From an uncultured Alphaproteobacteria bacterium (lineage in GTDB: Bacteria > Pseudomonadota > Alphaproteobacteria > Micropepsales > Micropepsaceae), in assembly GCA_903857685.1 (NCBI GenBank), contig CAIOFO010000124.1, positions 1 through 64,000 of the forward strand: 64,000 bases of DNA, in the 5' to 3' direction. Below are positions 1 to 64,000 of the stretch, one piece after another. The position numbers and the translations under genes were made by a program. Within the stretch, counting starts at the first letter, position 1. Every line of letters starts with the position of its first letter. The notes below the pieces were generated by a model. It searched no databases, was not told the origin of the DNA, and saw only the letters and a program-made list of their open reading frames with translations.

Positions 1-234
1 CCAGGCAGCCCCTGGGAGAACGGCTATTGCGAAAGCTTCAACGGCAAGCTGCGGGACGAGCTGCTCAATGGCGAAATCTTCTGCAGCCTCAAGGAAGCCA
101 AGGTCCTCATCGAACAATGGCGCCACCACTACAACACCGTCAGACCTCATTCATCACTGGGATATCGGCCACCTGCGCCGCAGACTTTTATGCCCGCGCC
201 ACCCCATCTAGATGGAACGCCGGCTATGCAGTAG
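1..234 (+). mobile_element. IS3-family transposase (OrfB, rve integrase core) C-terminal fragment, cut by window edge
   Basis: Frame 1 reads [63 protein letters not shown]...*, the typical IS3 OrfB C-terminus; stop at 232-234. Confidence 0.93.
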
Positions 235-337
235 TCTCAATCACGCTGGTACAAAATATCCGGCAGGCCATCCGGTCCCTAGCTCTTTGTCAGTGGCGAA
301 CCACCTGTAATCATTGGAATAATCGCCCTGCCGGACC

Positions 338-351
338 TTGATCCTGATCAA
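338..351. promoter_or_regulatory. FNR/ANR-type box TTGATCCTGATCAA
   Basis: Perfect match to TTGAT-N4-ATCAA, upstream of the HemJ-like gene. Confidence 0.75.
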
Positions 352-563
352 TTCCAGCAAGAAACCATGCGGCGGTGGCAAAGTTGCAACAGCAGGACGG
401 CGCCAAGGGCGGAAAAGCGCGTGGTTGCCTCAATCGGCATGACAAACCCGGCCGGAATTCCTTGCCGGAGTTGTTTCCGATTCAACGATTCTGATACAGA
501 CACCGCTGCAACCGGGGGCGCGGCCGCAATGGCGAATTCCGCCCCAAACAGGAACCACGCCGG

Positions 564-1016
564 ATGAACGCAATCCGAGACGCCCTTTCCGCTTATATCG
601 ACTGGATCAAGGCGTTCCATGTCATCGCCGTGATCGCCTGGATGAGCGGCATGCTCTATCTGCCGCGCCTGTTTGTGTATCACACCCAGACCGTGCCGGG
701 TTCGCCCGAATCCGAACGCTTCAAGATCATGGAAGGAAAATTGCTGCGCCTCATCACCAACCCGGCGATGGTCGTGGTGTGGATCCTGGGGCCGCTGCTG
801 GCCTGGCTCACAGGCGCCTATCTCGACGTCTGGCTGCAACTCAAGTTTCTTCTGGTATTGGGCCTGAGCGGAGCGCACGGATTTCTTGCCCGCTGCCGCA
901 AGGATTTCGCAAACGACACCAACACGAGATCAGAGCGATTCTACCGGATACTGAATGAGGTTCCGACATTGTTCATGATCGCGATCGTGATCCTTACAAT
1001 GGTCAAGCCCTTCTGA
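564..1016 (+). CDS. hemJ: HemJ/UPF0093-like protoporphyrinogen oxidase (membrane protein)
   Basis: WIKAFHVIAVIAWMSGMLYLPRLFVYH...RFYRILNEVPTLFMIAIVILTMVKPF matches the HemJ family pattern. Confidence 0.88.
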   Translation: MNAIRDALSAYIDWIKAFHVIAVIAWMSGMLYLPRLFVYHTQTVPGSPESERFKIMEGKLLRLITNPAMVVVWILGPLLAWLTGAYLDVWLQLKFLLVLGLSGAHGFLARCRKDFANDTNTRSERFYRILNEVPTLFMIAIVILTMVKPF

Positions 1017-1047
1017 CGCGGATGATGATATTCGCGCAATGCCCGGA

Positions 1048-1536
1048 TTATCGGGCTTTGTCGCAATTTGCTCCTCCCGGATTGATGGCGCACTGAATCG
1101 TCTGCTTGACGGCAAGGTTCAAGTAATAGTCCACCTGCATCTTTCGGGTTGCCGGGTCCTTCTGCATTTTTGGGTCGCTGACGACGCGATGGAGCCCGCC
1201 CAGTTGAGCCGGGCTTAACTCGTTGGGGATGCGAATTTGATTGTCGGCGAGGTATCGCAGGTCCGAATCGCCGAGCCCAACGGCAGCGCCTTGTTCATAA
1301 TCTTCGAACTGCTGTTGCGTGAGTGGGCTGTCAGCGTCCTGCGCATGGACGGCGCCGGGTGCGACTGAAGCGCAAACAACCAATATCGCAATTGCAGTCA
1401 GGAACCCGGCGACCGGCCATCCCGGTTCACGCGGTCCTGCTACCGTCTCGCCGCAATCACGATCGGCTGGGACCGGATCGTTGGGCGAAAGACCCGCCGC
1501 CCGGCGGCGCAAAATGCTGTTGCCTGATTGCCCCAT
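1048..1536 (-). CDS. hypothetical secreted/membrane-anchored protein
   Basis: ORF from MGQSGNS with hydrophobic segment FLTAIAILVVCASVAPGAVHAQ; no family recognised. Confidence 0.5.
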   Translation of the reverse strand: MGQSGNSILRRRAAGLSPNDPVPADRDCGETVAGPREPGWPVAGFLTAIAILVVCASVAPGAVHAQDADSPLTQQQFEDYEQGAAVGLGDSDLRYLADNQIRIPNELSPAQLGGLHRVVSDPKMQKDPATRKMQVDYYLNLAVKQTIQCAINPGGANCDKAR

Positions 1537-1602
1537 GGAAACTCGCGATCGTAGGGAGGCAACTATAAGGCAAAATACCAGCGTCCCGTAATCACGGCAT
1601 TT

Positions 1603-1915
1603 TTGGCAATGGCGCTGGCGTTTTCGGCCTGGACGGAAGAATTCACGGCCGGCCAAATGAGGCTCGATTCGGAGCACCGCCATTTCGTGGGGGCTATCAA
1701 TGAAATCCACTTCGCTGAACAGGCCGGGCGGGCGCACCACCAGCTGAGCCCGCTGTCAGGAGCCCTGGCGGATTTTCAAACACGAAAATTCGGTCATGCG
1801 TGAAATCCGTGACGCCGCCAACCAGTCTCATTCTAATGTAACCCGGTCGGCTTTACTTCAGGCTGTTATTGATGCTGACATCAGCGAGGATTTTGCCGAT
1901 CATGCGCGGCAATAA
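1603..1915 (+). pseudogene. bacteriohemerythrin-like gene with apparent frameshift
   Basis: FSAWTEEFTAGQMRLDSEHRHFVGAINEIH in frame 1, then IFKHENSVMREIRDAANQSH... in frame 2 from about 1772; hemerythrin-like W..D..H..F and HF.HE..M patterns. Confidence 0.6.
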
Positions 1916-2033
1916 CGTGTCCCATTTCGGGGGCAGGTACGAAGTCAGGCCGGTGCCCGGGCTTTTGGGCCAATGTCAATTTGAGCGGAGCGCCCCGACC
2001 GGCGACTCCATCAAAAATTTCAGGGAGAATGCC

Positions 2034-2423
2034 ATGTTTGTGAAATACGCATTTGCCGCCGCGCTCGGCGCGGTTGTCATGCTTCCCGCTGTGGCGCTCG
2101 CAGACGCTGCCAGTGAAATCGCCACCGCGACCGACCATGCCGGTTACGCCGTCGCAGGCCTGAACATCGATGCCATTCACATGCATTTGCATCACGCCGT
2201 GAACTGCCTGGAAGGCTCCAGCGGCAAGGATTTCGATTCCGGCAATGACAATCCCTGCGCCAAGACAGGTAAAGGGGCGATTCCCGACACGACCGATGCG
2301 GCAACCAAGTCCAAACTCCAGGCGGTTGTGGCGACGGCGGAAACCGGCATTGCGTCAAAAGACGCGGTCACGGCAAAGAAGGCCGCCACCGACGCCTACG
2401 CCGCGCTCAGGGCGATCAAGTAG
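2034..2423 (+). CDS. small secreted protein with His/Cys-rich HMHLHHAVNCLEG...NPC motif
   Basis: ORF with signal peptide MFVKYAFAAALGAVVMLPAVALA and conserved-looking motif. Confidence 0.7.
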   Translation: MFVKYAFAAALGAVVMLPAVALADAASEIATATDHAGYAVAGLNIDAIHMHLHHAVNCLEGSSGKDFDSGNDNPCAKTGKGAIPDTTDAATKSKLQAVVATAETGIASKDAVTAKKAATDAYAALRAIK

Positions 2424-2598
2424 CTCGGATTCCCGCCCAGGACGCAGCCATCACCTCGAAATGATCGAATGGTAATGGCTGCTTCCGGGTCGTGGAATTT
2501 GTCGTCATGCGTTCAATTGCGTGTTTCCCTGCCGAGATGATCGGCGGGGGCCGTTTTGGCTTGCCACCTTGCCTGGCTCCAATCAGGCGCAAGCGAGC

Positions 2599-3783
2599 TT
2601 AATGCGACAATGCCTTTGTCTCATCTTCCCAGGGCGGAAACACGCGAACCATCAACAACATCAGGAGAAACGGCGCGATCAGAACTGAAGCAGCGGCCAG
2701 TACGCCCTCTCTGCCCAGCAGTTCCCAGGGATAATACAGCAGGCCTTTTCCGGTTTTCGCGATTTCCTGGCCGCCGATGACGACGTTGAAGCGCATCATG
2801 ATGACGTTGATCAGCACCAGGCAGCCGGCCACCGTTATTCCTGTGACCAGTGCTTTTCCCGCGACCCCGCGCCAGAACAGGAAGGACAGGATGAGGATTG
2901 GCGTCGCCGCTCCGATGGCAATCTGAACCACAAAAAACGGGATGAGCAGCCGGGTGGACACGAATAGCATGATCATGTCGATTCCCTCCCGGCCCTTGTA
3001 GACGATGTTGGCGAACTCCACCCCCTCCAGCAGCAAGGTGAACATGACGAAACCCCAGAGGGTGTAGCCCATCCCCTTCACGCAATCGACATCGACTGGA
3101 ACCCTTCGCAACTTGCACGACAGAACATACAGCACGATCAACAGTGACGTGCCCGATATGATCGCCGAAAACAGGAAGATAACCGGCATGAGGTCGGACG
3201 ACCACCATTCCCGGGACTTGAGAGAGCCGAATAGAAATCCGACATAACCGTGCAGGCCATGCGCGGCTGGAATTCCGGTGACGGCCAGCGCAAATATCCA
3301 CTTGCTGTCGTAGCGCATTGCCTTCTCGGACAGATCATAGGACCCGAGGGTCAAGACGCGGTAAAACAGCCCCGGCAGCCCCTTCAAGGTTTGCGCCTGA
3401 TGCACGATGTGAGGCCGGAAAACAAACCATGTCTCCAAGGTCAGAAGAAGAATGTAGAAGCCGGCGAAATAGCCGAACATGGCCATGGCTGAAGTCCAAT
3501 GCGGCGTGAACACAGCATTGAATGCGCGCTCGGGATGCCCAAGATGCAACAGCAAGGGCGTGGGCACGAATAGCATCAGACACCACGAGGCGAGCAGGGC
3601 GAAATGCGCCACCGGCTTGAAGCGCTGCATGCCAAAAACCTGATACAGGCTCGAAACAGTGAAGGCGCCAGCCACCAGGCCGGTAAGATAGGGATAGACG
3701 ACGATGAGCACGCCCCAGGGGAAGACCGTCTCGTTGGGATAGGTGTAGCCCGTGAATGCCGCGGGCGTGAATAGGGCTTCCAT
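2599..3783 (-). CDS. NrfD/PsrC-family polytopic quinone-interacting subunit
   Basis: Multi-TM protein with NrfD-like layout; directly downstream of a 4Fe-4S subunit. Confidence 0.85.
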   Translation of the reverse strand: MEALFTPAAFTGYTYPNETVFPWGVLIVVYPYLTGLVAGAFTVSSLYQVFGMQRFKPVAHFALLASWCLMLFVPTPLLLHLGHPERAFNAVFTPHWTSAMAMFGYFAGFYILLLTLETWFVFRPHIVHQAQTLKGLPGLFYRVLTLGSYDLSEKAMRYDSKWIFALAVTGIPAAHGLHGYVGFLFGSLKSREWWSSDLMPVIFLFSAIISGTSLLIVLYVLSCKLRRVPVDVDCVKGMGYTLWGFVMFTLLLEGVEFANIVYKGREGIDMIMLFVSTRLLIPFFVVQIAIGAATPILILSFLFWRGVAGKALVTGITVAGCLVLINVIMMRFNVVIGGQEIAKTGKGLLYYPWELLGREGVLAAASVLIAPFLLMLLMVRVFPPWEDETKALSH

Positions 3784-4643
3784 CAGCTTACATCCTTGTC
3801 TATGCCAACATAGAAGACATTGGGAGCATTGCCGGTTTCCGGTTTGAGCACTTCCACCCGGTTGTCGGCGAGAAACTTGCTGATTGTGCTTTCCTTGTCA
3901 TTGCGATCGCCAAAGACGCGTGCGCTGACCGGGCACACTTCAACGCAGGCCGGCATCAATCCCTTTGTGATGCGGTGATAGCACCAGGTGCATTTGTCGG
4001 TGACCCGCTTTTCCGGATTGAAGAAACGCGCGCCATACGGACATGCCTGGACACAGTATTGGCAACCGATGCAATAGGTGTGGTCGATAACGACCGCGCC
4101 GTCTTCCGTCTTGAAGGTCGCGCCGGTCGGGCACACCTGCACGCAAGCAGGATGCGTGCAGTGATTGCATAGCTTCGGAACAAAAAACGCCTTGTCGACC
4201 TTCTCGTCCTTGTAGCGGTTGGAAAAACGATAGTCCCGCTCCGTACCGGCGGCGGCTATATTCACAGGGTCGGCCTGGCTGTCGACATGGGGCGTGTCTT
4301 CCCCGTCAAGATAGACATAGCGTTCGACCCAGGTGCGAAAATGATGCGCGTCCAGGGCGACTTCGTTTTCCAGCTTGCAGGCTTCGACGCATCGCAGGCA
4401 GCCGATGCATTTCGTGGCGTCAACGCCGAAAGCCCATTTGTGTTTTGTCGGGTCATAGGCTTTCGCCGCCGGCGCCGGAGGTGACTCGGGTGTCGTGGCT
4501 GCCGCGGCAAGCGCCTGCTTGGGCAGGACGGAACCCGCCGTGACCGCTACCGCGCCACCGGCGACGGCACCGCCCAGACAACCCAAAAAGGCGCGGCGCC
4601 CCGCCTGCTGCTTCTCGAGTTTTTCCTTCTCATCCATTGACAA
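3783..4643 (-). CDS. Tat-targeted 4Fe-4S ferredoxin (DmsB/NrfC/HybA-like)
   Basis: RRAFLGCLGGAVAGGA Tat signal; CIGCLRCVEAC, CNHCTHPACVQVCP, CIGCQYCVQACPYGA, CTWC clusters. Confidence 0.93.
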   Translation of the reverse strand: MSMDEKEKLEKQQAGRRAFLGCLGGAVAGGAVAVTAGSVLPKQALAAAATTPESPPAPAAKAYDPTKHKWAFGVDATKCIGCLRCVEACKLENEVALDAHHFRTWVERYVYLDGEDTPHVDSQADPVNIAAAGTERDYRFSNRYKDEKVDKAFFVPKLCNHCTHPACVQVCPTGATFKTEDGAVVIDHTYCIGCQYCVQACPYGARFFNPEKRVTDKCTWCYHRITKGLMPACVEVCPVSARVFGDRNDKESTISKFLADNRVEVLKPETGNAPNVFYVGIDKDVS

Positions 4644-4676
4644 TCTCCATCTGGCTGACCCGCCGGCCGCAAGCGC

Positions 4677-5720
4677 TCACTTGCAAGTTGCGCCTGCGTA
4701 ATAGGCCGCCACCTTATCGATTTCGGGTTCACTCAAGCTCTTGGCGAGTGTTGTCATGATGACGTTGGACCGCTGGCCGCCCGCATAGGACTTGAGGGCG
4801 GCGGCAATGTAATCCTTGGATTGCCCCGCCAGGTTCGGCCATGAGCTGCTGGTGCTGACGCCGTTCGTTCCGTGGCAGTTGGTGCACATCGCGGCTCCCG
4901 CTTTGCGGGCCGCCGCGGCTTGAGCAGCAATGCTCGCGGAAGTTTCACATCTCAGGCTGGAAAAATAGGACGTGATATTATTGATATCCGCACTGTTCAC
5001 CGTGGCAGCCATGCCCGTCATGATGGGATTGCTTCGCTTGCCTGTTTTGTAGGCCGTGAGCGCGGCGGCCAGATAGGCCTGGTTCTGTCCCGCGAGCGTC
5101 GGCCCGGGAAGGCTTGCGTTTGTGATGCCTGCTGCGCCATGGCATGCGGCGCAGGCGCCGGCCTTGCTTTTGCCTGCCACCGCATTGCCGGGAGCCGCCG
5201 TGGCAACAAGTGATCCGTTGAATGTCTGCGGCGAATGCGCGTCGTGACAGAGGGTACATTGCTGGGTTCCGGCGTGATCATTGATCACGACCTGGCGTTG
5301 TTGCAGAGGGCGCGCCGCAATCTGTTCATGACAAACGCCGCACGTCGTCCTCGAATCTGTTGGAACGGCAAGCTTCAGATTGACCGGATGAACCGGACCG
5401 GTCGCCGCGTGGACGTAGCCCGGATCAGGATCCCGGCCGCCGCCAGGACCGTGACAGACTTCGCATTTGACGACTTTGCCGACGTCGGTGCTGTGATGGA
5501 TGCTTTTGGACCAGGCCGTGAATTGAACGGCATGACAGGATTCACAGGACGCCGAACCCTGGAACTTCGGCTTGTCCTGGGCGATTTCCGCAACCGCATC
5601 AGCCCGATAATGCCCGATTTTGTAGAACGACTTGTCGACGACGTGGTTTCGTACGGTAATCGCAACTATGGCAAACCCGGCCAACAATAGCAGCAAACGT
5701 ACTATATGCTTGGGCATCAC
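4677..5720 (-). CDS. hexaheme c-type cytochrome (tetraheme-type N-terminus plus two c4-like domains)
   Basis: Six CXXCH: CESCH, CEVCH, CGVCH, CTLCH, CAACH, CTNCH; N-terminal TM anchor. Confidence 0.9.
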   Translation of the reverse strand: MMPKHIVRLLLLLAGFAIVAITVRNHVVDKSFYKIGHYRADAVAEIAQDKPKFQGSASCESCHAVQFTAWSKSIHHSTDVGKVVKCEVCHGPGGGRDPDPGYVHAATGPVHPVNLKLAVPTDSRTTCGVCHEQIAARPLQQRQVVINDHAGTQQCTLCHDAHSPQTFNGSLVATAAPGNAVAGKSKAGACAACHGAAGITNASLPGPTLAGQNQAYLAAALTAYKTGKRSNPIMTGMAATVNSADINNITSYFSSLRCETSASIAAQAAAARKAGAAMCTNCHGTNGVSTSSSWPNLAGQSKDYIAAALKSYAGGQRSNVIMTTLAKSLSEPEIDKVAAYYAGATCK

Positions 5721-5873
5721 GATGTCCCTTTACTCAACGAAAATTGGCAAATCGCTCATTCCGCTTTCGAGTTTTATTGGTGGAGATAAACATCCACTTT
5801 CGAGTTCGTCGGCCGGCGCCCCTGTTTTGCCCGTATGGCGGAAATCCAGCGCGCCAGGATCAGGTCCGCCAAG

Positions 5874-6266
5874 TCACTTCAAGGTTGCCAGGTAGGCGGC
5901 AACATCCTCGGCATCTTGCTCCTTCTTGATCCCGGCAAAGACCATCTTGTTGGCAGGAACAACGATCGAAGGAGACATGACGTATTTCACAAGCGTGCCT
6001 TCGTCCCAGGTCAAACCCGCGGCCTTCATGGCCGGCGAATAGGCGTATCCGTTCAGGCTTCCGGCCTTGCGTCCGACAACACCGAACAAATTCGGGCCAA
6101 CGGGACTTGGGTTGCCCTTGGCTATTGCGTGGCACGCTGAACAGATATTGGCGGTGAAGAGTTTTGCTCCGCTCGCCGCGCTCCCGGCCGCAAAAGCACT
6201 CGATGCGCCAAAGCTCACAAGACCTATGATGCCGATAGCGGCAAATATACTGGACCTGCAAATCAT
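5874..6266 (-). CDS. class I cytochrome c
   Basis: Signal peptide, ICSACHAIAKGNPSPVGPNLFGVVGRKAGS...MVFAGIKKEQDAEDVAAYLATLK. Confidence 0.92.
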   Translation of the reverse strand: MICRSSIFAAIGIIGLVSFGASSAFAAGSAASGAKLFTANICSACHAIAKGNPSPVGPNLFGVVGRKAGSLNGYAYSPAMKAAGLTWDEGTLVKYVMSPSIVVPANKMVFAGIKKEQDAEDVAAYLATLK

Positions 6267-6544
6267 GTGAAAATGATCTCCCCACCTCAATGCTCGGCGC
6301 ATTTGCCAAAGCATTGTTTGAAATTGGTGGCAGTAAATCGCGGTGTCCATATCCACGCGACGCAATTCTTATGATACCAGCCGACATTCGCGCGGTTGCG
6401 ATGGGAGTCCGCAATGGCGTGTGAGCCGCCTTGATGCGCCGGATGAATTGCATCTTAGTACTGTTCTAAATTTATTAATGACCGCTTGGGTGATACATTC
6501 TCGCGGGGTTTGATCACTGCGGAGAGACGTCAAATCGCGTTGCC

Positions 6545-7162
6545 TCAGGGCCGGCCATCAAGATCTACAAGGTCACGGAGTTCTTCCTCCCGGTACCGCC
6601 CCAGCCACAGAGTAAGGTCACCGCTCGATACAATGCCGATCACCTCGCCATCCCTGACAACAGGCAAGTGCCGGAAGCGCCGCATGGTCATTGCCCTCAT
6701 CGCGTCGTCGACGGTCATTGTGGGCTGCACGCAGTAGGGATCCCTCGTCATCACTTCGGACACCTTGGTGCTGCTTGGATCAAGCCCACCAGCCAGCACC
6801 TTGTTCAGCGCATCCCGCTCCGTGAATATGCCCAACAGACTTTTGCCATTCATGACGAGCAATCCACCCATTTTTCTGACCGTCATCAATCGCACACACT
6901 CGGTAACCAGTGTGTCGGGTCCGACGGAGTGGACCGGCTCTCCCTCCCTGATCAATTGATTCAATGACGTTTGGCGTCTGTCCTGGGATTTCATGAAATA
7001 GACGCCGATAAAAATGCTGAGCGCGAACACGACCAGAATATACCATTGCAGCCGGCCAAATATGGTCGTCAGAAGCTCCTCCTGCGTGGCAGCAAATGCA
7101 GGCGCCTGCGAAAGCAACATGAGATTGATAAAAATACCCCAGCTATAAAACAGTTTTTTCAT
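6545..7162 (-). CDS. membrane-anchored CBS-domain pair protein
   Basis: N-terminal TM plus two CBS units (LVMNGKSLLGIFTERDAL; FRHLPVVRDGEVIGIVSSGDL). Confidence 0.9.
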   Translation of the reverse strand: MKKLFYSWGIFINLMLLSQAPAFAATQEELLTTIFGRLQWYILVVFALSIFIGVYFMKSQDRRQTSLNQLIREGEPVHSVGPDTLVTECVRLMTVRKMGGLLVMNGKSLLGIFTERDALNKVLAGGLDPSSTKVSEVMTRDPYCVQPTMTVDDAMRAMTMRRFRHLPVVRDGEVIGIVSSGDLTLWLGRYREEELRDLVDLDGRP

Positions 7163-7501
7163 GGCCGTTGCTCCTCGTTTGCAATGCCGATCGTGACTGC
7201 GTTCCTTTGGAGTTTTTTTGACGTATCAAGTCCGCTTTCCAGAAATGATCGCAAAAGTTGCGAAAATGTCGGCACCTCTTGCCGGATAACGTCAGGGTGA
7301 AATGATATGAGAGGTGTAGTTGCGCCAAGCGGACCTGGTGAAACCGTCCAGGCCGGATAATGCCAATGCGGTGCGGTACCTTGCTTCGTCTCGCAGCGCA
7401 TTGGCCTTCAAGCAGAAAGCAACCAGCCAAGAGATTTCCCCGCCAGCGCAGCATCTGCCGGAAGCAAAGAACACAACAATCTTTCGGCATATTGACGCAA
7501 T

Positions 7502-7515
7502 TTGATCTGGATCAA
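7502..7515. promoter_or_regulatory. FNR/ANR-type box TTGATCTGGATCAA
   Basis: Perfect TTGAT-N4-ATCAA in a long non-coding gap. Confidence 0.75.
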
Positions 7516-7544
7516 TATCCCATTTCATTGCCGCAGATCAGGTT

Positions 7545-7626
7545 GGCCCTCCCTGGGAGGCCAGGAATGATGTCCGGTTGAGGCACTGCAATAGCAGCCT
7601 TCGTGGTTGCTGCGCTTTTCTTGTTT
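7545..7626 (+). ncRNA. candidate FNR-controlled small RNA (GC hairpin, then terminator-like hairpin and T-rich tract)
   Basis: GGCCCTCCCTGGGAGGCC at 7545-7562; AGCAGCC-TTCGT-GGTTGCT at 7593-7611 followed by GCGCTTTTCTTGTTT; FNR box centred about 41 bp upstream of 7550. Confidence 0.25.
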
Positions 7627-7726
7627 GCCCCAGCCGCGAAATTGCGCGGTGCAAAGCCATCCCGATACGGACCTTGAATACGGTACTGCAATCTGACCGG
7701 CGGACAGTCGTCAGAGCGCTCCGGGT

Positions 7727-7975
7727 TTACTTGTGCAATTGGGGCGCAGGCGCCGCTGTTTCCGGTTCAAGCCAGAGATAATATCCATCGCGCCGGATGC
7801 TCGCGATCACTTCATCCGAAGACGCACCTATCGAAGTGTTGCCTCCAGGCGCAATTTCGAGATCCGCATCGTGAATCCACTCTCCGGTTCTCCTCTTTGG
7901 CAATTTTGCGCCGATTTTGTCGTCCGTGATCATTCTGGCGCGGCCAGTCGAAGGCTTGAAGATATGATAAATCAC
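7727..7975 (-). CDS. small hypothetical protein
   Basis: 82-aa ORF with plausible protein composition; no family recognised. Confidence 0.5.
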   Translation of the reverse strand: MIYHIFKPSTGRARMITDDKIGAKLPKRRTGEWIHDADLEIAPGGNTSIGASSDEVIASIRRDGYYLWLEPETAAPAPQLHK

Positions 7976-8096
7976 ATGAACCTCCCAATATTGACCAGAG
8001 CGTCACCCTCGTCCTGGCGTTCTACTGCGTAGGCTGGGCGAAGTTGCAGCCGCCGCCGGATCTTTGATTCCCAAGTCCGTGCGGCGGCCACATCCG

Positions 8097-8936
8097 TTAC
8101 GTGATGGTGGGAATGTCACCACCGGACCGGGCAGTGCGTTCCAAGACACTGTGTGGCGGCTTGGAGAACCAGAGCTGGTACATGGTGATTACCCACATGA
8201 AAGCGAAACACGCAGCCATCACCATGCCGCCCCCGATCACGACCAGGGCGAACGGGTGGAACAGCTTGACGAGATACCAGGAGCTGATGTCCGACGCGAC
8301 GCCGAGGAATGGCAATGCGATGACGGCGCATTTGAGCCACACCGGCCGCACATAAGCATGGCTGAACACCGTACCCATGATGAAGAAGATGAAGCCCATT
8401 CCGAACAGGTGGATGTGCGATACCATGACCAGGGTTGGAACCGTGGGTCCGGTATCCACCTCGGTGACTTTCTTGAAGCCTTCAAAAGTCGAGAAGTTCG
8501 GAATATGCGGATTGCTGCCGTCATGGCAAAGCATGCAGCGTTTTGCGACGATCGGGTTGACATCGCTTTGGAAAGCATCGGGCTTTGCACCCTCATGCAG
8601 CCAGTTCAGGATGGTGGCCCTTTCTTCGTGCGGCAGCATGTCCCGCATCGGCCCTCCCAGAGCTCCTTCGAGAACCGAACCCTGGCCGGAGCCGCTATAG
8701 CCGACAACGATATCCTGATAGGTCAGCATCAGGGGGTTTCCGCCGGCGCGTCCCGCATAGGTGTCGTAGATGTTGACCAGCGCAAACAGGTAGGCGAACC
8801 CGAATAGCAGCAGCGTTGCCGTGAACAACACGCGCTGGCTGTAGGGCATCTCCGAATAATGATGATACATCCGGTGCAGCGGCTGGTCGCCCTTGCTCGG
8901 TTCGGTCGCGTTATCTTCTGGTTTCACAATCCACAT
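8097..8936 (-). CDS. polytopic membrane protein with one c-type heme motif
   Basis: CMLCHDG motif in a loop after the first TM, followed by several hydrophobic segments. Confidence 0.8.
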   Translation of the reverse strand: MWIVKPEDNATEPSKGDQPLHRMYHHYSEMPYSQRVLFTATLLLFGFAYLFALVNIYDTYAGRAGGNPLMLTYQDIVVGYSGSGQGSVLEGALGGPMRDMLPHEERATILNWLHEGAKPDAFQSDVNPIVAKRCMLCHDGSNPHIPNFSTFEGFKKVTEVDTGPTVPTLVMVSHIHLFGMGFIFFIMGTVFSHAYVRPVWLKCAVIALPFLGVASDISSWYLVKLFHPFALVVIGGGMVMAACFAFMWVITMYQLWFSKPPHSVLERTARSGGDIPTIT

Positions 8937-9041
8937 CCTTTTTGCGGCCGCAGATTGCCTGGAATACGATATTCCGGGCGAACTTTCGCTCCGCTACTGA
9001 CATCCCAATTGACATACTTGCGGCCATATTCCGGCATAGTG

Positions 9042-10337
9042 CTACTTTTCGGCTTGTATGGTCACGTAGACGACGGACTTTGCCTTCTGGTGCGCGTAGA
9101 AGGCGGAAATATTCTTGACGTCGTCATCGGTCAGAATACCGCTCATGGCCGCCATCTCGGGGCTCTTGCGCGCACCCGACCGGTAGGCGTTCAGCGATTT
9201 CAACAGATAGTCCAGGCGCTGGGCGGCCAGGGCGGGACGAGCGACATCCGTGCTGTTGCCATTGACACCATGGCAGCGATCGCATCTCTCCGCCAATTGG
9301 GCGACCGTCAGCGGCTTTTGCACGTTCGCTTGCTGCGCCTGCAGGCCCGCAAAGTAAGCGGCAAGATTCGTGATGGCGGCATCATCCAGCCCGCCCGCTA
9401 TGCCTTTCATCGTGGCATTGCCGCGCGAACCGTCCTTGTAGCCATGCAGGGCCGCGGCCAGATATTGCGGGTCCTGACCCGCCAGGCTCGGCGTGGTGGG
9501 GACGCTGCTGTTGCCCTGGGCGCCGTGACAACTGGCACAGGCCGCCGCGAGAGCTTGGCCCTTGGCGGCGCTGCCCGGCGCGGCAGCCGGAGGATGCTTC
9601 GGATTTTGCAGCGCGAAGTACATCGCGATGGCATTCATGCTGGCATCGGCAACCGGCGCGATCATCGCCTTCATGGTGTCGTTTTTCCGATCACCGCCTT
9701 TGTAGGCGGTCATGGCGGCGACCAGGTATTTCGGATTCTGCCCGACCAGGTTGGGCGCGCCCGGCATCTTGCTGATGCCGTTCTCGCCATGGCAACCGGC
9801 GCAAGCCGCTGTCGCGGCCTTGCCTGCCTGCATCGGGTCAACATCACCCTTGACATCAATGGCGGCAGCCGGAGGAGCGGGATCCAAGCCGCCATAGTAT
9901 GCAGCAACCTTTATCAGGGCATCGCTGCTGAGAAATTTGACGGCATTGTACATGGTGCTGTCCTTGCGGGCACCTGAGGCGTAGGCGCGTAACTCGCGGA
10001 AGATATAGGAAGGGCGCTGGCCAGCCAGGCTTGGCACGCCCCCCAGGACGCTCACTCCGCCACCGCCATGGCATTGCGAACAAGAAGTCTGCGCCAGATG
10101 CTCGCCGTCCGCGATATCCGCAGAACTGGCAAAGAGAGGCTTCAGTTCGTCGCCGCTGGCGGGGCGATTTGCAACGCCCTGCCCGAGTGCGATGGTCATG
10201 CTGCTTGTCCAGAAAACGAGCGCAAGCGCGCCCGCCGCCAAGGCAGATGCCGCACGATACGAATGCGTAACGACCCGTGAATTGACATGGTCACTGCGCA
10301 AAAAGGCCTTTGAGCGGGAGAAAGTGTCGATCACCAT
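9042..10337 (-). CDS. tetraheme cytochrome of four c4-like domains
   Basis: CSQCHG, CAGCHG, CASCHG, CDRCHG, each in a repeated G.P.L.GQ...YL...L.AY..G.R...M module. Confidence 0.92.
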   Translation of the reverse strand: MVIDTFSRSKAFLRSDHVNSRVVTHSYRAASALAAGALALVFWTSSMTIALGQGVANRPASGDELKPLFASSADIADGEHLAQTSCSQCHGGGGVSVLGGVPSLAGQRPSYIFRELRAYASGARKDSTMYNAVKFLSSDALIKVAAYYGGLDPAPPAAAIDVKGDVDPMQAGKAATAACAGCHGENGISKMPGAPNLVGQNPKYLVAAMTAYKGGDRKNDTMKAMIAPVADASMNAIAMYFALQNPKHPPAAAPGSAAKGQALAAACASCHGAQGNSSVPTTPSLAGQDPQYLAAALHGYKDGSRGNATMKGIAGGLDDAAITNLAAYFAGLQAQQANVQKPLTVAQLAERCDRCHGVNGNSTDVARPALAAQRLDYLLKSLNAYRSGARKSPEMAAMSGILTDDDVKNISAFYAHQKAKSVVYVTIQAEK

Positions 10338-10571
10338 TTTCCTTATCCTCGCCTGCATCTCACTGAGACGGCGATATATCAAGCCATACGCTGCAACGAT
10401 TCCCGACCGGCCAGAAGAGCAGTACCAGCCATCCACCTCTCGCGCCATGACAGTGGGAAAGCACTTTCTTAGACCGGTTTATGCTTCGCGGCGGTAGCGC
10501 CAGCAGGAATTTAATTGATGATACCAGCGCGGCCAAGAAGCGGCAGACTTGGTCAGAATATGATTTATATA

Positions 10572-12035
10572 TCATAAGGTTACAGCCTTTGCCAACAAAG
10601 CCACGCCGCGCTGCAACTGTTTGGGCGATAATGCCGCATAGCTGAGGATCAGCGCCCGGTCATGCAGGCGTCCCTCTCCTTCCGGTGACAGGCCTTCGCT
10701 GGTCGTGCTTTCAATGTTGACACCATGCATGAGAGCCACTTCGCAAACAGCGCGCGCCGAACGAAGATGGTCGGGCAATTTCCAGGTCAATTGCGTTCCG
10801 CTTTCCATGCCGATCAGCTGCACATCGCCGAAATGTGTCTGCAGCGCCTTGATCAGGCAATCGCGCCGCTCCATGCAGACCTTGCGAAAGCGCCGCAAAT
10901 ACTGGTCATAGATGCCGCGGCTGAGAAAGTCCGCCGCGATCACCTGCTCCGGCCAGGAACATCCTGAATCCGTGGCGGTCTTCATCGCCAGGATAGGCTC
11001 GCAAAATTCGATCGGCACGATGAGATAATTGAGATTGAGCGCCGCACCCACAACCCTGGCCAGCGCGCCCATATAAAATGTCAGTCCGAAGGGATCTATC
11101 GTGGCGACCGGCGGCGGCATCACGCCATGATAATGCGGCTCGATTCCGCAATCGTCTTCAATGATATAGGCGCCCACATCGCGCGCCCATTGAATGAGCG
11201 CCAGCCGTCGTGAATGCGGCATGACACCGCCAACGGGATCCTGCCGCGTCGGCGAAACATAGGCCAGCGAAACTGGCGCGCGCGGCAAACGGTCGGTTTC
11301 CAGCCCAAACTCATCGACCGGAACATGAATAAGCTCGGCGCTCCGTGCCTTGAAAAAATGACTTACGTTTCTGTTGCCGGGCGACTCGACAACGACCCGA
11401 TCGCCGGCGCGCTGGAACAGATGGGCAATGAGGCTGCACGCCTGGCGCCGGCCGGCGACGATTATTACCTGGTCCGGCACGGCCAGAATTCCCCGCGTCA
11501 GCGCAAGATGGTCGCAAACCGCTTGCCGCAGGGAGGGTATGCCGGCAATCAGATCGGAAGCGGCTACGCCGTCCGGATTGCGGGTGAAGGCATCCCGCAC
11601 TTCCTTCATCCAGACTTTCGGCCCCGCCGAAAACTGAACATCGTGTGACGCCTGGCGAAAATCCGTCTCGCCTTCACGATTTATCGAATGCTGTGAAGGG
11701 GGCAGCCGGAGCAGGGCCGGATGAAGGGCCGCCTGCCGGGGCATATCCGGCAAGGGGCTTTGCGGTACGACCTCCTTGATGTCATCGGGCGGCGAAGCAG
11801 ACACGAAAGTGCCGACCGCCGGACGCGTCTCAAGATAGCCTTCGCTTATCAGCCTTTCATAGGCAAGCAATACGGTTGTTCGCGAAATCCCGATCTGTTC
11901 CGCCAGGAATCGCGTGGCAATGATGCGTGAATTCGGCTTTAGCTTTCCGGTATTTATGAGATGGCGCAGCTGCTCGGACAATTGATCCTGCAGCGGCATT
12001 TGGGCGCTTCGATCAAGCTGAAGGAATGCATTCAT
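10572..12035 (-). CDS. MocR/PdxR-type regulator (GntR wHTH fused to fold-type I aminotransferase domain)
   Basis: LSEQLRHLINTGKLKPNSRIIATRFLAEQIGISRTTVLLAYERLISEGYLETRPAVGTFV plus aminotransferase-like C-terminus. Confidence 0.92.
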   Translation of the reverse strand: MNAFLQLDRSAQMPLQDQLSEQLRHLINTGKLKPNSRIIATRFLAEQIGISRTTVLLAYERLISEGYLETRPAVGTFVSASPPDDIKEVVPQSPLPDMPRQAALHPALLRLPPSQHSINREGETDFRQASHDVQFSAGPKVWMKEVRDAFTRNPDGVAASDLIAGIPSLRQAVCDHLALTRGILAVPDQVIIVAGRRQACSLIAHLFQRAGDRVVVESPGNRNVSHFFKARSAELIHVPVDEFGLETDRLPRAPVSLAYVSPTRQDPVGGVMPHSRRLALIQWARDVGAYIIEDDCGIEPHYHGVMPPPVATIDPFGLTFYMGALARVVGAALNLNYLIVPIEFCEPILAMKTATDSGCSWPEQVIAADFLSRGIYDQYLRRFRKVCMERRDCLIKALQTHFGDVQLIGMESGTQLTWKLPDHLRSARAVCEVALMHGVNIESTTSEGLSPEGEGRLHDRALILSYAALSPKQLQRGVALLAKAVTL

Positions 12036-12146
12036 GATGGATTGATCCGACTTCTCCTCGACCCCTTCCAAACTGTCACAATGTGACGGCTGGCGAAGTG
12101 TCTCAATTCGTACTATACTGTTTTATCTGTCGGTGTCCGAAGCGCC

Positions 12147-12160
12147 TTGATCTGCATCAA
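12147..12160. promoter_or_regulatory. FNR/ANR-type box TTGATCTGCATCAA
   Basis: Perfect TTGAT-N4-ATCAA between the MocR gene and ccmE; a -10-like CACTATAG lies about 30 bp from its centre toward ccmE. Confidence 0.8.
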
Positions 12161-12308
12161 TTCGAATGGCTTGTGTGTGTGGCACTATAGCTTCATGTGT
12201 TGGTGGAACAAAGTGTTTGCGCTCGGGCTGATCGGAGTCAGATGATCGGCGTCGCATTTTCGTTGCGCGAATTCAGGATTTGATAATGCAGAGCGCCACG
12301 GAGCCGGC

Positions 12309-12749
12309 ATGACCGCGAAAAAACGCCGCCGGATTGCTTTTGTACTCGCCCTGTTTGTCGCGGGCGGCGTTGGCGCTGGACTTGTGATCATGGCGCTGGG
12401 AAATAACGTGCGCTATTTCTACAGCCCAAGCGATCTTGCGGTCGATCGTGTCGCACCGGGCGTCGCAATCCGCGTCGGCGGCCTCGTCCAGACCAAGAGC
12501 GTGCAACACGATAGCGGCGTCCTGGTTCATTTCGTCATTACGGACGGCAATCATGCCATTCCAGTTGCCTATTCCGGCGGCCTGCCCGGCCTGTTCCGCG
12601 AGGGCCAGGGGGTGGTGGCGACTGGGGCGCTCAACCAGAACGGCGTCTTCGACGCAACGGAACTGCTCGCCAAGCACGACGAAAAATATACCCCACCGGA
12701 AGTCGTGGACGCGCTGAAGCGGTCCGGCCACTGGAAAGAGGGCGGTTAG
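12309..12749 (+). CDS. ccmE: cytochrome c maturation heme chaperone CcmE
   Basis: KKRRRIAFVLALFVAGGVGAGLVIMALGNNVRYFYSPSDL...LLAKHDEKYTPPEV including the heme-binding His/Tyr motif. Confidence 0.96.
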   Translation: MTAKKRRRIAFVLALFVAGGVGAGLVIMALGNNVRYFYSPSDLAVDRVAPGVAIRVGGLVQTKSVQHDSGVLVHFVITDGNHAIPVAYSGGLPGLFREGQGVVATGALNQNGVFDATELLAKHDEKYTPPEVVDALKRSGHWKEGG

Positions 12750-12872
12750 GACGGCGGCAATCCGCGGGCACGGATATCCGCATCACTATTATTGCCGTTC
12801 GATTCGAAAATTCCCTGCCGTTGCTTGTCGGCATGCGTGCGTCAAACCGGCGAACGGCCAATTGCTTTTGGC

Positions 12873-12886
12873 TTGATCGAAATCAA
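12873..12886. promoter_or_regulatory. FNR/ANR-type box TTGATCGAAATCAA
   Basis: Perfect TTGAT-N4-ATCAA; -10-like TATATT at 12910-12915; upstream of hemA. Confidence 0.85.
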
Positions 12887-12972
12887 CGCTCGGAATGCTT
12901 CAGGCTCGATATATTGGCGTGGAGGATGACCTGCGGCCGACTGACGAGGCGGCGGGAGCGAGCGGAGAGATC

Positions 12973-14211
12973 ATGAGCATGGCTTTTTCTTACGATTCCA
13001 GCTTTCAGGACGCGCTTTCGGCCCTGAAACGGGAAGGCCGTTACCGGGTATTCGCGGACATCATGCGCGAGCGCGGCAACTATCCCAAGGCCGACACCTA
13101 TAGCGGCGCCGGTGGCGGCAGCAAATCGGAGCGTCCGATCACGGTGTGGTGCAGCAATGATTATCTCAACATGGGCCAGCAACCCAAGGTGCTCGCCGCC
13201 ATGCATGAGGCGCTCGATACCGTGGGCGCCGGCTCCGGCGGCACCCGCAATATTTCCGGTACCAGCCATTATCATGTCGAGCTGGAGCGCGAACTGGCCG
13301 ACTTGCACGGCAAGGAAGCGGCACTGCTCTTCACCTCCGGCTTTGTCTCGAACGACGCCACGCTTTCGACCCTGGCCAAGATCCTGCCGGGCTTGATCAT
13401 CTTTTCGGACGAATACAACCATGCCTCGATGATCGAAGGCATCCGCCATGGCGGCACCGTCAAATACGTTTTCCGCCACAACGACATGGCGCATCTTGAG
13501 CAATTGCTGGCATCCGCCAACCCCGCCGCGCCCAAGCTGATCGCCTTTGAGAGCGTCTATTCGATGGAGGGCAATTTCTCGCCCACCAACGCGATCTGCG
13601 ACCTGGCCGAAAAATACGGCGCCATGACGTATATCGATGAAGTTCATGGCGTGGGATTGTATGGCCCGCGCGGAGCGGGAGTCGCCGCCCGCGACGGCAC
13701 AATGGCCCGGATTGATATCATCGAAGGCACCCTGGCCAAGGCCTTCGGCGTGATGGGCGGTTATATCGCGGCCAGCGCGAAATTGGTGGATTGCATCCGC
13801 TCCTTCGCGCCGGGCTTCATATTCACAACCTCGATTGCCCCCACGCTTGCAGCCGGTGCCCTGGCCTCCATCCGCCATCTCAAGCAAAGCGATGTCGAGC
13901 GGGAAAGGCTGGCCGAACGCGCCGCCGCGCTCAAGGCCCTGCTGATCTCCGCCGACCTGCCGATGATGGAAAGCCCCAGCCATATCGTGCCGCTGATCGT
14001 GGGCGATGCGGCGCTGTGCAAGAAGGTCGCCGATGCGCTGCTGAACGATTACGGCATCTATGTCCAGCCGATCAATTATCCCACCGTGCCGCGCGGCACC
14101 GAACGCTTGCGCTTCACGCCCTCGCCGGTGCATGATGATGCGATGATGCAGACGCTGGTAGCCGCCCTCAATAGTGTGTGGGATGCGAACCGAATTGCCC
14201 GCGCCGCCTAA
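12973..14211 (+). CDS. hemA: 5-aminolevulinate synthase
   Basis: Full-length ALAS signature: [18 protein letters not shown]...[12 protein letters not shown]...[18 protein letters not shown]...[15 protein letters not shown]. Confidence 0.97.
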
Positions 14212-14310
14212 TGTCCCGCCCCTGAACAATTAATCAGCGGCATAATGAAGTATAGGAGCCGAGGGTAATTGCTGAAGCCAATACGGGCAAAATTGCTCCG
14301 GTTTGCGGAT

Positions 14311-14324
14311 TTGATCCTGATCAA
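14311..14324. promoter_or_regulatory. FNR/ANR-type box TTGATCCTGATCAA
   Basis: Perfect TTGAT-N4-ATCAA upstream of the cytochrome at 14433. Confidence 0.8.
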
Positions 14325-14432
14325 GGCAGCGGCAGACATCCACGATTATTTCTAATTGCAGCCTTGAATGTTTCATGGTGAATTGAAGTTTCCAACCCGA
14401 TTCATACAGCTTACTTGCAAAGGGTCTGAAAA

Positions 14433-14867
14433 ATGCCAACAAGAATTGATCGTCTTTTGACCTCCGCGACCGCGATCGGCATGGTGGTGATGATCGCTGT
14501 AGGGTTCGACTTGGCATTTGTTTCGCAAGCCGGCGCCGCGGATGCGCCGGTCAGCTTTCAAAAGCAGGTCATGCCCATTTTTTCGAAGAATTGCACCATG
14601 TGCCATTCGCCGGGTGGACTGGGCGAAATTACCTCGTCCCTGGATCTCACAAGCTATAAGTCGCTCCGCATGGGCTCGGCGGGCGGCGTGGCGATCGTGC
14701 CGGGCTTTGCAAGCCGCAGCCCGATGATGCGCTATCTCAAGGAAAACTGGGATTCAAAAAATCCCGAGGCGCTGAAGATGCCGCCGCCGCCCTATGGCGG
14801 CAAGCTTTCGGCGCAAGATCTCAAGACCATCACGGACTGGATCGATCAGGGCGCCAAGAACAATTAA
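14433..14867 (+). CDS. secreted monoheme cytochrome-like protein
   Basis: Signal peptide and CTMCHSPGG motif; ends ...LSAQDLKTITDWIDQGAKNN. Confidence 0.85.
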   Translation: MPTRIDRLLTSATAIGMVVMIAVGFDLAFVSQAGAADAPVSFQKQVMPIFSKNCTMCHSPGGLGEITSSLDLTSYKSLRMGSAGGVAIVPGFASRSPMMRYLKENWDSKNPEALKMPPPPYGGKLSAQDLKTITDWIDQGAKNN

Positions 14868-14939
14868 GCGGCCTTGTTGAATTCTCCCTGAGTCCCTGGC
14901 TCGGCCGCGTCCTGCCTTATGGCGGTCCGCGGCCAACGC

Positions 14940-16547
14940 CTAATATTTGAAATCCACCAGCAGATGCGCCTTGTTGGAAGTGCCGTCGCCCCACAAGGGC
15001 GCGGCAGGATCGGGGTTCTTCACCACGATGTCGAAGCGGCCGGCGCGGCGCAGCAAATTCTCGTCAAGCAGGACCTGCAATTCCGTCGCGCTGACGCGCG
15101 TATAGGGCACCGGCACGCCGTCGAAATAGACCCTTGATTGCGCCACGAAGTTGAAGCCTTTCAGGCTCAGCAACGTTGTCGGCGCCCCGGCCGTTACGAC
15201 CACCGGCGATATCTGCTCGATAGCGAGCTGCGGCGACTGGAAGGGATCAGGCGCCGGCGCAGCGCCGCCGCCCGGGGCGCGGCCGCCGCGCACCGTCGCG
15301 GCCTTGAGCGCCTGGGTCCAGGCCAAATTCTCCACGGCATGGGCATCGTCGCCGGCGCCCATGAACACCGTGCCATAAGATGCGTGAAAGCCGCGATCCG
15401 CGACCTTGCCGTCAAAGATCAGCGTATCCATGTCGCGCAGATTGGCGATGTTCTTCAACGGGTCGGCGTTGACGATAACGATGTCCGCCAATTTTCCCGG
15501 CGTGACCGAGCCAAGCCTGTCCTGCACATGCATCGCTTCGGCCGGCCATTGCGTCGCGCCTTGCAGGATGCGCATTGCGGGAATGCCGGCTTCCTGGAAC
15601 ATCTCCATTTCCTCATGCACCACCGGGCCGGCCACGCGGGCGGGATTTGTGTCGCCCCCGACCATGACATGGCCGCCCGCCGCGTCGAACGTCCGATAGA
15701 AGCGCAGCATGTTCCTGTAGCCCGCGACGCGTTTGTCGCGCAGCGCCGCATCGTCCATGCGGGTCTTGGTGAGCCGCATTTCCTTGATGTTCTCGGCCGG
15801 GTAATAGGCCAGCAGGGCCGGATCGGCGAAAAGCTGTTCGGTCTGCGCCAGGAAGCGCGGCGCATCCTTGGCGTAAGTCGGCGCGATGTTGATGAGGTTG
15901 GGAACGAGGGCAACATGGTGCTGGACCAATAGGGCGATCAGCGCCTTGGCCTTGGCCTCGTCCATGTCGGCATAGCGGTCCAGTTCGGCATTGCCGCGCG
16001 CCCCATCCTTCAGGATCGCCTGCGAAACACCCTGGGCATGTGGAATGAAATCCACGCCGGCGGCGGCGCCGTCCGCCGGCAGGGATTTCGGGCCGCCGGC
16101 CCTGAGCGAACAGGCCTTGCCCGCCTTGTGCGCCTCGTCGCATCCGGCCGCGACCACGTCGGGGGAAAATTTGCCGTCATGGAACATGATCACATCGGCC
16201 CCCGCGGCTAGGAATTTTCGCGTCAGCGTGCGGGCTTCCTCCGGGGTCTTGGGCGCCTGGTTCATGCTGAGGGCCGTCTCCAGGCCCGTGACAGCGCCGG
16301 CCTGAAAATGCCCCACACCCGTGAATGTGCGCGGACCGCGAATCTTGCCGTGGTTGACGGCTTCGCGATGGGCCAGGGAGAGTTCTTCGCCCTGTCCGAC
16401 GTCAATACTGGCGGTGACGCCCTGGTTGAGCATCAATTCGCCGTCGAACCAGAAATAGTTGAGCTGCGAGTCCCACAAGCCCGGGACAATATATTTGCCT
16501 TTCGCGTCGATGATCCGCGCGCCCGCGGGAATCGCAATCTGGCCCGA
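14940..16547 (-). pseudogene. amidohydrolase with C-terminal IPT/TIG-like domain, N-terminus truncated at a junction
   Basis: IPAGARIIDAKGKYIVPGLWDSQLNYFWF...GVTASIDVGQ...GKLADIVIVNADPLKNI; C-terminal ISPVVVTAGAPTTLLSLKGFNFV...; no start codon or N-terminal strand region upstream. Confidence 0.65.
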
Positions 16548-17075
16548 GCGGCCGGCTGGGTGCTTTTCATGTTCGTCAGCCTGACCGGCGTGGCGCTGGG
16601 CTTTCCCCAGACCACGCAGGCCTTGTTCGCGCCGCGCGCCGCGGGCGCGCAGGGGCCGGGACCTGGATTTCAGGCCGCTCCCGCCATCGAACCGCTGGGT
16701 GGCGGGCCAACCATCGGTGCCGATGGCGCGGTGGCGCTGGCGCGCCAGGCCAAGCTCGATGCCATTGTGAGTTCGGTGACGCTGCCGGCGCGACCCAACC
16801 AGCCCATCACGGTGGCGCTGGGCAGCGGAGGCGAGCGGCCCTCACTGCTTTATGTGGATCCCTATCGCAGCGAGATCCTGCCGGCGCGCGCGCCGCAGGG
16901 CCGGCCGCGCGGCATTGACTGGGAGGGGCTGCATGGCGGCGATGCGCTGGGCCCGGTGTGGCGTTTTCTGGTGTTCCTGGTCGGCTTCCTGCCGCTGCTG
17001 TTCGCCGTCACCGGCGTCAGCATGTGGTTCAAGAAGCGCGCCGCACGGATGCCGATGGGAAAACCCATTGCTTGA
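16545..17075 (+). pseudogene. PepSY-TM family protein, C-terminal part only
   Basis: RAAGWVLFMFVSLTGVALGFPQ...WEGLHGGDALGPVWRFLVFLVGFLPLLFAVTGVSMWFKKR; no recognisable N-terminus before the junction. Confidence 0.65.
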
Positions 17076-17145
17076 GGCCATGCCGGAACGGCCGCGATTT
17101 GGCCCGGAGTAATTGTCCCTCGCAACCTCGCCGCCGTCCAATCCT

Positions 17146-17952
17146 CTAGCAGGCGGCTGTGCGGTCACGGGATGGGCCCGGGAGCATTTCCGTCGACCGG
17201 CCGGTCAGCCAATAGACCATAAGCCCGAGCCATTCATGCTCGCCCTCGGCGATTGCGTCGAAACGGCCGGTCACACCTTGAGGCCACCAGACCGGCGCGC
17301 CGACCGTGTAATCCGTCGGCCAGGGCAGCATGTCCCAGCCGTTTTTCCGGAATGAGCCCACAGCGCGCGGCAATTGGGCGGCGGGGGCCAGAAGCACCCA
17401 TCGCTCACCCGGCTTCGGCTGTGCGAGCTTTTTCGCATTGACCGCATTTTCCCAGGTGGTCCGGGAATTGGATTCGAAGGCGACGCGGCTCACATCCAGA
17501 TTCAGCATTTTCATGATGTCCCTGGCGACATCGGCCTCGGAGAGCTTGTGCGTGCCGAGCAATCCGGAACCGCCGGCAAATATCACCCTTGAGCCGGGAT
17601 GACGGTGCATCAAGTCGCTGAGAATGACATAGCGCATGGGCGCGCCGGACAGTTCCGGAATTCCCAGCCTCGCCGAGGCCTCAACATCCTCGCCGTCACC
17701 CAGCATGACGATGCCATCCAGGCAGGCCGGAGGCGCCGGCACGGGAAAACGATCCTCCAGCGGCTGCAGGAGCCAGAAATCTAGCGGCGTGAACCCGATG
17801 ATCGTCATGATGCCGATCGCGGCGCCGATACCGCACCATGCCCAGCGCCGGCGTCCCGCAAGCGCAAGCGCCGCCGAGGCCACTAGGATCAGCAAGATGA
17901 TGGCGACCGGATCGGTGAATAGCGACGTCATCTTTGAAATCAGGAAAAACAT
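17146..17952 (-). CDS. YdcF/DUF218 family envelope protein
   Basis: N-terminal TMs; GSRVIFAGGSGLLGTHKLSEADVARDIM...ESNSRTTWENAVNAK. Confidence 0.9.
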   Translation of the reverse strand: MFFLISKMTSLFTDPVAIILLILVASAALALAGRRRWAWCGIGAAIGIMTIIGFTPLDFWLLQPLEDRFPVPAPPACLDGIVMLGDGEDVEASARLGIPELSGAPMRYVILSDLMHRHPGSRVIFAGGSGLLGTHKLSEADVARDIMKMLNLDVSRVAFESNSRTTWENAVNAKKLAQPKPGERWVLLAPAAQLPRAVGSFRKNGWDMLPWPTDYTVGAPVWWPQGVTGRFDAIAEGEHEWLGLMVYWLTGRSTEMLPGPSRDRTAAC

Positions 17953-18020
17953 TGAAACTTCGCGATCTCCCTGTCAGGACCGGCGCGCCGGAGCGGGCCG
18001 CCGATAGGTATGAATTGAGG

Positions 18021-18773
18021 CTATGGATTTTGCGGCGGCGGCAGCCGGACGGTGATCATTTCCCAGGATGCCGGCCGCTCGGCCACCACGCCCTCGGTGA
18101 TCTTGCGCCGGCTGAGGATCTCGAATGCCATGGTGCTGAGCCCGTCTTCCGGCATCTGCGCCCCGGCTGCCCAGCGGCTCTGGAACCGGCGGTGATTGGC
18201 CAGCGCAATGGGATTTGGCGAGCCGTCCGCCTGAAAGCCATTGCTGTCGTGATCCAGGGCCTCGAATGTCCCCTTGCGCCGGCCCATGCCGATGCCGTCA
18301 CGGTCAAAACGATTTTTCAGATCCGTATCCTCGAACCCCCAGCCCCAATAGGTGTTGGAAAAACCGTTGACGCGCGCAAAGTCGGCGTTGGACGCCAGCA
18401 CCACGCAGCCGAAAACCTTTTCGGGGTCGGGCCGCAGCGCTCTTTGCTCGCCCACCCGGATGGGACGCGCCTCGGCGCCATACCAGACGATGGCGGCCGG
18501 CTGCTCCGGCCAGCTGTAATCCGCCCAGACCGGAAGATAGTCGACATCATGAAAGCAGGTGTAATCGCCGAATTCGCGGCCCAGCACGAAACCGATATTT
18601 TTCAGAGCCCCGCTGTTGAAGGGCAGGCCATCCTCCTGCTCGATGACCAGCACCTGATAGGGAATGTCCCGGTCTGTCTTGTCGCGGGCGAAATAGAGAC
18701 TGACGCAGCGGATGAACGTCTTCAGATGGGCGTCGCGCGCGCGATAGGGAACAACGATATTCAACCGCTTCAT
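18021..18773 (-). CDS. beta-1,4-galactosyltransferase-like glycosyltransferase (GT7)
   Basis: IVVPYRARDAHLKTF, PFNSGALKNIGFVLG, CFHDVDYLP, FGCVVLASNADFARVNGFSNTYWGWGFEDTDLKNRF match B4GALT hallmarks (FN, DVD, WGWGxEDxD). Confidence 0.9.
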   Translation of the reverse strand: MKRLNIVVPYRARDAHLKTFIRCVSLYFARDKTDRDIPYQVLVIEQEDGLPFNSGALKNIGFVLGREFGDYTCFHDVDYLPVWADYSWPEQPAAIVWYGAEARPIRVGEQRALRPDPEKVFGCVVLASNADFARVNGFSNTYWGWGFEDTDLKNRFDRDGIGMGRRKGTFEALDHDSNGFQADGSPNPIALANHRRFQSRWAAGAQMPEDGLSTMAFEILSRRKITEGVVAERPASWEMITVRLPPPQNP

Positions 18774-21232
18774 CCAGGCACCTCAACTCCAGAAACAGGC
18801 TCGACGCTGAAACTTCGCGGGCTTTCGCCGCGCCGGGAGATTTCCCGCATGGTCGCGTAGGCCGATTCGATGTGCCGCCGGAAGCGGCCGGTGTCGAACA
18901 GCGGGGTGCTGAGCCGGTTGTACGCAATTTTTTCCCGCAGGGATTGCAGGATCGACGAATTGCCGGCCAATCGCAGGGCAAGGCTCTCATAGGCTTCCAG
19001 ATTGTCAGCGACCAACTCGGGCAAGCCGATCGCATGCAAGAGACTGGCGGCGACGCGGCCCGAAAAGGCGTTGCCGCGGCAGGTGATCATCGGCAGTCCC
19101 GCCCATAAGGCGTCGCTTGCCGTGGTGTGCGCGTTGCAGGGCAGCGTATCCAGGAACAGATCGGCCAGCGTCAGCCGGGCCAGATGCTCATTCATCGGGA
19201 CATGCGGCGCAAAGACAAGCCTGTCCGCCGCCACGCCGTGATTTTTCGCCTCGCGTTTGAGATTGCCGGGAAATGCCGCGTTGCTCTGGAATATCCAGAG
19301 CACGGCGCCGGGGACCTGCTTCAGAATCCGCATCCATGCCGCAAACATCTGTGGCGTCAGCTTGTAAATGACATTGAAACTGCAAAAGACAAACGCGTTC
19401 TCGGGCAACCCGGCCTCGCTCCGGCTGGGGCAGGTTTGCGCGATGGGCCGCCTGCGGTCGTTCACCTGGTAGCTGTCCGGAAGATAAACCACATTTTCCG
19501 TATAATATTGGCGCTCGCCGGGCGGAATGACGATGCGATCGGCCAGGATGTAGTCCATGTAGCCGGCGCCCAATGTGCCGGGAAATCCCAGGTAATTGAC
19601 CTGGATGGGCGCAGGCCTGTGGGCGAAAACGCCCATGCGCTGCGACCCGAAATAGCCATTGAGATTGACAAGAATGTCGATGTCCTCGTCCAGGATGCGC
19701 AAAGCCGCCGCCCGGTCGGACAGATGCGATATCGGGACAAACCTGTCGAACGCCGCTTCCAGCCGCCTGCGCATGGGGCTGTCGTCGCTGCGGCCATTAT
19801 CGAAACCCATGATCTCGAACCTGCTCCTGTCGTGCGCCTCGTAAAGTCCGGCGGTCAGGTAAGCGGTCGCCTGCGCCCGGAATTCCCCGGAGACATATCC
19901 CACCCGGATCTTCGCGCGATGGCGATCACCCCTTGTCCAGATTGCGGGAGCCGGTGGATAGCGGTGCTGGGCGAAAATGGTCGCGCAGGACAGCAGGTCC
20001 GCCGGCGATTCCGAGAACGCCTGATATACAAAGGGCTGCGCGATGCGCTTGCCCGCGCGCACGCCCGCATCGAGAAGGGCTTTTTCCCGGTCAAAGCCGC
20101 GCCAATCCGCGCCATGCATCCGAAGATGCAGCAAATCGCCGCGCGCATAGGCGAAATCCGGGTCTATCTGAACGAGTTTTTCCAGATCGCGGATGGCGGG
20201 TTCATTTCGCCGAAATTCGTTCCACAGCAGCAAGCCGCGATTGTCGAGCGCCATGGCAAAATCCGGCTTGATCGCCAGGGCCTTGTCATAGCTCGCCAGC
20301 GCTTCGTCATAGCGCTTGAGATGCCGCAGGGCGTTGCCGCGATTGTTCAGCGCTTCGGCGTCCGGTGCAATCGCCAGCGCCTTGTCGTAGCTCGCCAGCG
20401 CTTCCTCGAAGCGGTTCAAATCCTGCAGCAGGTTTCCGCGGCTGTTCAGCGCCTCGGCATAGTCCGGCCTGGTCGCCAGGGCCTTGTCGATACTTGCCAG
20501 TGCCTCGTCAAAGCGCCGCAGATGCCTGAGGGTGATGCCGCGATTGTTCAGCGCCTCGGAAAAATCCGGCGTGCTTGCCAGCACCGTGTCATAATCCGCC
20601 AGCGCCTCGTCAAAGCGTTTCAATTCCCGCAAGGCGTTGCCCCGATTGTAGCGCGCCTCGGCATAGTCCGGCCTGGCGGCCAGCGCCCTGTCATAACTCT
20701 CCAGGGCTTCGTCAAAGCTCTTCAGGGCGCGCAGGGCATTGCCGCGATTGTTCAGCGCCTCGGCAAAATCCGGTTTGAGGATCAAGGTCCGGTAATAGCC
20801 CGCAAGGGCCTCGGTGAAGCGCTTCAGATCATAGAGCGCGTTGGCACGATTAAACAGCGCCGCGGCATCGTCCGGCGCGATCACCAGCGCCTTGTCATAG
20901 CTCGCCAGGGCTTCCTCAAACCGGCCGAGCGCACTCAGGACGTTTCCATGATGGACCAGAACCACGGTGGCGCCCGGCTGCACCTTCAGCGCAGCCCCGA
21001 TCAGTTTGAGGGCTTCGTCATAGGCTCCTTTTTGCGCCCGGATGACGCCAAGATGGTGACAGGCCGTGAAATTGCGCGGCTCGGCCGCGAGAACCTGCAA
21101 ATATAAATGTTCGGCTTCGGCCAGATTTCCCTGCCGGTAAGACAAGACGGCCTTGTCGCACAATGATTGCAGGTTCATGCCCAGGTCTTCCGGAGATGAG
21201 CGCTGGAGAGCTTCTTCATATTCAGCTGCCAT
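18770..21232 (-). CDS. TPR-repeat O-GlcNAc-transferase-like glycosyltransferase (GT41/SPINDLY type)
   Basis: Tandem TPRs followed by GYVSGEF...DIDILVNLNGYFGSQRMGVFAHRPAPIQVNYLGFPGTLGAGYMDYILAD...LTLADLFLDTLPCNAHTTASDALWAGLPMITCRGNAFSGRVAASLL. Confidence 0.95.
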   Translation of the reverse strand: MAAEYEEALQRSSPEDLGMNLQSLCDKAVLSYRQGNLAEAEHLYLQVLAAEPRNFTACHHLGVIRAQKGAYDEALKLIGAALKVQPGATVVLVHHGNVLSALGRFEEALASYDKALVIAPDDAAALFNRANALYDLKRFTEALAGYYRTLILKPDFAEALNNRGNALRALKSFDEALESYDRALAARPDYAEARYNRGNALRELKRFDEALADYDTVLASTPDFSEALNNRGITLRHLRRFDEALASIDKALATRPDYAEALNSRGNLLQDLNRFEEALASYDKALAIAPDAEALNNRGNALRHLKRYDEALASYDKALAIKPDFAMALDNRGLLLWNEFRRNEPAIRDLEKLVQIDPDFAYARGDLLHLRMHGADWRGFDREKALLDAGVRAGKRIAQPFVYQAFSESPADLLSCATIFAQHRYPPAPAIWTRGDRHRAKIRVGYVSGEFRAQATAYLTAGLYEAHDRSRFEIMGFDNGRSDDSPMRRRLEAAFDRFVPISHLSDRAAALRILDEDIDILVNLNGYFGSQRMGVFAHRPAPIQVNYLGFPGTLGAGYMDYILADRIVIPPGERQYYTENVVYLPDSYQVNDRRRPIAQTCPSRSEAGLPENAFVFCSFNVIYKLTPQMFAAWMRILKQVPGAVLWIFQSNAAFPGNLKREAKNHGVAADRLVFAPHVPMNEHLARLTLADLFLDTLPCNAHTTASDALWAGLPMITCRGNAFSGRVAASLLHAIGLPELVADNLEAYESLALRLAGNSSILQSLREKIAYNRLSTPLFDTGRFRRHIESAYATMREISRRGESPRSFSVEPVSGVEVPG
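20245..20960 (-). repeat. tandem about 102-bp repeats encoding 34-aa TPR units
   Basis: Recurrent aa block AEALNNRGNALR.LKRFDEALASYDKALA..PD and recurrent DNA gcgcctcgg..tagtccgg; one unit is 33 aa (LAIAPDAEALNNRG). Confidence 0.9.
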
Positions 21233-21422
21233 TCCCCTGGTTTGTGCCGGCGCGGAAACAAGATTTACGGGACCGTGAGCATTTTGCCTATGCCCGGCAA
21301 TGCGCGCAATTGGCGGCCGCACTTGAGATCATATCAATCGCCGGCGACGGAGTGTTTTGTCATCTCTCCGCATCCGTGTAGATTGGGATGCGGCGTTCAA
21401 AACCGCACAAGGGGAGGAATGG

Positions 21423-22136
21423 ATGACGTTTCGGAAAATGCTGCTTTGCGGGGTGCTGCCGCTGCTGTCATTGGCGCCCGCTTTTGCCCAAACCGCGGTA
21501 GATGCCGGCGCGGATCTTCCGCCCGGCTGGCCGCGCCCAGGCGCCACCTTGCTGGTCGAAAATGACCGCGGCTCCGCCTATAACGTCATGTATTTCCAGG
21601 GCAAGCCGGCGGGTCTGCATCGTCACCGCTATTTCTTCGCCGGGCTCGACCTCAACACCGCGGCGGTGGTGGGCAAGCGGCAAGGCGATGCGGATTGGGG
21701 ACCGCCGGGTCCCGTCATCAAGGATCATATGTGGTACCTGCCCAAGGGCCTGACCCACGACGAAATGACGGTGACCGATCCGGGCCGGCACACGGTGGTG
21801 ATCGACATCAAGGACAAGAGCGTGCCGGAAGCCGCCAACACCACCAGCTTCCCCGCCAACAAATATGCGCCTTCCCAGACCAAGGTGGTGGACAATGACA
21901 AGGTCATCATCTGGGACTGCGCCTGGTCGGACCGCCCGGGCGAGGCATCCTTCGACACCCGCGACATGTTCCTGGCTTTTGCCGAGGGCGGCGACCTTTC
22001 CGTTGCCGAAGACGGCAAGCCGGCCCAGGTGAAGCATTATGATGCGGGCCAGGCGATTTTCCTGCCCGGCGGCCATGCCCGCGCCATCACGGCAAAAAAC
22101 AGCGCCGTGCACGCCATGCTGGTGGAAGTGAAATAG
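21423..22136 (+). CDS. secreted cupin-like protein
   Basis: Signal peptide; AGLHRHRYFFAGLDL and GQAIFLPGGHARAITAKNSAVHAMLVEVK cupin-like elements. Confidence 0.65.
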   Translation: MTFRKMLLCGVLPLLSLAPAFAQTAVDAGADLPPGWPRPGATLLVENDRGSAYNVMYFQGKPAGLHRHRYFFAGLDLNTAAVVGKRQGDADWGPPGPVIKDHMWYLPKGLTHDEMTVTDPGRHTVVIDIKDKSVPEAANTTSFPANKYAPSQTKVVDNDKVIIWDCAWSDRPGEASFDTRDMFLAFAEGGDLSVAEDGKPAQVKHYDAGQAIFLPGGHARAITAKNSAVHAMLVEVK

Positions 22137-22275
22137 CGAGCCGCGGGTTCGCCGCAGGCGATTGAAGCGGTCCAGCAGACCGTTTCGAACGGCGAACGCC
22201 ATGAGCGCTAGCGAATGGCCTTTATGCCAGAGCCAATTCCGGTTCGGCAATGATGGGGAATGCGGCCGGCGGCAG

Positions 22276-22407
22276 CTAGCGAAGCGCGGGCAACATGAAG
22301 GAAACGACGGAGGCGACCATGAAGAGGTAGAGAATGGCCATGACGGGATTGAGCGCTTTGAGAGCGTCCCTGTCTTCCATTCCCTTTTCGATCTTGTCGT
22401 TCAGCAT
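22276..22407 (-). CDS. 43-aa single-TM small protein
   Basis: Reverse-strand reading [43 protein letters not shown]; absent from the ORF track because of its length cut-off. Confidence 0.5.
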
Positions 22408-22595
22408 CGGGCTCGACTCATTGGGCAGGCAAGGGATACGCCATCTTCAAGACACCAGTGCAACAGCCCGTTCCACCCTTGCCTCGCCCGGAATTCCGGC
22501 CTTTTCCCGGAAATGACGGCTTCTTTGCCGCCGCCGGCCTGCTTTCTCCCGGTAAAATCGTGCTAAAAGAGACCCGCCACTCCAGCGAGGTTCCG

Positions 22596-23054
22596 ATGGT
22601 CACGCTCACTGTCAACGGCCAGCAGCACCAGATTGATGTCGAACCGGAGATGCCCCTGCTCTGGGCGCTGCGCAACGAGATCGGCCTCACCGGCACCAAA
22701 TATGGCTGCGGCATCGCCCAGTGCGGCGCCTGCACGGTATTGATGGATGGCCATCCGGTCCGCTCCTGCATGCTGGCGGTCTCAAGCGTGCAGGGGCGCG
22801 AGATCACCACCATCGAAGGGCTTTCGCAGAACGGCACCCTGAACAAGGTGCAGGAGGCCTGGATTGCCGAAGACGTGCCGCAATGCGGCTATTGCCAGTC
22901 CGGCCAGATCCTGTCGGCGACCGCCCTGCTGAGCCGCACGCCCCATCCCGACAATTCCGACATCGACGCGGCCATGGCCGGCAATATCTGCCGCTGCGGC
23001 ACCTATGTCCGCATTCGCCGCGCCATCCATCGCGCCGCCAGTGACAAGGCGTGA
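22596..23054 (+). CDS. 2Fe-2S subunit of isoquinoline 1-oxidoreductase/XDH-family enzyme
   Basis: [16 protein letters not shown] and CGYCQSGQI...[13 protein letters not shown]. Confidence 0.96.
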
Positions 23055-23062
23055 GGGCGGCC

Positions 23063-25282
23063 ATGAAAAACACGACGCAAACACTTTCCCGCCGCCAGAT
23101 CCTGGTCGCCGGCGCCACACTGTCGGGCGGCATGGCGCTTGGGCTGTTTATTCCCGGCACGGCCCGCGCCGCGGCGCCGGAACTGGAGCCACGTTATTGG
23201 GCCGAGGACGCGCCCGATCCGCGTGAAGTCAACGCCTGGGTGGTGATCGAGCCCGACGACAGCGTGACGCTGCGCTGTCCCATGGCGGAGATGGGCCAGG
23301 GCACGGGTTCGGGCCTGGCCATGCTTCTGGCGGAAGAACTGGAATGCCGCTGGGATAACGTCAAAGTCGAGTTTGCGTCGGTCAACCGCAACATCCGCGA
23401 AAACACGCTGTATGGCGACATGGTCGCGGCGGGCAGCCGGGGCATCCGCACGACATGGCCCTATGTCCAGCAGGCCGGGGCTTCGGCGCGGGCGCGGCTG
23501 GTGCAGGCCGCGGCGTCGAAATGGAATGTGCCGGCCGCGCAATGCGAGGCTCGCGAGAGCAAGGTTTTCCACCAGCCCAGCGGGCGTTCCTTGCGGTATG
23601 GCGAACTGGTCAAGGACGCCGCCAAGATCAAGCTTTCCACCGAACCCGCCATCAAGGCGCCGGAGCAGTTCAAGCTGGCGGGCACGCGCCAGCCGCGACT
23701 GGACTCCGCCATCAAGTCCACCGGGCAGGCGCTATACGGCATCGACACGCGTGAAGCCGGCCAGCTCTATGCTTCCATCATGTCCTGCCCCGTGTTTGGC
23801 GGGAAACTGGTGTCGGTGGATGACAGCGCCATCCAGGGCCGGCGCGGCATCAAACAGGTGGTGAAGCTGGACGACGCCGTCGCCGTCGTCGCCGACAATT
23901 ATTGGCGCGCCAATGAGGCGCTCAAGAAGCTGAAAGTCACCTGGGATGGCGGCGCGGCAGCCAAAACCGACAGCGCCCAATTCGCCAGGGACTACCGCGA
24001 TGCGCTGGACGGGCCGATGGTGACGGCGCGCAATGACGGTGACGCCAAAAGCGCGATCGCCAAAAGCGCGCATGTCGTCGAAGCGGTTTACGAAACGCCG
24101 CTTCTGGCGCACGCCACCATGGAGCCCTGCAACGCCACGGTCCATCTGCAAAAGGACCGCCTGGATGTGTGGATGGGGTCCCAGTCACCCTTGCAGAACG
24201 CCAAAATGGCGGCCCAGGAAGCGGGCCTGAAGCCGGAACAGGTCTATTTCCATCAGCTGTATCTGGGCGGCGGTTTCGGCCGGCGCACCTTCGGCGATGA
24301 ATTGCGCCATGCCGTGCGTGTCGCCAAGGCGGGAAACATAACCCAGCCGCTGCAACTTCTCTGGTCGCGCGAACAGGATATGCGGGCCGACCGCTATCGC
24401 CCGCAATCGGCAATCCGTCTAAAGGGCGCGCTCTCGCCGGACGGCAAGCTGGAGGCCATCTTCATCCAAAGCGTTTGCGGGTCGATCCAGCGCTCCACCG
24501 GGCAAAAAGTCGCGAACGGTCTGGATCCCACGTCGCTGGAAGGAATCGGGCCTTCGGTTCCCTACAATAAGGTGCCCAACTGGTACACGGGCCAGATGCT
24601 CAAGAATACCCATGTGCCGGTGGCCTATTGGCGTTCGGTGGGGGGCTCGCAAAACTCCTTCTATCTGGAAAGCTTCATCGACGAACTGGCCCACGCCGCG
24701 GGCAAGGACCCGCTGGAGTTTCGCCGCAGCCTTACCGACCGGGTCGATTCGATTGCCGTGCTGAACAAGCTGGCCGAGATCAGCGGCTGGGGCAAACCCA
24801 TGGCTGCGGGACGCGGACGCGGCATCTCTCTGGTGGAAAATCACGGTGCGGTGGGCGGCCAGATCGCCGAGGTGACAGTGAAACCGTCCGGCGAGGTACG
24901 GGTGGATCGCGTTTTCGCCGCGACCGACGCCTATCATGTGGTCAACCCCAACCTGGTGGATGCGCAGATCGAGGGCGGCGCGGTCTTCGGCATGTCCGCC
25001 ATGCTGTTTGGCGAGATCACCATCCAGAATGGCGCGGCCGCCCAGGGCAATTTCAATGATTATCGCGTGGCGCGCATGACCGATGCGCCCGAGATGGTAA
25101 CCGCTCTGGCGCTCACCGGCGGCAGGGACGACAAGGGCAAACCCAAATGGGGCGGGGTGGGCGAATGTTCTACGGCGCCTATCGCCGCCGCCATCGCCAA
25201 TGCGATCTTCGCGGCGACGGGCAAGCGGGTGCGCTCCCTGCCTTTCAAGAATGTGAAGCTGACGGAGCTCAGCAGCCTCTAG
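23063..25282 (+). CDS. Tat-targeted molybdopterin-binding subunit (IorB-like, XDH family)
   Basis: LSRRQILVAGATLSGG signal; EMGQGTGSGLAMLLAEEL; YLGGGFGRRTFGD; GVGECSTAPIAAAIANAIFAATGKRVRSLP. Confidence 0.95.
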   Translation: MKNTTQTLSRRQILVAGATLSGGMALGLFIPGTARAAAPELEPRYWAEDAPDPREVNAWVVIEPDDSVTLRCPMAEMGQGTGSGLAMLLAEELECRWDNVKVEFASVNRNIRENTLYGDMVAAGSRGIRTTWPYVQQAGASARARLVQAAASKWNVPAAQCEARESKVFHQPSGRSLRYGELVKDAAKIKLSTEPAIKAPEQFKLAGTRQPRLDSAIKSTGQALYGIDTREAGQLYASIMSCPVFGGKLVSVDDSAIQGRRGIKQVVKLDDAVAVVADNYWRANEALKKLKVTWDGGAAAKTDSAQFARDYRDALDGPMVTARNDGDAKSAIAKSAHVVEAVYETPLLAHATMEPCNATVHLQKDRLDVWMGSQSPLQNAKMAAQEAGLKPEQVYFHQLYLGGGFGRRTFGDELRHAVRVAKAGNITQPLQLLWSREQDMRADRYRPQSAIRLKGALSPDGKLEAIFIQSVCGSIQRSTGQKVANGLDPTSLEGIGPSVPYNKVPNWYTGQMLKNTHVPVAYWRSVGGSQNSFYLESFIDELAHAAGKDPLEFRRSLTDRVDSIAVLNKLAEISGWGKPMAAGRGRGISLVENHGAVGGQIAEVTVKPSGEVRVDRVFAATDAYHVVNPNLVDAQIEGGAVFGMSAMLFGEITIQNGAAAQGNFNDYRVARMTDAPEMVTALALTGGRDDKGKPKWGGVGECSTAPIAAAIANAIFAATGKRVRSLPFKNVKLTELSSL

Positions 25283-26325
25283 GGCGCCGGGCGGGGCGGC
25301 GCCGGCGGATTGATATTCTGCACATCCAAGTTGGGTCCGGTCTTCGGCGCGGGCTTGGTCCAGCGGATGCTGCCCTTCAGATTGTCGGTGGCGCTGGCGG
25401 CTTTGGACAAGGTGATGGTATAGGCGCGCTTGTCCTTGGCGGCCAGTTTCGGCAGCGTCCATTCGGCGACATTGCCCTTGGCCTGCGCGTCCATGTGCAC
25501 GCCCTTGTAGCCATCGCCGGTGGTGCTCACCACAGTCAGTCCGGCGGGAATGACCAGGTCAACCGTCAACCCGTCCGCTTCCAGCCCCTTGCCCTTGAGA
25601 CCATTGTTGGCGAGGTTCAGCGTATAGGTCGCGCCATTGGCATCGGCCACCGGCTGCGACAGGCGGCCCTGTAGCAGCGGGCGGAAACCGATATCATCCC
25701 GCGCCCAGTCATAGATGTCCTTCAGCTGCGATTCCGCCACGCGGGTGGGAACGAAATTGCCCATGCGCAGGGGCGGCCGGTTGCCATTGGCGGGCGGCGG
25801 CGGGCCGTCGGCGAGCGACTCGTCCACCTGCGGCATGGTGGTGGTGTGGGTGTAAACGATGCTCTTGAACAGGTTGAAGTCCGCATTCACGCCGCCCAGC
25901 GTGCCGCGCGGCATGTCGAAGGTCTGGCCGTGGCATTGGGCGCAGCCCACATTATGAAACACCTGCTGGCCGTGGGGCATCGTGTCGGCGGCGGTAAAGC
26001 GCCAGGGCCCGGGGGTCGCGACTTTCTGCAGGCTGGCGAAATAGGCCGCCAGGTTGGCGATATCGGCATCGCTGATCTGGGTGTCCAGGAAGGCCGGCAT
26101 CACGCCCCAGGGCTTGCGCACCGCCTGCTGGAATTCGGAAGCCGACAGGCCGCGTCCGGCCAGGTCCGGCCCGAAAGCGCCCTCGCCGTCCTTGCCGTGG
26201 CAGTTGCGGCACTGGGTATTGTTGCCTTCCCACAGGGTCTTTCCCGCCGCCGGATCAGGCGTTTGGGCCGAAGCCGACAACCCAGCCAAAGGCAGCAACA
26301 GAAGTGCGGCAAGCAGTTTCTTCAT
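25279..26325 (-). CDS. diheme cytochrome c with C-terminal beta-rich domain
   Basis: CRNCHGKDGEGAFGPDLAG and CAQCHGQTFDMPRGTLGG after a signal peptide. Confidence 0.88.
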   Translation of the reverse strand: MKKLLAALLLLPLAGLSASAQTPDPAAGKTLWEGNNTQCRNCHGKDGEGAFGPDLAGRGLSASEFQQAVRKPWGVMPAFLDTQISDADIANLAAYFASLQKVATPGPWRFTAADTMPHGQQVFHNVGCAQCHGQTFDMPRGTLGGVNADFNLFKSIVYTHTTTMPQVDESLADGPPPPANGNRPPLRMGNFVPTRVAESQLKDIYDWARDDIGFRPLLQGRLSQPVADANGATYTLNLANNGLKGKGLEADGLTVDLVIPAGLTVVSTTGDGYKGVHMDAQAKGNVAEWTLPKLAAKDKRAYTITLSKAASATDNLKGSIRWTKPAPKTGPNLDVQNINPPAPPRPAP

Positions 26326-26531
26326 GGCAAGCGATCCCCCAATGTCCGCGTGTTCGCGGAAGTCTCCAAGATGCATCTTAGTATCAAGAAGGGGGAGCTG
26401 TCATGCACCAAGGATTGCCGGGAATTCTTCCTGTGCGGGCTGGCGGGGCCGTCCTGTATCCCACCGCACCATAAAGGCTGTCCTGCGCGCATAAATCGCT
26501 CTTTTACCATGCGAAAAACCGGTCTTAGATC

Positions 26532-27110
26532 ATGGGTATGACGGTCCGAGTGGCGTTTCTGACGTTTCTGCTTATGGCATGCGCGCTTCCCGCCCGGGCC
26601 GCCGCCCCCACGCCCATATCGATGACACCCTACAAAACCACCATGCAGAATCTGGGCACGGGTTTCGCGCTCGGGCTGCCGCTGCTGGCCACGGGGCTGA
26701 CCCTGGTCCGGCATGACCGTGCCGGCTCCGCCGAATTGCTGGTGGGAACGGTGCTGTCGCTTGGCACCGCCTATGCGCTGGAAAATGTGGTGCGCGAGGA
26801 GCGGCCGGATCATTCCAGCGCCCATGCCTTTCCGGCGCTGGATACGGCGCTGGCCGCCTCCAGCTCGTCCTTCCTTCTGGAACGCTATGGCTGGCGCGAA
26901 GGGCTTCCCGCCTTTGCCGCTTCCAGCTTTGTCTCCTTCGCCTTGAACCAGGCCAGGAAAGAACATTGGTATGACACGCTGGCGAGTTCGGCGATCTCCG
27001 CCGGATACGGCCTGATCGTCACCAAAAGGCTGAAAAGCCGCTACAACGTCCGGACCCGCCTGTCCGCCGCGCCGGGTGGCGCCTTTGCCAGCCTGACCTT
27101 TGACTGGTGA
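26532..27110 (+). CDS. PAP2-superfamily-like membrane protein
   Basis: EERPDHSSAHAFPALDTALAASSSSFL and NQARKEHWYDTLASS resemble PAP2 motifs in degenerate form. Confidence 0.65.
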   Translation: MGMTVRVAFLTFLLMACALPARAAAPTPISMTPYKTTMQNLGTGFALGLPLLATGLTLVRHDRAGSAELLVGTVLSLGTAYALENVVREERPDHSSAHAFPALDTALAASSSSFLLERYGWREGLPAFAASSFVSFALNQARKEHWYDTLASSAISAGYGLIVTKRLKSRYNVRTRLSAAPGGAFASLTFDW

Positions 27111-27119
27111 ATCCGCCGC

Positions 27120-27563
27120 TTAAGGCTTGCCCGCCGGCTTGCTGGACTCGAAGCTGATGGCCTTGAGATATTCGCTGCGCCGGTCCAGCTCGGTCTTGCC
27201 GGCGGGAAAGCCGTTGGACTTGAGCAGAAACGCCAGAATGTCGGCATATTGTTCGCGCGACAGCACGCCGGGGGCGGATTGCGGCATGGTGGTCCGGATC
27301 CGGTCGAAGACGTCGCCCACCGTCTGGCCGTCGAAATCACCGATGAACTGCCCACCGGACAGCGCCGGGGCCTCGCCCGAACCGCCCAGCGTGGCGCCGT
27401 GGCAGGCGGCGCAAACCTGGACGTAGTTCTGCGCGCCGCGCGCCGCCTGGTCCTCGGTGTAAATCCCGTTCCACACCGACTGGGTGGTCTGGGCCTGCAC
27501 CCCCGTCAGCAGAGCGATACTCGTCACCGCCAAAGCCGCGATCGCCTTGCGCATCGCTCTCAA
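27120..27563 (-). CDS. monoheme cytochrome c
   Basis: CAACHGATLGGSGEAPALSGGQF after a signal peptide; ATGA overlap with the upstream PQQ dehydrogenase. Confidence 0.92.
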   Translation of the reverse strand: MRAMRKAIAALAVTSIALLTGVQAQTTQSVWNGIYTEDQAARGAQNYVQVCAACHGATLGGSGEAPALSGGQFIGDFDGQTVGDVFDRIRTTMPQSAPGVLSREQYADILAFLLKSNGFPAGKTELDRRSEYLKAISFESSKPAGKP

Positions 27564-29653
27564 CCGTTATCCGGCAGCGCGTAGCAGATATACTCGCCGG
27601 AATAATTGCCGCCGCTCACCGCCACCACGATATACTGCTTGCCGTTCACCATATAAGTCATGGGTGAGCCGCTTTGCGCCGCCGGCATCAGCACGCTGCC
27701 GACTTCCTTGCCGGTCTTCTGGTCATAGGCGCGCAGCATGGCGCCGCGCGGACGGCCCGGCGCGGTGGTGGTGTCGCCATCGCCCGCGATCACCAGGGAC
27801 TTGGTGACCAGGGTGCCGATGCTGAAATTCGCCACGCCGGTCGCGGAAACACCGCCGGTATTGGCGATATTGACGCCCTTCAGCGCCGGATTGTTGCGGA
27901 TATAGTCCGGCGTCGCGCCATGCGGCACCGTCCATTCGATATTGCCGGTGTCCAGGTTGATGGCGCTGATGGTGCTGTAAGGCGGCTTGAGCAGCGGCAG
28001 TCCGTCCACCGTCAAGGCATTATAACCGCCGCCGCCACCGGCGGCAGGCGCCACGGGCGGCGCCTTCTTGGCGGGCTGGGCATCGGCGCCGTCACCGGCG
28101 CCGGCGGCATTGACCATGGTGATCTTCTGCCCGGCCATGCCCTCGACCAGCGGCAGGTCGGTCATGCCCGGAGGCGGCGGCGTCAGCGCCGTCGGCGACA
28201 GGCAGGCGTTGCAGGCAAAAACATAGACGGTGTGGTTTTCGGGATTGAAGGACCCGCCCGGCCAGTTGGTGCCGCCATTGGCAACGCCGACGGTCAAGGT
28301 CGCGAGGGGGCCATTGGCATTGCTGAGCACCGGCGGCGTGTAGATCGGGCCCAGCTTGTATTTCTTCACCAGCTCCAGCGCCTTCTGGTGCATCTCCGGC
28401 GTGAAGTCGATCAGGTCGTCCGTGCCGACGCCGGTACGGGCATAGGCGGCGGGCTTGCTGGGGATGGGTTGAGTCGGTGCATACCATTCGCCCGGCACCT
28501 TGCCGATTTCGACTTTCTTTTCCGGGATCGGCCAGACCGGCTTGCCGGTGATGCGATCGAAGACATAGAGGTAGCCCATCTTGGAGGGCTCGGCGACGGC
28601 CTTGACCGGCTTGCCGTTCACGGTGATGTCCATCAGCAGCGGCGCCGAGGACATGTCGTAATCCCAGATGTCATGATGGATGAACTGGAAGAACCATTTC
28701 ATCTTGCCGGTCTTCAGATCGACCGCCACCAGACTGCCGGAATACAGATTATTGCCCTTGCGCATGCCGCCGAAGAAGTCGGACGTCGGCGCTTCCACCG
28801 GCAGATAGGCCAGGCCCGCATCGGTGTCGGCAGTGATCTGCGCCCAGACGCCGGTATTACCGGTGTTCTGCGCGCTGTCATCGAACCAGGTTTCATAACC
28901 CGGCTCGCCCTTTTGCGGGATGGTGTGGAATTCCCACAATTTCTTGCCGGTGCGGATGTCATAGGCCCGCGCCGAGCCCTTGTTGTTGTTGTGGCTGGAA
29001 GGGGTGAAGCCTTCGCGGAAGGCCGAGCCGACCAGCAGCTCGTCGCCCGCCACGGTGGGGGCGGCATGCAGGCCAATTTCGCCGGTGGTCAGGTCGGGGA
29101 AAATCTTCTGGTCGTCATCGGCCTTCAGATCCACCGCGCCCTTGTTGCCGAAGGTGGGAATGCGCACGCCGGTCTTGGCGTCCAGGCAGATCAGCTGATA
29201 GCCCGGAGTCACATAGAGAATGCGCTCATCGCCCTTGCCGTCGGTCCAATAGGACAGGCCGCGGCCCGACAATTGGCGCGGAGCGGCGGCGCCGCGCGCG
29301 CCTTCCTTCTCGCCATGCACCCACAGCAGCTCGCCGGTCACCGCATCCAGAGCGATGACGCCGCGGCGCGTGCCGGCGGTGGCATAAAGCACCCCGCCGA
29401 CTTCCAGCGGCGTGCCTTCCAGCTTGTATTCGGGATGGTTGCCATTGTGGTCGGTCTTGTAGCGCCAGGCGACTTCCAGGTTGCTGAAATTCGACGCGTT
29501 GATCTGGTCCAGCGGCTTGAAGCGGCTGCCGGCATCGTCGGCGGCATAGCTGGTCCAGTCCACATTGGCTGGCGTCTGCGCCGCCGCCATGGTCGCGGCC
29601 AGAATAATCGCGGCCGCGCTGGAGACAAAGGCAAGTCTGGTCAAGATGCGCAT
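27560..29653 (-). CDS. PQQ-dependent quinoprotein dehydrogenase (glucose/alcohol dehydrogenase type beta-propeller)
   Basis: Repeated blade motifs (GTPLEVGGVLYATAGTRRGVIALDAVTGELLW; GSLVAVDLKTGKMKWFFQFIHHDIWDYD). Confidence 0.95.
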   Translation of the reverse strand: MRILTRLAFVSSAAAIILAATMAAAQTPANVDWTSYAADDAGSRFKPLDQINASNFSNLEVAWRYKTDHNGNHPEYKLEGTPLEVGGVLYATAGTRRGVIALDAVTGELLWVHGEKEGARGAAAPRQLSGRGLSYWTDGKGDERILYVTPGYQLICLDAKTGVRIPTFGNKGAVDLKADDDQKIFPDLTTGEIGLHAAPTVAGDELLVGSAFREGFTPSSHNNNKGSARAYDIRTGKKLWEFHTIPQKGEPGYETWFDDSAQNTGNTGVWAQITADTDAGLAYLPVEAPTSDFFGGMRKGNNLYSGSLVAVDLKTGKMKWFFQFIHHDIWDYDMSSAPLLMDITVNGKPVKAVAEPSKMGYLYVFDRITGKPVWPIPEKKVEIGKVPGEWYAPTQPIPSKPAAYARTGVGTDDLIDFTPEMHQKALELVKKYKLGPIYTPPVLSNANGPLATLTVGVANGGTNWPGGSFNPENHTVYVFACNACLSPTALTPPPPGMTDLPLVEGMAGQKITMVNAAGAGDGADAQPAKKAPPVAPAAGGGGGYNALTVDGLPLLKPPYSTISAINLDTGNIEWTVPHGATPDYIRNNPALKGVNIANTGGVSATGVANFSIGTLVTKSLVIAGDGDTTTAPGRPRGAMLRAYDQKTGKEVGSVLMPAAQSGSPMTYMVNGKQYIVVAVSGGNYSGEYICYALPDNG

Positions 29654-29838
29654 TTTGACATGGGCTTTCTATCGGGGTTTGAAACAGGCGGGCGCCGACT
29701 GGCACCATTTACATTTTTCGCCCTCGCCTGGCATCCGCAAATCGGCAGGCATGCCGGCGCCATGCTGTGATGAATTGTCACCCTGCCCGCCATTCCCTGC
29801 AAGGGCCAGGCGGCATCTGCCTAGTTACGCGCCGCTGC

Positions 29839-30702
29839 TCAATTCGCGATCAGCTTGCGATAGAGATGCCAGGTGGCGTGGCCCAGCACCGGGACCGCAA
29901 CCATCAGGCCAACGAAAGCCAGCGCCGTACCGGCCAGAAGGCAGGCGGCGACCAGCGCGCCCCAGAGGGCCATCGGCCCGGGGTTGGCAATGACGGCGCG
30001 GAAGGATGCCTTGATCGCTGTGTCCAGGCCGACATCGCGGTCAATCAGCAGCGGAAAGGACACTACACTGATCATCATCGCCAGCAAGGCGAACAGAAAA
30101 CCCGTGCCGATGCCGATGGCGATCATGGCCTGGCCGGAACCGGTCAGAAAGACGTCATGGGCAAAGGCGCCGGCCGAGGCCGGCAGGCTGGGGCCAAGCG
30201 TGTACTGGAAAATCATCCAGGCCGCCGCCAGCCAGAGCAGGAATACCGCCACCAGCAACAGGCCTAGCAGCGCGATGCCGCCGGCGGCCGGCGCCTTGAT
30301 CACGTCAAAGGCGTTGGTCCAACTGACTGTGTGCCCCTGCTCGCGCAACCGGCTCATCTCGTAAAGTCCGACCGCCGCCAAAGGCCCGACAATGGCGAAG
30401 CCCGAGGCCAGCGGAAACAGCAGCGGCAGCAGATCGGTGCCGAAGGCAAGACGGGCAAGCACCAGCCCGACCACGGCGTAGGTCATGCAGAGAAAAATCA
30501 CATCGCTGCGATAGGCTTCGAAATCGGAAAATCCCTGCCGCAGGGATTGCCAGACATCGGCGCTGCCAATGCGGCGTATCGCCGGCATGGGGGAATGGAT
30601 GGTGTCCTGCATATGATGCAGGGTGCGGTGCAGGGACCCGGCGGCGTGCGCCGCATGCACGAATTGCGCACCGCTCCACTCGATGGGATTTCTGATGGTC
30701 AT
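29839..30702 (-). CDS. DUF2189-family integral membrane protein
   Basis: ADVWQSLRQGFSDFEAYRSDVIFLCMTYAVVGLVLARLAFG...LASGFAIVGPLAAVGLYEMSR. Confidence 0.88.
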   Translation of the reverse strand: MTIRNPIEWSGAQFVHAAHAAGSLHRTLHHMQDTIHSPMPAIRRIGSADVWQSLRQGFSDFEAYRSDVIFLCMTYAVVGLVLARLAFGTDLLPLLFPLASGFAIVGPLAAVGLYEMSRLREQGHTVSWTNAFDVIKAPAAGGIALLGLLLVAVFLLWLAAAWMIFQYTLGPSLPASAGAFAHDVFLTGSGQAMIAIGIGTGFLFALLAMMISVVSFPLLIDRDVGLDTAIKASFRAVIANPGPMALWGALVAACLLAGTALAFVGLMVAVPVLGHATWHLYRKLIAN

Positions 30703-30963
30703 GGCGCTTCTCCCGATTTTTATTCGGGTGCCTGGGCCTAACGGTGACAACCGCCGCTTAGGTCACGGCAACCCGTAACCTTCTTCACGCTTGCAGTATA
30801 CGCCTGCCGGCAGCACGCGCCATCCGCCAGCAATGGCGCGGCAATGCAGCAAAGTCCGGCTTTTGTGCAGCGCACACCCACGGAACCATCGCTGAACTTG
30901 ACTCCCCTCTGCGCCGACCGCCAAATCCGGCCGCAATTCAGCAACAAAAAAACGGGGCGGGAC

Positions 30964-32424
30964 ATGAACAGGGGCTTGGGATTCTTGATGGGCGCAGCGC
31001 TTGGCCTGCTGGTGCTTCCGGCGCTGGCCGCGGCGCCGCAAGTCACCGGTCCGATCGCCGCGCCCGATGTGCCCGGCACGCTGTCCCACAATTACATCTT
31101 CTTCGCCTCGAACCATGACCTGGCCAGTCACGGCTATGTCGAGGAGGAATATTTCATCCGGGGCACGGCGGCGACTTACAAAACCGGCGGCACCGCCACC
31201 GCCGCAGTGCTGGCGACAGGCCAACCCTATTACACCCGCATCGTGGTGCGCCGCCCCGTCAATCCCAAGCGCTTCAATGGCACCGCCATCGTCGAGTGGG
31301 CCAATGTCTCCAACTTTTTCGACGCCGAGAATGTCTGGTTCTATGACTGGGAAGACATGATGCGCTCCGGCTATGTCTGGGTCGGCGTCTCGCCCCAGAC
31401 GATCGGCATCGCCGCCCTCAAGAAATGGAATCCGCAGCGCTATGGCCAGTTCGATGTCGGCAAGGTGGTGGCGGGCGATCCGACCCTGGCCAGCAAGAAA
31501 GACATCGATGCCGACGCCATGTCGTTCGACATTTTCACCCAGGCCGGGCAGGCCCTGAAGCATCCCGGCAGCATCGATCCCCTGCACGGGCTCAAGCCGA
31601 AAGTGTTTCTCGCCGCCGGCGAGTCCCAGGCGGCCAGCCGCCTGGCCACCTATGTCAACAATGTACAGCCGCTGGCCAAGCTGTATGACGGCTTCCTGCT
31701 GCTCTCCGCCTCAACGCCGATCCGCAGCGACCTGACCGCGCCGGTCTTCAAGGTGATGGCCGAGCATGACGTGGTGACCAGCGGCGCCGCCACCCGCCAG
31801 CCCGACACCGGCAAGTTCCGCGAATGGGAAATCGCCGGCGCCTCGCATGTCGACAGGCATTTGCGCGACAGCCGCGAACCGCTGGAGCTGCGCGACAATG
31901 GCGTATCGCTGGAAGCCAAGATGGCGCCCACCTGCGCCGTGGCCCAGGTCGGCACCCGCGTCCTCACCGGCCAGGTGGTGGCGGCGGCCTTCCATCATCT
32001 GGCGATCTGGGCGGCGGGCGGCAAGGCGCCGCCGATCGCGCCCAAGCTCAATATCACCCAGGTCAACAAGCCGCCGCTACAGTCGGTGATCGAGCGCAAC
32101 GCCGATCACCTGGCCCAGGGCGGCATCCAGACGCCGCCCACCCTGGCGCCGACCGCCTTCAACATAGGCGTCGGCGGCCCCAGCAAGGCGGCGGTGGATG
32201 CGGGCATCCATGGCGAAGCGGTGGGACCGGGCGCCTGCATCCGCTGGGGTTCGTCGGTGGACATGACGATCGACCAGCTGAATGCCCATTACGCCAGTCA
32301 TGCCGACTATGTCGCCAAGGTGAAGAAGGCCGCGGCCGACAATGTCGCCAGTGGTTTTCTGCTGAAAGCCGATGCCGATATCGCGGTGCGGGCGGCGGAA
32401 ATGTCGGCGGTCGGCGACCGCTAA
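30964..32424 (+). CDS. secreted alpha/beta-hydrolase-domain protein
   Basis: Signal peptide; AAGESQAASRLATYVNNVQPLAKLYDGFLL nucleophile-type motif; late His region ASHVDRH. Confidence 0.82.
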   Translation: MNRGLGFLMGAALGLLVLPALAAAPQVTGPIAAPDVPGTLSHNYIFFASNHDLASHGYVEEEYFIRGTAATYKTGGTATAAVLATGQPYYTRIVVRRPVNPKRFNGTAIVEWANVSNFFDAENVWFYDWEDMMRSGYVWVGVSPQTIGIAALKKWNPQRYGQFDVGKVVAGDPTLASKKDIDADAMSFDIFTQAGQALKHPGSIDPLHGLKPKVFLAAGESQAASRLATYVNNVQPLAKLYDGFLLLSASTPIRSDLTAPVFKVMAEHDVVTSGAATRQPDTGKFREWEIAGASHVDRHLRDSREPLELRDNGVSLEAKMAPTCAVAQVGTRVLTGQVVAAAFHHLAIWAAGGKAPPIAPKLNITQVNKPPLQSVIERNADHLAQGGIQTPPTLAPTAFNIGVGGPSKAAVDAGIHGEAVGPGACIRWGSSVDMTIDQLNAHYASHADYVAKVKKAAADNVASGFLLKADADIAVRAAEMSAVGDR

Positions 32425-32426
32425 GG

Positions 32427-32458
32427 CAAAACCTGCCGGCAAAACCGGCGGGTTTTTC
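32427..32458 (+). terminator. intrinsic terminator
   Basis: AAAACCTGCCGG-caaaa-CCGGCGGGTTTTT just after the stop at 32424. Confidence 0.75.
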
Positions 32459-32532
32459 ATGACTGCAGCGGCGCCTGGTATAGCCATAAAATATTTATGG
32501 TTATTTGCGATGGCCACGCCCGGCGGGCGCAA

Positions 32533-32919
32533 TCAGGACGGGCGTTTTTTGCGCGGCGCGCGCCCCCGGGGCACGGCGTCTTTCTGCACCAGGGCGGCGA
32601 GCATCTGCATCTCGCTTTCGGCGGCGCGGGTGGCGCGCGATTCGACGGTACGAAAGGTTTTCAGCAATTTGCTGCCCAGTTCCGTCAATTGCGCCCCACC
32701 GCCCGCCGCACCCCCGGTTTCGGTCGTCACCACCGGGTTGCCGAAGGTCCGCTGCAGGCCCTGAACCAGCAGCCAGGCCTTGCGGTAACTCATCTGCATC
32801 GAGGCGGCGGCCTTGCGAATGGAACCCAGTTTTCCGATGCGCTCCAGCAGTTCCGCCATGCCCGGACCCAGGGCGCTGCCGGAGGGTTCGAAATCAATGC
32901 GGATGAAGAGCCGTGCCAT
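32533..32919 (-). CDS. ModE-like winged-helix regulator (no TOBE domain)
   Basis: LLERIGKLGSIRKAAASMQMSYRKAWLLVQGLQRTFGNPVVTTETGGAAGGGAQLTELGSKLL is ModE-N-like. Confidence 0.9.
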   Translation of the reverse strand: MARLFIRIDFEPSGSALGPGMAELLERIGKLGSIRKAAASMQMSYRKAWLLVQGLQRTFGNPVVTTETGGAAGGGAQLTELGSKLLKTFRTVESRATRAAESEMQMLAALVQKDAVPRGRAPRKKRPS

Positions 32920-33063
32920 GGGCCCGAGCATGGCCAAGCGGCCTCGCTGCGTCCAGTCGTTGGCGGTCAAAAACCACAATAAAACTGGGGGTTATTCGAT
33001 CTTGAAGCGGGCAGCGAAGCCGCGCAAAGTCCGGCCCGGAAGAGACGCGTTGGAGGCAACGAT

Positions 33064-33528
33064 ATGCTGCGGCTTCAGATCAATGGCGAGGAACGCCTGG
33101 TCGGCGACGATGTCGATCCCAAGACCCCGCTTCTGTGGGTGCTGCGCGACCATCTGAGCCTTGTCGGCTCCAAGTTCGGCTGCGGCGTCGCCCAGTGCGG
33201 CGCCTGCACCGTGCATGTGGACGGCAAGCCGGTGCGTTCCTGCCAGCTCACGGTGGGCAATGTCGGCGCCAAGGCGGTCACCACCATCGAAGGCATCGGT
33301 AAAACCCCCAACGGCGCCAAGATCCAGGCCGCCTGGATGGAAATCGAAGTGCCCCAATGCGGCTATTGCCAGGCCGGCCAGATCATGTCGGCGACGGCGC
33401 TGCTCAACAGCACCCCCAGCCCAAGCGATTCCGACATAGACGCGGCGATGGCCGGTAATATCTGCCGCTGCGGCACCTATATCCGCATCCGCCAGGCGAT
33501 CAAGAACGCCGCTGCCAAGTCGGTTTAG
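33064..33528 (+). CDS. 2Fe-2S subunit of IorA-like Mo hydroxylase
   Basis: [25 protein letters not shown]...[14 protein letters not shown]. Confidence 0.96.
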
Positions 33529-33530
33529 CC

Positions 33531-34871
33531 ATGAAGACCTTTGGAATCGCGATTGCGGTTATCATCGTCATCGCGCTCGGCATTGCAGCATGGCTGCTGC
33601 TCATCCCGGGGCCCATCGCGTTCGCCAGCGGCTCCACGGTTGCGTTGTCGGATTACACCGGCGCCAATCCCACCGGCGTGCCGAAAGAACTGGCGCAGGC
33701 CGATGTGATCAAGCGGGGCGAATATCTCGCCCACGCCGCCGATTGCATCGCCTGCCACACCGCGCCGGGCGCGCCGGCCTATGCCGGCGGTTTCGCCTTC
33801 AATCTGCCGTTCGGAACGATGTATTCGACCAACATCACGCCCGACAAGGAAACCGGCATCGGCAACTACACCGACCAGCAGTTCCTCGATGCCCTGCACA
33901 AGGGGGTGCGCGCCGACGGCCAGCAGCTTTATCCGGCCATGTCCTATACGTCCTATGCCTACATGACCGATGCGGATGCGCTTGCGATCAAGGCTTATCT
34001 CTTCACCCTGCCCGCGGTGCATGCGCCCGCCAGGGAAAACAGGCTTTCCTGGCCCTTCAACCAGCGCGGCCTGATGGCGGCGTGGAATCTATTCTACAAA
34101 TCCGATGAACGTTTCCGCCCCAACCCCGCACAGAGCGCGGAATGGAATCGCGGCGCCTATCTGGCCGAGGCGATGGGGCACTGCGGCGAGTGCCACACCC
34201 CGCGCAACCTTGCCTATGCGCTGAACAACCGGAGCAAATTTGCCGGCGCCCTCACGGCGGGCTGGCGCGCCTACAATATCAGCGGCGACAAGGCTGCCGG
34301 CCTGGGCGACTGGACCGATGCGGATCTTTCCACCTATCTGTCCACCGGCCATGCCGATGGCCATGGCGGCTCGGCCGGTCCGATGGGCGAAGCCACGGAC
34401 AACAGCCTGACCTTCCTGACGCCGGGCGATATCCATGCCCTGGTGGTCTATCTGCGCAGCGTACCGGCCCAGCAAAGCGACCTGCCGCACACGATGGAGA
34501 CGCCCGCGCCCGCATCGCACCGAGAAGGCGCCACCGCGGGCATGGACCCGCGCGGCGAGCAGGTCTTCGCCGGGGCCTGCGCCGCGTGCCACGACTGGAC
34601 GGGCGTGAGCCCGACCAGCAAATACGCCACCCTGACCGGCGTGCGGGCGGTCAACGATCCGTCGGCCACCAATGTGGCGCAGACCATCATCAATGGCGTC
34701 AATCGCCAGACCGCCGAAGGCACGATCTTCATGCCGGGGTTCGGCGAAGCCTATTCCGATGACGACATCGCGGCCGTGTCAAACTACGTCACCACGCGCT
34801 TCGGCGCCCAGGGCGCCCATCTCACAGCAAATGACATCGCATCCCTGCGCAAGCAGGCCGCCCAACAATAG
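33531..34871 (+). CDS. triheme cytochrome c (alcohol/aldehyde dehydrogenase cytochrome subunit type)
   Basis: CIACHTAPG, CGECHTPRN, CAACHDWTG. Confidence 0.95.
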   Translation: MKTFGIAIAVIIVIALGIAAWLLLIPGPIAFASGSTVALSDYTGANPTGVPKELAQADVIKRGEYLAHAADCIACHTAPGAPAYAGGFAFNLPFGTMYSTNITPDKETGIGNYTDQQFLDALHKGVRADGQQLYPAMSYTSYAYMTDADALAIKAYLFTLPAVHAPARENRLSWPFNQRGLMAAWNLFYKSDERFRPNPAQSAEWNRGAYLAEAMGHCGECHTPRNLAYALNNRSKFAGALTAGWRAYNISGDKAAGLGDWTDADLSTYLSTGHADGHGGSAGPMGEATDNSLTFLTPGDIHALVVYLRSVPAQQSDLPHTMETPAPASHREGATAGMDPRGEQVFAGACAACHDWTGVSPTSKYATLTGVRAVNDPSATNVAQTIINGVNRQTAEGTIFMPGFGEAYSDDDIAAVSNYVTTRFGAQGAHLTANDIASLRKQAAQQ

Positions 34872-34899
34872 GCCAAACTCACTTTCCAGGAGGCACATC

Positions 34900-37179
34900 A
34901 TGCCCGCCAAGATCAACACCAGGTTTGCGCAGTCCGATGCCTATATCTCCCAGTTGATGCGCGACGTCAGGGACGTGCCGGCGCAAGGCGCCTTCCCGAT
35001 GGGACGGCGCACCTTCTTCAAGCTTGCCGGCGCCGGCGCCGCGGGTTTGGTGCTGGGCTTCCATCTGCCGGGCGAGGCATTTGCCGCCACGGCGCAGGCC
35101 GGCAAGGATCAGGCGATGAATGCCTTCATCCGCATCGCCCCCGACAACAGCATCACCATCTATTCCAAGGCGCCGGAAATCGGCCAGGGCATCAAGACCT
35201 CGTTCGGCCTCATCATCGCCGAGGAACTGGACGCCGACTGGAACCATGTCGTGATGGAGCAGGCGGAGATCAATCCGAAAGTCTATGGCAACCAGGGCGC
35301 GGGCGGTTCGACCTCGATCCCGCGCGCCTGGGACCAGCTGCGCCAGGCCGGCGCCGGCGCCAAGGCGATGCTGGTCGCCGCCGCCGCCAAGCAATGGAAG
35401 GTCGATCCGTCGCAGATCACCGCCAGGGATTCCATGCTGAGCCATCCCAGCGGCAAGAGCGCCACCTATGGTTCGCTGGCGATCGCCGCCGCGAATATGC
35501 CGGTGCCGGATCCCAAGAGCCTGAAGCTCAAGGCCCGCAGCGAATACCGCCTGCTCGGCCGCCGCCATCGCGGCGTGGACGACCCCAAGGTTGTCACCGG
35601 CCAGCCGCTGTTCGGCATCGATGTGCAGCTGCCCGACATGGTCTATGCCAGCTACACCAAATGTCCGGCGGCGGGCGGCAAGGTCAAATCCTTCAACGAT
35701 GCCGAGATCCGGGCGCTGCCCGGCGTGCTGGACTGTTTTGTCGTAGAGGGCACCGGCGTGCCGGCCGAAGTGATGCCGGGTGTCGCCATTGTCGCCAAGG
35801 ATACCTGGACGGCGTTCCAGGCCAAGAACAGGCTGAAAGTCGACTGGGACCTGAGCGAAGCCTCGAAGGATTCCACCACGGAATTTTCGGCCCGGGCGAA
35901 AAAGCTGGCCGCCAGCTTCCCCGGCAAGCCCGTGGTCGATATCGGCAATGTCGACAATGCCTTTGCCAATGCCGCAAAGACGGTGGAGGCCTATTACGAA
36001 TACCCCTTCGCCGCCCACGCCCCGCTGGAGCCGCAGAACACCACCGCGCACTGGCATGACGGCGTCATCGAAGTTTGGTCACCATCGCAACAGCCCAATC
36101 GCGGCCTGGCCAACCTGGCCAAGGTAACGGGGGTGAAGGAAGACAAGGTGGTGATCCACCAGACCCGCGTCGGCGGTGGCTTCGGACGCCGGCTGGTCAA
36201 TGACTATATGTGCGAGGCCGCTGCCATCGCGCTCAAGGTCAAGACCCCGGTCAAGCTGCAATGGACGCGGGAAGACGATTTCAACCACGATTTCTATCGC
36301 CCGGCCGGCTATCACCAGTTCAAGGGCGCCGTCGACAAGAATGGCAAGCTGGACGCCTGGCAGGAGCATTTCATCACCTTCACCGCCGACGGCAAGAAGG
36401 AAGCGTCAGGCGCCAACCTGACCGAGAATTTGAAATACTCCACCATCGCGCCCAATCTACGCCGCGGCACCACCATGATGCCGCTGGTCATTCCCACCGG
36501 AGCGTGGCGCGCGCCGGGCGACAATGCCCAGGTTTTCGCCAACCAGAGCTTCATGCATGAATTGTCGCTGACCGCCGGACGCGACCATGTCCAGTTCCTG
36601 CTGGATGCGGTGAACACCAGGGTGCCGGAACTGGCGCCCAAGGATCCCAAGACCGTCAACTTCAGTCCCGCCCGCGCCAGCGCCGTCATCAAGCTCTGCG
36701 CCGAGAAGGCGGGATGGGGCAAGACGCTGCCGCAGGGCAGCGGGCTGGGGCTGGCCTGGTGCTATTCCCATGCCGGCCATGTGGCGCAGGCGGTCGAACT
36801 CAGCGTCGACGCGAACAAGCGGATCACGATTCACAAGGTCACGGTGGTGATCGATGTCGGTCCCATTATCGACATGGCGGGGTCCGAGGCCCAGGCCCAG
36901 GGCGCCTCGACCGACGCCCTGTCCACCGCGATGGGACTGCAGATCAACATCGAGAATGGACGCATCAAGCAGCAGAACTACAACGACTATCCGACCCTGC
37001 GCATGCCCTTCGCGCCAAAGGTGATCGAGGCGCATTTCATCCAGTCGGACAATCCCCCCACCGGCATGGGCGAACCGGCCTTCCCGGCTTTCGCGCCGGC
37101 GCTGGGCAACGCCATCTTCTCCGCCACCGGGGAGCGGGTCCGCAGCCTGCCGCTTCGCAACCTGGGCTACTCGGTCTGA
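34900..37179 (+). CDS. Tat-targeted molybdopterin-binding subunit (IorB-like)
   Basis: MGRRTFFKLAGAGAAGLVLG; APEIGQGIKTSFGLIIAEELDADW; VGGGFGRRLVNDY; GMGEPAFPAFAPALGNAIFSATGERVRSLP. Confidence 0.95.
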   Translation: MPAKINTRFAQSDAYISQLMRDVRDVPAQGAFPMGRRTFFKLAGAGAAGLVLGFHLPGEAFAATAQAGKDQAMNAFIRIAPDNSITIYSKAPEIGQGIKTSFGLIIAEELDADWNHVVMEQAEINPKVYGNQGAGGSTSIPRAWDQLRQAGAGAKAMLVAAAAKQWKVDPSQITARDSMLSHPSGKSATYGSLAIAAANMPVPDPKSLKLKARSEYRLLGRRHRGVDDPKVVTGQPLFGIDVQLPDMVYASYTKCPAAGGKVKSFNDAEIRALPGVLDCFVVEGTGVPAEVMPGVAIVAKDTWTAFQAKNRLKVDWDLSEASKDSTTEFSARAKKLAASFPGKPVVDIGNVDNAFANAAKTVEAYYEYPFAAHAPLEPQNTTAHWHDGVIEVWSPSQQPNRGLANLAKVTGVKEDKVVIHQTRVGGGFGRRLVNDYMCEAAAIALKVKTPVKLQWTREDDFNHDFYRPAGYHQFKGAVDKNGKLDAWQEHFITFTADGKKEASGANLTENLKYSTIAPNLRRGTTMMPLVIPTGAWRAPGDNAQVFANQSFMHELSLTAGRDHVQFLLDAVNTRVPELAPKDPKTVNFSPARASAVIKLCAEKAGWGKTLPQGSGLGLAWCYSHAGHVAQAVELSVDANKRITIHKVTVVIDVGPIIDMAGSEAQAQGASTDALSTAMGLQINIENGRIKQQNYNDYPTLRMPFAPKVIEAHFIQSDNPPTGMGEPAFPAFAPALGNAIFSATGERVRSLPLRNLGYSV

Positions 37180-37206
37180 TACAACAGCCCGGCGCTTCGG
37201 GCGGCG

Positions 37207-37482
37207 TCAGTCCCCGTAATATGTGCACCAGCCGCGGGGACTGACCGGCCCCTGGACAATGACGCAGTCATTCGGATCGATGAAGTAAAGGCACTGCGCG
37301 CACATCTGTGACGCGGACTTCTCGCGGGCGATATAGCCGGCCTCCTTCTTCGTCATCTTGCGCCATTCGGCGCGGGCGGGTCCCACCAGCATCGCAACGG
37401 CCGCAGTGACGGCCCCGATCAACCCGCGCCCCAGGAAGCGGCGCCGGTGGATGGTGACGGTCTTGCTTCGCCTGACTGCCAA
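37207..37482 (-). CDS. high-potential iron-sulfur (HiPIP)-like protein, Tat-targeted
   Basis: RRRFLGRGLIGAVTAAV signal; CAQCLYFIDPNDCVIVQGPVSPRGWCTYYGD four-Cys pattern; N-terminus uncertain (TTG start proposed). Confidence 0.8.
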   Translation of the reverse strand: MAVRRSKTVTIHRRRFLGRGLIGAVTAAVAMLVGPARAEWRKMTKKEAGYIAREKSASQMCAQCLYFIDPNDCVIVQGPVSPRGWCTYYGD

Positions 37483-37809
37483 AAATTTGCTCCCGATGGC
37501 ATTTTGCAAGCCTTGATCATATCTGATTTCAAATGCGGCAGGCAGCGCAAGGCGCGATGGAAATCTGCTGGACCGATGCAACGAAAACGCTGACGCGCAT
37601 TCGCGACACGCCAATCATTCGAAGCCCAAAATGCCGCTGGGCCGGCCACTGGCCATTACGTTAAGTGATTGTTTTTATAGGGGTTATTCGTGACAAATTG
37701 CCGGCTATGTGCAGGCCGGTTCACTTCCAATTGTCAAATCTTTACGTTAAACCAACTCGGTGAGGCCCCCAAGAGGGTCCAATTTTTTCGTAGGATGAGG
37801 AAGACCGTT

Positions 37810-38052
37810 ATGAAAATCGTGACAGTTACAGCCCTGCTGTTCGGCGCCATGGTCCTGGTTACCAATGCCGTGATGGCTGACACCTGCTCGACCGGCTGCA
37901 GTATCCAGACAAAGAAGCCGTCCGCCACCAAGAAGGGCCAGTTCGACTACACGCTCAGCTGCATCCGGGACTCCAGCGGCGATGAACTGATTGGCAAAGT
38001 CACTGCCGCTTCCGACAAGGATGCCAAGGCCGAGGCCGCCAAGAAGTGCTAG
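37810..38052 (+). CDS. small secreted Cys-containing protein
   Basis: MKIVTVTALLFGAMVLVTNAVMADTCSTGCSIQTKK... ends AEAAKKC*. Confidence 0.65.
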   Translation: MKIVTVTALLFGAMVLVTNAVMADTCSTGCSIQTKKPSATKKGQFDYTLSCIRDSSGDELIGKVTAASDKDAKAEAAKKC

Positions 38053-38082
38053 GAATACCGCAGTAGAAATACTGCTGGAATG

Positions 38083-38111
38083 ACGGGCCCGGCTTTCTAA
38101 GCCGGGCCCGT
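38083..38111. terminator. bidirectional terminator-type hairpin between convergent genes
   Basis: ACGGGCCCGGCTT-TCT-AAGCCGGGCCCGT, perfect 13-bp arms; overlaps the stop codon of the minus-strand gene. Confidence 0.75.
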
Positions 38112-39032
38112 TGTCGTAACTGGCTCGCCGTCAGCCGTTTGCTTGCCGCCCGGGACTGTGAGCGTCTCCAGCCATTTGATGATCGCGCTCTGGTCCATGC
38201 TGTATCCCAGGCATGCTTCGGCCATGGCCAGCGAGTCCCTCGTGGTGGCGAGCAGCGGTGACACCATGCCGGCCGCGTCCGCCAACCGCTTCGCCAGCGC
38301 GACATTGGCATGGACGATTCCCAATTGCTGTCCGGTCTTGAACCGGCGAGAGGCCACCTGATCGCGCAGAATGTGCGACATCTCGGCCCCGCCCATCGCA
38401 TCGCACACATCCAGCAAATTGGCAGGTTCGAAGCCAAAATGGCTGCCGAGCCGGATTCCCTCGCTGGCGGCCATAAGCCGGACCGCCCGGAGATAGTCCG
38501 CGATCGCCGCAGCCGCCTGCGCGGAGCCGGCGGCGCCGGCCCGGATGATCCGCGCAGCCAGCGTTTCCAGGACAGGGCGGCAGCGCTCCACAGCGTCATC
38601 GGCGCCGCCGACAACCATGGTCAGCCGGCCCTCCCTGGCGTCCTCAGGCGTGCCGAAAGCAGGCGCATCCACCAGCTGAATGCCGCGCGCTTCCAGCTCC
38701 TTGGCCATGGCCACCGTTTCCAGGGGATCGGTGACGCCGATATCCATGATCAAGCCGTCTTTCTTGAACCCGGAGGCCAACCCTTCCCAGCCGAAAAAAA
38801 CGTCGCGCATCTCCGCGGCCGATGGCAGGGCGGTAATAACGATGTCGCACAATTGCGCCATCATGGCTGGCGATCCCAGGGACAGGCCGCCGAAGGTGCC
38901 CGTGAAGACGCGGGGTGTCTGCTCGTGGGTGTCGTAAACCATCAGATCGCCGAAGCCCGACCAGAGCAGACGCATGGCCGCCCGCGATCCGAAAGCGCCG
39001 ATTCCAATAATGCCGATTTTCAAAGCGGGCAT
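38097..39032 (-). CDS. NAD(P)-dependent oxidoreductase, 3-hydroxyisobutyrate dehydrogenase family
   Basis: KIGIIGIGAFGSRAAMRLLWSG; DIVITALPSAAEMRDVFFG; LVDAPAFGTPEDAREGRLTMVVGG. Confidence 0.9.
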   Translation of the reverse strand: MPALKIGIIGIGAFGSRAAMRLLWSGFGDLMVYDTHEQTPRVFTGTFGGLSLGSPAMMAQLCDIVITALPSAAEMRDVFFGWEGLASGFKKDGLIMDIGVTDPLETVAMAKELEARGIQLVDAPAFGTPEDAREGRLTMVVGGADDAVERCRPVLETLAARIIRAGAAGSAQAAAAIADYLRAVRLMAASEGIRLGSHFGFEPANLLDVCDAMGGAEMSHILRDQVASRRFKTGQQLGIVHANVALAKRLADAAGMVSPLLATTRDSLAMAEACLGYSMDQSAIIKWLETLTVPGGKQTADGEPVTTTGPA

Positions 39033-39075
39033 CGTGACCGTTCAAGCATCAGGAAATGTCCCGCGCGCGATTCTG

Positions 39076-39480
39076 TCAGGACTCTGTGAGTTTGAGGGTC
39101 TCATCGAGCAAGAATAGATCCGTCAGAAGCGCGCGCAAATGGATCGACGCATTGAGATTGTCAAGCATCTGCGAGCTGACGGCGGGCTGCTCCAGCACCA
39201 GACGGATGGCGGCACTGGCTTTCACGGCATCCTGCCGCACGACATCCAGAAAGTTCTGGGCGGCGGCCCCGGGCAATTTTGCCGCCGCGATCACGGCCAA
39301 AGCCTCGTTCGATTTCTGCAGATAATTTCGGATGCCGGCGCTCGACATATCCTCGTCATTGACGCGTCCCTGCGCGGCATAGGCCAGCATAAATTCATAG
39401 GTCTCTTCGATGATATCAATGGCCCCGACCAAGCCTCCGGGTGCGACATCCGTTGACACTATAAGTACTCCTCTGCTCAT
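39076..39480 (-). CDS. hypothetical helical protein
   Basis: 134-aa ORF of plausible composition in the same orientation as the Mo hydroxylase genes. Confidence 0.6.
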   Translation of the reverse strand: MSRGVLIVSTDVAPGGLVGAIDIIEETYEFMLAYAAQGRVNDEDMSSAGIRNYLQKSNEALAVIAAAKLPGAAAQNFLDVVRQDAVKASAAIRLVLEQPAVSSQMLDNLNASIHLRALLTDLFLLDETLKLTES

Positions 39481-39536
39481 GCGAACCGGCTCCCGGTTGC
39501 GAAAGCGCGGCGGGCGAAATCCGGAAGATGTTCCGG

Positions 39537-40160
39537 CTAGGCTTCTTCCTCGGCATTCCAGCGCTTGGGATCGAAGTGATCCTTATATTCCTTGGGCGTG
39601 ATCCATCCCCGGAACATGGAGCGCGTCAAGTGCCATTCGTCGGGACGGAGCGCGAAATAGACATGGATGATGATCATGGTGACCAGCGACATCGCGACAA
39701 AGTCATGCGCCGAATAGATCACGCCCCAGCTGCTGTCGCTGAACCAATATGGGTCACGCCGCCACCAGGGCGTGTCGATCTTGCGCAGCATGACCAGGCC
39801 CGATGCGATGCCGCTCAGGATAAGAACGGCAATCGCCAGGTGGTACAGCTTCTGGGCCAAATTGTATTTTCCCGGCCGGCCGCCGGAACCCAGATTTTGC
39901 AGATCCTGGCCGTCCACAACCATGGACATCGGCTTCTGGAAGAACAGCGCCCGGACGATGTGGAACAGCACCGCCACCGTCAGGACCAGTCCGGTCACCC
40001 AGTGGATCGCGAGCCATGCGAACTTCCAGCCGATGATGGGCAAGAGGGATGTCGCCAGCAGGGTCAGGATGCAGACCGCCATCACCCAATGATAGAGACG
40101 GTCCACCAGCTTGTGCCGCTGGATTTGGCCGGCTTGAACCGAGCCTGCATGCGAACTCAT
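39537..40160 (-). CDS. cytochrome b561-type membrane subunit (formate dehydrogenase gamma/hydrogenase b-type)
   Basis: KLVDRLYHWVMAVCILTLLATSLLP...IHWVTGLVLTVAVLFHIVRAL...YHLAIAVLILSG...AHDFVAMSLVTMIIIHVYFALRPDEWHLTRSMFRGWI. Confidence 0.9.
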   Translation of the reverse strand: MSSHAGSVQAGQIQRHKLVDRLYHWVMAVCILTLLATSLLPIIGWKFAWLAIHWVTGLVLTVAVLFHIVRALFFQKPMSMVVDGQDLQNLGSGGRPGKYNLAQKLYHLAIAVLILSGIASGLVMLRKIDTPWWRRDPYWFSDSSWGVIYSAHDFVAMSLVTMIIIHVYFALRPDEWHLTRSMFRGWITPKEYKDHFDPKRWNAEEEA

Positions 40161-40202
40161 TTCAATATGTCCTCGTGGCACGCGCGCCCAGAGCGCAATT
40201 AT

Positions 40203-40349
40203 TTAATGGGATGGCACGATCCATTTGAAAATGGCATGGGCCAGGACGGCGGCCACGCCAGCCCCCACGAACCACTGCAGCAGATCAAAGGACGCGCCGA
40301 TGATGACCTTGTCACCGTACACGGAGGTCGCATACCGGAAAAGCTCCAC
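40203..40349 (-). CDS. 48-aa single-TM small protein (GTG start)
   Basis: Reverse-strand reading (M)ELFRYATSVYGDKVIIGASFDLLQWFVGAGVAAVLAHAIFKWIVPSH*; fits the gap between the FAD subunit and cytochrome b. Confidence 0.55.
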   Translation of the reverse strand: MELFRYATSVYGDKVIIGASFDLLQWFVGAGVAAVLAHAIFKWIVPSH

Positions 40350-40360
40350 AATGATCCCCT

Positions 40361-41359
40361 TCAGGCCGTGGCGTTGCGGACGGCGCGCGTGACGAGACTC
40401 GCCATCAGCGGAATCTTGAACCCGTTATAGTTCAGCGGCCGCGCATCGCGCGTGGAGGACTGGCCGGCCAGGGTCGCGGTGCCTTCTTCCAGGGCCTTGC
40501 CCTGAATGATGCCTTCGACCTGGGTCAGGCGGTGCGGGACGGCACTGACGCCGCCAACGACGATACGGCTCTCCCGGATCGCGCCGTTCTGAACCGAGAT
40601 CGCTGCCGCGACATTGACCAGGGGGAAGTCCCACACATTCCGGTCCGCAACCTTCTCGAAGTAGAAATTCTTGCCGGCCCAGGCGCTGGGCAGGCGGATG
40701 GTGGTCAGGATTTCCTCGGGCTTGGCGGCCGTCAAATGCAGGATGTCCACATTCGGGCCGACGAAGAATTCTTCCGCCCCGATCACCCGCTGGCCGCTCG
40801 AACTTTGCAGCACGAATTTGGCGTCCAGCGCGGTCAGGGCGGGGGCGCCGTCGGACGACGTCACCGCCACGCAGCGATCCGCGCCGAACAGCGCATGTTC
40901 GCGGTTGATGCCTTCGGGCGTATCGGCAAAGCAGGTGTTGCCGCCTGCGCGATAGCAAGGCAGGCCATAACGGAAATAGAGGCAGCGCGCATTTTGCGAG
41001 GCATTGCCGCCGATCGTGCCGTGATTGCGGATCTGGGGGCTGGCGACATGGGACACCGCATCCGCCAACAGCCGGTATTTCGCCTTGATGATGGGGTTGT
41101 TCTCGATCTCGCTCAGGGTGGTGAGCGCCCCGATTTCGACGCCGTCAGGCGTCTCCTTGATGCCCTTCATTTCGGCGATGCCGGTCAGATCGATCACGGC
41201 CTGGGGGCGTACGATCCGATCCTTGAACCAGTCCAGGCTGTCATAGCCGCCGGCCATCTTCCAGGCGTCTTTCCCGAAACTGTCGAGAAGCGAAAACGCA
41301 TCCTTGAGCTGGGCAGGCTGATACAGCTCGAATGGGGCCATAATATCTTTGACAATCAT
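40361..41359 (-). CDS. FAD-binding subunit of XDH/CODH-family Mo hydroxylase
   Basis: FELYQPAQLKDAFSLLDSFGKDAWKMAGGYDSLDWFKDR; ATIGGNASQ-type GTIGGNASQNARCLYF. Confidence 0.94.
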   Translation of the reverse strand: MIVKDIMAPFELYQPAQLKDAFSLLDSFGKDAWKMAGGYDSLDWFKDRIVRPQAVIDLTGIAEMKGIKETPDGVEIGALTTLSEIENNPIIKAKYRLLADAVSHVASPQIRNHGTIGGNASQNARCLYFRYGLPCYRAGGNTCFADTPEGINREHALFGADRCVAVTSSDGAPALTALDAKFVLQSSSGQRVIGAEEFFVGPNVDILHLTAAKPEEILTTIRLPSAWAGKNFYFEKVADRNVWDFPLVNVAAAISVQNGAIRESRIVVGGVSAVPHRLTQVEGIIQGKALEEGTATLAGQSSTRDARPLNYNGFKIPLMASLVTRAVRNATA

Positions 41360-41372
41360 GACGCTTGCTCCC

Positions 41373-43775
41373 TCAGACCGTGTTGACCTGAAGGGGTTTA
41401 TGCGCCGGCGGGCGCCCCGACAGGTGATTGAGGATCATATCCGCTGAAACCGGTGTGCGGTTGAACAGGTGGCCGCCCAGCGCATCGGCAATCGCCGATG
41501 TGATGCAGGATGCGCCCGAACCAAGCGCCGGCTCACCCACGCCCTTGATGCCCAGCGGATGATGCGGGTCAGGCTTCTCGACGGCCTGCCACTGGATATT
41601 GGGCGGGATATCGAGATAGGTGGGTACCTTGCTCTGGTGGAAACCCATCGCCGCCGGGATGCCCAGCTTGGGGTCATAAATATGGCGCTCAAGATGCGCC
41701 ATGCCGATTCCCAGGATCTGGCCGCTGGCGATCTGGTGGCCAAGGCCAAGCGGAAAAAGCACGGTGCCGACATCAACGACGCTAAAGCACTCCTTGATCT
41801 CCACGACGCCGGTTTCGGTGTCGATTTCGACCTCGGCCAAGTTGCAGGTCAGGCCCGGCGTGGTGCCCACGCGCGGCAGCTTGTCCTTTGCCGCCGCGAT
41901 AAGCCCGGTGCCGACGATCATGGCGACCGCGCTCTTGGTGATGGGATTGAGTTCGTCGGGCACTTCCTTGCCGGAATATTTGCCGCCCAGCTGAACAGCC
42001 TTCTGCGCCGCCTGCTGGTAGGTGATCGATTTGCCGCCGCTCTTGCTGACGACCTTTTCGTCACCCAGGACATAGTCTTCCGGCTTGCCGCCCAGCATCT
42101 GCGCGGCGATGTCGGTTAGCTTGTCCTTCATGTCCATCGCGGCGGCATACATAGTGCGCGACTGGGTTGAGGCCGTGAGGCTGCCCGCCTGCGGCGAGTT
42201 GAAGGGCAGGCCGCGCCGCGTGTCACCGCGCTCGACGATCGCGTTTTCCCAATTCACATTGAGCAAATCGGCCGCAACACGGGCGGTCGAGTAATGGGAA
42301 TGGGTGCCGAGGTTGCCCACGCCGGTATGGATGTGGAGCTTGCCGTCGGTGGTAATGCGCACCAGCCCGTCGAAGCCGTTCGAGCCGGCGGAGTGAAAGC
42401 CCTGGCCGATGCCGATGCCGGTCACCTTGGTGCCGTTCTTCTGGCCGGATCTTTTCTTGCGCTCTTCCCAATTGCCGAGGATCTTGAGCTTCGCCAGCGC
42501 GTCCTTCTGGAAGGCGCTGGTCAGAGGGCCGCGATCCTGGCCGATCTTGCCGTCGGAATCCGGGGCATTGATGATGCGAATGTCGATCCGGTCCATGTTC
42601 AACTGGCGCGCCGCCTGGTCGATCATCGGCTCGATCACGGAAACGAATTGATTCTCGCCGGGACCGCGCTGGGCGCCAACAGGCACGGTGTTGGTCAGAA
42701 CCGGAACCGTGCGGAAGCGCACGGCATCGGGCTGGTAGAGCAGAGTCAGGGCGCCGCCCGCGGCGCGGAAATCGCCAGCTGTCGCCATGGGACCGCTTTC
42801 CTGCACGACATAGAGGTCGGCGGCCACCATTTTGCCATTCGCGGCAAAACCCATCTTGACATAACCCTGGAAGCCGGGCCGGGCGCTGCCGATGCCATAT
42901 TCCTCATGACGGGAAATCCGGTGCATGACCGGCCGGTTGATCTTCTTGGACATCAACGCGGCGATGGCCATGTTGGGATAGCCGGGAATCTTGCTGCCGA
43001 AGCCGCCGCCGCAAAATTCGGCGAGGAAAACCAGCTGGTCCGGCTTGATGCCGATATAGCGGGAAATATTCGCTATGGCCGCCGTGTGGCTTTGGTTGGA
43101 TCCATAGAGAAAGCACTTGCCGCCCTGCCAGTAGGCGAAGGCGCTGCGCGCTTCCATGCAGTTATGCGAATAGGTGGCCGTGACGAAGTTTTCCTCGACG
43201 ATCACCTTGGCCTTCTTGAAGCCCGCATCGATGTCGCCATAGGACCATTCCTCGGCCGGACGGCCGAGCGGCAGCTTGGTCTCGCCGGCGGTGGCGAAAT
43301 CGGCGCCATCCCATTTGACCGTCTGGAGCTTGATCTGGCCGGCCGCGACATTGCCTCCCGAGCGCGCATTGGGGCCGCCCGGGAAAAGGCTCTCCAGCGG
43401 GTCCACGACATGCGGCAATTCCTGGAAATCAATCTTGATGGCTTCGATGGCAGCCACCGCGATTTCTTCGCTCTCGGCCGCAACCGCCAGAATCGGTTCG
43501 CCGACATAGAAGGTTTCATCCTTGGCGAAAATGCCCTGGGCCGGCGGCGGAAACTGGGGCACGTCATCGGCGGTCAGGATGCCAAGCACGCCCTTCATCT
43601 TGAGGGCGGCAGAGGTGTCGATGCTGCGAATCTTGGCGTGGGGAATGGGGCTGGTCAGGGATTTGCAGAACACCATGCCGTCCGCCCGAAAATCCTCGAC
43701 ATATTTCGCGCGGCCGGTGACCTTGGCCTCGATGTCGGTCACCACAAAGTCTTTGCCGATCAGTTTATGGTCCAT
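41373..43775 (-). CDS. molybdopterin-binding catalytic subunit, XDH/aldehyde oxidase family
   Basis: GRAKYVEDFRADGMVFCKSLTSPIPHAKIRSID; AEFCGGGFGSKIPGYPN; RGPGENQFVSVIEPMID; GIKGVGEPALGSGASCITSAIADALG. Confidence 0.96.
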   Translation of the reverse strand: MDHKLIGKDFVVTDIEAKVTGRAKYVEDFRADGMVFCKSLTSPIPHAKIRSIDTSAALKMKGVLGILTADDVPQFPPPAQGIFAKDETFYVGEPILAVAAESEEIAVAAIEAIKIDFQELPHVVDPLESLFPGGPNARSGGNVAAGQIKLQTVKWDGADFATAGETKLPLGRPAEEWSYGDIDAGFKKAKVIVEENFVTATYSHNCMEARSAFAYWQGGKCFLYGSNQSHTAAIANISRYIGIKPDQLVFLAEFCGGGFGSKIPGYPNMAIAALMSKKINRPVMHRISRHEEYGIGSARPGFQGYVKMGFAANGKMVAADLYVVQESGPMATAGDFRAAGGALTLLYQPDAVRFRTVPVLTNTVPVGAQRGPGENQFVSVIEPMIDQAARQLNMDRIDIRIINAPDSDGKIGQDRGPLTSAFQKDALAKLKILGNWEERKKRSGQKNGTKVTGIGIGQGFHSAGSNGFDGLVRITTDGKLHIHTGVGNLGTHSHYSTARVAADLLNVNWENAIVERGDTRRGLPFNSPQAGSLTASTQSRTMYAAAMDMKDKLTDIAAQMLGGKPEDYVLGDEKVVSKSGGKSITYQQAAQKAVQLGGKYSGKEVPDELNPITKSAVAMIVGTGLIAAAKDKLPRVGTTPGLTCNLAEVEIDTETGVVEIKECFSVVDVGTVLFPLGLGHQIASGQILGIGMAHLERHIYDPKLGIPAAMGFHQSKVPTYLDIPPNIQWQAVEKPDPHHPLGIKGVGEPALGSGASCITSAIADALGGHLFNRTPVSADMILNHLSGRPPAHKPLQVNTV

Positions 43776-43778
43776 TTC

Positions 43779-44405
43779 TTATGCCTCCTGCGACGCGCGC
43801 ATGACCGCTTTGAGATAATGATCGTAGGCGCCGCATTTGCAGAGGTTGCCCGACATGCCGCGCCGCGCCTCATCCTGCGTCGGTTTGGGATTGCGATTGA
43901 GCAGCGCCACCGCGGAAACCACCTGGCCCGAGGTGCAGAAGCCGCACTGGGGGCCCAGCTCGTCAATCATGGCCTGCTGCACCTTGTGCAGCCCGCCCGT
44001 GGGACCCGCGATACCCTCAATGGTGACGATTTTGCGGTTGCGCACGCTTTGAGTCAGCGTCGAGCAGGAATAGGAGGTGACGCCGTCAAGCATGACCGTG
44101 CAGGCGCCGCATTCGGCGCGGTCGCAGCTGACCTTTGTGCCGGTCAAGCCCAGCTTGTTGCGGATCGTGTACGCCAGGGTTTCGTGCGGCGCCACATCGA
44201 CGCGGCGGTCACGGCCATTGACGTTCAGCGTGATCAACCGCTCGACCGCACCGGCGGCCGGCCGCCGGGCCGTGCGCTCATAAACGACATAGCCAACTGC
44301 GGAAACGGCCACGCCCGACACAATGACGCCTTTGATGAATGAGCGCCGTGTCGTTCGCAGAGAGGGTTGCCCGGGTTCAGTCTTGTTGGAATCGGCGTCT
44401 GACAT
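43779..44405 (-). CDS. Tat-targeted 2Fe-2S subunit of Mo hydroxylase
   Basis: TRRSFIKGVIVSGVAVSAVGYVV; CDRAECGACTVMLDG; CGFCTSGQV...GNLCKCGAYDHYLKAV. Confidence 0.96.
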   Translation of the reverse strand: MSDADSNKTEPGQPSLRTTRRSFIKGVIVSGVAVSAVGYVVYERTARRPAAGAVERLITLNVNGRDRRVDVAPHETLAYTIRNKLGLTGTKVSCDRAECGACTVMLDGVTSYSCSTLTQSVRNRKIVTIEGIAGPTGGLHKVQQAMIDELGPQCGFCTSGQVVSAVALLNRNPKPTQDEARRGMSGNLCKCGAYDHYLKAVMRASQEA

Positions 44406-44623
44406 GAGAGCCTCTTAGTGGAAGAACGATGCGAATGCGTTATTTGTCCGAGCGGCCAACTTGAAGAAACCAGCCGAATTCCCGCCCCGACGCGTACTTT
44501 ATCCGCCCAATTTTTTTTGATTCATAGCACCGGCGGGCGCTTGGGCCAAGTTGGCAGAAAGACATTAGCTTCCCGCTCCAAGGTGATATTCCAGCGGAAA
44601 TAACGCCGGCCTGCGGCAATCCG

Positions 44624-45142
44624 TCAATGCTGGCTGCTGTAGCGGTGGTGAAGATCGGTACTGAGCCCAAAGGCCGCCTGCAAATCCTTATTTGAGGCCA
44701 AAGATTGCAGTGCAGCATCGCGGCACGATTCGGCATCGGATGCGCCATTGTCCTGGGCCAGGTCGCACCAGGCAAAAGCCTGGACATAACTTTGTGCGAC
44801 ACCCTGGCCATAAAAATAAAGTGTGCCCAGCAGCATCTGGCCCTCGGGCTGACCGTGCTCGGCCGCCTTGCGAGACCAATAGGCCGCTTTTCCGTGATCA
44901 ACCGTGACGCCGAAACCGCGATGATACAGGAAGCCCAGGCTGGCCTGAGATGGCGCGTCCTCACGCTGGGCCAGCGGCAGCCAGATCTGCATCGCCTTCT
45001 TGAAATCACCGCTGTTATAGGCCGACAACCCGCTGCGAAAGAGCGAATCGGCCGGGGCGGCGCTCAGGGAGCCAATGACAAGACAGCAGAATAAACCTGC
45101 AAGAATGGTTCGATGCCTTGGCGCAGGGCTTCCGAGCCGCAT
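44624..45142 (-). CDS. Sel1-like repeat secreted protein
   Basis: GDFKKAMQIWLPLAQREDAPSQASLGFLYHRGFGVTVDHGKAAYWSRKAAEHGQPEGQMLLGTLYFYGQGV. Confidence 0.9.
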   Translation of the reverse strand: MRLGSPAPRHRTILAGLFCCLVIGSLSAAPADSLFRSGLSAYNSGDFKKAMQIWLPLAQREDAPSQASLGFLYHRGFGVTVDHGKAAYWSRKAAEHGQPEGQMLLGTLYFYGQGVAQSYVQAFAWCDLAQDNGASDAESCRDAALQSLASNKDLQAAFGLSTDLHHRYSSQH

Positions 45143-45248
45143 TGTCTCTGTCTCATTGTCGCAGCTTTTGCGGAGCGATCGTCACAACGGCTCCATTTCA
45201 AGCAGCATAGTATAGAGGCACTTTGGCGCAGCCGCCAACGCCGCAACC

Positions 45249-46220
45249 CTAAACCGCATGGGCCTTGATCACGGCCCAAGCGGTTTTTCCGGATGCAAGC
45301 TTCAGTTCACGCGCCGCTTCCGCCGTCACCCGCGCCAATAGTGGGCCGGCCTGCGTTTCCAGCTCCGCCAGCACACTGCCGTCATCCTCGGACCGCAGGC
45401 CCGTGATGCGGCCTTCCAGGATATTGCGGGCCGAAATCGCCTCCGGCCGGCGCGCCGCCAGCAGCACATGGTCGGCGCGCAGCCACAGGCCCTGAACCAT
45501 CTCGTCCTTGGCGCTGCGCAAGGCGCTGGCAGGCAGCACCGCGCCGATATCGCGCCGGTCGAGCAGCGCCTGGAAGTCGGGCCGGCGCGCCACATCCGCG
45601 AACGCGCCTTGCGCCACCACCTTGCCATCCGCCAGCGCGACCAGATGCGAGGCCAGGGCGGCGGCATCGTCGATATTGTGCGTCACCACCAGCATGGGAA
45701 TCCTGTAGCGCTGATGCGCCGTCCGCAGCACCTGGAGAAAGGCGCGCCGCCGCGCGCCGTCCAGGGCGGCGAAAGGCTCATCCAGCAGCAGGAAATCCGG
45801 CGCCGCCACCAGGGCGCGGGCCAGGGCGACGCGGCTTTTCTCGCCGCCCGACAGATTGCCCACCGGGCGGTCCAGCAAATTTGCGATGTCGAAAAACCCC
45901 GCCACTTCGGCGATTTCAAATCGCGCCGGAGCGCGGCGGCTGGCATAGGCAAGATTGCCGCGCACCGTCAGGTGCGGAAACAGCCGCGCGTCCTGGAACA
46001 CCAGGCCGAAGCCGCGCCGGTGCGGCTTGATCTGCCCGCAAGACGCCCCGTTCAGGGTGATGCGGCCTGACGCGGCTTTCAGTCCGGCCAGCGCCGACAG
46101 CAGGGTGGATTTTCCCGACCCCGAGGGACCGAACAAGGCCGTGATGCCGTCCGGCGCGGTGAAGCGCGCATCGAGCATGAAGTTGCCCTGGCGCAGCGCG
46201 ATGTCGGCTTCCAGCGTCAT
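45249..46220 (-). CDS. modC: molybdate ABC transporter ATP-binding protein
   Basis: GPSGSGKSTLLSALAG, NLSGGEKSRVALARALVAAPDFLLLDEPFAALD and C-terminal TOBE-like domain. Confidence 0.96.
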   Translation of the reverse strand: MTLEADIALRQGNFMLDARFTAPDGITALFGPSGSGKSTLLSALAGLKAASGRITLNGASCGQIKPHRRGFGLVFQDARLFPHLTVRGNLAYASRRAPARFEIAEVAGFFDIANLLDRPVGNLSGGEKSRVALARALVAAPDFLLLDEPFAALDGARRRAFLQVLRTAHQRYRIPMLVVTHNIDDAAALASHLVALADGKVVAQGAFADVARRPDFQALLDRRDIGAVLPASALRSAKDEMVQGLWLRADHVLLAARRPEAISARNILEGRITGLRSEDDGSVLAELETQAGPLLARVTAEAARELKLASGKTAWAVIKAHAV

Positions 46221-46903
46221 CCCGCCAGCCGCTTGCGCGCCCGGCGCTGCAGGAATTCCGCGGCGACCAGGCCGCACATCGCCACGGTGAAGGAAATCAG
46301 CGCCAGCCGCACCGCCTCAGCCTCACCGCCCGGTTCCTGCAGCACGGCATAGATCGCCAGCGGCAGGGTCTGGGTCTGGCCGGGAATATGGGCGGCGAAG
46401 GTGATCACGGCGCCGAACTCGCCCATGGCGGCGGCAAAGGCGGTGACCGTGCCCGCCAGAATGCCCGGCCCCGCCAGCGGCAGGGCGATGGATAGAAACC
46501 GGTCCCAGGGTCCGGCGCGCAAGACCGCGGCGGCCTCCAGCAGCCGCGCATCGGTGGCCTCGAATGCCAGGCGGATGCTGCGCACCAGCAGGGGAAAGGT
46601 CATCACCGCCGTGGCCAGCGCCGCGCCGGCGGTGGTGAAGGCCAGGTGAATGCCGAACATCTGGTCCAGCAAGCCGCCCACCGGACCGCGCCGGCCAAAC
46701 ACGATCAGGAGCACTAAGCCCACCAGCACCGGCGGCAGGATCACCGGCAGATGGGTAAGGCCGTCCAGAATGATGCGGCCGGGCATTTGCGGGCGGGAGA
46801 GGAAAAACGCCATCGCGATGGCGAAGGGCAGCGACCAGAGAAGCGCGCGCGACGCCACCGCGAAGCTGGTCGCAAGAATCTGCATTTCCACCGGCGACAT
46901 CAC
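46217..46903 (-). CDS. modB: molybdate ABC transporter permease
   Basis: LTHLPVILPPVLVGLVLLIVFGRRGPVGGLL; EFGAVITFAAHIPGQTQTLPLAIY. Confidence 0.96.
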   Translation of the reverse strand: MMSPVEMQILATSFAVASRALLWSLPFAIAMAFFLSRPQMPGRIILDGLTHLPVILPPVLVGLVLLIVFGRRGPVGGLLDQMFGIHLAFTTAGAALATAVMTFPLLVRSIRLAFEATDARLLEAAAVLRAGPWDRFLSIALPLAGPGILAGTVTAFAAAMGEFGAVITFAAHIPGQTQTLPLAIYAVLQEPGGEAEAVRLALISFTVAMCGLVAAEFLQRRARKRLAG

Positions 46904-48144
46904 GGCCCATCCAGCGGCAGCACATCCACCGGCGCACCGGCCTCGGTGGCGGGCGCGCCCGGCTTCATGCGGATCAGGGCATTGGCGGAGGCAAAAACCG
47001 ACAGCAGCGAGGAGTCCTGCTTTTCAAAAGCGCGCACGGTCAGTTGCCCGTCCCCGTCATCGGACAGGCGCGCGCGCAGAAAATGTTCGCGCGGGCCATT
47101 GGCGGGCAAAGCCTCCACCAGCCGCGCCCGGCGCATCGTCACGCAGGCCCCAGGATCGCGGCCCAGCATCGTTTCGATCAGGGGGCGCAGGAAAAGCACG
47201 GCGCAGACCAGCGCCGAGGCGGGATTGCCGGGCAGCCCCAGCACCGCGCCATGGCCGGTGTGGCCGAACCAGGTCGGCTTGCCGGGGCGAAGCTGGACTT
47301 TCTCCACCGCCAGCTTGAGGCCCAGCCGCAGCAGCGCCGGGCGGGCATGGTCATGATCGCCCACCGAGGCGCCGCCGATGATCACCAGCAGGTCGCTGTC
47401 CTTCAGTCCCTGCTCTGCCGCCCGCGCAATGGCGTCCACATCATCCTTTTGCAATTGCAGGCGCTGCGGCTGGCCGCCCCAGGCGCGCACCAGGGCGGCA
47501 ATGCCATGGGTGCCAGAATCGAAAATCTGGAAGGGGCCCGGCGCCGCGCCCGGCTCAGCCAATTCATCGCCGTCGCTGAGGATGGCGATGCGCGGCCGCC
47601 GCACCACCGGCAACTGCGCCGCGCCCGCCGCCGCCGCCAGCGCCAGCGCCACGCCGTCCAGCCTGCGTCCCACCTCAAGCAATGCTGTTCCGGCGGAAAA
47701 ATCCATCGCCTGGGGGCGGATATACTGGCCGGACCTGGCCTGCGGCACCGTCACGCTGTCGCCGTCGCGCTTTGCCTCTTCCTGGATCACCACCGCATCG
47801 GCGCCGTCCGGAATGGCCGCGCCGGTGGAGATCCGCACCGTGCCGCCTTTCTCCCACGCGCCGGCAAAGCCGCGTCCCGCCGCCGATTCTCCGATCAGTT
47901 TCAGGCGGCCGGGCGTATCGGCGGCGGCAAGCGCATAGCCGTCCATTTCCGAAATTGCGAAAGGCGGCTGATCGCGGCTGGCGAGAATGGGGACGGCCAG
48001 CACGCGGTCGAGCCCTTCGGCCAGTGTCACGGTTTCGTCATCCAGCCGCGCGACGCCGGACAGCATCGCGGCGCGGGCCGCGGCGACCGTGGACAAAATG
48101 GCGGGGGCAAAATCCCGCTTGGCATGGGGGCTGCTGTCTGACAC
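46900..48144 (-). CDS. moeA: molybdopterin molybdenumtransferase MoeA
   Basis: SEMDGYALAAADTPG; GTVRISTGAAIPDGADAVVIQEE; GGASVGDHDHARPAL; GLPGNPASALVC; GTG start at 48142-48144. Confidence 0.95.
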   Translation of the reverse strand: MSDSSPHAKRDFAPAILSTVAAARAAMLSGVARLDDETVTLAEGLDRVLAVPILASRDQPPFAISEMDGYALAAADTPGRLKLIGESAAGRGFAGAWEKGGTVRISTGAAIPDGADAVVIQEEAKRDGDSVTVPQARSGQYIRPQAMDFSAGTALLEVGRRLDGVALALAAAAGAAQLPVVRRPRIAILSDGDELAEPGAAPGPFQIFDSGTHGIAALVRAWGGQPQRLQLQKDDVDAIARAAEQGLKDSDLLVIIGGASVGDHDHARPALLRLGLKLAVEKVQLRPGKPTWFGHTGHGAVLGLPGNPASALVCAVLFLRPLIETMLGRDPGACVTMRRARLVEALPANGPREHFLRARLSDDGDGQLTVRAFEKQDSSLLSVFASANALIRMKPGAPATEAGAPVDVLPLDGP

Positions 48145-48167
48145 GTTATTCCCGATTGTAGCTAACG
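48144..48167. promoter_or_regulatory. candidate ModE-type operator CGTTATTCCCGATTGTAGCTAACG
   Basis: Inverted CGTTA...TAACG over 24 bp in the 54-bp divergent moeA/modA gap. Confidence 0.4.
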
Positions 48168-48198
48168 CTGCAACAAACGCTAGGCCGGGAGAATAAGC

Positions 48199-48978
48199 TT
48201 GTCCATATTTGCCCCCTTTATCCGGGGTTTCCTGCCGGCCTTGGCGGGCCTGGCGATTTTGGCGGCGCCGCCGGCGCTGGCGCAGGGCGCCGGTCCGACC
48301 GTCTTCGCGGCCTCCTCGCTCACCGACAGCATGAAGGCGGTGGCCGCCGCCTATGAGACCAGGACCGGGACAAAAGTGACCCTGTCCTTCGGCGCCTCCA
48401 ACATCTTGGCGCAGCAGATCGACCAGGGCGCCGGCGCCGACATCTATATGTCGGCCGATACCGACTGGATGGATTTCCTGCAGAAGGCCAACCGCATCGC
48501 GGTGGAGACGCGGCGCAACTTGCTCGGCAACCGGCTGGTGTTGATTGGCGGCGCTGGGAGCAAGCCCGTGACCATTGCGCCCAAATTCGATCTTGCCGGG
48601 GCGCTGGGCGGCGGGCGGCTGGCGCTGGCCGATCCCAATTCCGTGCCGGCGGGAAAATACGGCAAGGCGGCGCTGACCGCGCTGGGGGTGTGGGACAGTG
48701 TCGCCGACAAGATCGCGCCGGCGGAAAATGTCCGCGTCGCGCTGGAATATGTCTCGCGCGGCGAAGCCCCCTACGGCATCATCTATGAGACCGATGCCCG
48801 GGTGGACCCCGGCGTGCATGTATTGGGCGTGTTCCCGGAAAATACCCATCCCGCCATTGTCTATCCCACCGCCCTCACCCGCACGGCTTCGGCATCGGCC
48901 AGGGACTTCCTGGCCTTCCTGTCGGGGCCGCAGAGCAAGGCGATCTTCGAGAAAGCGGGCTTTTCGCTGCTGAACTAG
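48199..48978 (+). CDS. modA: molybdate-binding periplasmic protein
   Basis: [61 protein letters not shown] start proposed. Confidence 0.95.
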
Positions 48979-49454
48979 CGCGGGCGGATATAGTCGCCGG
49001 ACTTGCCGCCGCGTTTTTCCAGCAGCATCACGCCGCCGATCACCATGGCGCGGTCGGCCGCCTTGAGCATGTCGTAGATGGTCAGGCACGCCACCGACAC
49101 CGCCACCAGCGCTTCCATCTCCACCCCGGTCTGGCCGGTGCTTCTGGCGCGGGCGGTAACGATGAGGGCGGAATTTTTCTCGTCGCTGGCGATGGTGAGC
49201 GACACGCTGCTGAGCGGCAACTGGTGGCAGAGCGGGATCAGCTCCGCCGTGCGCTTGGCCGCCATGATGCCGGCGAACTCGGCGGCGGCGCGCACGCTGC
49301 CTTTCTTGGCATCGCCGGACAGTGCCAGCGCCAGGGTTTCGGGCTTCATGCTGACGCGGCCTTCCGCCACCGCTTCGCGGGCGGTGACGGGCTTGTCCGC
49401 CACATCCACCATGCGGGCGGCGCCGCTCTTGTCCAGGTGGGTGAGTTCGGCCAT
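48975..49454 (-). CDS. moaC: cyclic pyranopterin monophosphate synthase MoaC
   Basis: [72 protein letters not shown]. Confidence 0.97.
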
Positions 49455-50006
49455 TCAGCGCTCCAGGAAACGCGGCATCAGCTCGACCAGGTTGCAGGGC
49501 CGGAAACGGCTGTCGAGCTGCCAGCGTATTACCTTGTCCCAGCCATCCTTGCAGGCGCCCCCCGAACCGGGCAGCGCGAAAATCATGGTGCTGCCCGCAA
49601 TGCCGGCGCAGGCGCGCGACTGGATGGTGGAAAGCCCCACGCTCTGGAAGCTGGTCATGTGCCAGACGGTCTCGAAGCCCTCGATCACCTTGTCGAACAG
49701 GGGCCGTACCGCTTCGGGGGTGACATCGCGGCCGGTCAAGCCGGTGCCGCCGGTGGAAATCACCACGTCAATGCCGGGATCGGCGATCCATTTCTGCAAC
49801 TGGACCTGGATTTCTTCCACACTGTCCTTCACCCGGGCGCGCGCCGCCAGCACGTGATGGTCGCGCGCCACCCGTTCCGCCAGCAGCTTGCCGGAGGTGT
49901 CGCTTTTCTCGTCGCGCGTGTCGGACACGGTCAGCACCGCAATATTGAGGCTGCGGAACGGCAGCGTCTCGGACAATTTTCCGGCGCCGGGCGGGGTATC
50001 GCTCAC
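49455..50006 (-). CDS. moaB: molybdopterin adenylyltransferase-type MoaB
   Basis: IAVLTVSDTRDEKSDTSG; DVVISTGGTGLTGRDVTPEAVRPLFDK; ALPGSGGACKDGW. Confidence 0.95.
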   Translation of the reverse strand: MSDTPPGAGKLSETLPFRSLNIAVLTVSDTRDEKSDTSGKLLAERVARDHHVLAARARVKDSVEEIQVQLQKWIADPGIDVVISTGGTGLTGRDVTPEAVRPLFDKVIEGFETVWHMTSFQSVGLSTIQSRACAGIAGSTMIFALPGSGGACKDGWDKVIRWQLDSRFRPCNLVELMPRFLER

Positions 50007-50461
50007 ACTTTTTCTCCTGCTTTGGCGCGGCGGGCATGGTCATGCGCTGTCGGTTCGATCCAGCGGTCGCCATCCGGGCCGCTTTCCTTCTTCCACAAGG
50101 GCGCGTCGGTCTTGAGATAATCCATCAGCAGGCGCACCGCATCGAAAGCCTCGGCCCGATGGGCGGCCATGGCCGCGACCAGCACAATCGCCTCGCCCGG
50201 CCGGATGGCGCCGACCCGGTGCACCACCAGAAGATCCAGCGTGCCGAGCTGGCGGCTGACATCATCGGCCAGGCGCTGAATTTCCCGCTGCGTGAAGCCG
50301 GGATATTGCTCAATATAAAGCGTTCCGACCGGGCGGCCCGCCGTGGCGGCGCGGCAATAGCCGGTGAATGTCGCCAACGCCCCGGCATGGCCATGCGCGG
50401 TGTTGAAGGCGGCGATTTCCGCGCCGGGATCGAATGGCTCTTCGGTAACGCGCACAGTCAT
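50003..50461 (-). CDS. moaE: molybdopterin synthase large subunit MoaE
   Basis: LYIEQYPGFTQREIQRLADDVSRQ; VVHRVGAIRPGEAIVLVAAMAAHRAEAFDAVRLLMDYLKTDAPLWKKE. Confidence 0.96.
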   Translation of the reverse strand: MTVRVTEEPFDPGAEIAAFNTAHGHAGALATFTGYCRAATAGRPVGTLYIEQYPGFTQREIQRLADDVSRQLGTLDLLVVHRVGAIRPGEAIVLVAAMAAHRAEAFDAVRLLMDYLKTDAPLWKKESGPDGDRWIEPTAHDHARRAKAGEKV

Positions 50462-50464
50462 GCC

Positions 50465-50719
50465 TCAGCCCCCGCTCATCGGCGGCAGGAAGGCGATCTC
50501 GTCGTCATGGACGATGGGATGCGAAGGGTCGCGCACCAGCACCTGGTTGACGGCAATCTGGGTGCGCGCCGAATCCAGCGCCTTACCCAGCGCCGGCTCC
50601 GCCTCGGCCAGCCAATCCTTCAGCCCCGCAAGGGTGCGGACACCGCCGGGCAGCGTTACCTGCGCAAGCGCGGGATTGGCGATTTCGCGAAACCGCCCCA
50701 GGAAGACGAGCCGCGCCAT
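50465..50719 (-). CDS. moaD: molybdopterin synthase small subunit MoaD
   Basis: ARLVFLGRFREIANPA...VHDDEIAFLPPMSGG* with C-terminal GG. Confidence 0.95.
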   Translation of the reverse strand: MARLVFLGRFREIANPALAQVTLPGGVRTLAGLKDWLAEAEPALGKALDSARTQIAVNQVLVRDPSHPIVHDDEIAFLPPMSGG

Positions 50720-50720
50720 G

Positions 50721-51743
50721 CTAGCCGCCGGTGACCGACATGTGACGCCGCACGGCCGGGGCATCGCCCCGCACCGGAATGGTGAAATCATGCGCCTTGG
50801 GCTTTTTCAGGATCGCCGCGTCAATCGCGGCATTGAGCAGCGCATCGCCCTGCGATTGCCGGATGGGGGCGCGCAGATCCACCGCAGCGTCCTGGCCCAG
50901 ACACATATATAAAGTGCCAGAGCAGGTCAGGCGCACCCGGCTGCACGTGTCGCAGAAATTGTGGGTCAGCGGGGTAATGAAGCCCAGCGTGCCGCCGGTC
51001 TCCGCCACCCTGACATAGCGGGCCGGGCCGCTGGTGCGCTCCGGCAGGTCTGTCAAGGTCCAGAAAGAGCTGAGATCGAGGCGCACCTCTTCCAGCGAGA
51101 GGAACTGGTCGGTGCGGTCTTCGTCCACGGCGCCCAGCGGCATGGTTTCGATCAGGGTAATGCCCATGCCGCTTCCATGCGCCCATTGAATCAGGTCGGG
51201 CAGGTCGGCGGCATTGTCGTGGCGCAGCGCCACGGTGTTGATCTTGATCTTCATGCCTGCCGCCTTGGCCGCTTCAATGCCTTCCAGCACCTGGGGCAGG
51301 CAATCGCTGCGGGCAATGCGGGCAAAGGTGGAGCGGTCCAGGCTGTCGAGCGAGACATTGATGCGCCGGACGCCCGCCGCCGCCAAATCGTCGGCGAATT
51401 CGGCAAGCCGCACGCCATTGGTGGTGAGGGTGAGTTCCTTCAGCGCGCCGCTTTTCAGGTGGCGCGACAAGCCATTCACCAGATCCATGATGCCGCGCCG
51501 CATCAAAGGTTCGCCGCCGGTCAGGCGCAGATGCCTGACGCCGCGCCGGACAAAGGCGGTGCAGACCCGGTCCAGTTCCTCGATCGTTAGCAATTCGGAG
51601 CGGGGCAGAAATTCCATGCGCTCGCTCATGCAATAGGTGCAGCGCAGGTTGCAGCGGTCGGTGACCGAGACGCGGACATAATCTATGCCCCGGCCATAGG
51701 GGTCTATCAGGCTGGTGCTCTGGGCGGCGGCGGCGGCAGACAT
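50721..51743 (-). CDS. moaA: GTP 3',8-cyclase MoaA (radical SAM)
   Basis: [62 protein letters not shown]. Confidence 0.97.
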
Positions 51744-51836
51744 GGGAGCATGATAGCCGCTTTGATATAACGAAAAAAGCCCGGTTTTGGCCGAATCTGT
51801 GCCTGTCGGACGGCGGTAAATTGGGATATTGATGGG

Positions 51837-51854
51837 CCGGAACATATATTCCGG
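51837..51854. promoter_or_regulatory. perfect inverted repeat CCGGAA-CATATA-TTCCGG upstream of the xdhC-like gene
   Basis: 6-bp arms with 6-bp spacer ending 19 bp before the ATG at 51873. Confidence 0.4.
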
Positions 51855-51872
51855 GCCAACCAGGAATCGCCG

Positions 51873-52202
51873 ATGTCGTTTCCCTCCACCGAAATAGACG
51901 TGCTGGAAACCGCCGCCGGATGGCTGGCGGAGGGTCATGGCGTGGCGCTGGCCACCGTGGTGCGGACATCGGGTTCGGCGCCGCGCCAGGCCGGCAGCCA
52001 TATCGCCATTCGCGATGACGGGCTGTTCGCCGGTTCGGTGTCGGCCGGTTGTGTCGAAGGCGTGATCATCGAGCAGGCGCAAACCGCCATGGCCGAGGGC
52101 AAGCAGCGCAATTTTGTTTTCGGCGTCAGCGATGACGGCATCCTGGGTCTGGGTCTCACCTGCGGCGGCGAGATCGAGATCCTGGTCGAGCCGATCCTCT
52201 GA
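51873..52202 (+). CDS. XdhC/CoxI N-terminal-domain protein
   Basis: [55 protein letters not shown]. Confidence 0.93.
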
Positions 52203-52203
52203 C

Positions 52204-53490
52204 ATGCGCCGGGCGATGCTGGAACAATTGCTGGCGATGCGGCAAGGCGGCCGTCCCGTCATCCGCGCCCTGGATGTGGAAAACGGCGAAGAAAAACTGA
52301 TTGACCCGGCCACCGATATATCGCCGCTGGGCCGGGCCGCCGCCCGCGCCCTGAGGGAAGATGCCAGCCAGCGCGTCACGCTGGGGAACCGCAACTGGTT
52401 CCTGACGGTCTACAACACGCCCTGGGAACTGGTGATCATCGGCGCGGTGCATATCGCCCAGGCGCTGGCCAGGCTGGGTGCGGCGATGGGCTATCGCGTG
52501 CGGGTGATCGATCCGCGCGGCGCCTATGCCGCCCCGGAACGTTTCGCCGGCGTGCGCGTGATCCAGAGCTGGCCCGAGGACGCCCTGGCCACTGAGCCAC
52601 TGACGGCGCGCAGCGCGTTGATCGCCTTGTCGCATGACATCAAGCTGGACGATCCCGCGCTGGCGGCGGCGCTGCGCTCGCCCGCCGGCTATATCGGCGC
52701 ACTGGGCTCGGTGCGCACCCATGCCAATCGCCTGGACCGGCTGGGCGCGCTGGGATTCAGCCAAGACGAATTGGCGCGCATTCACGGCCCGGTCGGACTT
52801 GCCATCGGGGCGCGCAGCCCCGGCGAAATCGCCATCGCCATCCTGGCACAGCTGGTGCGGCTGCGCCGCAAATCCACGCCCCGCATCGGCGGCGTGGTGC
52901 TGGCCGCCGGCCTGTCCCGCCGCATGGGACGCAACAAGCTGCTGGCGGAGCTGGACGGCAAGCCGCTGTTGCGCCATGCGGTGGAAGCGGCGCTGGCCAG
53001 CCGGCTCGATCCGGTGATCGTGGTGACCGGCCATGACGAAGCGGGCATCCGCAAGGCGCTGAGCGGCTTGAATGTGGTTTTCGCCCATAATCCGCGTTTC
53101 GCCGATGGCCTCAGCACATCGTTGCAGGCCGGCATCCGGGCTGTGCCCGGCGATTGCGACGGCGCCCTGGTGCTGCTGGGCGACATGCCCGGCATCACGG
53201 CGGACCTGATCGACCGCACCATCGCCGCTTTCGACCCGGCCCAGGGCCGCACCATCTGTGTTGCCGCAAAAAGCGGCAAGCGCGGCCATCCGGTTTTGTG
53301 GGGACGTCAATTTTTCGCCGAAATTGAAAGTCTTGGCGGTGACGCCGGGGCGCAGTCGCTGATGGCCCGGCATGCCGCCCAGGTCGGCGAGATCGAAAGT
53401 GCGGACGACGCGCCATTCGCCGATATTGATACCCCCGAGGCGCTGGCTGCCTATGCCGGCCGGTCGCTGGACGGCGCCGAAACCCTGTAA
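52204..53490 (+). CDS. fusion of XdhC C-terminal Rossmann domain with MocA-like molybdopterin nucleotidyltransferase
   Basis: [30 protein letters not shown]...[18 protein letters not shown] joined to [32 protein letters not shown]...[10 protein letters not shown]. Confidence 0.94.
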
Positions 53491-53564
53491 CGAAACCTCC
53501 CGCCGGACGAAGAGCCTTAAGGACAAGCGGCGAAGGCCGGGTTAGATTGGGCGGGGATGACCGC

Positions 53565-54452
53565 ATGACGATTCAAAGCGATGCCGCGCCGACGCCGCAT
53601 ATCCCGGAACGGATTCGCACCGCCCTGGGCCTGAGTCCATCCGGGCCGCATTATGCCTTTTACCGCCACAAGGGCCTGGTGCGCGCCGCGCACTGGATCA
53701 ACGCCCTTTGCCTGGCAATCCTGTTCATGAGCGGGCTCAACATCTTCAATGCCCATACCGCGCTTTACTGGGGCAACAGTTCGATTTTCGCTCATCCCAT
53801 CCTGGTGCTGGGCACTTATTACAATGACGATGGCGCGGTGACGCGCGGCGTCACCACCATCTTCGGCCATGAGTTCACCACCACCGGCCTGTTCGGCGCT
53901 TCGAACGAAGATGGCGTGCTCACCGGGCGCGGCTTTCCCAGCTGGGCCACCCTGCCCGGCCCCAACTGGCTGGCGATGGCGCGGCAATGGCATTTCGCCT
54001 TTGCCTGGCTCCTGGTGTTCAACGCCGTTGTTTTTTTCATCTACGGCATCTGGAGCCGGCATTTTGCCCGCGACCTTGCGCCGACGGCCAAGGACCTCAC
54101 CCATCTGCCGCGGGAAATCGCCGACCACGCGCGGCTGAAATTTCCCCATGGCGAGAAAGCCCGGCACTACAACGCCCTGCAGAAGCTGGCCTATTGCTTC
54201 GTGATTTTCATATTGGGGCCATTGATCGTGCTGACCGGGCTGACCATGTCGCCGACCATGGACAGCGCCTTTCCCCTGCTGGAAATTTTCGGCGGCCGGC
54301 AATCGGCCCGCACCATTCATTTCCTCTGCGCCTTCGGCTTTTTCGGATTCTTCCTTGTCCATGTCGCGATGGTGATCCTGTCGGGCAGCTGGAACAATCT
54401 GCGCTCCATGATCACCGGCTGGTATGTCATCCGCGGAAGGAAGCCGTCATGA
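53565..54452 (+). CDS. cytochrome b/b561-type membrane protein
   Basis: RAAHWINALCLAILFMSGLNIF...WHFAFAWLLVFNAVVFFIYG...ARTIHFLCAFGFFGFFLVHVAMVILSG. Confidence 0.9.
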   Translation: MTIQSDAAPTPHIPERIRTALGLSPSGPHYAFYRHKGLVRAAHWINALCLAILFMSGLNIFNAHTALYWGNSSIFAHPILVLGTYYNDDGAVTRGVTTIFGHEFTTTGLFGASNEDGVLTGRGFPSWATLPGPNWLAMARQWHFAFAWLLVFNAVVFFIYGIWSRHFARDLAPTAKDLTHLPREIADHARLKFPHGEKARHYNALQKLAYCFVIFILGPLIVLTGLTMSPTMDSAFPLLEIFGGRQSARTIHFLCAFGFFGFFLVHVAMVILSGSWNNLRSMITGWYVIRGRKPS

Positions 54453-55216
54453 CCGACCGGCGCGGATTCCTCGGCCGGGCCGTGGCGGGCGCCAGCACCT
54501 TGCTGCTGGGCGGCTGCTATGACCTGTCGCAGAAGCCCTGGTTCACCAATGCCCTGGGCAAGGTCGAGGACCTCACTCATGCCGCCCAGAATCTGATTGC
54601 CGGGCCGCAGGCGCTGGCGCCGGAATTCACCAAGGCCGATATCGCGCCGGTGTTTCGCGCCAATGGCACGCTCGATCCCGGCACGCCGGAATATGCCGGT
54701 CATGTCGGCAGCGGCTTCAAGAATTGGCGGATCACGGTGACCGGCCTGGTTGCGCATCCCTTGTCGCTGTCCCTGGACGATTTGCGCAGGTTGCCGGCGC
54801 GCACCCAGATCACCCGGCATGACTGTGTCGAGGGCTGGAGCTGCATCGGCGAATGGACCGGGCCGCAGCTTTCCCGCATCCTGGCGGCAGCAGCGCCAAA
54901 GCCCGAAGCCCGCTATGCCGTGTTCTATTGCGCCGACCCGATGACGGCGGAAGGCGATCCCAGCCACAATTACTATGAGAGCATGGACCTCTCCGAGGCG
55001 ATGCACCCCCAGACCATCCTGGCCTATCAGATGAACGGCGCGCCCCTGACCGTCCCGCATGGCGCGCCGGTGCGCCTGAGGGCCGAGCGCCAGTTGGGCT
55101 ACAAGCAGCCCAAATATGTCCAGCGCATCGACCTGGTGGCGGATTATTCCGCCATCCAGGGCGGCAAGGGCGGTTATTGGGAGGATCTGGGCTATACTTG
55201 GTATGGCGGCATCTGA
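54449..55216 (+). CDS. SUOX/YedY-fold molybdopterin oxidoreductase, Tat/lipoprotein-like N-terminus
   Basis: DRRGFLGRAVAGASTLLLGGC; GLVAHPLSLSLDDLRRLPARTQITRHDCVEGWSCIGEWTG; ATGA overlap with the cytochrome b gene. Confidence 0.93.
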   Translation: MTDRRGFLGRAVAGASTLLLGGCYDLSQKPWFTNALGKVEDLTHAAQNLIAGPQALAPEFTKADIAPVFRANGTLDPGTPEYAGHVGSGFKNWRITVTGLVAHPLSLSLDDLRRLPARTQITRHDCVEGWSCIGEWTGPQLSRILAAAAPKPEARYAVFYCADPMTAEGDPSHNYYESMDLSEAMHPQTILAYQMNGAPLTVPHGAPVRLRAERQLGYKQPKYVQRIDLVADYSAIQGGKGGYWEDLGYTWYGGI

Positions 55217-55275
55217 CCGCCAGGGCGTCTGATCGCAATCGATCAGGCAATTAGAAAATATTGGGGAGCGATCAT

Positions 55276-56391
55276 ATGAAACACCATGTTGTGCTTTTGC
55301 TTGCCGTGCTCTTGGGCGCCAGCGCGCTGACAGGAGCCCAGGCCCAGATTTCCACCAAGGAGCAGCAGGCCGCCACCGACGCGATCGACGCCAGGACTCC
55401 GAAACTGAAATACAAGGAGGAAGTCCTGCAACTGCTGGTGCCCGGCTATACGATGGGCCAGACCGTCGGCGTTGACGTCAATTCCAAAAATCACATTTTC
55501 GTCTATTCGCGCACCAATCCCCAGGGCATCGCCCGTGGCGGCATTGCGGCGATGTTGTGGGAATTCGACCAGAACGGAAAATTCGTCAAGGAATGGGGTC
55601 CGCATAACTATGCCGCTTCCTTCGCCCATTCCGTTCGCGTCGACGGCAGCGACAATGTCTGGCAGGTGGATGAAGGCTCGGGAATGATCGTCAAGTACAA
55701 TCCCAAGGGTGTACCCGTCGAGCAATTGGGCCGCACGCCCGAATCCATCGATTACCTGGAGCAGATGGTGGAAAAACGCGGCCGCGGTTACGAAGGCGAC
55801 GCCCGCAATATCGGCAAGCCGGTGGACGAGGTGAAAATGCTTCACCCCACCGGGACGATCGGTACCTTCAACCGCCCCACCGATGTCGCCTGGGATTCGA
55901 GCGGCAACATCTTCGTCACCGATGGCTATGGCAATTCGCGCCTCGTCAAGATCGCGCCGGGCGGCCATTGGTTGAAATCGGTGGGGACATGGGGAACCGG
56001 GACCGACCAGTTCAACATCATCCACAGCGTCGCGGTTGACGCCAAGAACAATGTCTATACCGCCGACCGCAACAATCACCGCATCCAGGTCTATGACGAC
56101 AATCTGAACTTCAAAAAATCCATCACCGGCGAAGGCGCCCCCTGGGGCCTGTGCATTCCGCGCGCCGACGCCAGCGGCAAGCAGTATGTCTTCAGTTCCG
56201 ACGGCACCTCGGGCAAGCTCTACAAGATCGATCTGGCCAGCGGCAAAGTGGTGGGCTGGGCGCAAACCAGCCTGGGCCGCGGCGAGGACGATGCCGGCCG
56301 CCTCATCCACGAGATCGGCTGCAAGGATCCCAATGTCGTCTATCTGGGTTCGGGCATCCTGTGGAACGTCACCAAGATCACCATCCAGTAG
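55276..56391 (+). CDS. secreted NHL-repeat beta-propeller protein
   Basis: FNRPTDVAWDSSGNIFVTDGYGNSRLVKI; FNIIHSVAVDAKNNVYTADRNNHRIQVYD. Confidence 0.9.
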   Translation: MKHHVVLLLAVLLGASALTGAQAQISTKEQQAATDAIDARTPKLKYKEEVLQLLVPGYTMGQTVGVDVNSKNHIFVYSRTNPQGIARGGIAAMLWEFDQNGKFVKEWGPHNYAASFAHSVRVDGSDNVWQVDEGSGMIVKYNPKGVPVEQLGRTPESIDYLEQMVEKRGRGYEGDARNIGKPVDEVKMLHPTGTIGTFNRPTDVAWDSSGNIFVTDGYGNSRLVKIAPGGHWLKSVGTWGTGTDQFNIIHSVAVDAKNNVYTADRNNHRIQVYDDNLNFKKSITGEGAPWGLCIPRADASGKQYVFSSDGTSGKLYKIDLASGKVVGWAQTSLGRGEDDAGRLIHEIGCKDPNVVYLGSGILWNVTKITIQ

Positions 56392-56412
56392 AATCAAAAC
56401 TTGCCACAGTAG

Positions 56413-56446
56413 GAAAGGCAGGCCTCGCGGCCTGCCTTTCTTTTTT
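56413..56446 (+). terminator. strong intrinsic terminator
   Basis: GAAAGGCAGGCC-TCGC-GGCCTGCCTTTC perfect 12-bp stem followed by TTTTTT. Confidence 0.92.
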
Positions 56447-56466
56447 GCGGATTCGCGCTTCTGCGA

Positions 56467-59400
56467 TCAAGCCTTTGGCGGCACGATCACGGCCAGCAGG
56501 TCCTTGGCTTCGACCTGCGCCCCGGCGGTGACCAGCAATTCCGCGACCACACCATCGCGCGGCGCATGCAGCGCGGTTTCCATCTTCATCGCTTCCATGG
56601 TCAGTAGCACATCGCCCGCCTTCAGCGTATCGCCGACCTTGATCGCCACCGAGGAAATGGCGCCGGGCATCGGCGCGGAAACATGGCTGTCGTCGCCGTC
56701 ATTGGCCTTGCGCCGCACCGGATGGGTGGCGGCAAAGCTGCGGTTGGGCACCACGATGGTGCGCGGTTGGCCGTTCAGTTCGAAAAAGACCCTGACCTGG
56801 CCGTCATCCTCGGTTTCGCCCACTACCTGCAGCACCACCACCAGCGCCTTGCCGGCTTCGATCTCGATGCTGACTTCCTGGCCCAGTTTCATGCCGTAGA
56901 AATAGACCATGGTCGGCAGCACCGAGACCGGGCCGTATTTGCGGGTGGCGCCGGAAAACTCGCTGAACACCTTGGGATACATCAGGTAGGACGCCAGGTC
57001 GGCATCGTTCAGGGGACGGCCGGCGCGCTTTTCACCTTCGGCGCGCAGGCCTTCCAGATCGGCCTGTCCCAGCAGCGAACCCGGCCGCACCGTAATCGGC
57101 GTTTCATCCTTGAGCACGATTTTCTGCAGCTGCTTGGGCCAGCCGCCGGGCGGCTGGCCGAGATCGCCGCGCATCATCTCCACCACCGAAGCGGGAAAGG
57201 CGATGTCGCGGCCGGGATCCAGAACGTCCGCGGCGCTCAATTCCTGCGACACCATGGTGAGCGCCATGTCGCCCACCACCTTGGAGGACGGCGTCACCTT
57301 GACGATATCGCCGAACAGGTCATTGGCGGTGCGATAGGCGCTCGCCACTTCATGCCAGCGCGTTTCCAGTCCCAGCCCGCGCGCCTGTTCGCGCAGATTG
57401 GTGAACTGGCCGCCCGGCATTTCATGCAGATAGACTTCCGAGGCGCCCGCCTTGAGGTCGCTTTCAAAGGCGGCATATTGGCTGCGCACCGCTTCCCAGT
57501 AGAAACTGAGTTCACGGATGGCGCGCCCGTCCAGCCCGGTGTCGCGTTCGGTGTGGCGCAGCGCCTCGACCAGCGAACCCAGGCAGGGCTGGGAGGTGGT
57601 GCCCGACATGGAATCCATCGCTGCGTCCACCGCGTCCACGCCGGCGTCAATCGCCGCCAGCACGCTGGCGGCGGCAACACCGGACGTATCATGGGTGTGC
57701 AGGTGGATGGGAATGCCGACGTCCTCCTTCAGCGCCTTGACCAATATGCGCGCCGCGGGAGCCTTGAGCAGGCCGGCCATATCCTTGATGGAGAGGATGT
57801 GGCAACCGGCCTTTTCCAGTTCCCTGGCCAGCCCGACATAATATTTGAGCGAGTATTTGGCCCGGGCCGGATCGAGGATGTCGCCGGTATAGCAGACAGC
57901 GCCTTCGGCCAGCTTGCCTTCCGCCAGCACCGCGTCAATCGCCACGCGCATGTTTTCGACCCAGTTGAGGCAGTCGAAGATGCGGAACAGGTCGATGCCT
58001 CCCTGGGCCGCCTGCTTGACGAAGAACTTCACCACATTGTCGGGATAGTTGGTGTAGCCGACGCCATTGGCGCCGCGCAGCAGCATCTGTAGCAGCACAT
58101 TGGGGGCGGCGGCGCGCAAACTGGTCAGCCGCTCCCAGGGGTCTTCGGTAAGGAAGCGCATCGCCACGTCGAAAGTGGCGCCGCCCCAGCATTCCAGCGA
58201 GAAAAGCCCAGGCAAGCCGCGGCGATAGGCGTCCGTCACCGCCAGCATGTCGAAGCTGCGCATGCGGGTGGCGAGCAGGGATTGGTGCGCGTCGCGCATG
58301 GTGGTGTCGGTGACCAGGACCCGTTTCTGCTGCAGCATCCAGGCGGCAAATTTTTTCGGCCCCAGCCGGTCGAGCAGTTGCTTGCTGCCTTCGGATGCCG
58401 GCGGTTCCGGAAATTTCGGCGGCTCGGGCTTGCGCAGATTGGCCGGCGGCAAGGCGCGGCCCTTCAGTTCCGGTTGGCCGTTCACCGTGACGTCGGCGAT
58501 ATAGGTGAGCAGCTTGGTGGCGCGGTCGCTGCGCTTCTTGAACTGGAACAGCGCCGGGGTGTTGTCGATGAAACGGGTGGTGATGTTGTTGCTGCGGAAA
58601 TCGGGATGCGCCAGCACCGCTTCCAGGAAGGCCAGATTGGTGGCGACGCCGCGAATGCGGTACTCGCGCAGCGCCCGCTCCATCCGCACCACCGCTTCCT
58701 CGGCGGTGGGCGCCCAGGCGGTGACTTTTTCCAGCAGCGGATCGTAATGGCGCGTCACCACCGCGCCGGAATAAGCCGTGCCGCCATCCACGCGGATGCC
58801 GAAGCCGAAAGCGCCGCGATAGGCGGTGATGCGACCATAGTCGGGAATGAAGTTGTTCTCGGGATTCTCCGTGGTGATGCGGCACTGGATGGCGTGGCCG
58901 CTGAGGCGGATATCGGATTGCGGCGGAATGCCGGTTTCCTCCAGCACACCGATGCGCTTGCCCTCGGCGATGCGGATCTGCGCCTTGACGATGTCCAGCC
59001 CGGTGACGACCTCGGTCACGGTATGCTCGACCTGGATGCGCGGATTGACCTCGATGAAATAGAAATCGCCCGTGTCGCTGTCGACCAGAAATTCCACCGT
59101 GCCGGCGCCGACATAATTGGTCGCCTTGCCGATCGCCAGGGCGGCTGCGGTCATGCCGCTGCGGGTCTTGTCGGGAATCCCGGTGGCGGGGGCGCGCTCG
59201 ATCACTTTCTGGTGGCGGCGCTGGATGGTGCAGTCGCGCTCGAACAGATGCACCAGATTGCCATGGCGGTCGCCCAGGATCTGCACCTCGATATGGCGGG
59301 CTTTGGTGACCAGCTTCTCGAAATAGACTTCGTCCTTGCCGAAGGCGGCCTTGGCTTCGCGCCGCGCCAGCGCCACCGCCTCGACCACGCCATCGGCAGA

Positions 59401-59928
59401 CTGCAAGGGCCGCATGCCGCGGCCGCCGCCGCCCCAGGAGGCTTTCAGCATCACCGGATAGCCGATGCTTTCGGCCAGCTTTTTCACGGTCGCGGCATCA
59501 TCGGGCAGTGGCGTGGTTGCCGGCATCACCGGCACCTTGCCCGCGATGGCCAGATTGCGGGCCGACACCTTGTTGCCCAAGTCGCGCATGGTCTGGGGCG
59601 ACGGACCGATGAAGATGATGCCAGCCTCGGCGCAGGCTTCGGCGAATTCCGGGCTTTCCGAGAGAAAGCCGTAGCCGGGATGGATGGCGTCCACCTTGGC
59701 CGCTTTGGCGACGCGGATGATGTTGTCGATCGAGAGATAGGCCTCGATCGGTCCCTGCCCCGCGCCGATCAGGTAGGCTTCATCCGCCTTGAAGCGGTGC
59801 AGCGAGAAGCGATCCTCCTGGGCATAGATCGCCACAGTGCGAATGCCCAGTTCGGCGGCGGCGCGGAAAACGCGGATGGCAATTTCCGAGCGGTTGGCGA
59901 CCAGAAGTTTCTGTATCTGGGATGACAT
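56467..59928 (-). CDS. pyc: pyruvate carboxylase
   Basis: Biotin carboxylase (KLLVANRSEIAIRVFRAAAELG), carboxyltransferase (DTTMRDAHQSLLATRMR) and biotinyl domain (LTMEAMKMETAL) in one ORF. Confidence 0.98.
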   Translation of the reverse strand: MSSQIQKLLVANRSEIAIRVFRAAAELGIRTVAIYAQEDRFSLHRFKADEAYLIGAGQGPIEAYLSIDNIIRVAKAAKVDAIHPGYGFLSESPEFAEACAEAGIIFIGPSPQTMRDLGNKVSARNLAIAGKVPVMPATTPLPDDAATVKKLAESIGYPVMLKASWGGGGRGMRPLQSADGVVEAVALARREAKAAFGKDEVYFEKLVTKARHIEVQILGDRHGNLVHLFERDCTIQRRHQKVIERAPATGIPDKTRSGMTAAALAIGKATNYVGAGTVEFLVDSDTGDFYFIEVNPRIQVEHTVTEVVTGLDIVKAQIRIAEGKRIGVLEETGIPPQSDIRLSGHAIQCRITTENPENNFIPDYGRITAYRGAFGFGIRVDGGTAYSGAVVTRHYDPLLEKVTAWAPTAEEAVVRMERALREYRIRGVATNLAFLEAVLAHPDFRSNNITTRFIDNTPALFQFKKRSDRATKLLTYIADVTVNGQPELKGRALPPANLRKPEPPKFPEPPASEGSKQLLDRLGPKKFAAWMLQQKRVLVTDTTMRDAHQSLLATRMRSFDMLAVTDAYRRGLPGLFSLECWGGATFDVAMRFLTEDPWERLTSLRAAAPNVLLQMLLRGANGVGYTNYPDNVVKFFVKQAAQGGIDLFRIFDCLNWVENMRVAIDAVLAEGKLAEGAVCYTGDILDPARAKYSLKYYVGLARELEKAGCHILSIKDMAGLLKAPAARILVKALKEDVGIPIHLHTHDTSGVAAASVLAAIDAGVDAVDAAMDSMSGTTSQPCLGSLVEALRHTERDTGLDGRAIRELSFYWEAVRSQYAAFESDLKAGASEVYLHEMPGGQFTNLREQARGLGLETRWHEVASAYRTANDLFGDIVKVTPSSKVVGDMALTMVSQELSAADVLDPGRDIAFPASVVEMMRGDLGQPPGGWPKQLQKIVLKDETPITVRPGSLLGQADLEGLRAEGEKRAGRPLNDADLASYLMYPKVFSEFSGATRKYGPVSVLPTMVYFYGMKLGQEVSIEIEAGKALVVVLQVVGETEDDGQVRVFFELNGQPRTIVVPNRSFAATHPVRRKANDGDDSHVSAPMPGAISSVAIKVGDTLKAGDVLLTMEAMKMETALHAPRDGVVAELLVTAGAQVEAKDLLAVIVPPKA

Positions 59929-59963
59929 GCGATCTAAATCTGGAGACAATTCGTGAAAGGGCG

Positions 59964-60968
59964 TTACTTGACCTCGACCAGTTCGATCGCCTCATGGCTG
60001 GGACCTTCGATCATCACCGCGCGCGTGCCGCCGATCTTGAAGGGCTGGCGCAGGAAGGTGACTTTCTCGGCCTTCAGCTTGGCCACCCAGGCGTCGAGAT
60101 CGCTGACGGAAAGGCCGACATTGTCCATCAGGTGGCCGCGCGTGCCGACCAGCGGCTTGTCGGTCTGGTCCATGTACCAGTTCATCGCGACATCGCCGAA
60201 CAGCACGCCGGTGGTGGGATAGCGGTACATGCCCTCCTTGGTCAGCGACGGCCAGGTGGCGACGCCGCGATCCACATGGCAGTTGGCCTCGGTATAGACC
60301 GGCGCCGGCGGTGCCCCGGGGGCGGCCAGGCGCTGCGCCACATTGGCATTCAGGTGGGTGCGGTACCAGAGCTGGGCGCAGAAGGGTTCGTCTTCCCACA
60401 TGTGAATGTGATTCATGCGTTCCTGATTGTTGTTGCCCGCCACTTCGATCAGGGCATTGTCGGGACCGCTGAGATAGGCGAAGCCCGCGCCGCCCAGCGG
60501 CTTGACGCCCTTGGCCTGGGCATCCGCCATCTGTTCGCGCGTTTCGCCATTGCCGTATACGCCGCCAAGTCCGGGATAGCTGTCGCTGCTGATCGTCACC
60601 GCGCCTTCGCCAATGCCGGTCCAGAGCGGCGCGAATTTGAATTCCTGTGATAGGAGCGTGCCGACTTTCGCCCGCTCATCCACCGCGTTCCAGCCGAAAT
60701 GCCAATAGGCCGTGATCTGGGAATCGGCGACCGGCGGCATGGCCACCTTGTTGAACAGCAGCAGCACATTGTTGGGCGAGGATAGCGCCGGATAGCCTTC
60801 CCAGGTGGTGCGCTTGGTGTCCGGGAACGCCTTTGTGTAATAGGCGATGGCGGCGTCCGGATCGACGGTGTTGAGCATCAGGTGATGAAAGCCCGGCGCG
60901 GGCAGGTCGGCGGCGGCGGCCGGGCCGCAAGCCAGCAGCGCGGCGGCCAGAAAAATCCGTGTTTTCAT
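59964..60968 (-). CDS. secreted VOC/glyoxalase-fold protein
   Basis: GFHHLMLNTVDPDAAIAYYTKAFPDTKRTTWEG; HLMDNVGLSVSDLDAWVAKLKAEKVTF. Confidence 0.88.
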   Translation of the reverse strand: MKTRIFLAAALLACGPAAAADLPAPGFHHLMLNTVDPDAAIAYYTKAFPDTKRTTWEGYPALSSPNNVLLLFNKVAMPPVADSQITAYWHFGWNAVDERAKVGTLLSQEFKFAPLWTGIGEGAVTISSDSYPGLGGVYGNGETREQMADAQAKGVKPLGGAGFAYLSGPDNALIEVAGNNNQERMNHIHMWEDEPFCAQLWYRTHLNANVAQRLAAPGAPPAPVYTEANCHVDRGVATWPSLTKEGMYRYPTTGVLFGDVAMNWYMDQTDKPLVGTRGHLMDNVGLSVSDLDAWVAKLKAEKVTFLRQPFKIGGTRAVMIEGPSHEAIELVEVK

Positions 60969-61080
60969 CCCCATTCCCCTTTTTCTTCCATTTACCATCA
61001 TCGCGCCCTCAAAAAAAGGCGGCGAGCCGGCTTGATCCGGGAAACCTCCGGCAGGCAAGGAAGAAAAGCGGAAATGCCCT

Positions 61081-61965
61081 CTATTTCGGCAGCGGGACGG
61101 CGGTGGCGTTGTCCCGGATGCGGTCGCCCACCCACAAGATATTGCCGGCCGGTTCAATCGCCGTGGGTGTGGCAAGGCCGCCCAGCACCATCGTGACATG
61201 GCCGGCATCGCCGTCAATCGTGATCATGCTGGCGCGGTTGTTGCGGTTCTCGGCCACGAATATCGCATTGCCTGCGGCGCGCATGCCGTCCGGCCCCTTG
61301 AGGGGCGTGTCCAGCTTGATCGGCGCCACGGCGCCCGCCTTGCCCGCGGAATCCAGCGGCACCCGGTAAATCGTGCCCGCCTGCACATTGTTGACGTAGA
61401 GCACGCCGTTCAGGAAGGTCAGGCCGTCAATGCCGGTCAAATTGGCCTTGTCTTCCAGCACCAGTTCACCTTCGGCAGCGCCCGGCTTGAGGCGATAGAT
61501 CCGGCCATTGGTGGTGTCGCTGATGTAAAGCGCCTTGTCCGGCCCCACGCTCAAATCGTTGCAGAGATTGGTGGCGCCCGGCAGCGCCCAGCGCGACTTG
61601 GGCGCCCCGGTCTTCAGGTTGAAACCCAGCGCGGAACTGACGCGACCCTTGCCGTCCGCCGAGGGTTTGAGTTCGCAGGCCCACAAAGTGTTGGTGGCAG
61701 GTTCCGACAACACGCCCAGGAAGGTGACCGCGCCATCGGCGCTGGCGTCGATGAATTTCTTGGCTTCGGTGCCGCCCTTGGCGGAGCGATAGATGAACGG
61801 CTTGGTGGCGCTGCCCAGGATCAATCCGCCGTCCGGCGCCGCGGTGATGCTTTCGGGGCCGGCCCCGTTATCGAGGGTGGTGACGGTCAGATCGGCCAGG
61901 GCGGCGCTGGACGACAGCAGCAGCGCGGCGAACAAGGCCGTGGACAGCGTTGAAAAGCGGTTCAT
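61081..61965 (-). CDS. secreted SMP-30/gluconolactonase-like beta-propeller
   Basis: Signal peptide; LCNDLSVGPDKALYISDTTNGRIYRLKPG; GIDGLTFLNGVLYVNNVQAGTIYRVPL. Confidence 0.85.
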   Translation of the reverse strand: MNRFSTLSTALFAALLLSSSAALADLTVTTLDNGAGPESITAAPDGGLILGSATKPFIYRSAKGGTEAKKFIDASADGAVTFLGVLSEPATNTLWACELKPSADGKGRVSSALGFNLKTGAPKSRWALPGATNLCNDLSVGPDKALYISDTTNGRIYRLKPGAAEGELVLEDKANLTGIDGLTFLNGVLYVNNVQAGTIYRVPLDSAGKAGAVAPIKLDTPLKGPDGMRAAGNAIFVAENRNNRASMITIDGDAGHVTMVLGGLATPTAIEPAGNILWVGDRIRDNATAVPLPK

Positions 61966-62114
61966 AATTTCCCCATTATATATGAGTTTTATAACGCGCC
62001 GGCGGACGGCGCAAAGCGTAATATTTTTCAAGCGCCGCGCCCAGACCGCGGTTCTGGAATACCGCGGCAATACAGGGATTGACTTCCCGCCGCCGCCAAA
62101 GTCATGTTACGGCC

Positions 62115-62480
62115 ATGCGGGAATTTCGCCACGCTCTTCTGCATCTTGCGCTTGCCGCAATGATCCTGCACGCCTTTTTGCCCGCAGGCTGGATGCCGAA
62201 CCTGCAAGAGGGCGGCCAGACCGCCCTTGTCATCTGCACCATGGACGGGGCGGTGGTGGACATGTCCGGCAAGGCCCTGCCCGGCAAGGACGATCCGCGC
62301 GCCCATGAATCCTGCCCCTTTGCGGCGGCGGCGCAGCCGGTGCCGGTCAACGACTTCATCGCCCTGGCGGCGCCCGAACTTTCCAGCAGCGCGGCGCCGC
62401 GCCATCTGGCGGCGGGACTTCAGGCCCGCCACGCCTCATACCTCCAGCCGGCCTCCCGCGCCCCGCCATCCCTGACCTGA
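62115..62480 (+). CDS. DUF2946-like small membrane/periplasmic protein
   Basis: MREFRHALLHLALAAMILHAFLPAGWMPN...ICTMDG...HESCPFAAAA. Confidence 0.75.
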   Translation: MREFRHALLHLALAAMILHAFLPAGWMPNLQEGGQTALVICTMDGAVVDMSGKALPGKDDPRAHESCPFAAAAQPVPVNDFIALAAPELSSSAAPRHLAAGLQARHASYLQPASRAPPSLT

Positions 62481-62545
62481 ACTGAGACTTTTCACGCGTC
62501 GCGGGATGAACCCGCGTGCCTTCTCAATTCATCAGGGGATTTTCC

Positions 62546-64000
62546 ATGTTCCGCTTCACCAATTTCCTGATGGGCACCACCGCGCTTGCGGCACTCTGCC
62601 TGTCATCCACGGCCCAGGCCCAGACGCAAGTCGCCGACAACGGCCCGGAAGCCGTCATTGTCACCGGCGTGCGCACCCAGGCCGATGTGCCCAACAAGAT
62701 CGAGGAAATCACCGCCGTAAAGGCGCAAGTCCAGGTCAACGCCGTCAATACCGAGGACATGCTCAAATACATTCCCTCGATCACCGTCCGGAAGCGCCAC
62801 TATGGCGATACCCAGGATCCGCTGGCAACGCGCACCAGCGGCGTCGGCGCCTCGGCCCGCAGCCTGCTCTATGTGGACGGCATCCTGATCTCATCGCCCA
62901 TCGGCAACAACAACACCAGCGCCTCGCCGCATTTCGGCATCGCCGCGCCCCAGGACATCAAGAATTTCGAGGTGCTGTACGGCCCCTTCGCCGCCGAATA
63001 TGGCGGCGGCTCGATCGGCGCGGTGCTGAACATCACCACCCGCATGCCGGACCAGCTTGAAATATACGCGGACGCGCTGGGGGCAGTGGAAAATTTCGAC
63101 CAATATTCCACCCATGAAACCAATGGCAGCTGGCAGTTGGCCGGCGGCATCGGCGACCGGGAGGGGGCCTTTTCCTGGCGGCTGTCCGCCAATCACCTGG
63201 ACACGCTCGCCCAGCCTCTGTCCTACGTCACCCTGACGCGGCCAGCCGCTACCAGCGCAGCCGGAACGGTGCTGACCGGCGCCTTCAATGACCTGAACCG
63301 CGCCGGCGTGCCCATCATCGAGATCGGCGCCAACGGCATCGAGGCGCAGGTTCAGGACACCGACACAGCCAAGCTGGCCTATGATTTCGGCGGCGGCTGG
63401 GAGGCGACCTACACCGCCAGCCTCTTCCACCAGATCGACAATGCCACAGCCGAGACCTATCTGCGGGATCCGGCCGGCAATCCCGTTTATTCCGGCAACA
63501 GCAACATCAACGGCTACAATTACAACATCGCCGCCAGCAGTTTTTCGGGCACGGTCTATGACTGGAACCAGACCGATCTGGCCCAGGCACTGACGCTCAA
63601 ATCGGGCAGCGATGGCGATTTCGCCTGGGAAGCGGTCGCCAGCGATTACAATTACCTGAACGACAAGCAGCGCGTGCCCACCACGGCGCTGCCCGGCGCC
63701 ACCACCGGCGGGGCGGGAACGCTCAACCGCCTGAACGGTACCGGCTGGTACACGCTGGACGGCAATGGCATCTGGCGCGGCTTGCCCGACCATGCAGTCA
63801 GTTTCGGCCTGCACCGCGATGCCGAGACTTTCGCGCAGGCCAAATACAATCTGGCCGACTGGATTCACAGCTCACCAACCTCCACGGCCACCCTGGCCAA
63901 GGGCCGCACCGCCACCAATGCGGTGTGGCTGCAGGACATCTGGGCCTTTGCGGACCAGTGGAAGGCGACCTTGGGCGCGCGAGTTGATGACTGGCGCGCC
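62546..64000 (+). CDS. TonB-dependent receptor, 5' part (runs off the window)
   Basis: Open frame from 62546: signal peptide, plug LLYVDGILISSPIGNNNTSASPHFGIAAPQDIKNFEVLYGPFAAEYGGGSIGAVLNITTRMP; missing from the ORF track because no stop occurs in the window. Confidence 0.93.
   Translation, partial: MFRFTNFLMGTTALAALCLSSTAQAQTQVADNGPEAVIVTGVRTQADVPNKIEEITAVKAQVQVNAVNTEDMLKYIPSITVRKRHYGDTQDPLATRTSGVGASARSLLYVDGILISSPIGNNNTSASPHFGIAAPQDIKNFEVLYGPFAAEYGGGSIGAVLNITTRMPDQLEIYADALGAVENFDQYSTHETNGSWQLAGGIGDREGAFSWRLSANHLDTLAQPLSYVTLTRPAATSAAGTVLTGAFNDLNRAGVPIIEIGANGIEAQVQDTDTAKLAYDFGGGWEATYTASLFHQIDNATAETYLRDPAGNPVYSGNSNINGYNYNIAASSFSGTVYDWNQTDLAQALTLKSGSDGDFAWEAVASDYNYLNDKQRVPTTALPGATTGGAGTLNRLNGTGWYTLDGNGIWRGLPDHAVSFGLHRDAETFAQAKYNLADWIHSSPTSTATLAKGRTATNAVWLQDIWAFADQWKATLGARVDDWRA

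Follow-up and report, generated by a model that had tools for sequence, protein, structure and literature searches.

The seven-gene operon on the minus strand at positions 38097-44405 of the window (the whole stretch of DNA analysed, 64,000 nucleotides) probably encodes a membrane-bound, periplasm-facing molybdo-hydroxylase trimer, which would be exported by Tat hitch-hiking and docked on an FdnI-type quinone reductase. Open reading frame and domain calls place the genes in the order FeS subunit, Mo subunit, FAD subunit, 48-aa one-helix protein (mini-subunit), FdnI-type cytochrome b, small helical protein (hyp134, with a 134-aa product) and Rossmann protein, which is the order that an earlier sequence-only reading of this DNA had given. 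Since the intergenic gaps are short (3, 13, 11, 21, 56 and 43 bp), one transcription unit for all seven genes is plausible. The features of the operon and its surroundings are listed below.

43779-44405, minus strand: FeS subunit, 208 aa, two [2Fe-2S] sites, N-terminal twin-arginine signal (PF00111, Fer2; PF01799, Fer2_2)
44288-44405, minus strand: Tat signal and probable N-terminal membrane anchor of the FeS subunit, about residues 1-40 (from the sequence)
41373-43775, minus strand: Mo subunit, 800 aa, xanthine oxidase family, no signal (PF01315, Ald_Xan_dh_C; PF02738, MoCoBD_1; PF20256, MoCoBD_2)
40361-41359, minus strand: FAD subunit, 332 aa, four-Cys [4Fe-4S]-type insert at C126, C135, C143 and C163 (PF00941, FAD_binding_5; PF03450, CO_deh_flav_C)
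40203-40349, minus strand: mini-subunit, 48 aa, one transmembrane helix (8-member alignment, hydropathy)
39537-40181, minus strand: FdnI-type di-haem cytochrome b, probable start ATG 40160 (PF01292, Ni_hydr_CYTB)
39076-39480, minus strand: hyp134, small helical protein, probable start GTG 39459 (AlphaFold2 helical bundle)
38097-39032, minus strand: Rossmann protein, beta-hydroxyacid dehydrogenase family, catalytic Lys missing (PF03446, NAD_binding_2; PF14833, NAD_binding_11)
44624-45142, minus strand: Sel1-repeat protein with a signal-like N-terminus, just upstream of the operon (PF08238)
45249-50006, minus strand: molybdate transport and cofactor genes modC, modB, moeA and moaB-like (supporting context)
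52114-53490, plus strand: XdhC-MocA fusion (PF13478, PF12804)

The starts given for the cytochrome b and hyp134 genes are later than those of the longest open reading frames and are probable ones, each lying downstream of a Shine-Dalgarno-like sequence.

The order from the FeS gene to hyp134 is found at eight loci (the window, L006, L007, L008, L009, L018, L019 and L020); the L006 contig begins at the Mo gene, with the FeS gene off the contig, so the order there is seen from Mo onward. The Mo subunits of the relatives sharing this order are 54-80% identical, which argues that the arrangement is not due to chance, and the loci include metagenome-assembled genomes labelled Hyphomicrobiales and Acetobacteraceae. 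The gene order on which the earlier proposal was made to depend is thus kept. In a sample of 385 genomes across the class, searches with the Mo gene (E 1e-130) and with hyp134 (E 0.001) identified the identical five genomes. A phylum-wide sample of 399 genomes gave no match beyond the window's own. Among plasmid records, relatives of the Mo subunit are all below 60% identity, with the best rows at about 30%, and the closest matches of the cytochrome b are FdoI/FdnI at 24-29% identity.

Reduced versions of the operon occur as well. Locus L021 (genome G343, about 93% complete) keeps the FeS, Mo and FAD genes and hyp134, and the cytochrome b and mini-subunit are not found in that genome; L010 (Gemmatimonadetes) has the FeS, Mo and FAD genes only, and L011 is an orphan Mo gene. 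From L021 and L010 it follows that the enzyme can exist without the membrane module. In the tree both nest among cytochrome-bearing members, with good support for L021 and only moderate support for L010, and this nesting suggests that the module was lost in them. The Rossmann gene is not found at L019, L020 and L021, and the protein is therefore not considered part of the core.

The domains Fer2/Fer2_2, FAD_binding_5 and MoCoBD, together with the catalytic Glu motif GVGE and the loop GGGFGSK of the Mo subunit, place the enzyme in the xanthine oxidase (molybdo-hydroxylase) family. The label "XDH-type" used in the sequence-only reading holds for the fold family and does not extend to xanthine dehydrogenase itself. 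Xanthine dehydrogenases carry a purine-binding Glu after GGGFGGK; the window has GGGFGSKIPGY, this Glu is absent in every relative, and scores fall below the NCBIfam cut-offs for xanthine dehydrogenase. Form I aerobic CO dehydrogenase is characterized by the active-site loop AYRCSFR, which is absent from the Mo subunit. The best match among PDB sequences is the alpha subunit of 4-hydroxybenzoyl-CoA reductase (HBCR), whose beta subunit also matches the FAD subunit. The HBCR name is not supported by the curated cut-offs (alpha 316.5 versus 994.55 bits, beta 168.6 versus 404.55, gamma 154.9 versus 257.8). The scores against the curated PaoA and PaoC families are also far below cut-off (139.9 versus 322 and 231.9 versus 1180 bits, respectively). 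The GGGFGSK loop is also present in the solved aldehyde oxidase 5y6q, and the large subunit of the solved aldehyde dehydrogenase 8gy3 is a weak match to the Mo subunit. The best guess for the substrate is an aldehyde oxidized to the acid, with chances perhaps evenly balanced; judging from the active-site motifs, xanthine and CO are unlikely substrates. None of the operon neighbours fixes the substrate. PQQ alcohol dehydrogenases, which lie around L009 and are abundant in the genus, were considered as obligate aldehyde-supplying partners and rejected, having no match in genomes G392 and G357.

The four cysteines of the FAD subunit are invariant in 10 sequences and have aligned counterparts in E. 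coli PaoB; a [4Fe-4S] cluster is therefore expected in the electron chain. The earlier parts list had the genes right and overlooked this insert, and likewise missed that both small proteins are conserved.

The FeS subunit begins with MSDADSNKTEPGQPSLRTTRRSFIKGVIVSGVAVSAVGY, a Tat-type signal with the motif TTRRSFIKG, whose two arginines are invariant in all eight aligned sequences. Its identity to E. coli PaoA is 40%, and the Tat motifs of the two proteins align. Neither the Mo nor the FAD subunit has a leader sequence, and the N-termini thus bear out the Tat-tagged 2Fe-2S subunit and the signal-less Mo subunit described earlier. Inspected by eye, the FeS subunits of L008, L009 and L018 have an A-x-A cleavage site, that of L010 has a lipobox-like FAGC, and those of the window and its nearest kin have no obvious A-x-A site. 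Because the FeS subunit is the sole carrier of a signal, an arrangement identical to that of E. coli PaoABC, hitch-hiker export via Tat is the natural reading. The earlier suggestion to this effect stands, except that such export is already known for XDH-type trimers: ternary Tat hitch-hiking has been demonstrated for PaoABC (PMC4273604).

The membrane module comprises the cytochrome b and the mini-subunit. FdnI is the only match of the cytochrome b among PDB sequences. Residues H31, H60, H159 and H173 correspond to the haem ligands H18, H57, H155 and H169 of FdnI and are invariant in eight aligned members; the KYxxxQ segment is also kept. The AlphaFold2 model (pLDDT 76) has FdnI (1kqf_C, E 5e-6) as its sole significant fold match in the PDB, the next in line being superoxide oxidase and hydrogenase cytochrome b at E about 0.1. 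The score against the curated formate dehydrogenase gamma subunit is below cut-off (45.5 versus 115.85 bits). The protein is FdnI-like and is not a formate dehydrogenase gamma subunit; the FdnI likeness proposed earlier is thus upheld by the four haem histidines and the predicted fold. Two conserved loops specific to the family, PIxGxKFxW and KIDTPxWxRxP, fall on the haem bP side. In FdnI, haem bP faces the periplasm and quinone is reduced near the cytoplasmic side. If the topology is as in FdnI, these loops would face the periplasm, i.e., the docking side of the enzyme.

The mini-subunit was described earlier as a transmembrane protein, and one hydrophobic helix is indeed present, with the hydropathy peak at residues 27-45. 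R5, G12, G18, D22, A30 and H38 are invariant in the eight-member alignment, one His lying inside the helix. A Pfam search gave nothing above cut-off and weak chance matches only. By analogy, the mini-subunit may take the place of the transmembrane helix of FdnH.

Hyp134 is predicted by AlphaFold2 to be a helical bundle (pLDDT 84.6). It belongs to no Pfam family, its fold search against the PDB gave nothing significant, and its profile gave chance matches only among PDB sequences. Since hyp134 is retained without the cytochrome in L021, a role as a maturation factor or accessory of the catalytic trimer is favoured for this candidate. The Rossmann protein, previously taken for an NAD-binding dehydrogenase, is indeed a member of the beta-hydroxyacid dehydrogenase family, though probably without the activity of such a dehydrogenase, as its catalytic Lys is gone: AAKICNN of human HIBADH is aligned to AAAAIAD. 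The Lys is replaced in five of five syntenic copies of the window's type; a more distant homologue at the same place in L018 keeps it.

Upstream of the operon, the Sel1-repeat gene has counterparts, likewise in the upstream position, in L009 (50%) and L012 (70%) by tblastn, and an association with the operon is possible. Beyond the modC, modB, moeA and moaB-like genes lie moaA and the XdhC-MocA fusion, both of which are also present on the operon contig of L007. The window's genome has no XdhC_C match other than this fusion, for which the MocA model TIGR03310 scores best, but under its cut-off. Its domains make it likely that this protein combines a sulfuration/insertion chaperone with a cytidylyltransferase. 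The product of MocA-type enzymes is the cofactor in its cytosine dinucleotide form. This form has been reported for PaoABC (PMC3958847). The molybdenum cofactor context is supportive rather than specific, because other xanthine-oxidase-family genes of the genome share the supply. Cytochrome c genes are also situated near the operon in the window.

In the proposed mechanism, the Mo, FAD and double [2Fe-2S] subunits would fold and gain their cofactors in the cytoplasm, with the XdhC-MocA fusion, and perhaps hyp134, assisting. The trimer would then cross the membrane jointly via Tat, relying on the one signal that the FeS subunit carries, and, once outside, dock onto the cytochrome b and the mini-subunit. 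Electrons from the substrate could enter at Mo and pass through both [2Fe-2S] clusters to FAD, then via the [4Fe-4S] cluster in the FAD subunit to haem bP and on to haem bC, and quinone would be reduced last, near the cytoplasmic side. A broader proposal is put forward tentatively and is somewhat doubtful: the operon could represent an undescribed respiratory class, in which a xanthine-oxidase-family trimer is joined to an FdnI-type reductase via a dedicated one-helix subunit replacing the FdnH transmembrane helix, and hyp134 would be a new maturation/proofreading factor for Tat-exported molybdo-hydroxylases, kept even after cytochrome loss.

Three other arrangements were weighed against this mechanism. 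The exported trimer could use a different electron acceptor in the periplasm (cytochrome c, azurin or free quinone), with the cytochrome b being optional or serving something else. L021 and L010, which lack both membrane components, agree with this, as do the cytochrome c genes nearby and the precedent of PaoABC, whose physiological acceptor was unidentified in the 2014 description (PMC3958847). However, the cytochrome b and mini-subunit genes stand between FAD and hyp134 at eight loci, and the nesting of L021 and L010 in the tree suggests loss, so that such an acceptor is considered unlikely. In another arrangement, an enzyme on the cytoplasmic face, for which the RR motif would be a relict anchor, could meet the cytochrome b from inside, like NarGH with NarI. 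NarG retains a remnant Tat signal bound by NarJ (PMC10609526), and the FeS subunit of the window has no clear signal-peptidase site; the full Tat motif is nevertheless kept in the relatives, several of them with the cleavage sites and L010 with the lipobox-like motif seen by eye, and together with the PaoA precedent this leaves the relict anchor the least probable of the three.

Electron flow in the opposite direction, with quinol as the donor, the cytochrome b as the relay and an HBCR-like reductive Mo enzyme as the recipient, is only slightly less improbable. It would account for the HBCR subunits among the matches of the Mo and FAD subunits, but all three subunits score far under the curated HBCR cut-offs. 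The substrates of HBCR are CoA esters in the cytoplasm, and its electron donor is low-potential ferredoxin; quinol is not a strong enough reductant for a reaction of this type, and FdnI-type subunits normally reduce quinone.

The docked, quinone-reducing trimer remains the preferred reading. Under it, the clade carries a candidate electron acceptor within its own operon, which puts quinone coupling within reach of a simple gene-deletion test. The same reading suggests that an unrelated family of molybdoenzymes took over the FdnI-type membrane module that is typical of formate dehydrogenases. In addition, the mini-subunit and hyp134 each represent a conserved family for which Pfam has no model.

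In the literature searched, in which subscription journals and preprints are thinly covered, no description of an FdnI-type subunit paired with a xanthine-oxidase-family enzyme was found. The operon resembles E. coli PaoABC (YagTSR) in its three subunits, the Tat signal on the double [2Fe-2S] subunit only, the same four Cys in the FAD subunit and an XdhC-type chaperone. In contrast, paoABCD has no adjoining gene for a cytochrome b, mini-subunit or hyp134, and the Mo subunit shares only 24% identity with PaoC. With FdnI of formate dehydrogenase-N (1KQF chain C), the cytochrome b shares the fold and all four haem His; here the partner is a xanthine-oxidase-family enzyme instead of FdnGH, the identity is about 24-29%, and family-specific loops are present. 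CoxG is not a cytochrome. Through it Mo-CODH (CoxMSL) reaches quinone, being, as proposed here, a xanthine-oxidase-family trimer that feeds the quinone pool (PMC13240472). The Mo subunit of the operon differs from that of Mo-CODH in the missing AYRCSFR motif. AldFGH uses c-type haems, whereas no CXXCH is present in the operon proteins. This membrane aldehyde dehydrogenase of acetic acid bacteria (PMC8102297) is similar in the membrane-bound aldehyde oxidation proposed here. Tat export of such trimers (PaoABC) and quinone coupling by other means (CODH/CoxG) are already known; new here are the PaoB-type Cys of the FAD subunit, the haem His and predicted FdnI-like fold of the cytochrome b, and the mini-subunit and hyp134 families.

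In three loci, namely the window and the compared loci L009 and L012, the gene directly upstream of that for the FeS subunit encodes a Sel1-repeat protein; at L019 a larger Sel1 protein is encoded downstream. The Rossmann protein of the operon belongs to the beta-hydroxyacid dehydrogenase (beta-HAD) family and carries FGT in place of the usual SGG motif; the protein without the catalytic Lys is kept in five loci.

Window 44624-45142: Sel1-repeat protein, signal-like N-terminus
L009:7703-8167: Sel1-repeat protein, signal-like N-terminus
L012:1936-2427: Sel1-repeat protein, signal-like N-terminus
Window 38097-39032 (-): beta-HAD-family protein, catalytic Lys lost

In the Gemmatimonadetes locus L010, which lacks the cytochrome, the FeS subunit (L010:4293-5045) has a lipobox-like FAGC behind its Tat signal (read by eye), and therefore may be lipid-anchored, judging from this motif. 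An orphan Mo subunit of the same clade as that of the window (L011:8908-11412) adjoins an alcohol-dehydrogenase-family gene, and no FeS or FAD partner was found within the 17-kb locus.

Immediately 3' of the XdhC-MocA fusion gene, at window 53547-55216 (+), a second b561-type cytochrome (PF01292) adjoins a sulfite-oxidase-type molybdopterin protein (PF00174), a further case of a Mo enzyme accompanied by a cytochrome b. A PQQ-dependent dehydrogenase is followed by a cytochrome c (window 27120-29653 (-)); such dehydrogenases gave 11 matches in the genome of the window versus 27-32 in two same-genus genomes. Consecutive genes for an NrfD-type membrane protein, a 4Fe-4S ferredoxin-like protein and a multihaem cytochrome c (window 2599-5720 (-)) look like a respiratory membrane complex. 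Two more xanthine-oxidase-family systems (window 22458-25282 (+) and 33064-37179 (+)), with cytochrome c genes close by, look like the IorAB (isoquinoline-oxidoreductase) layout.
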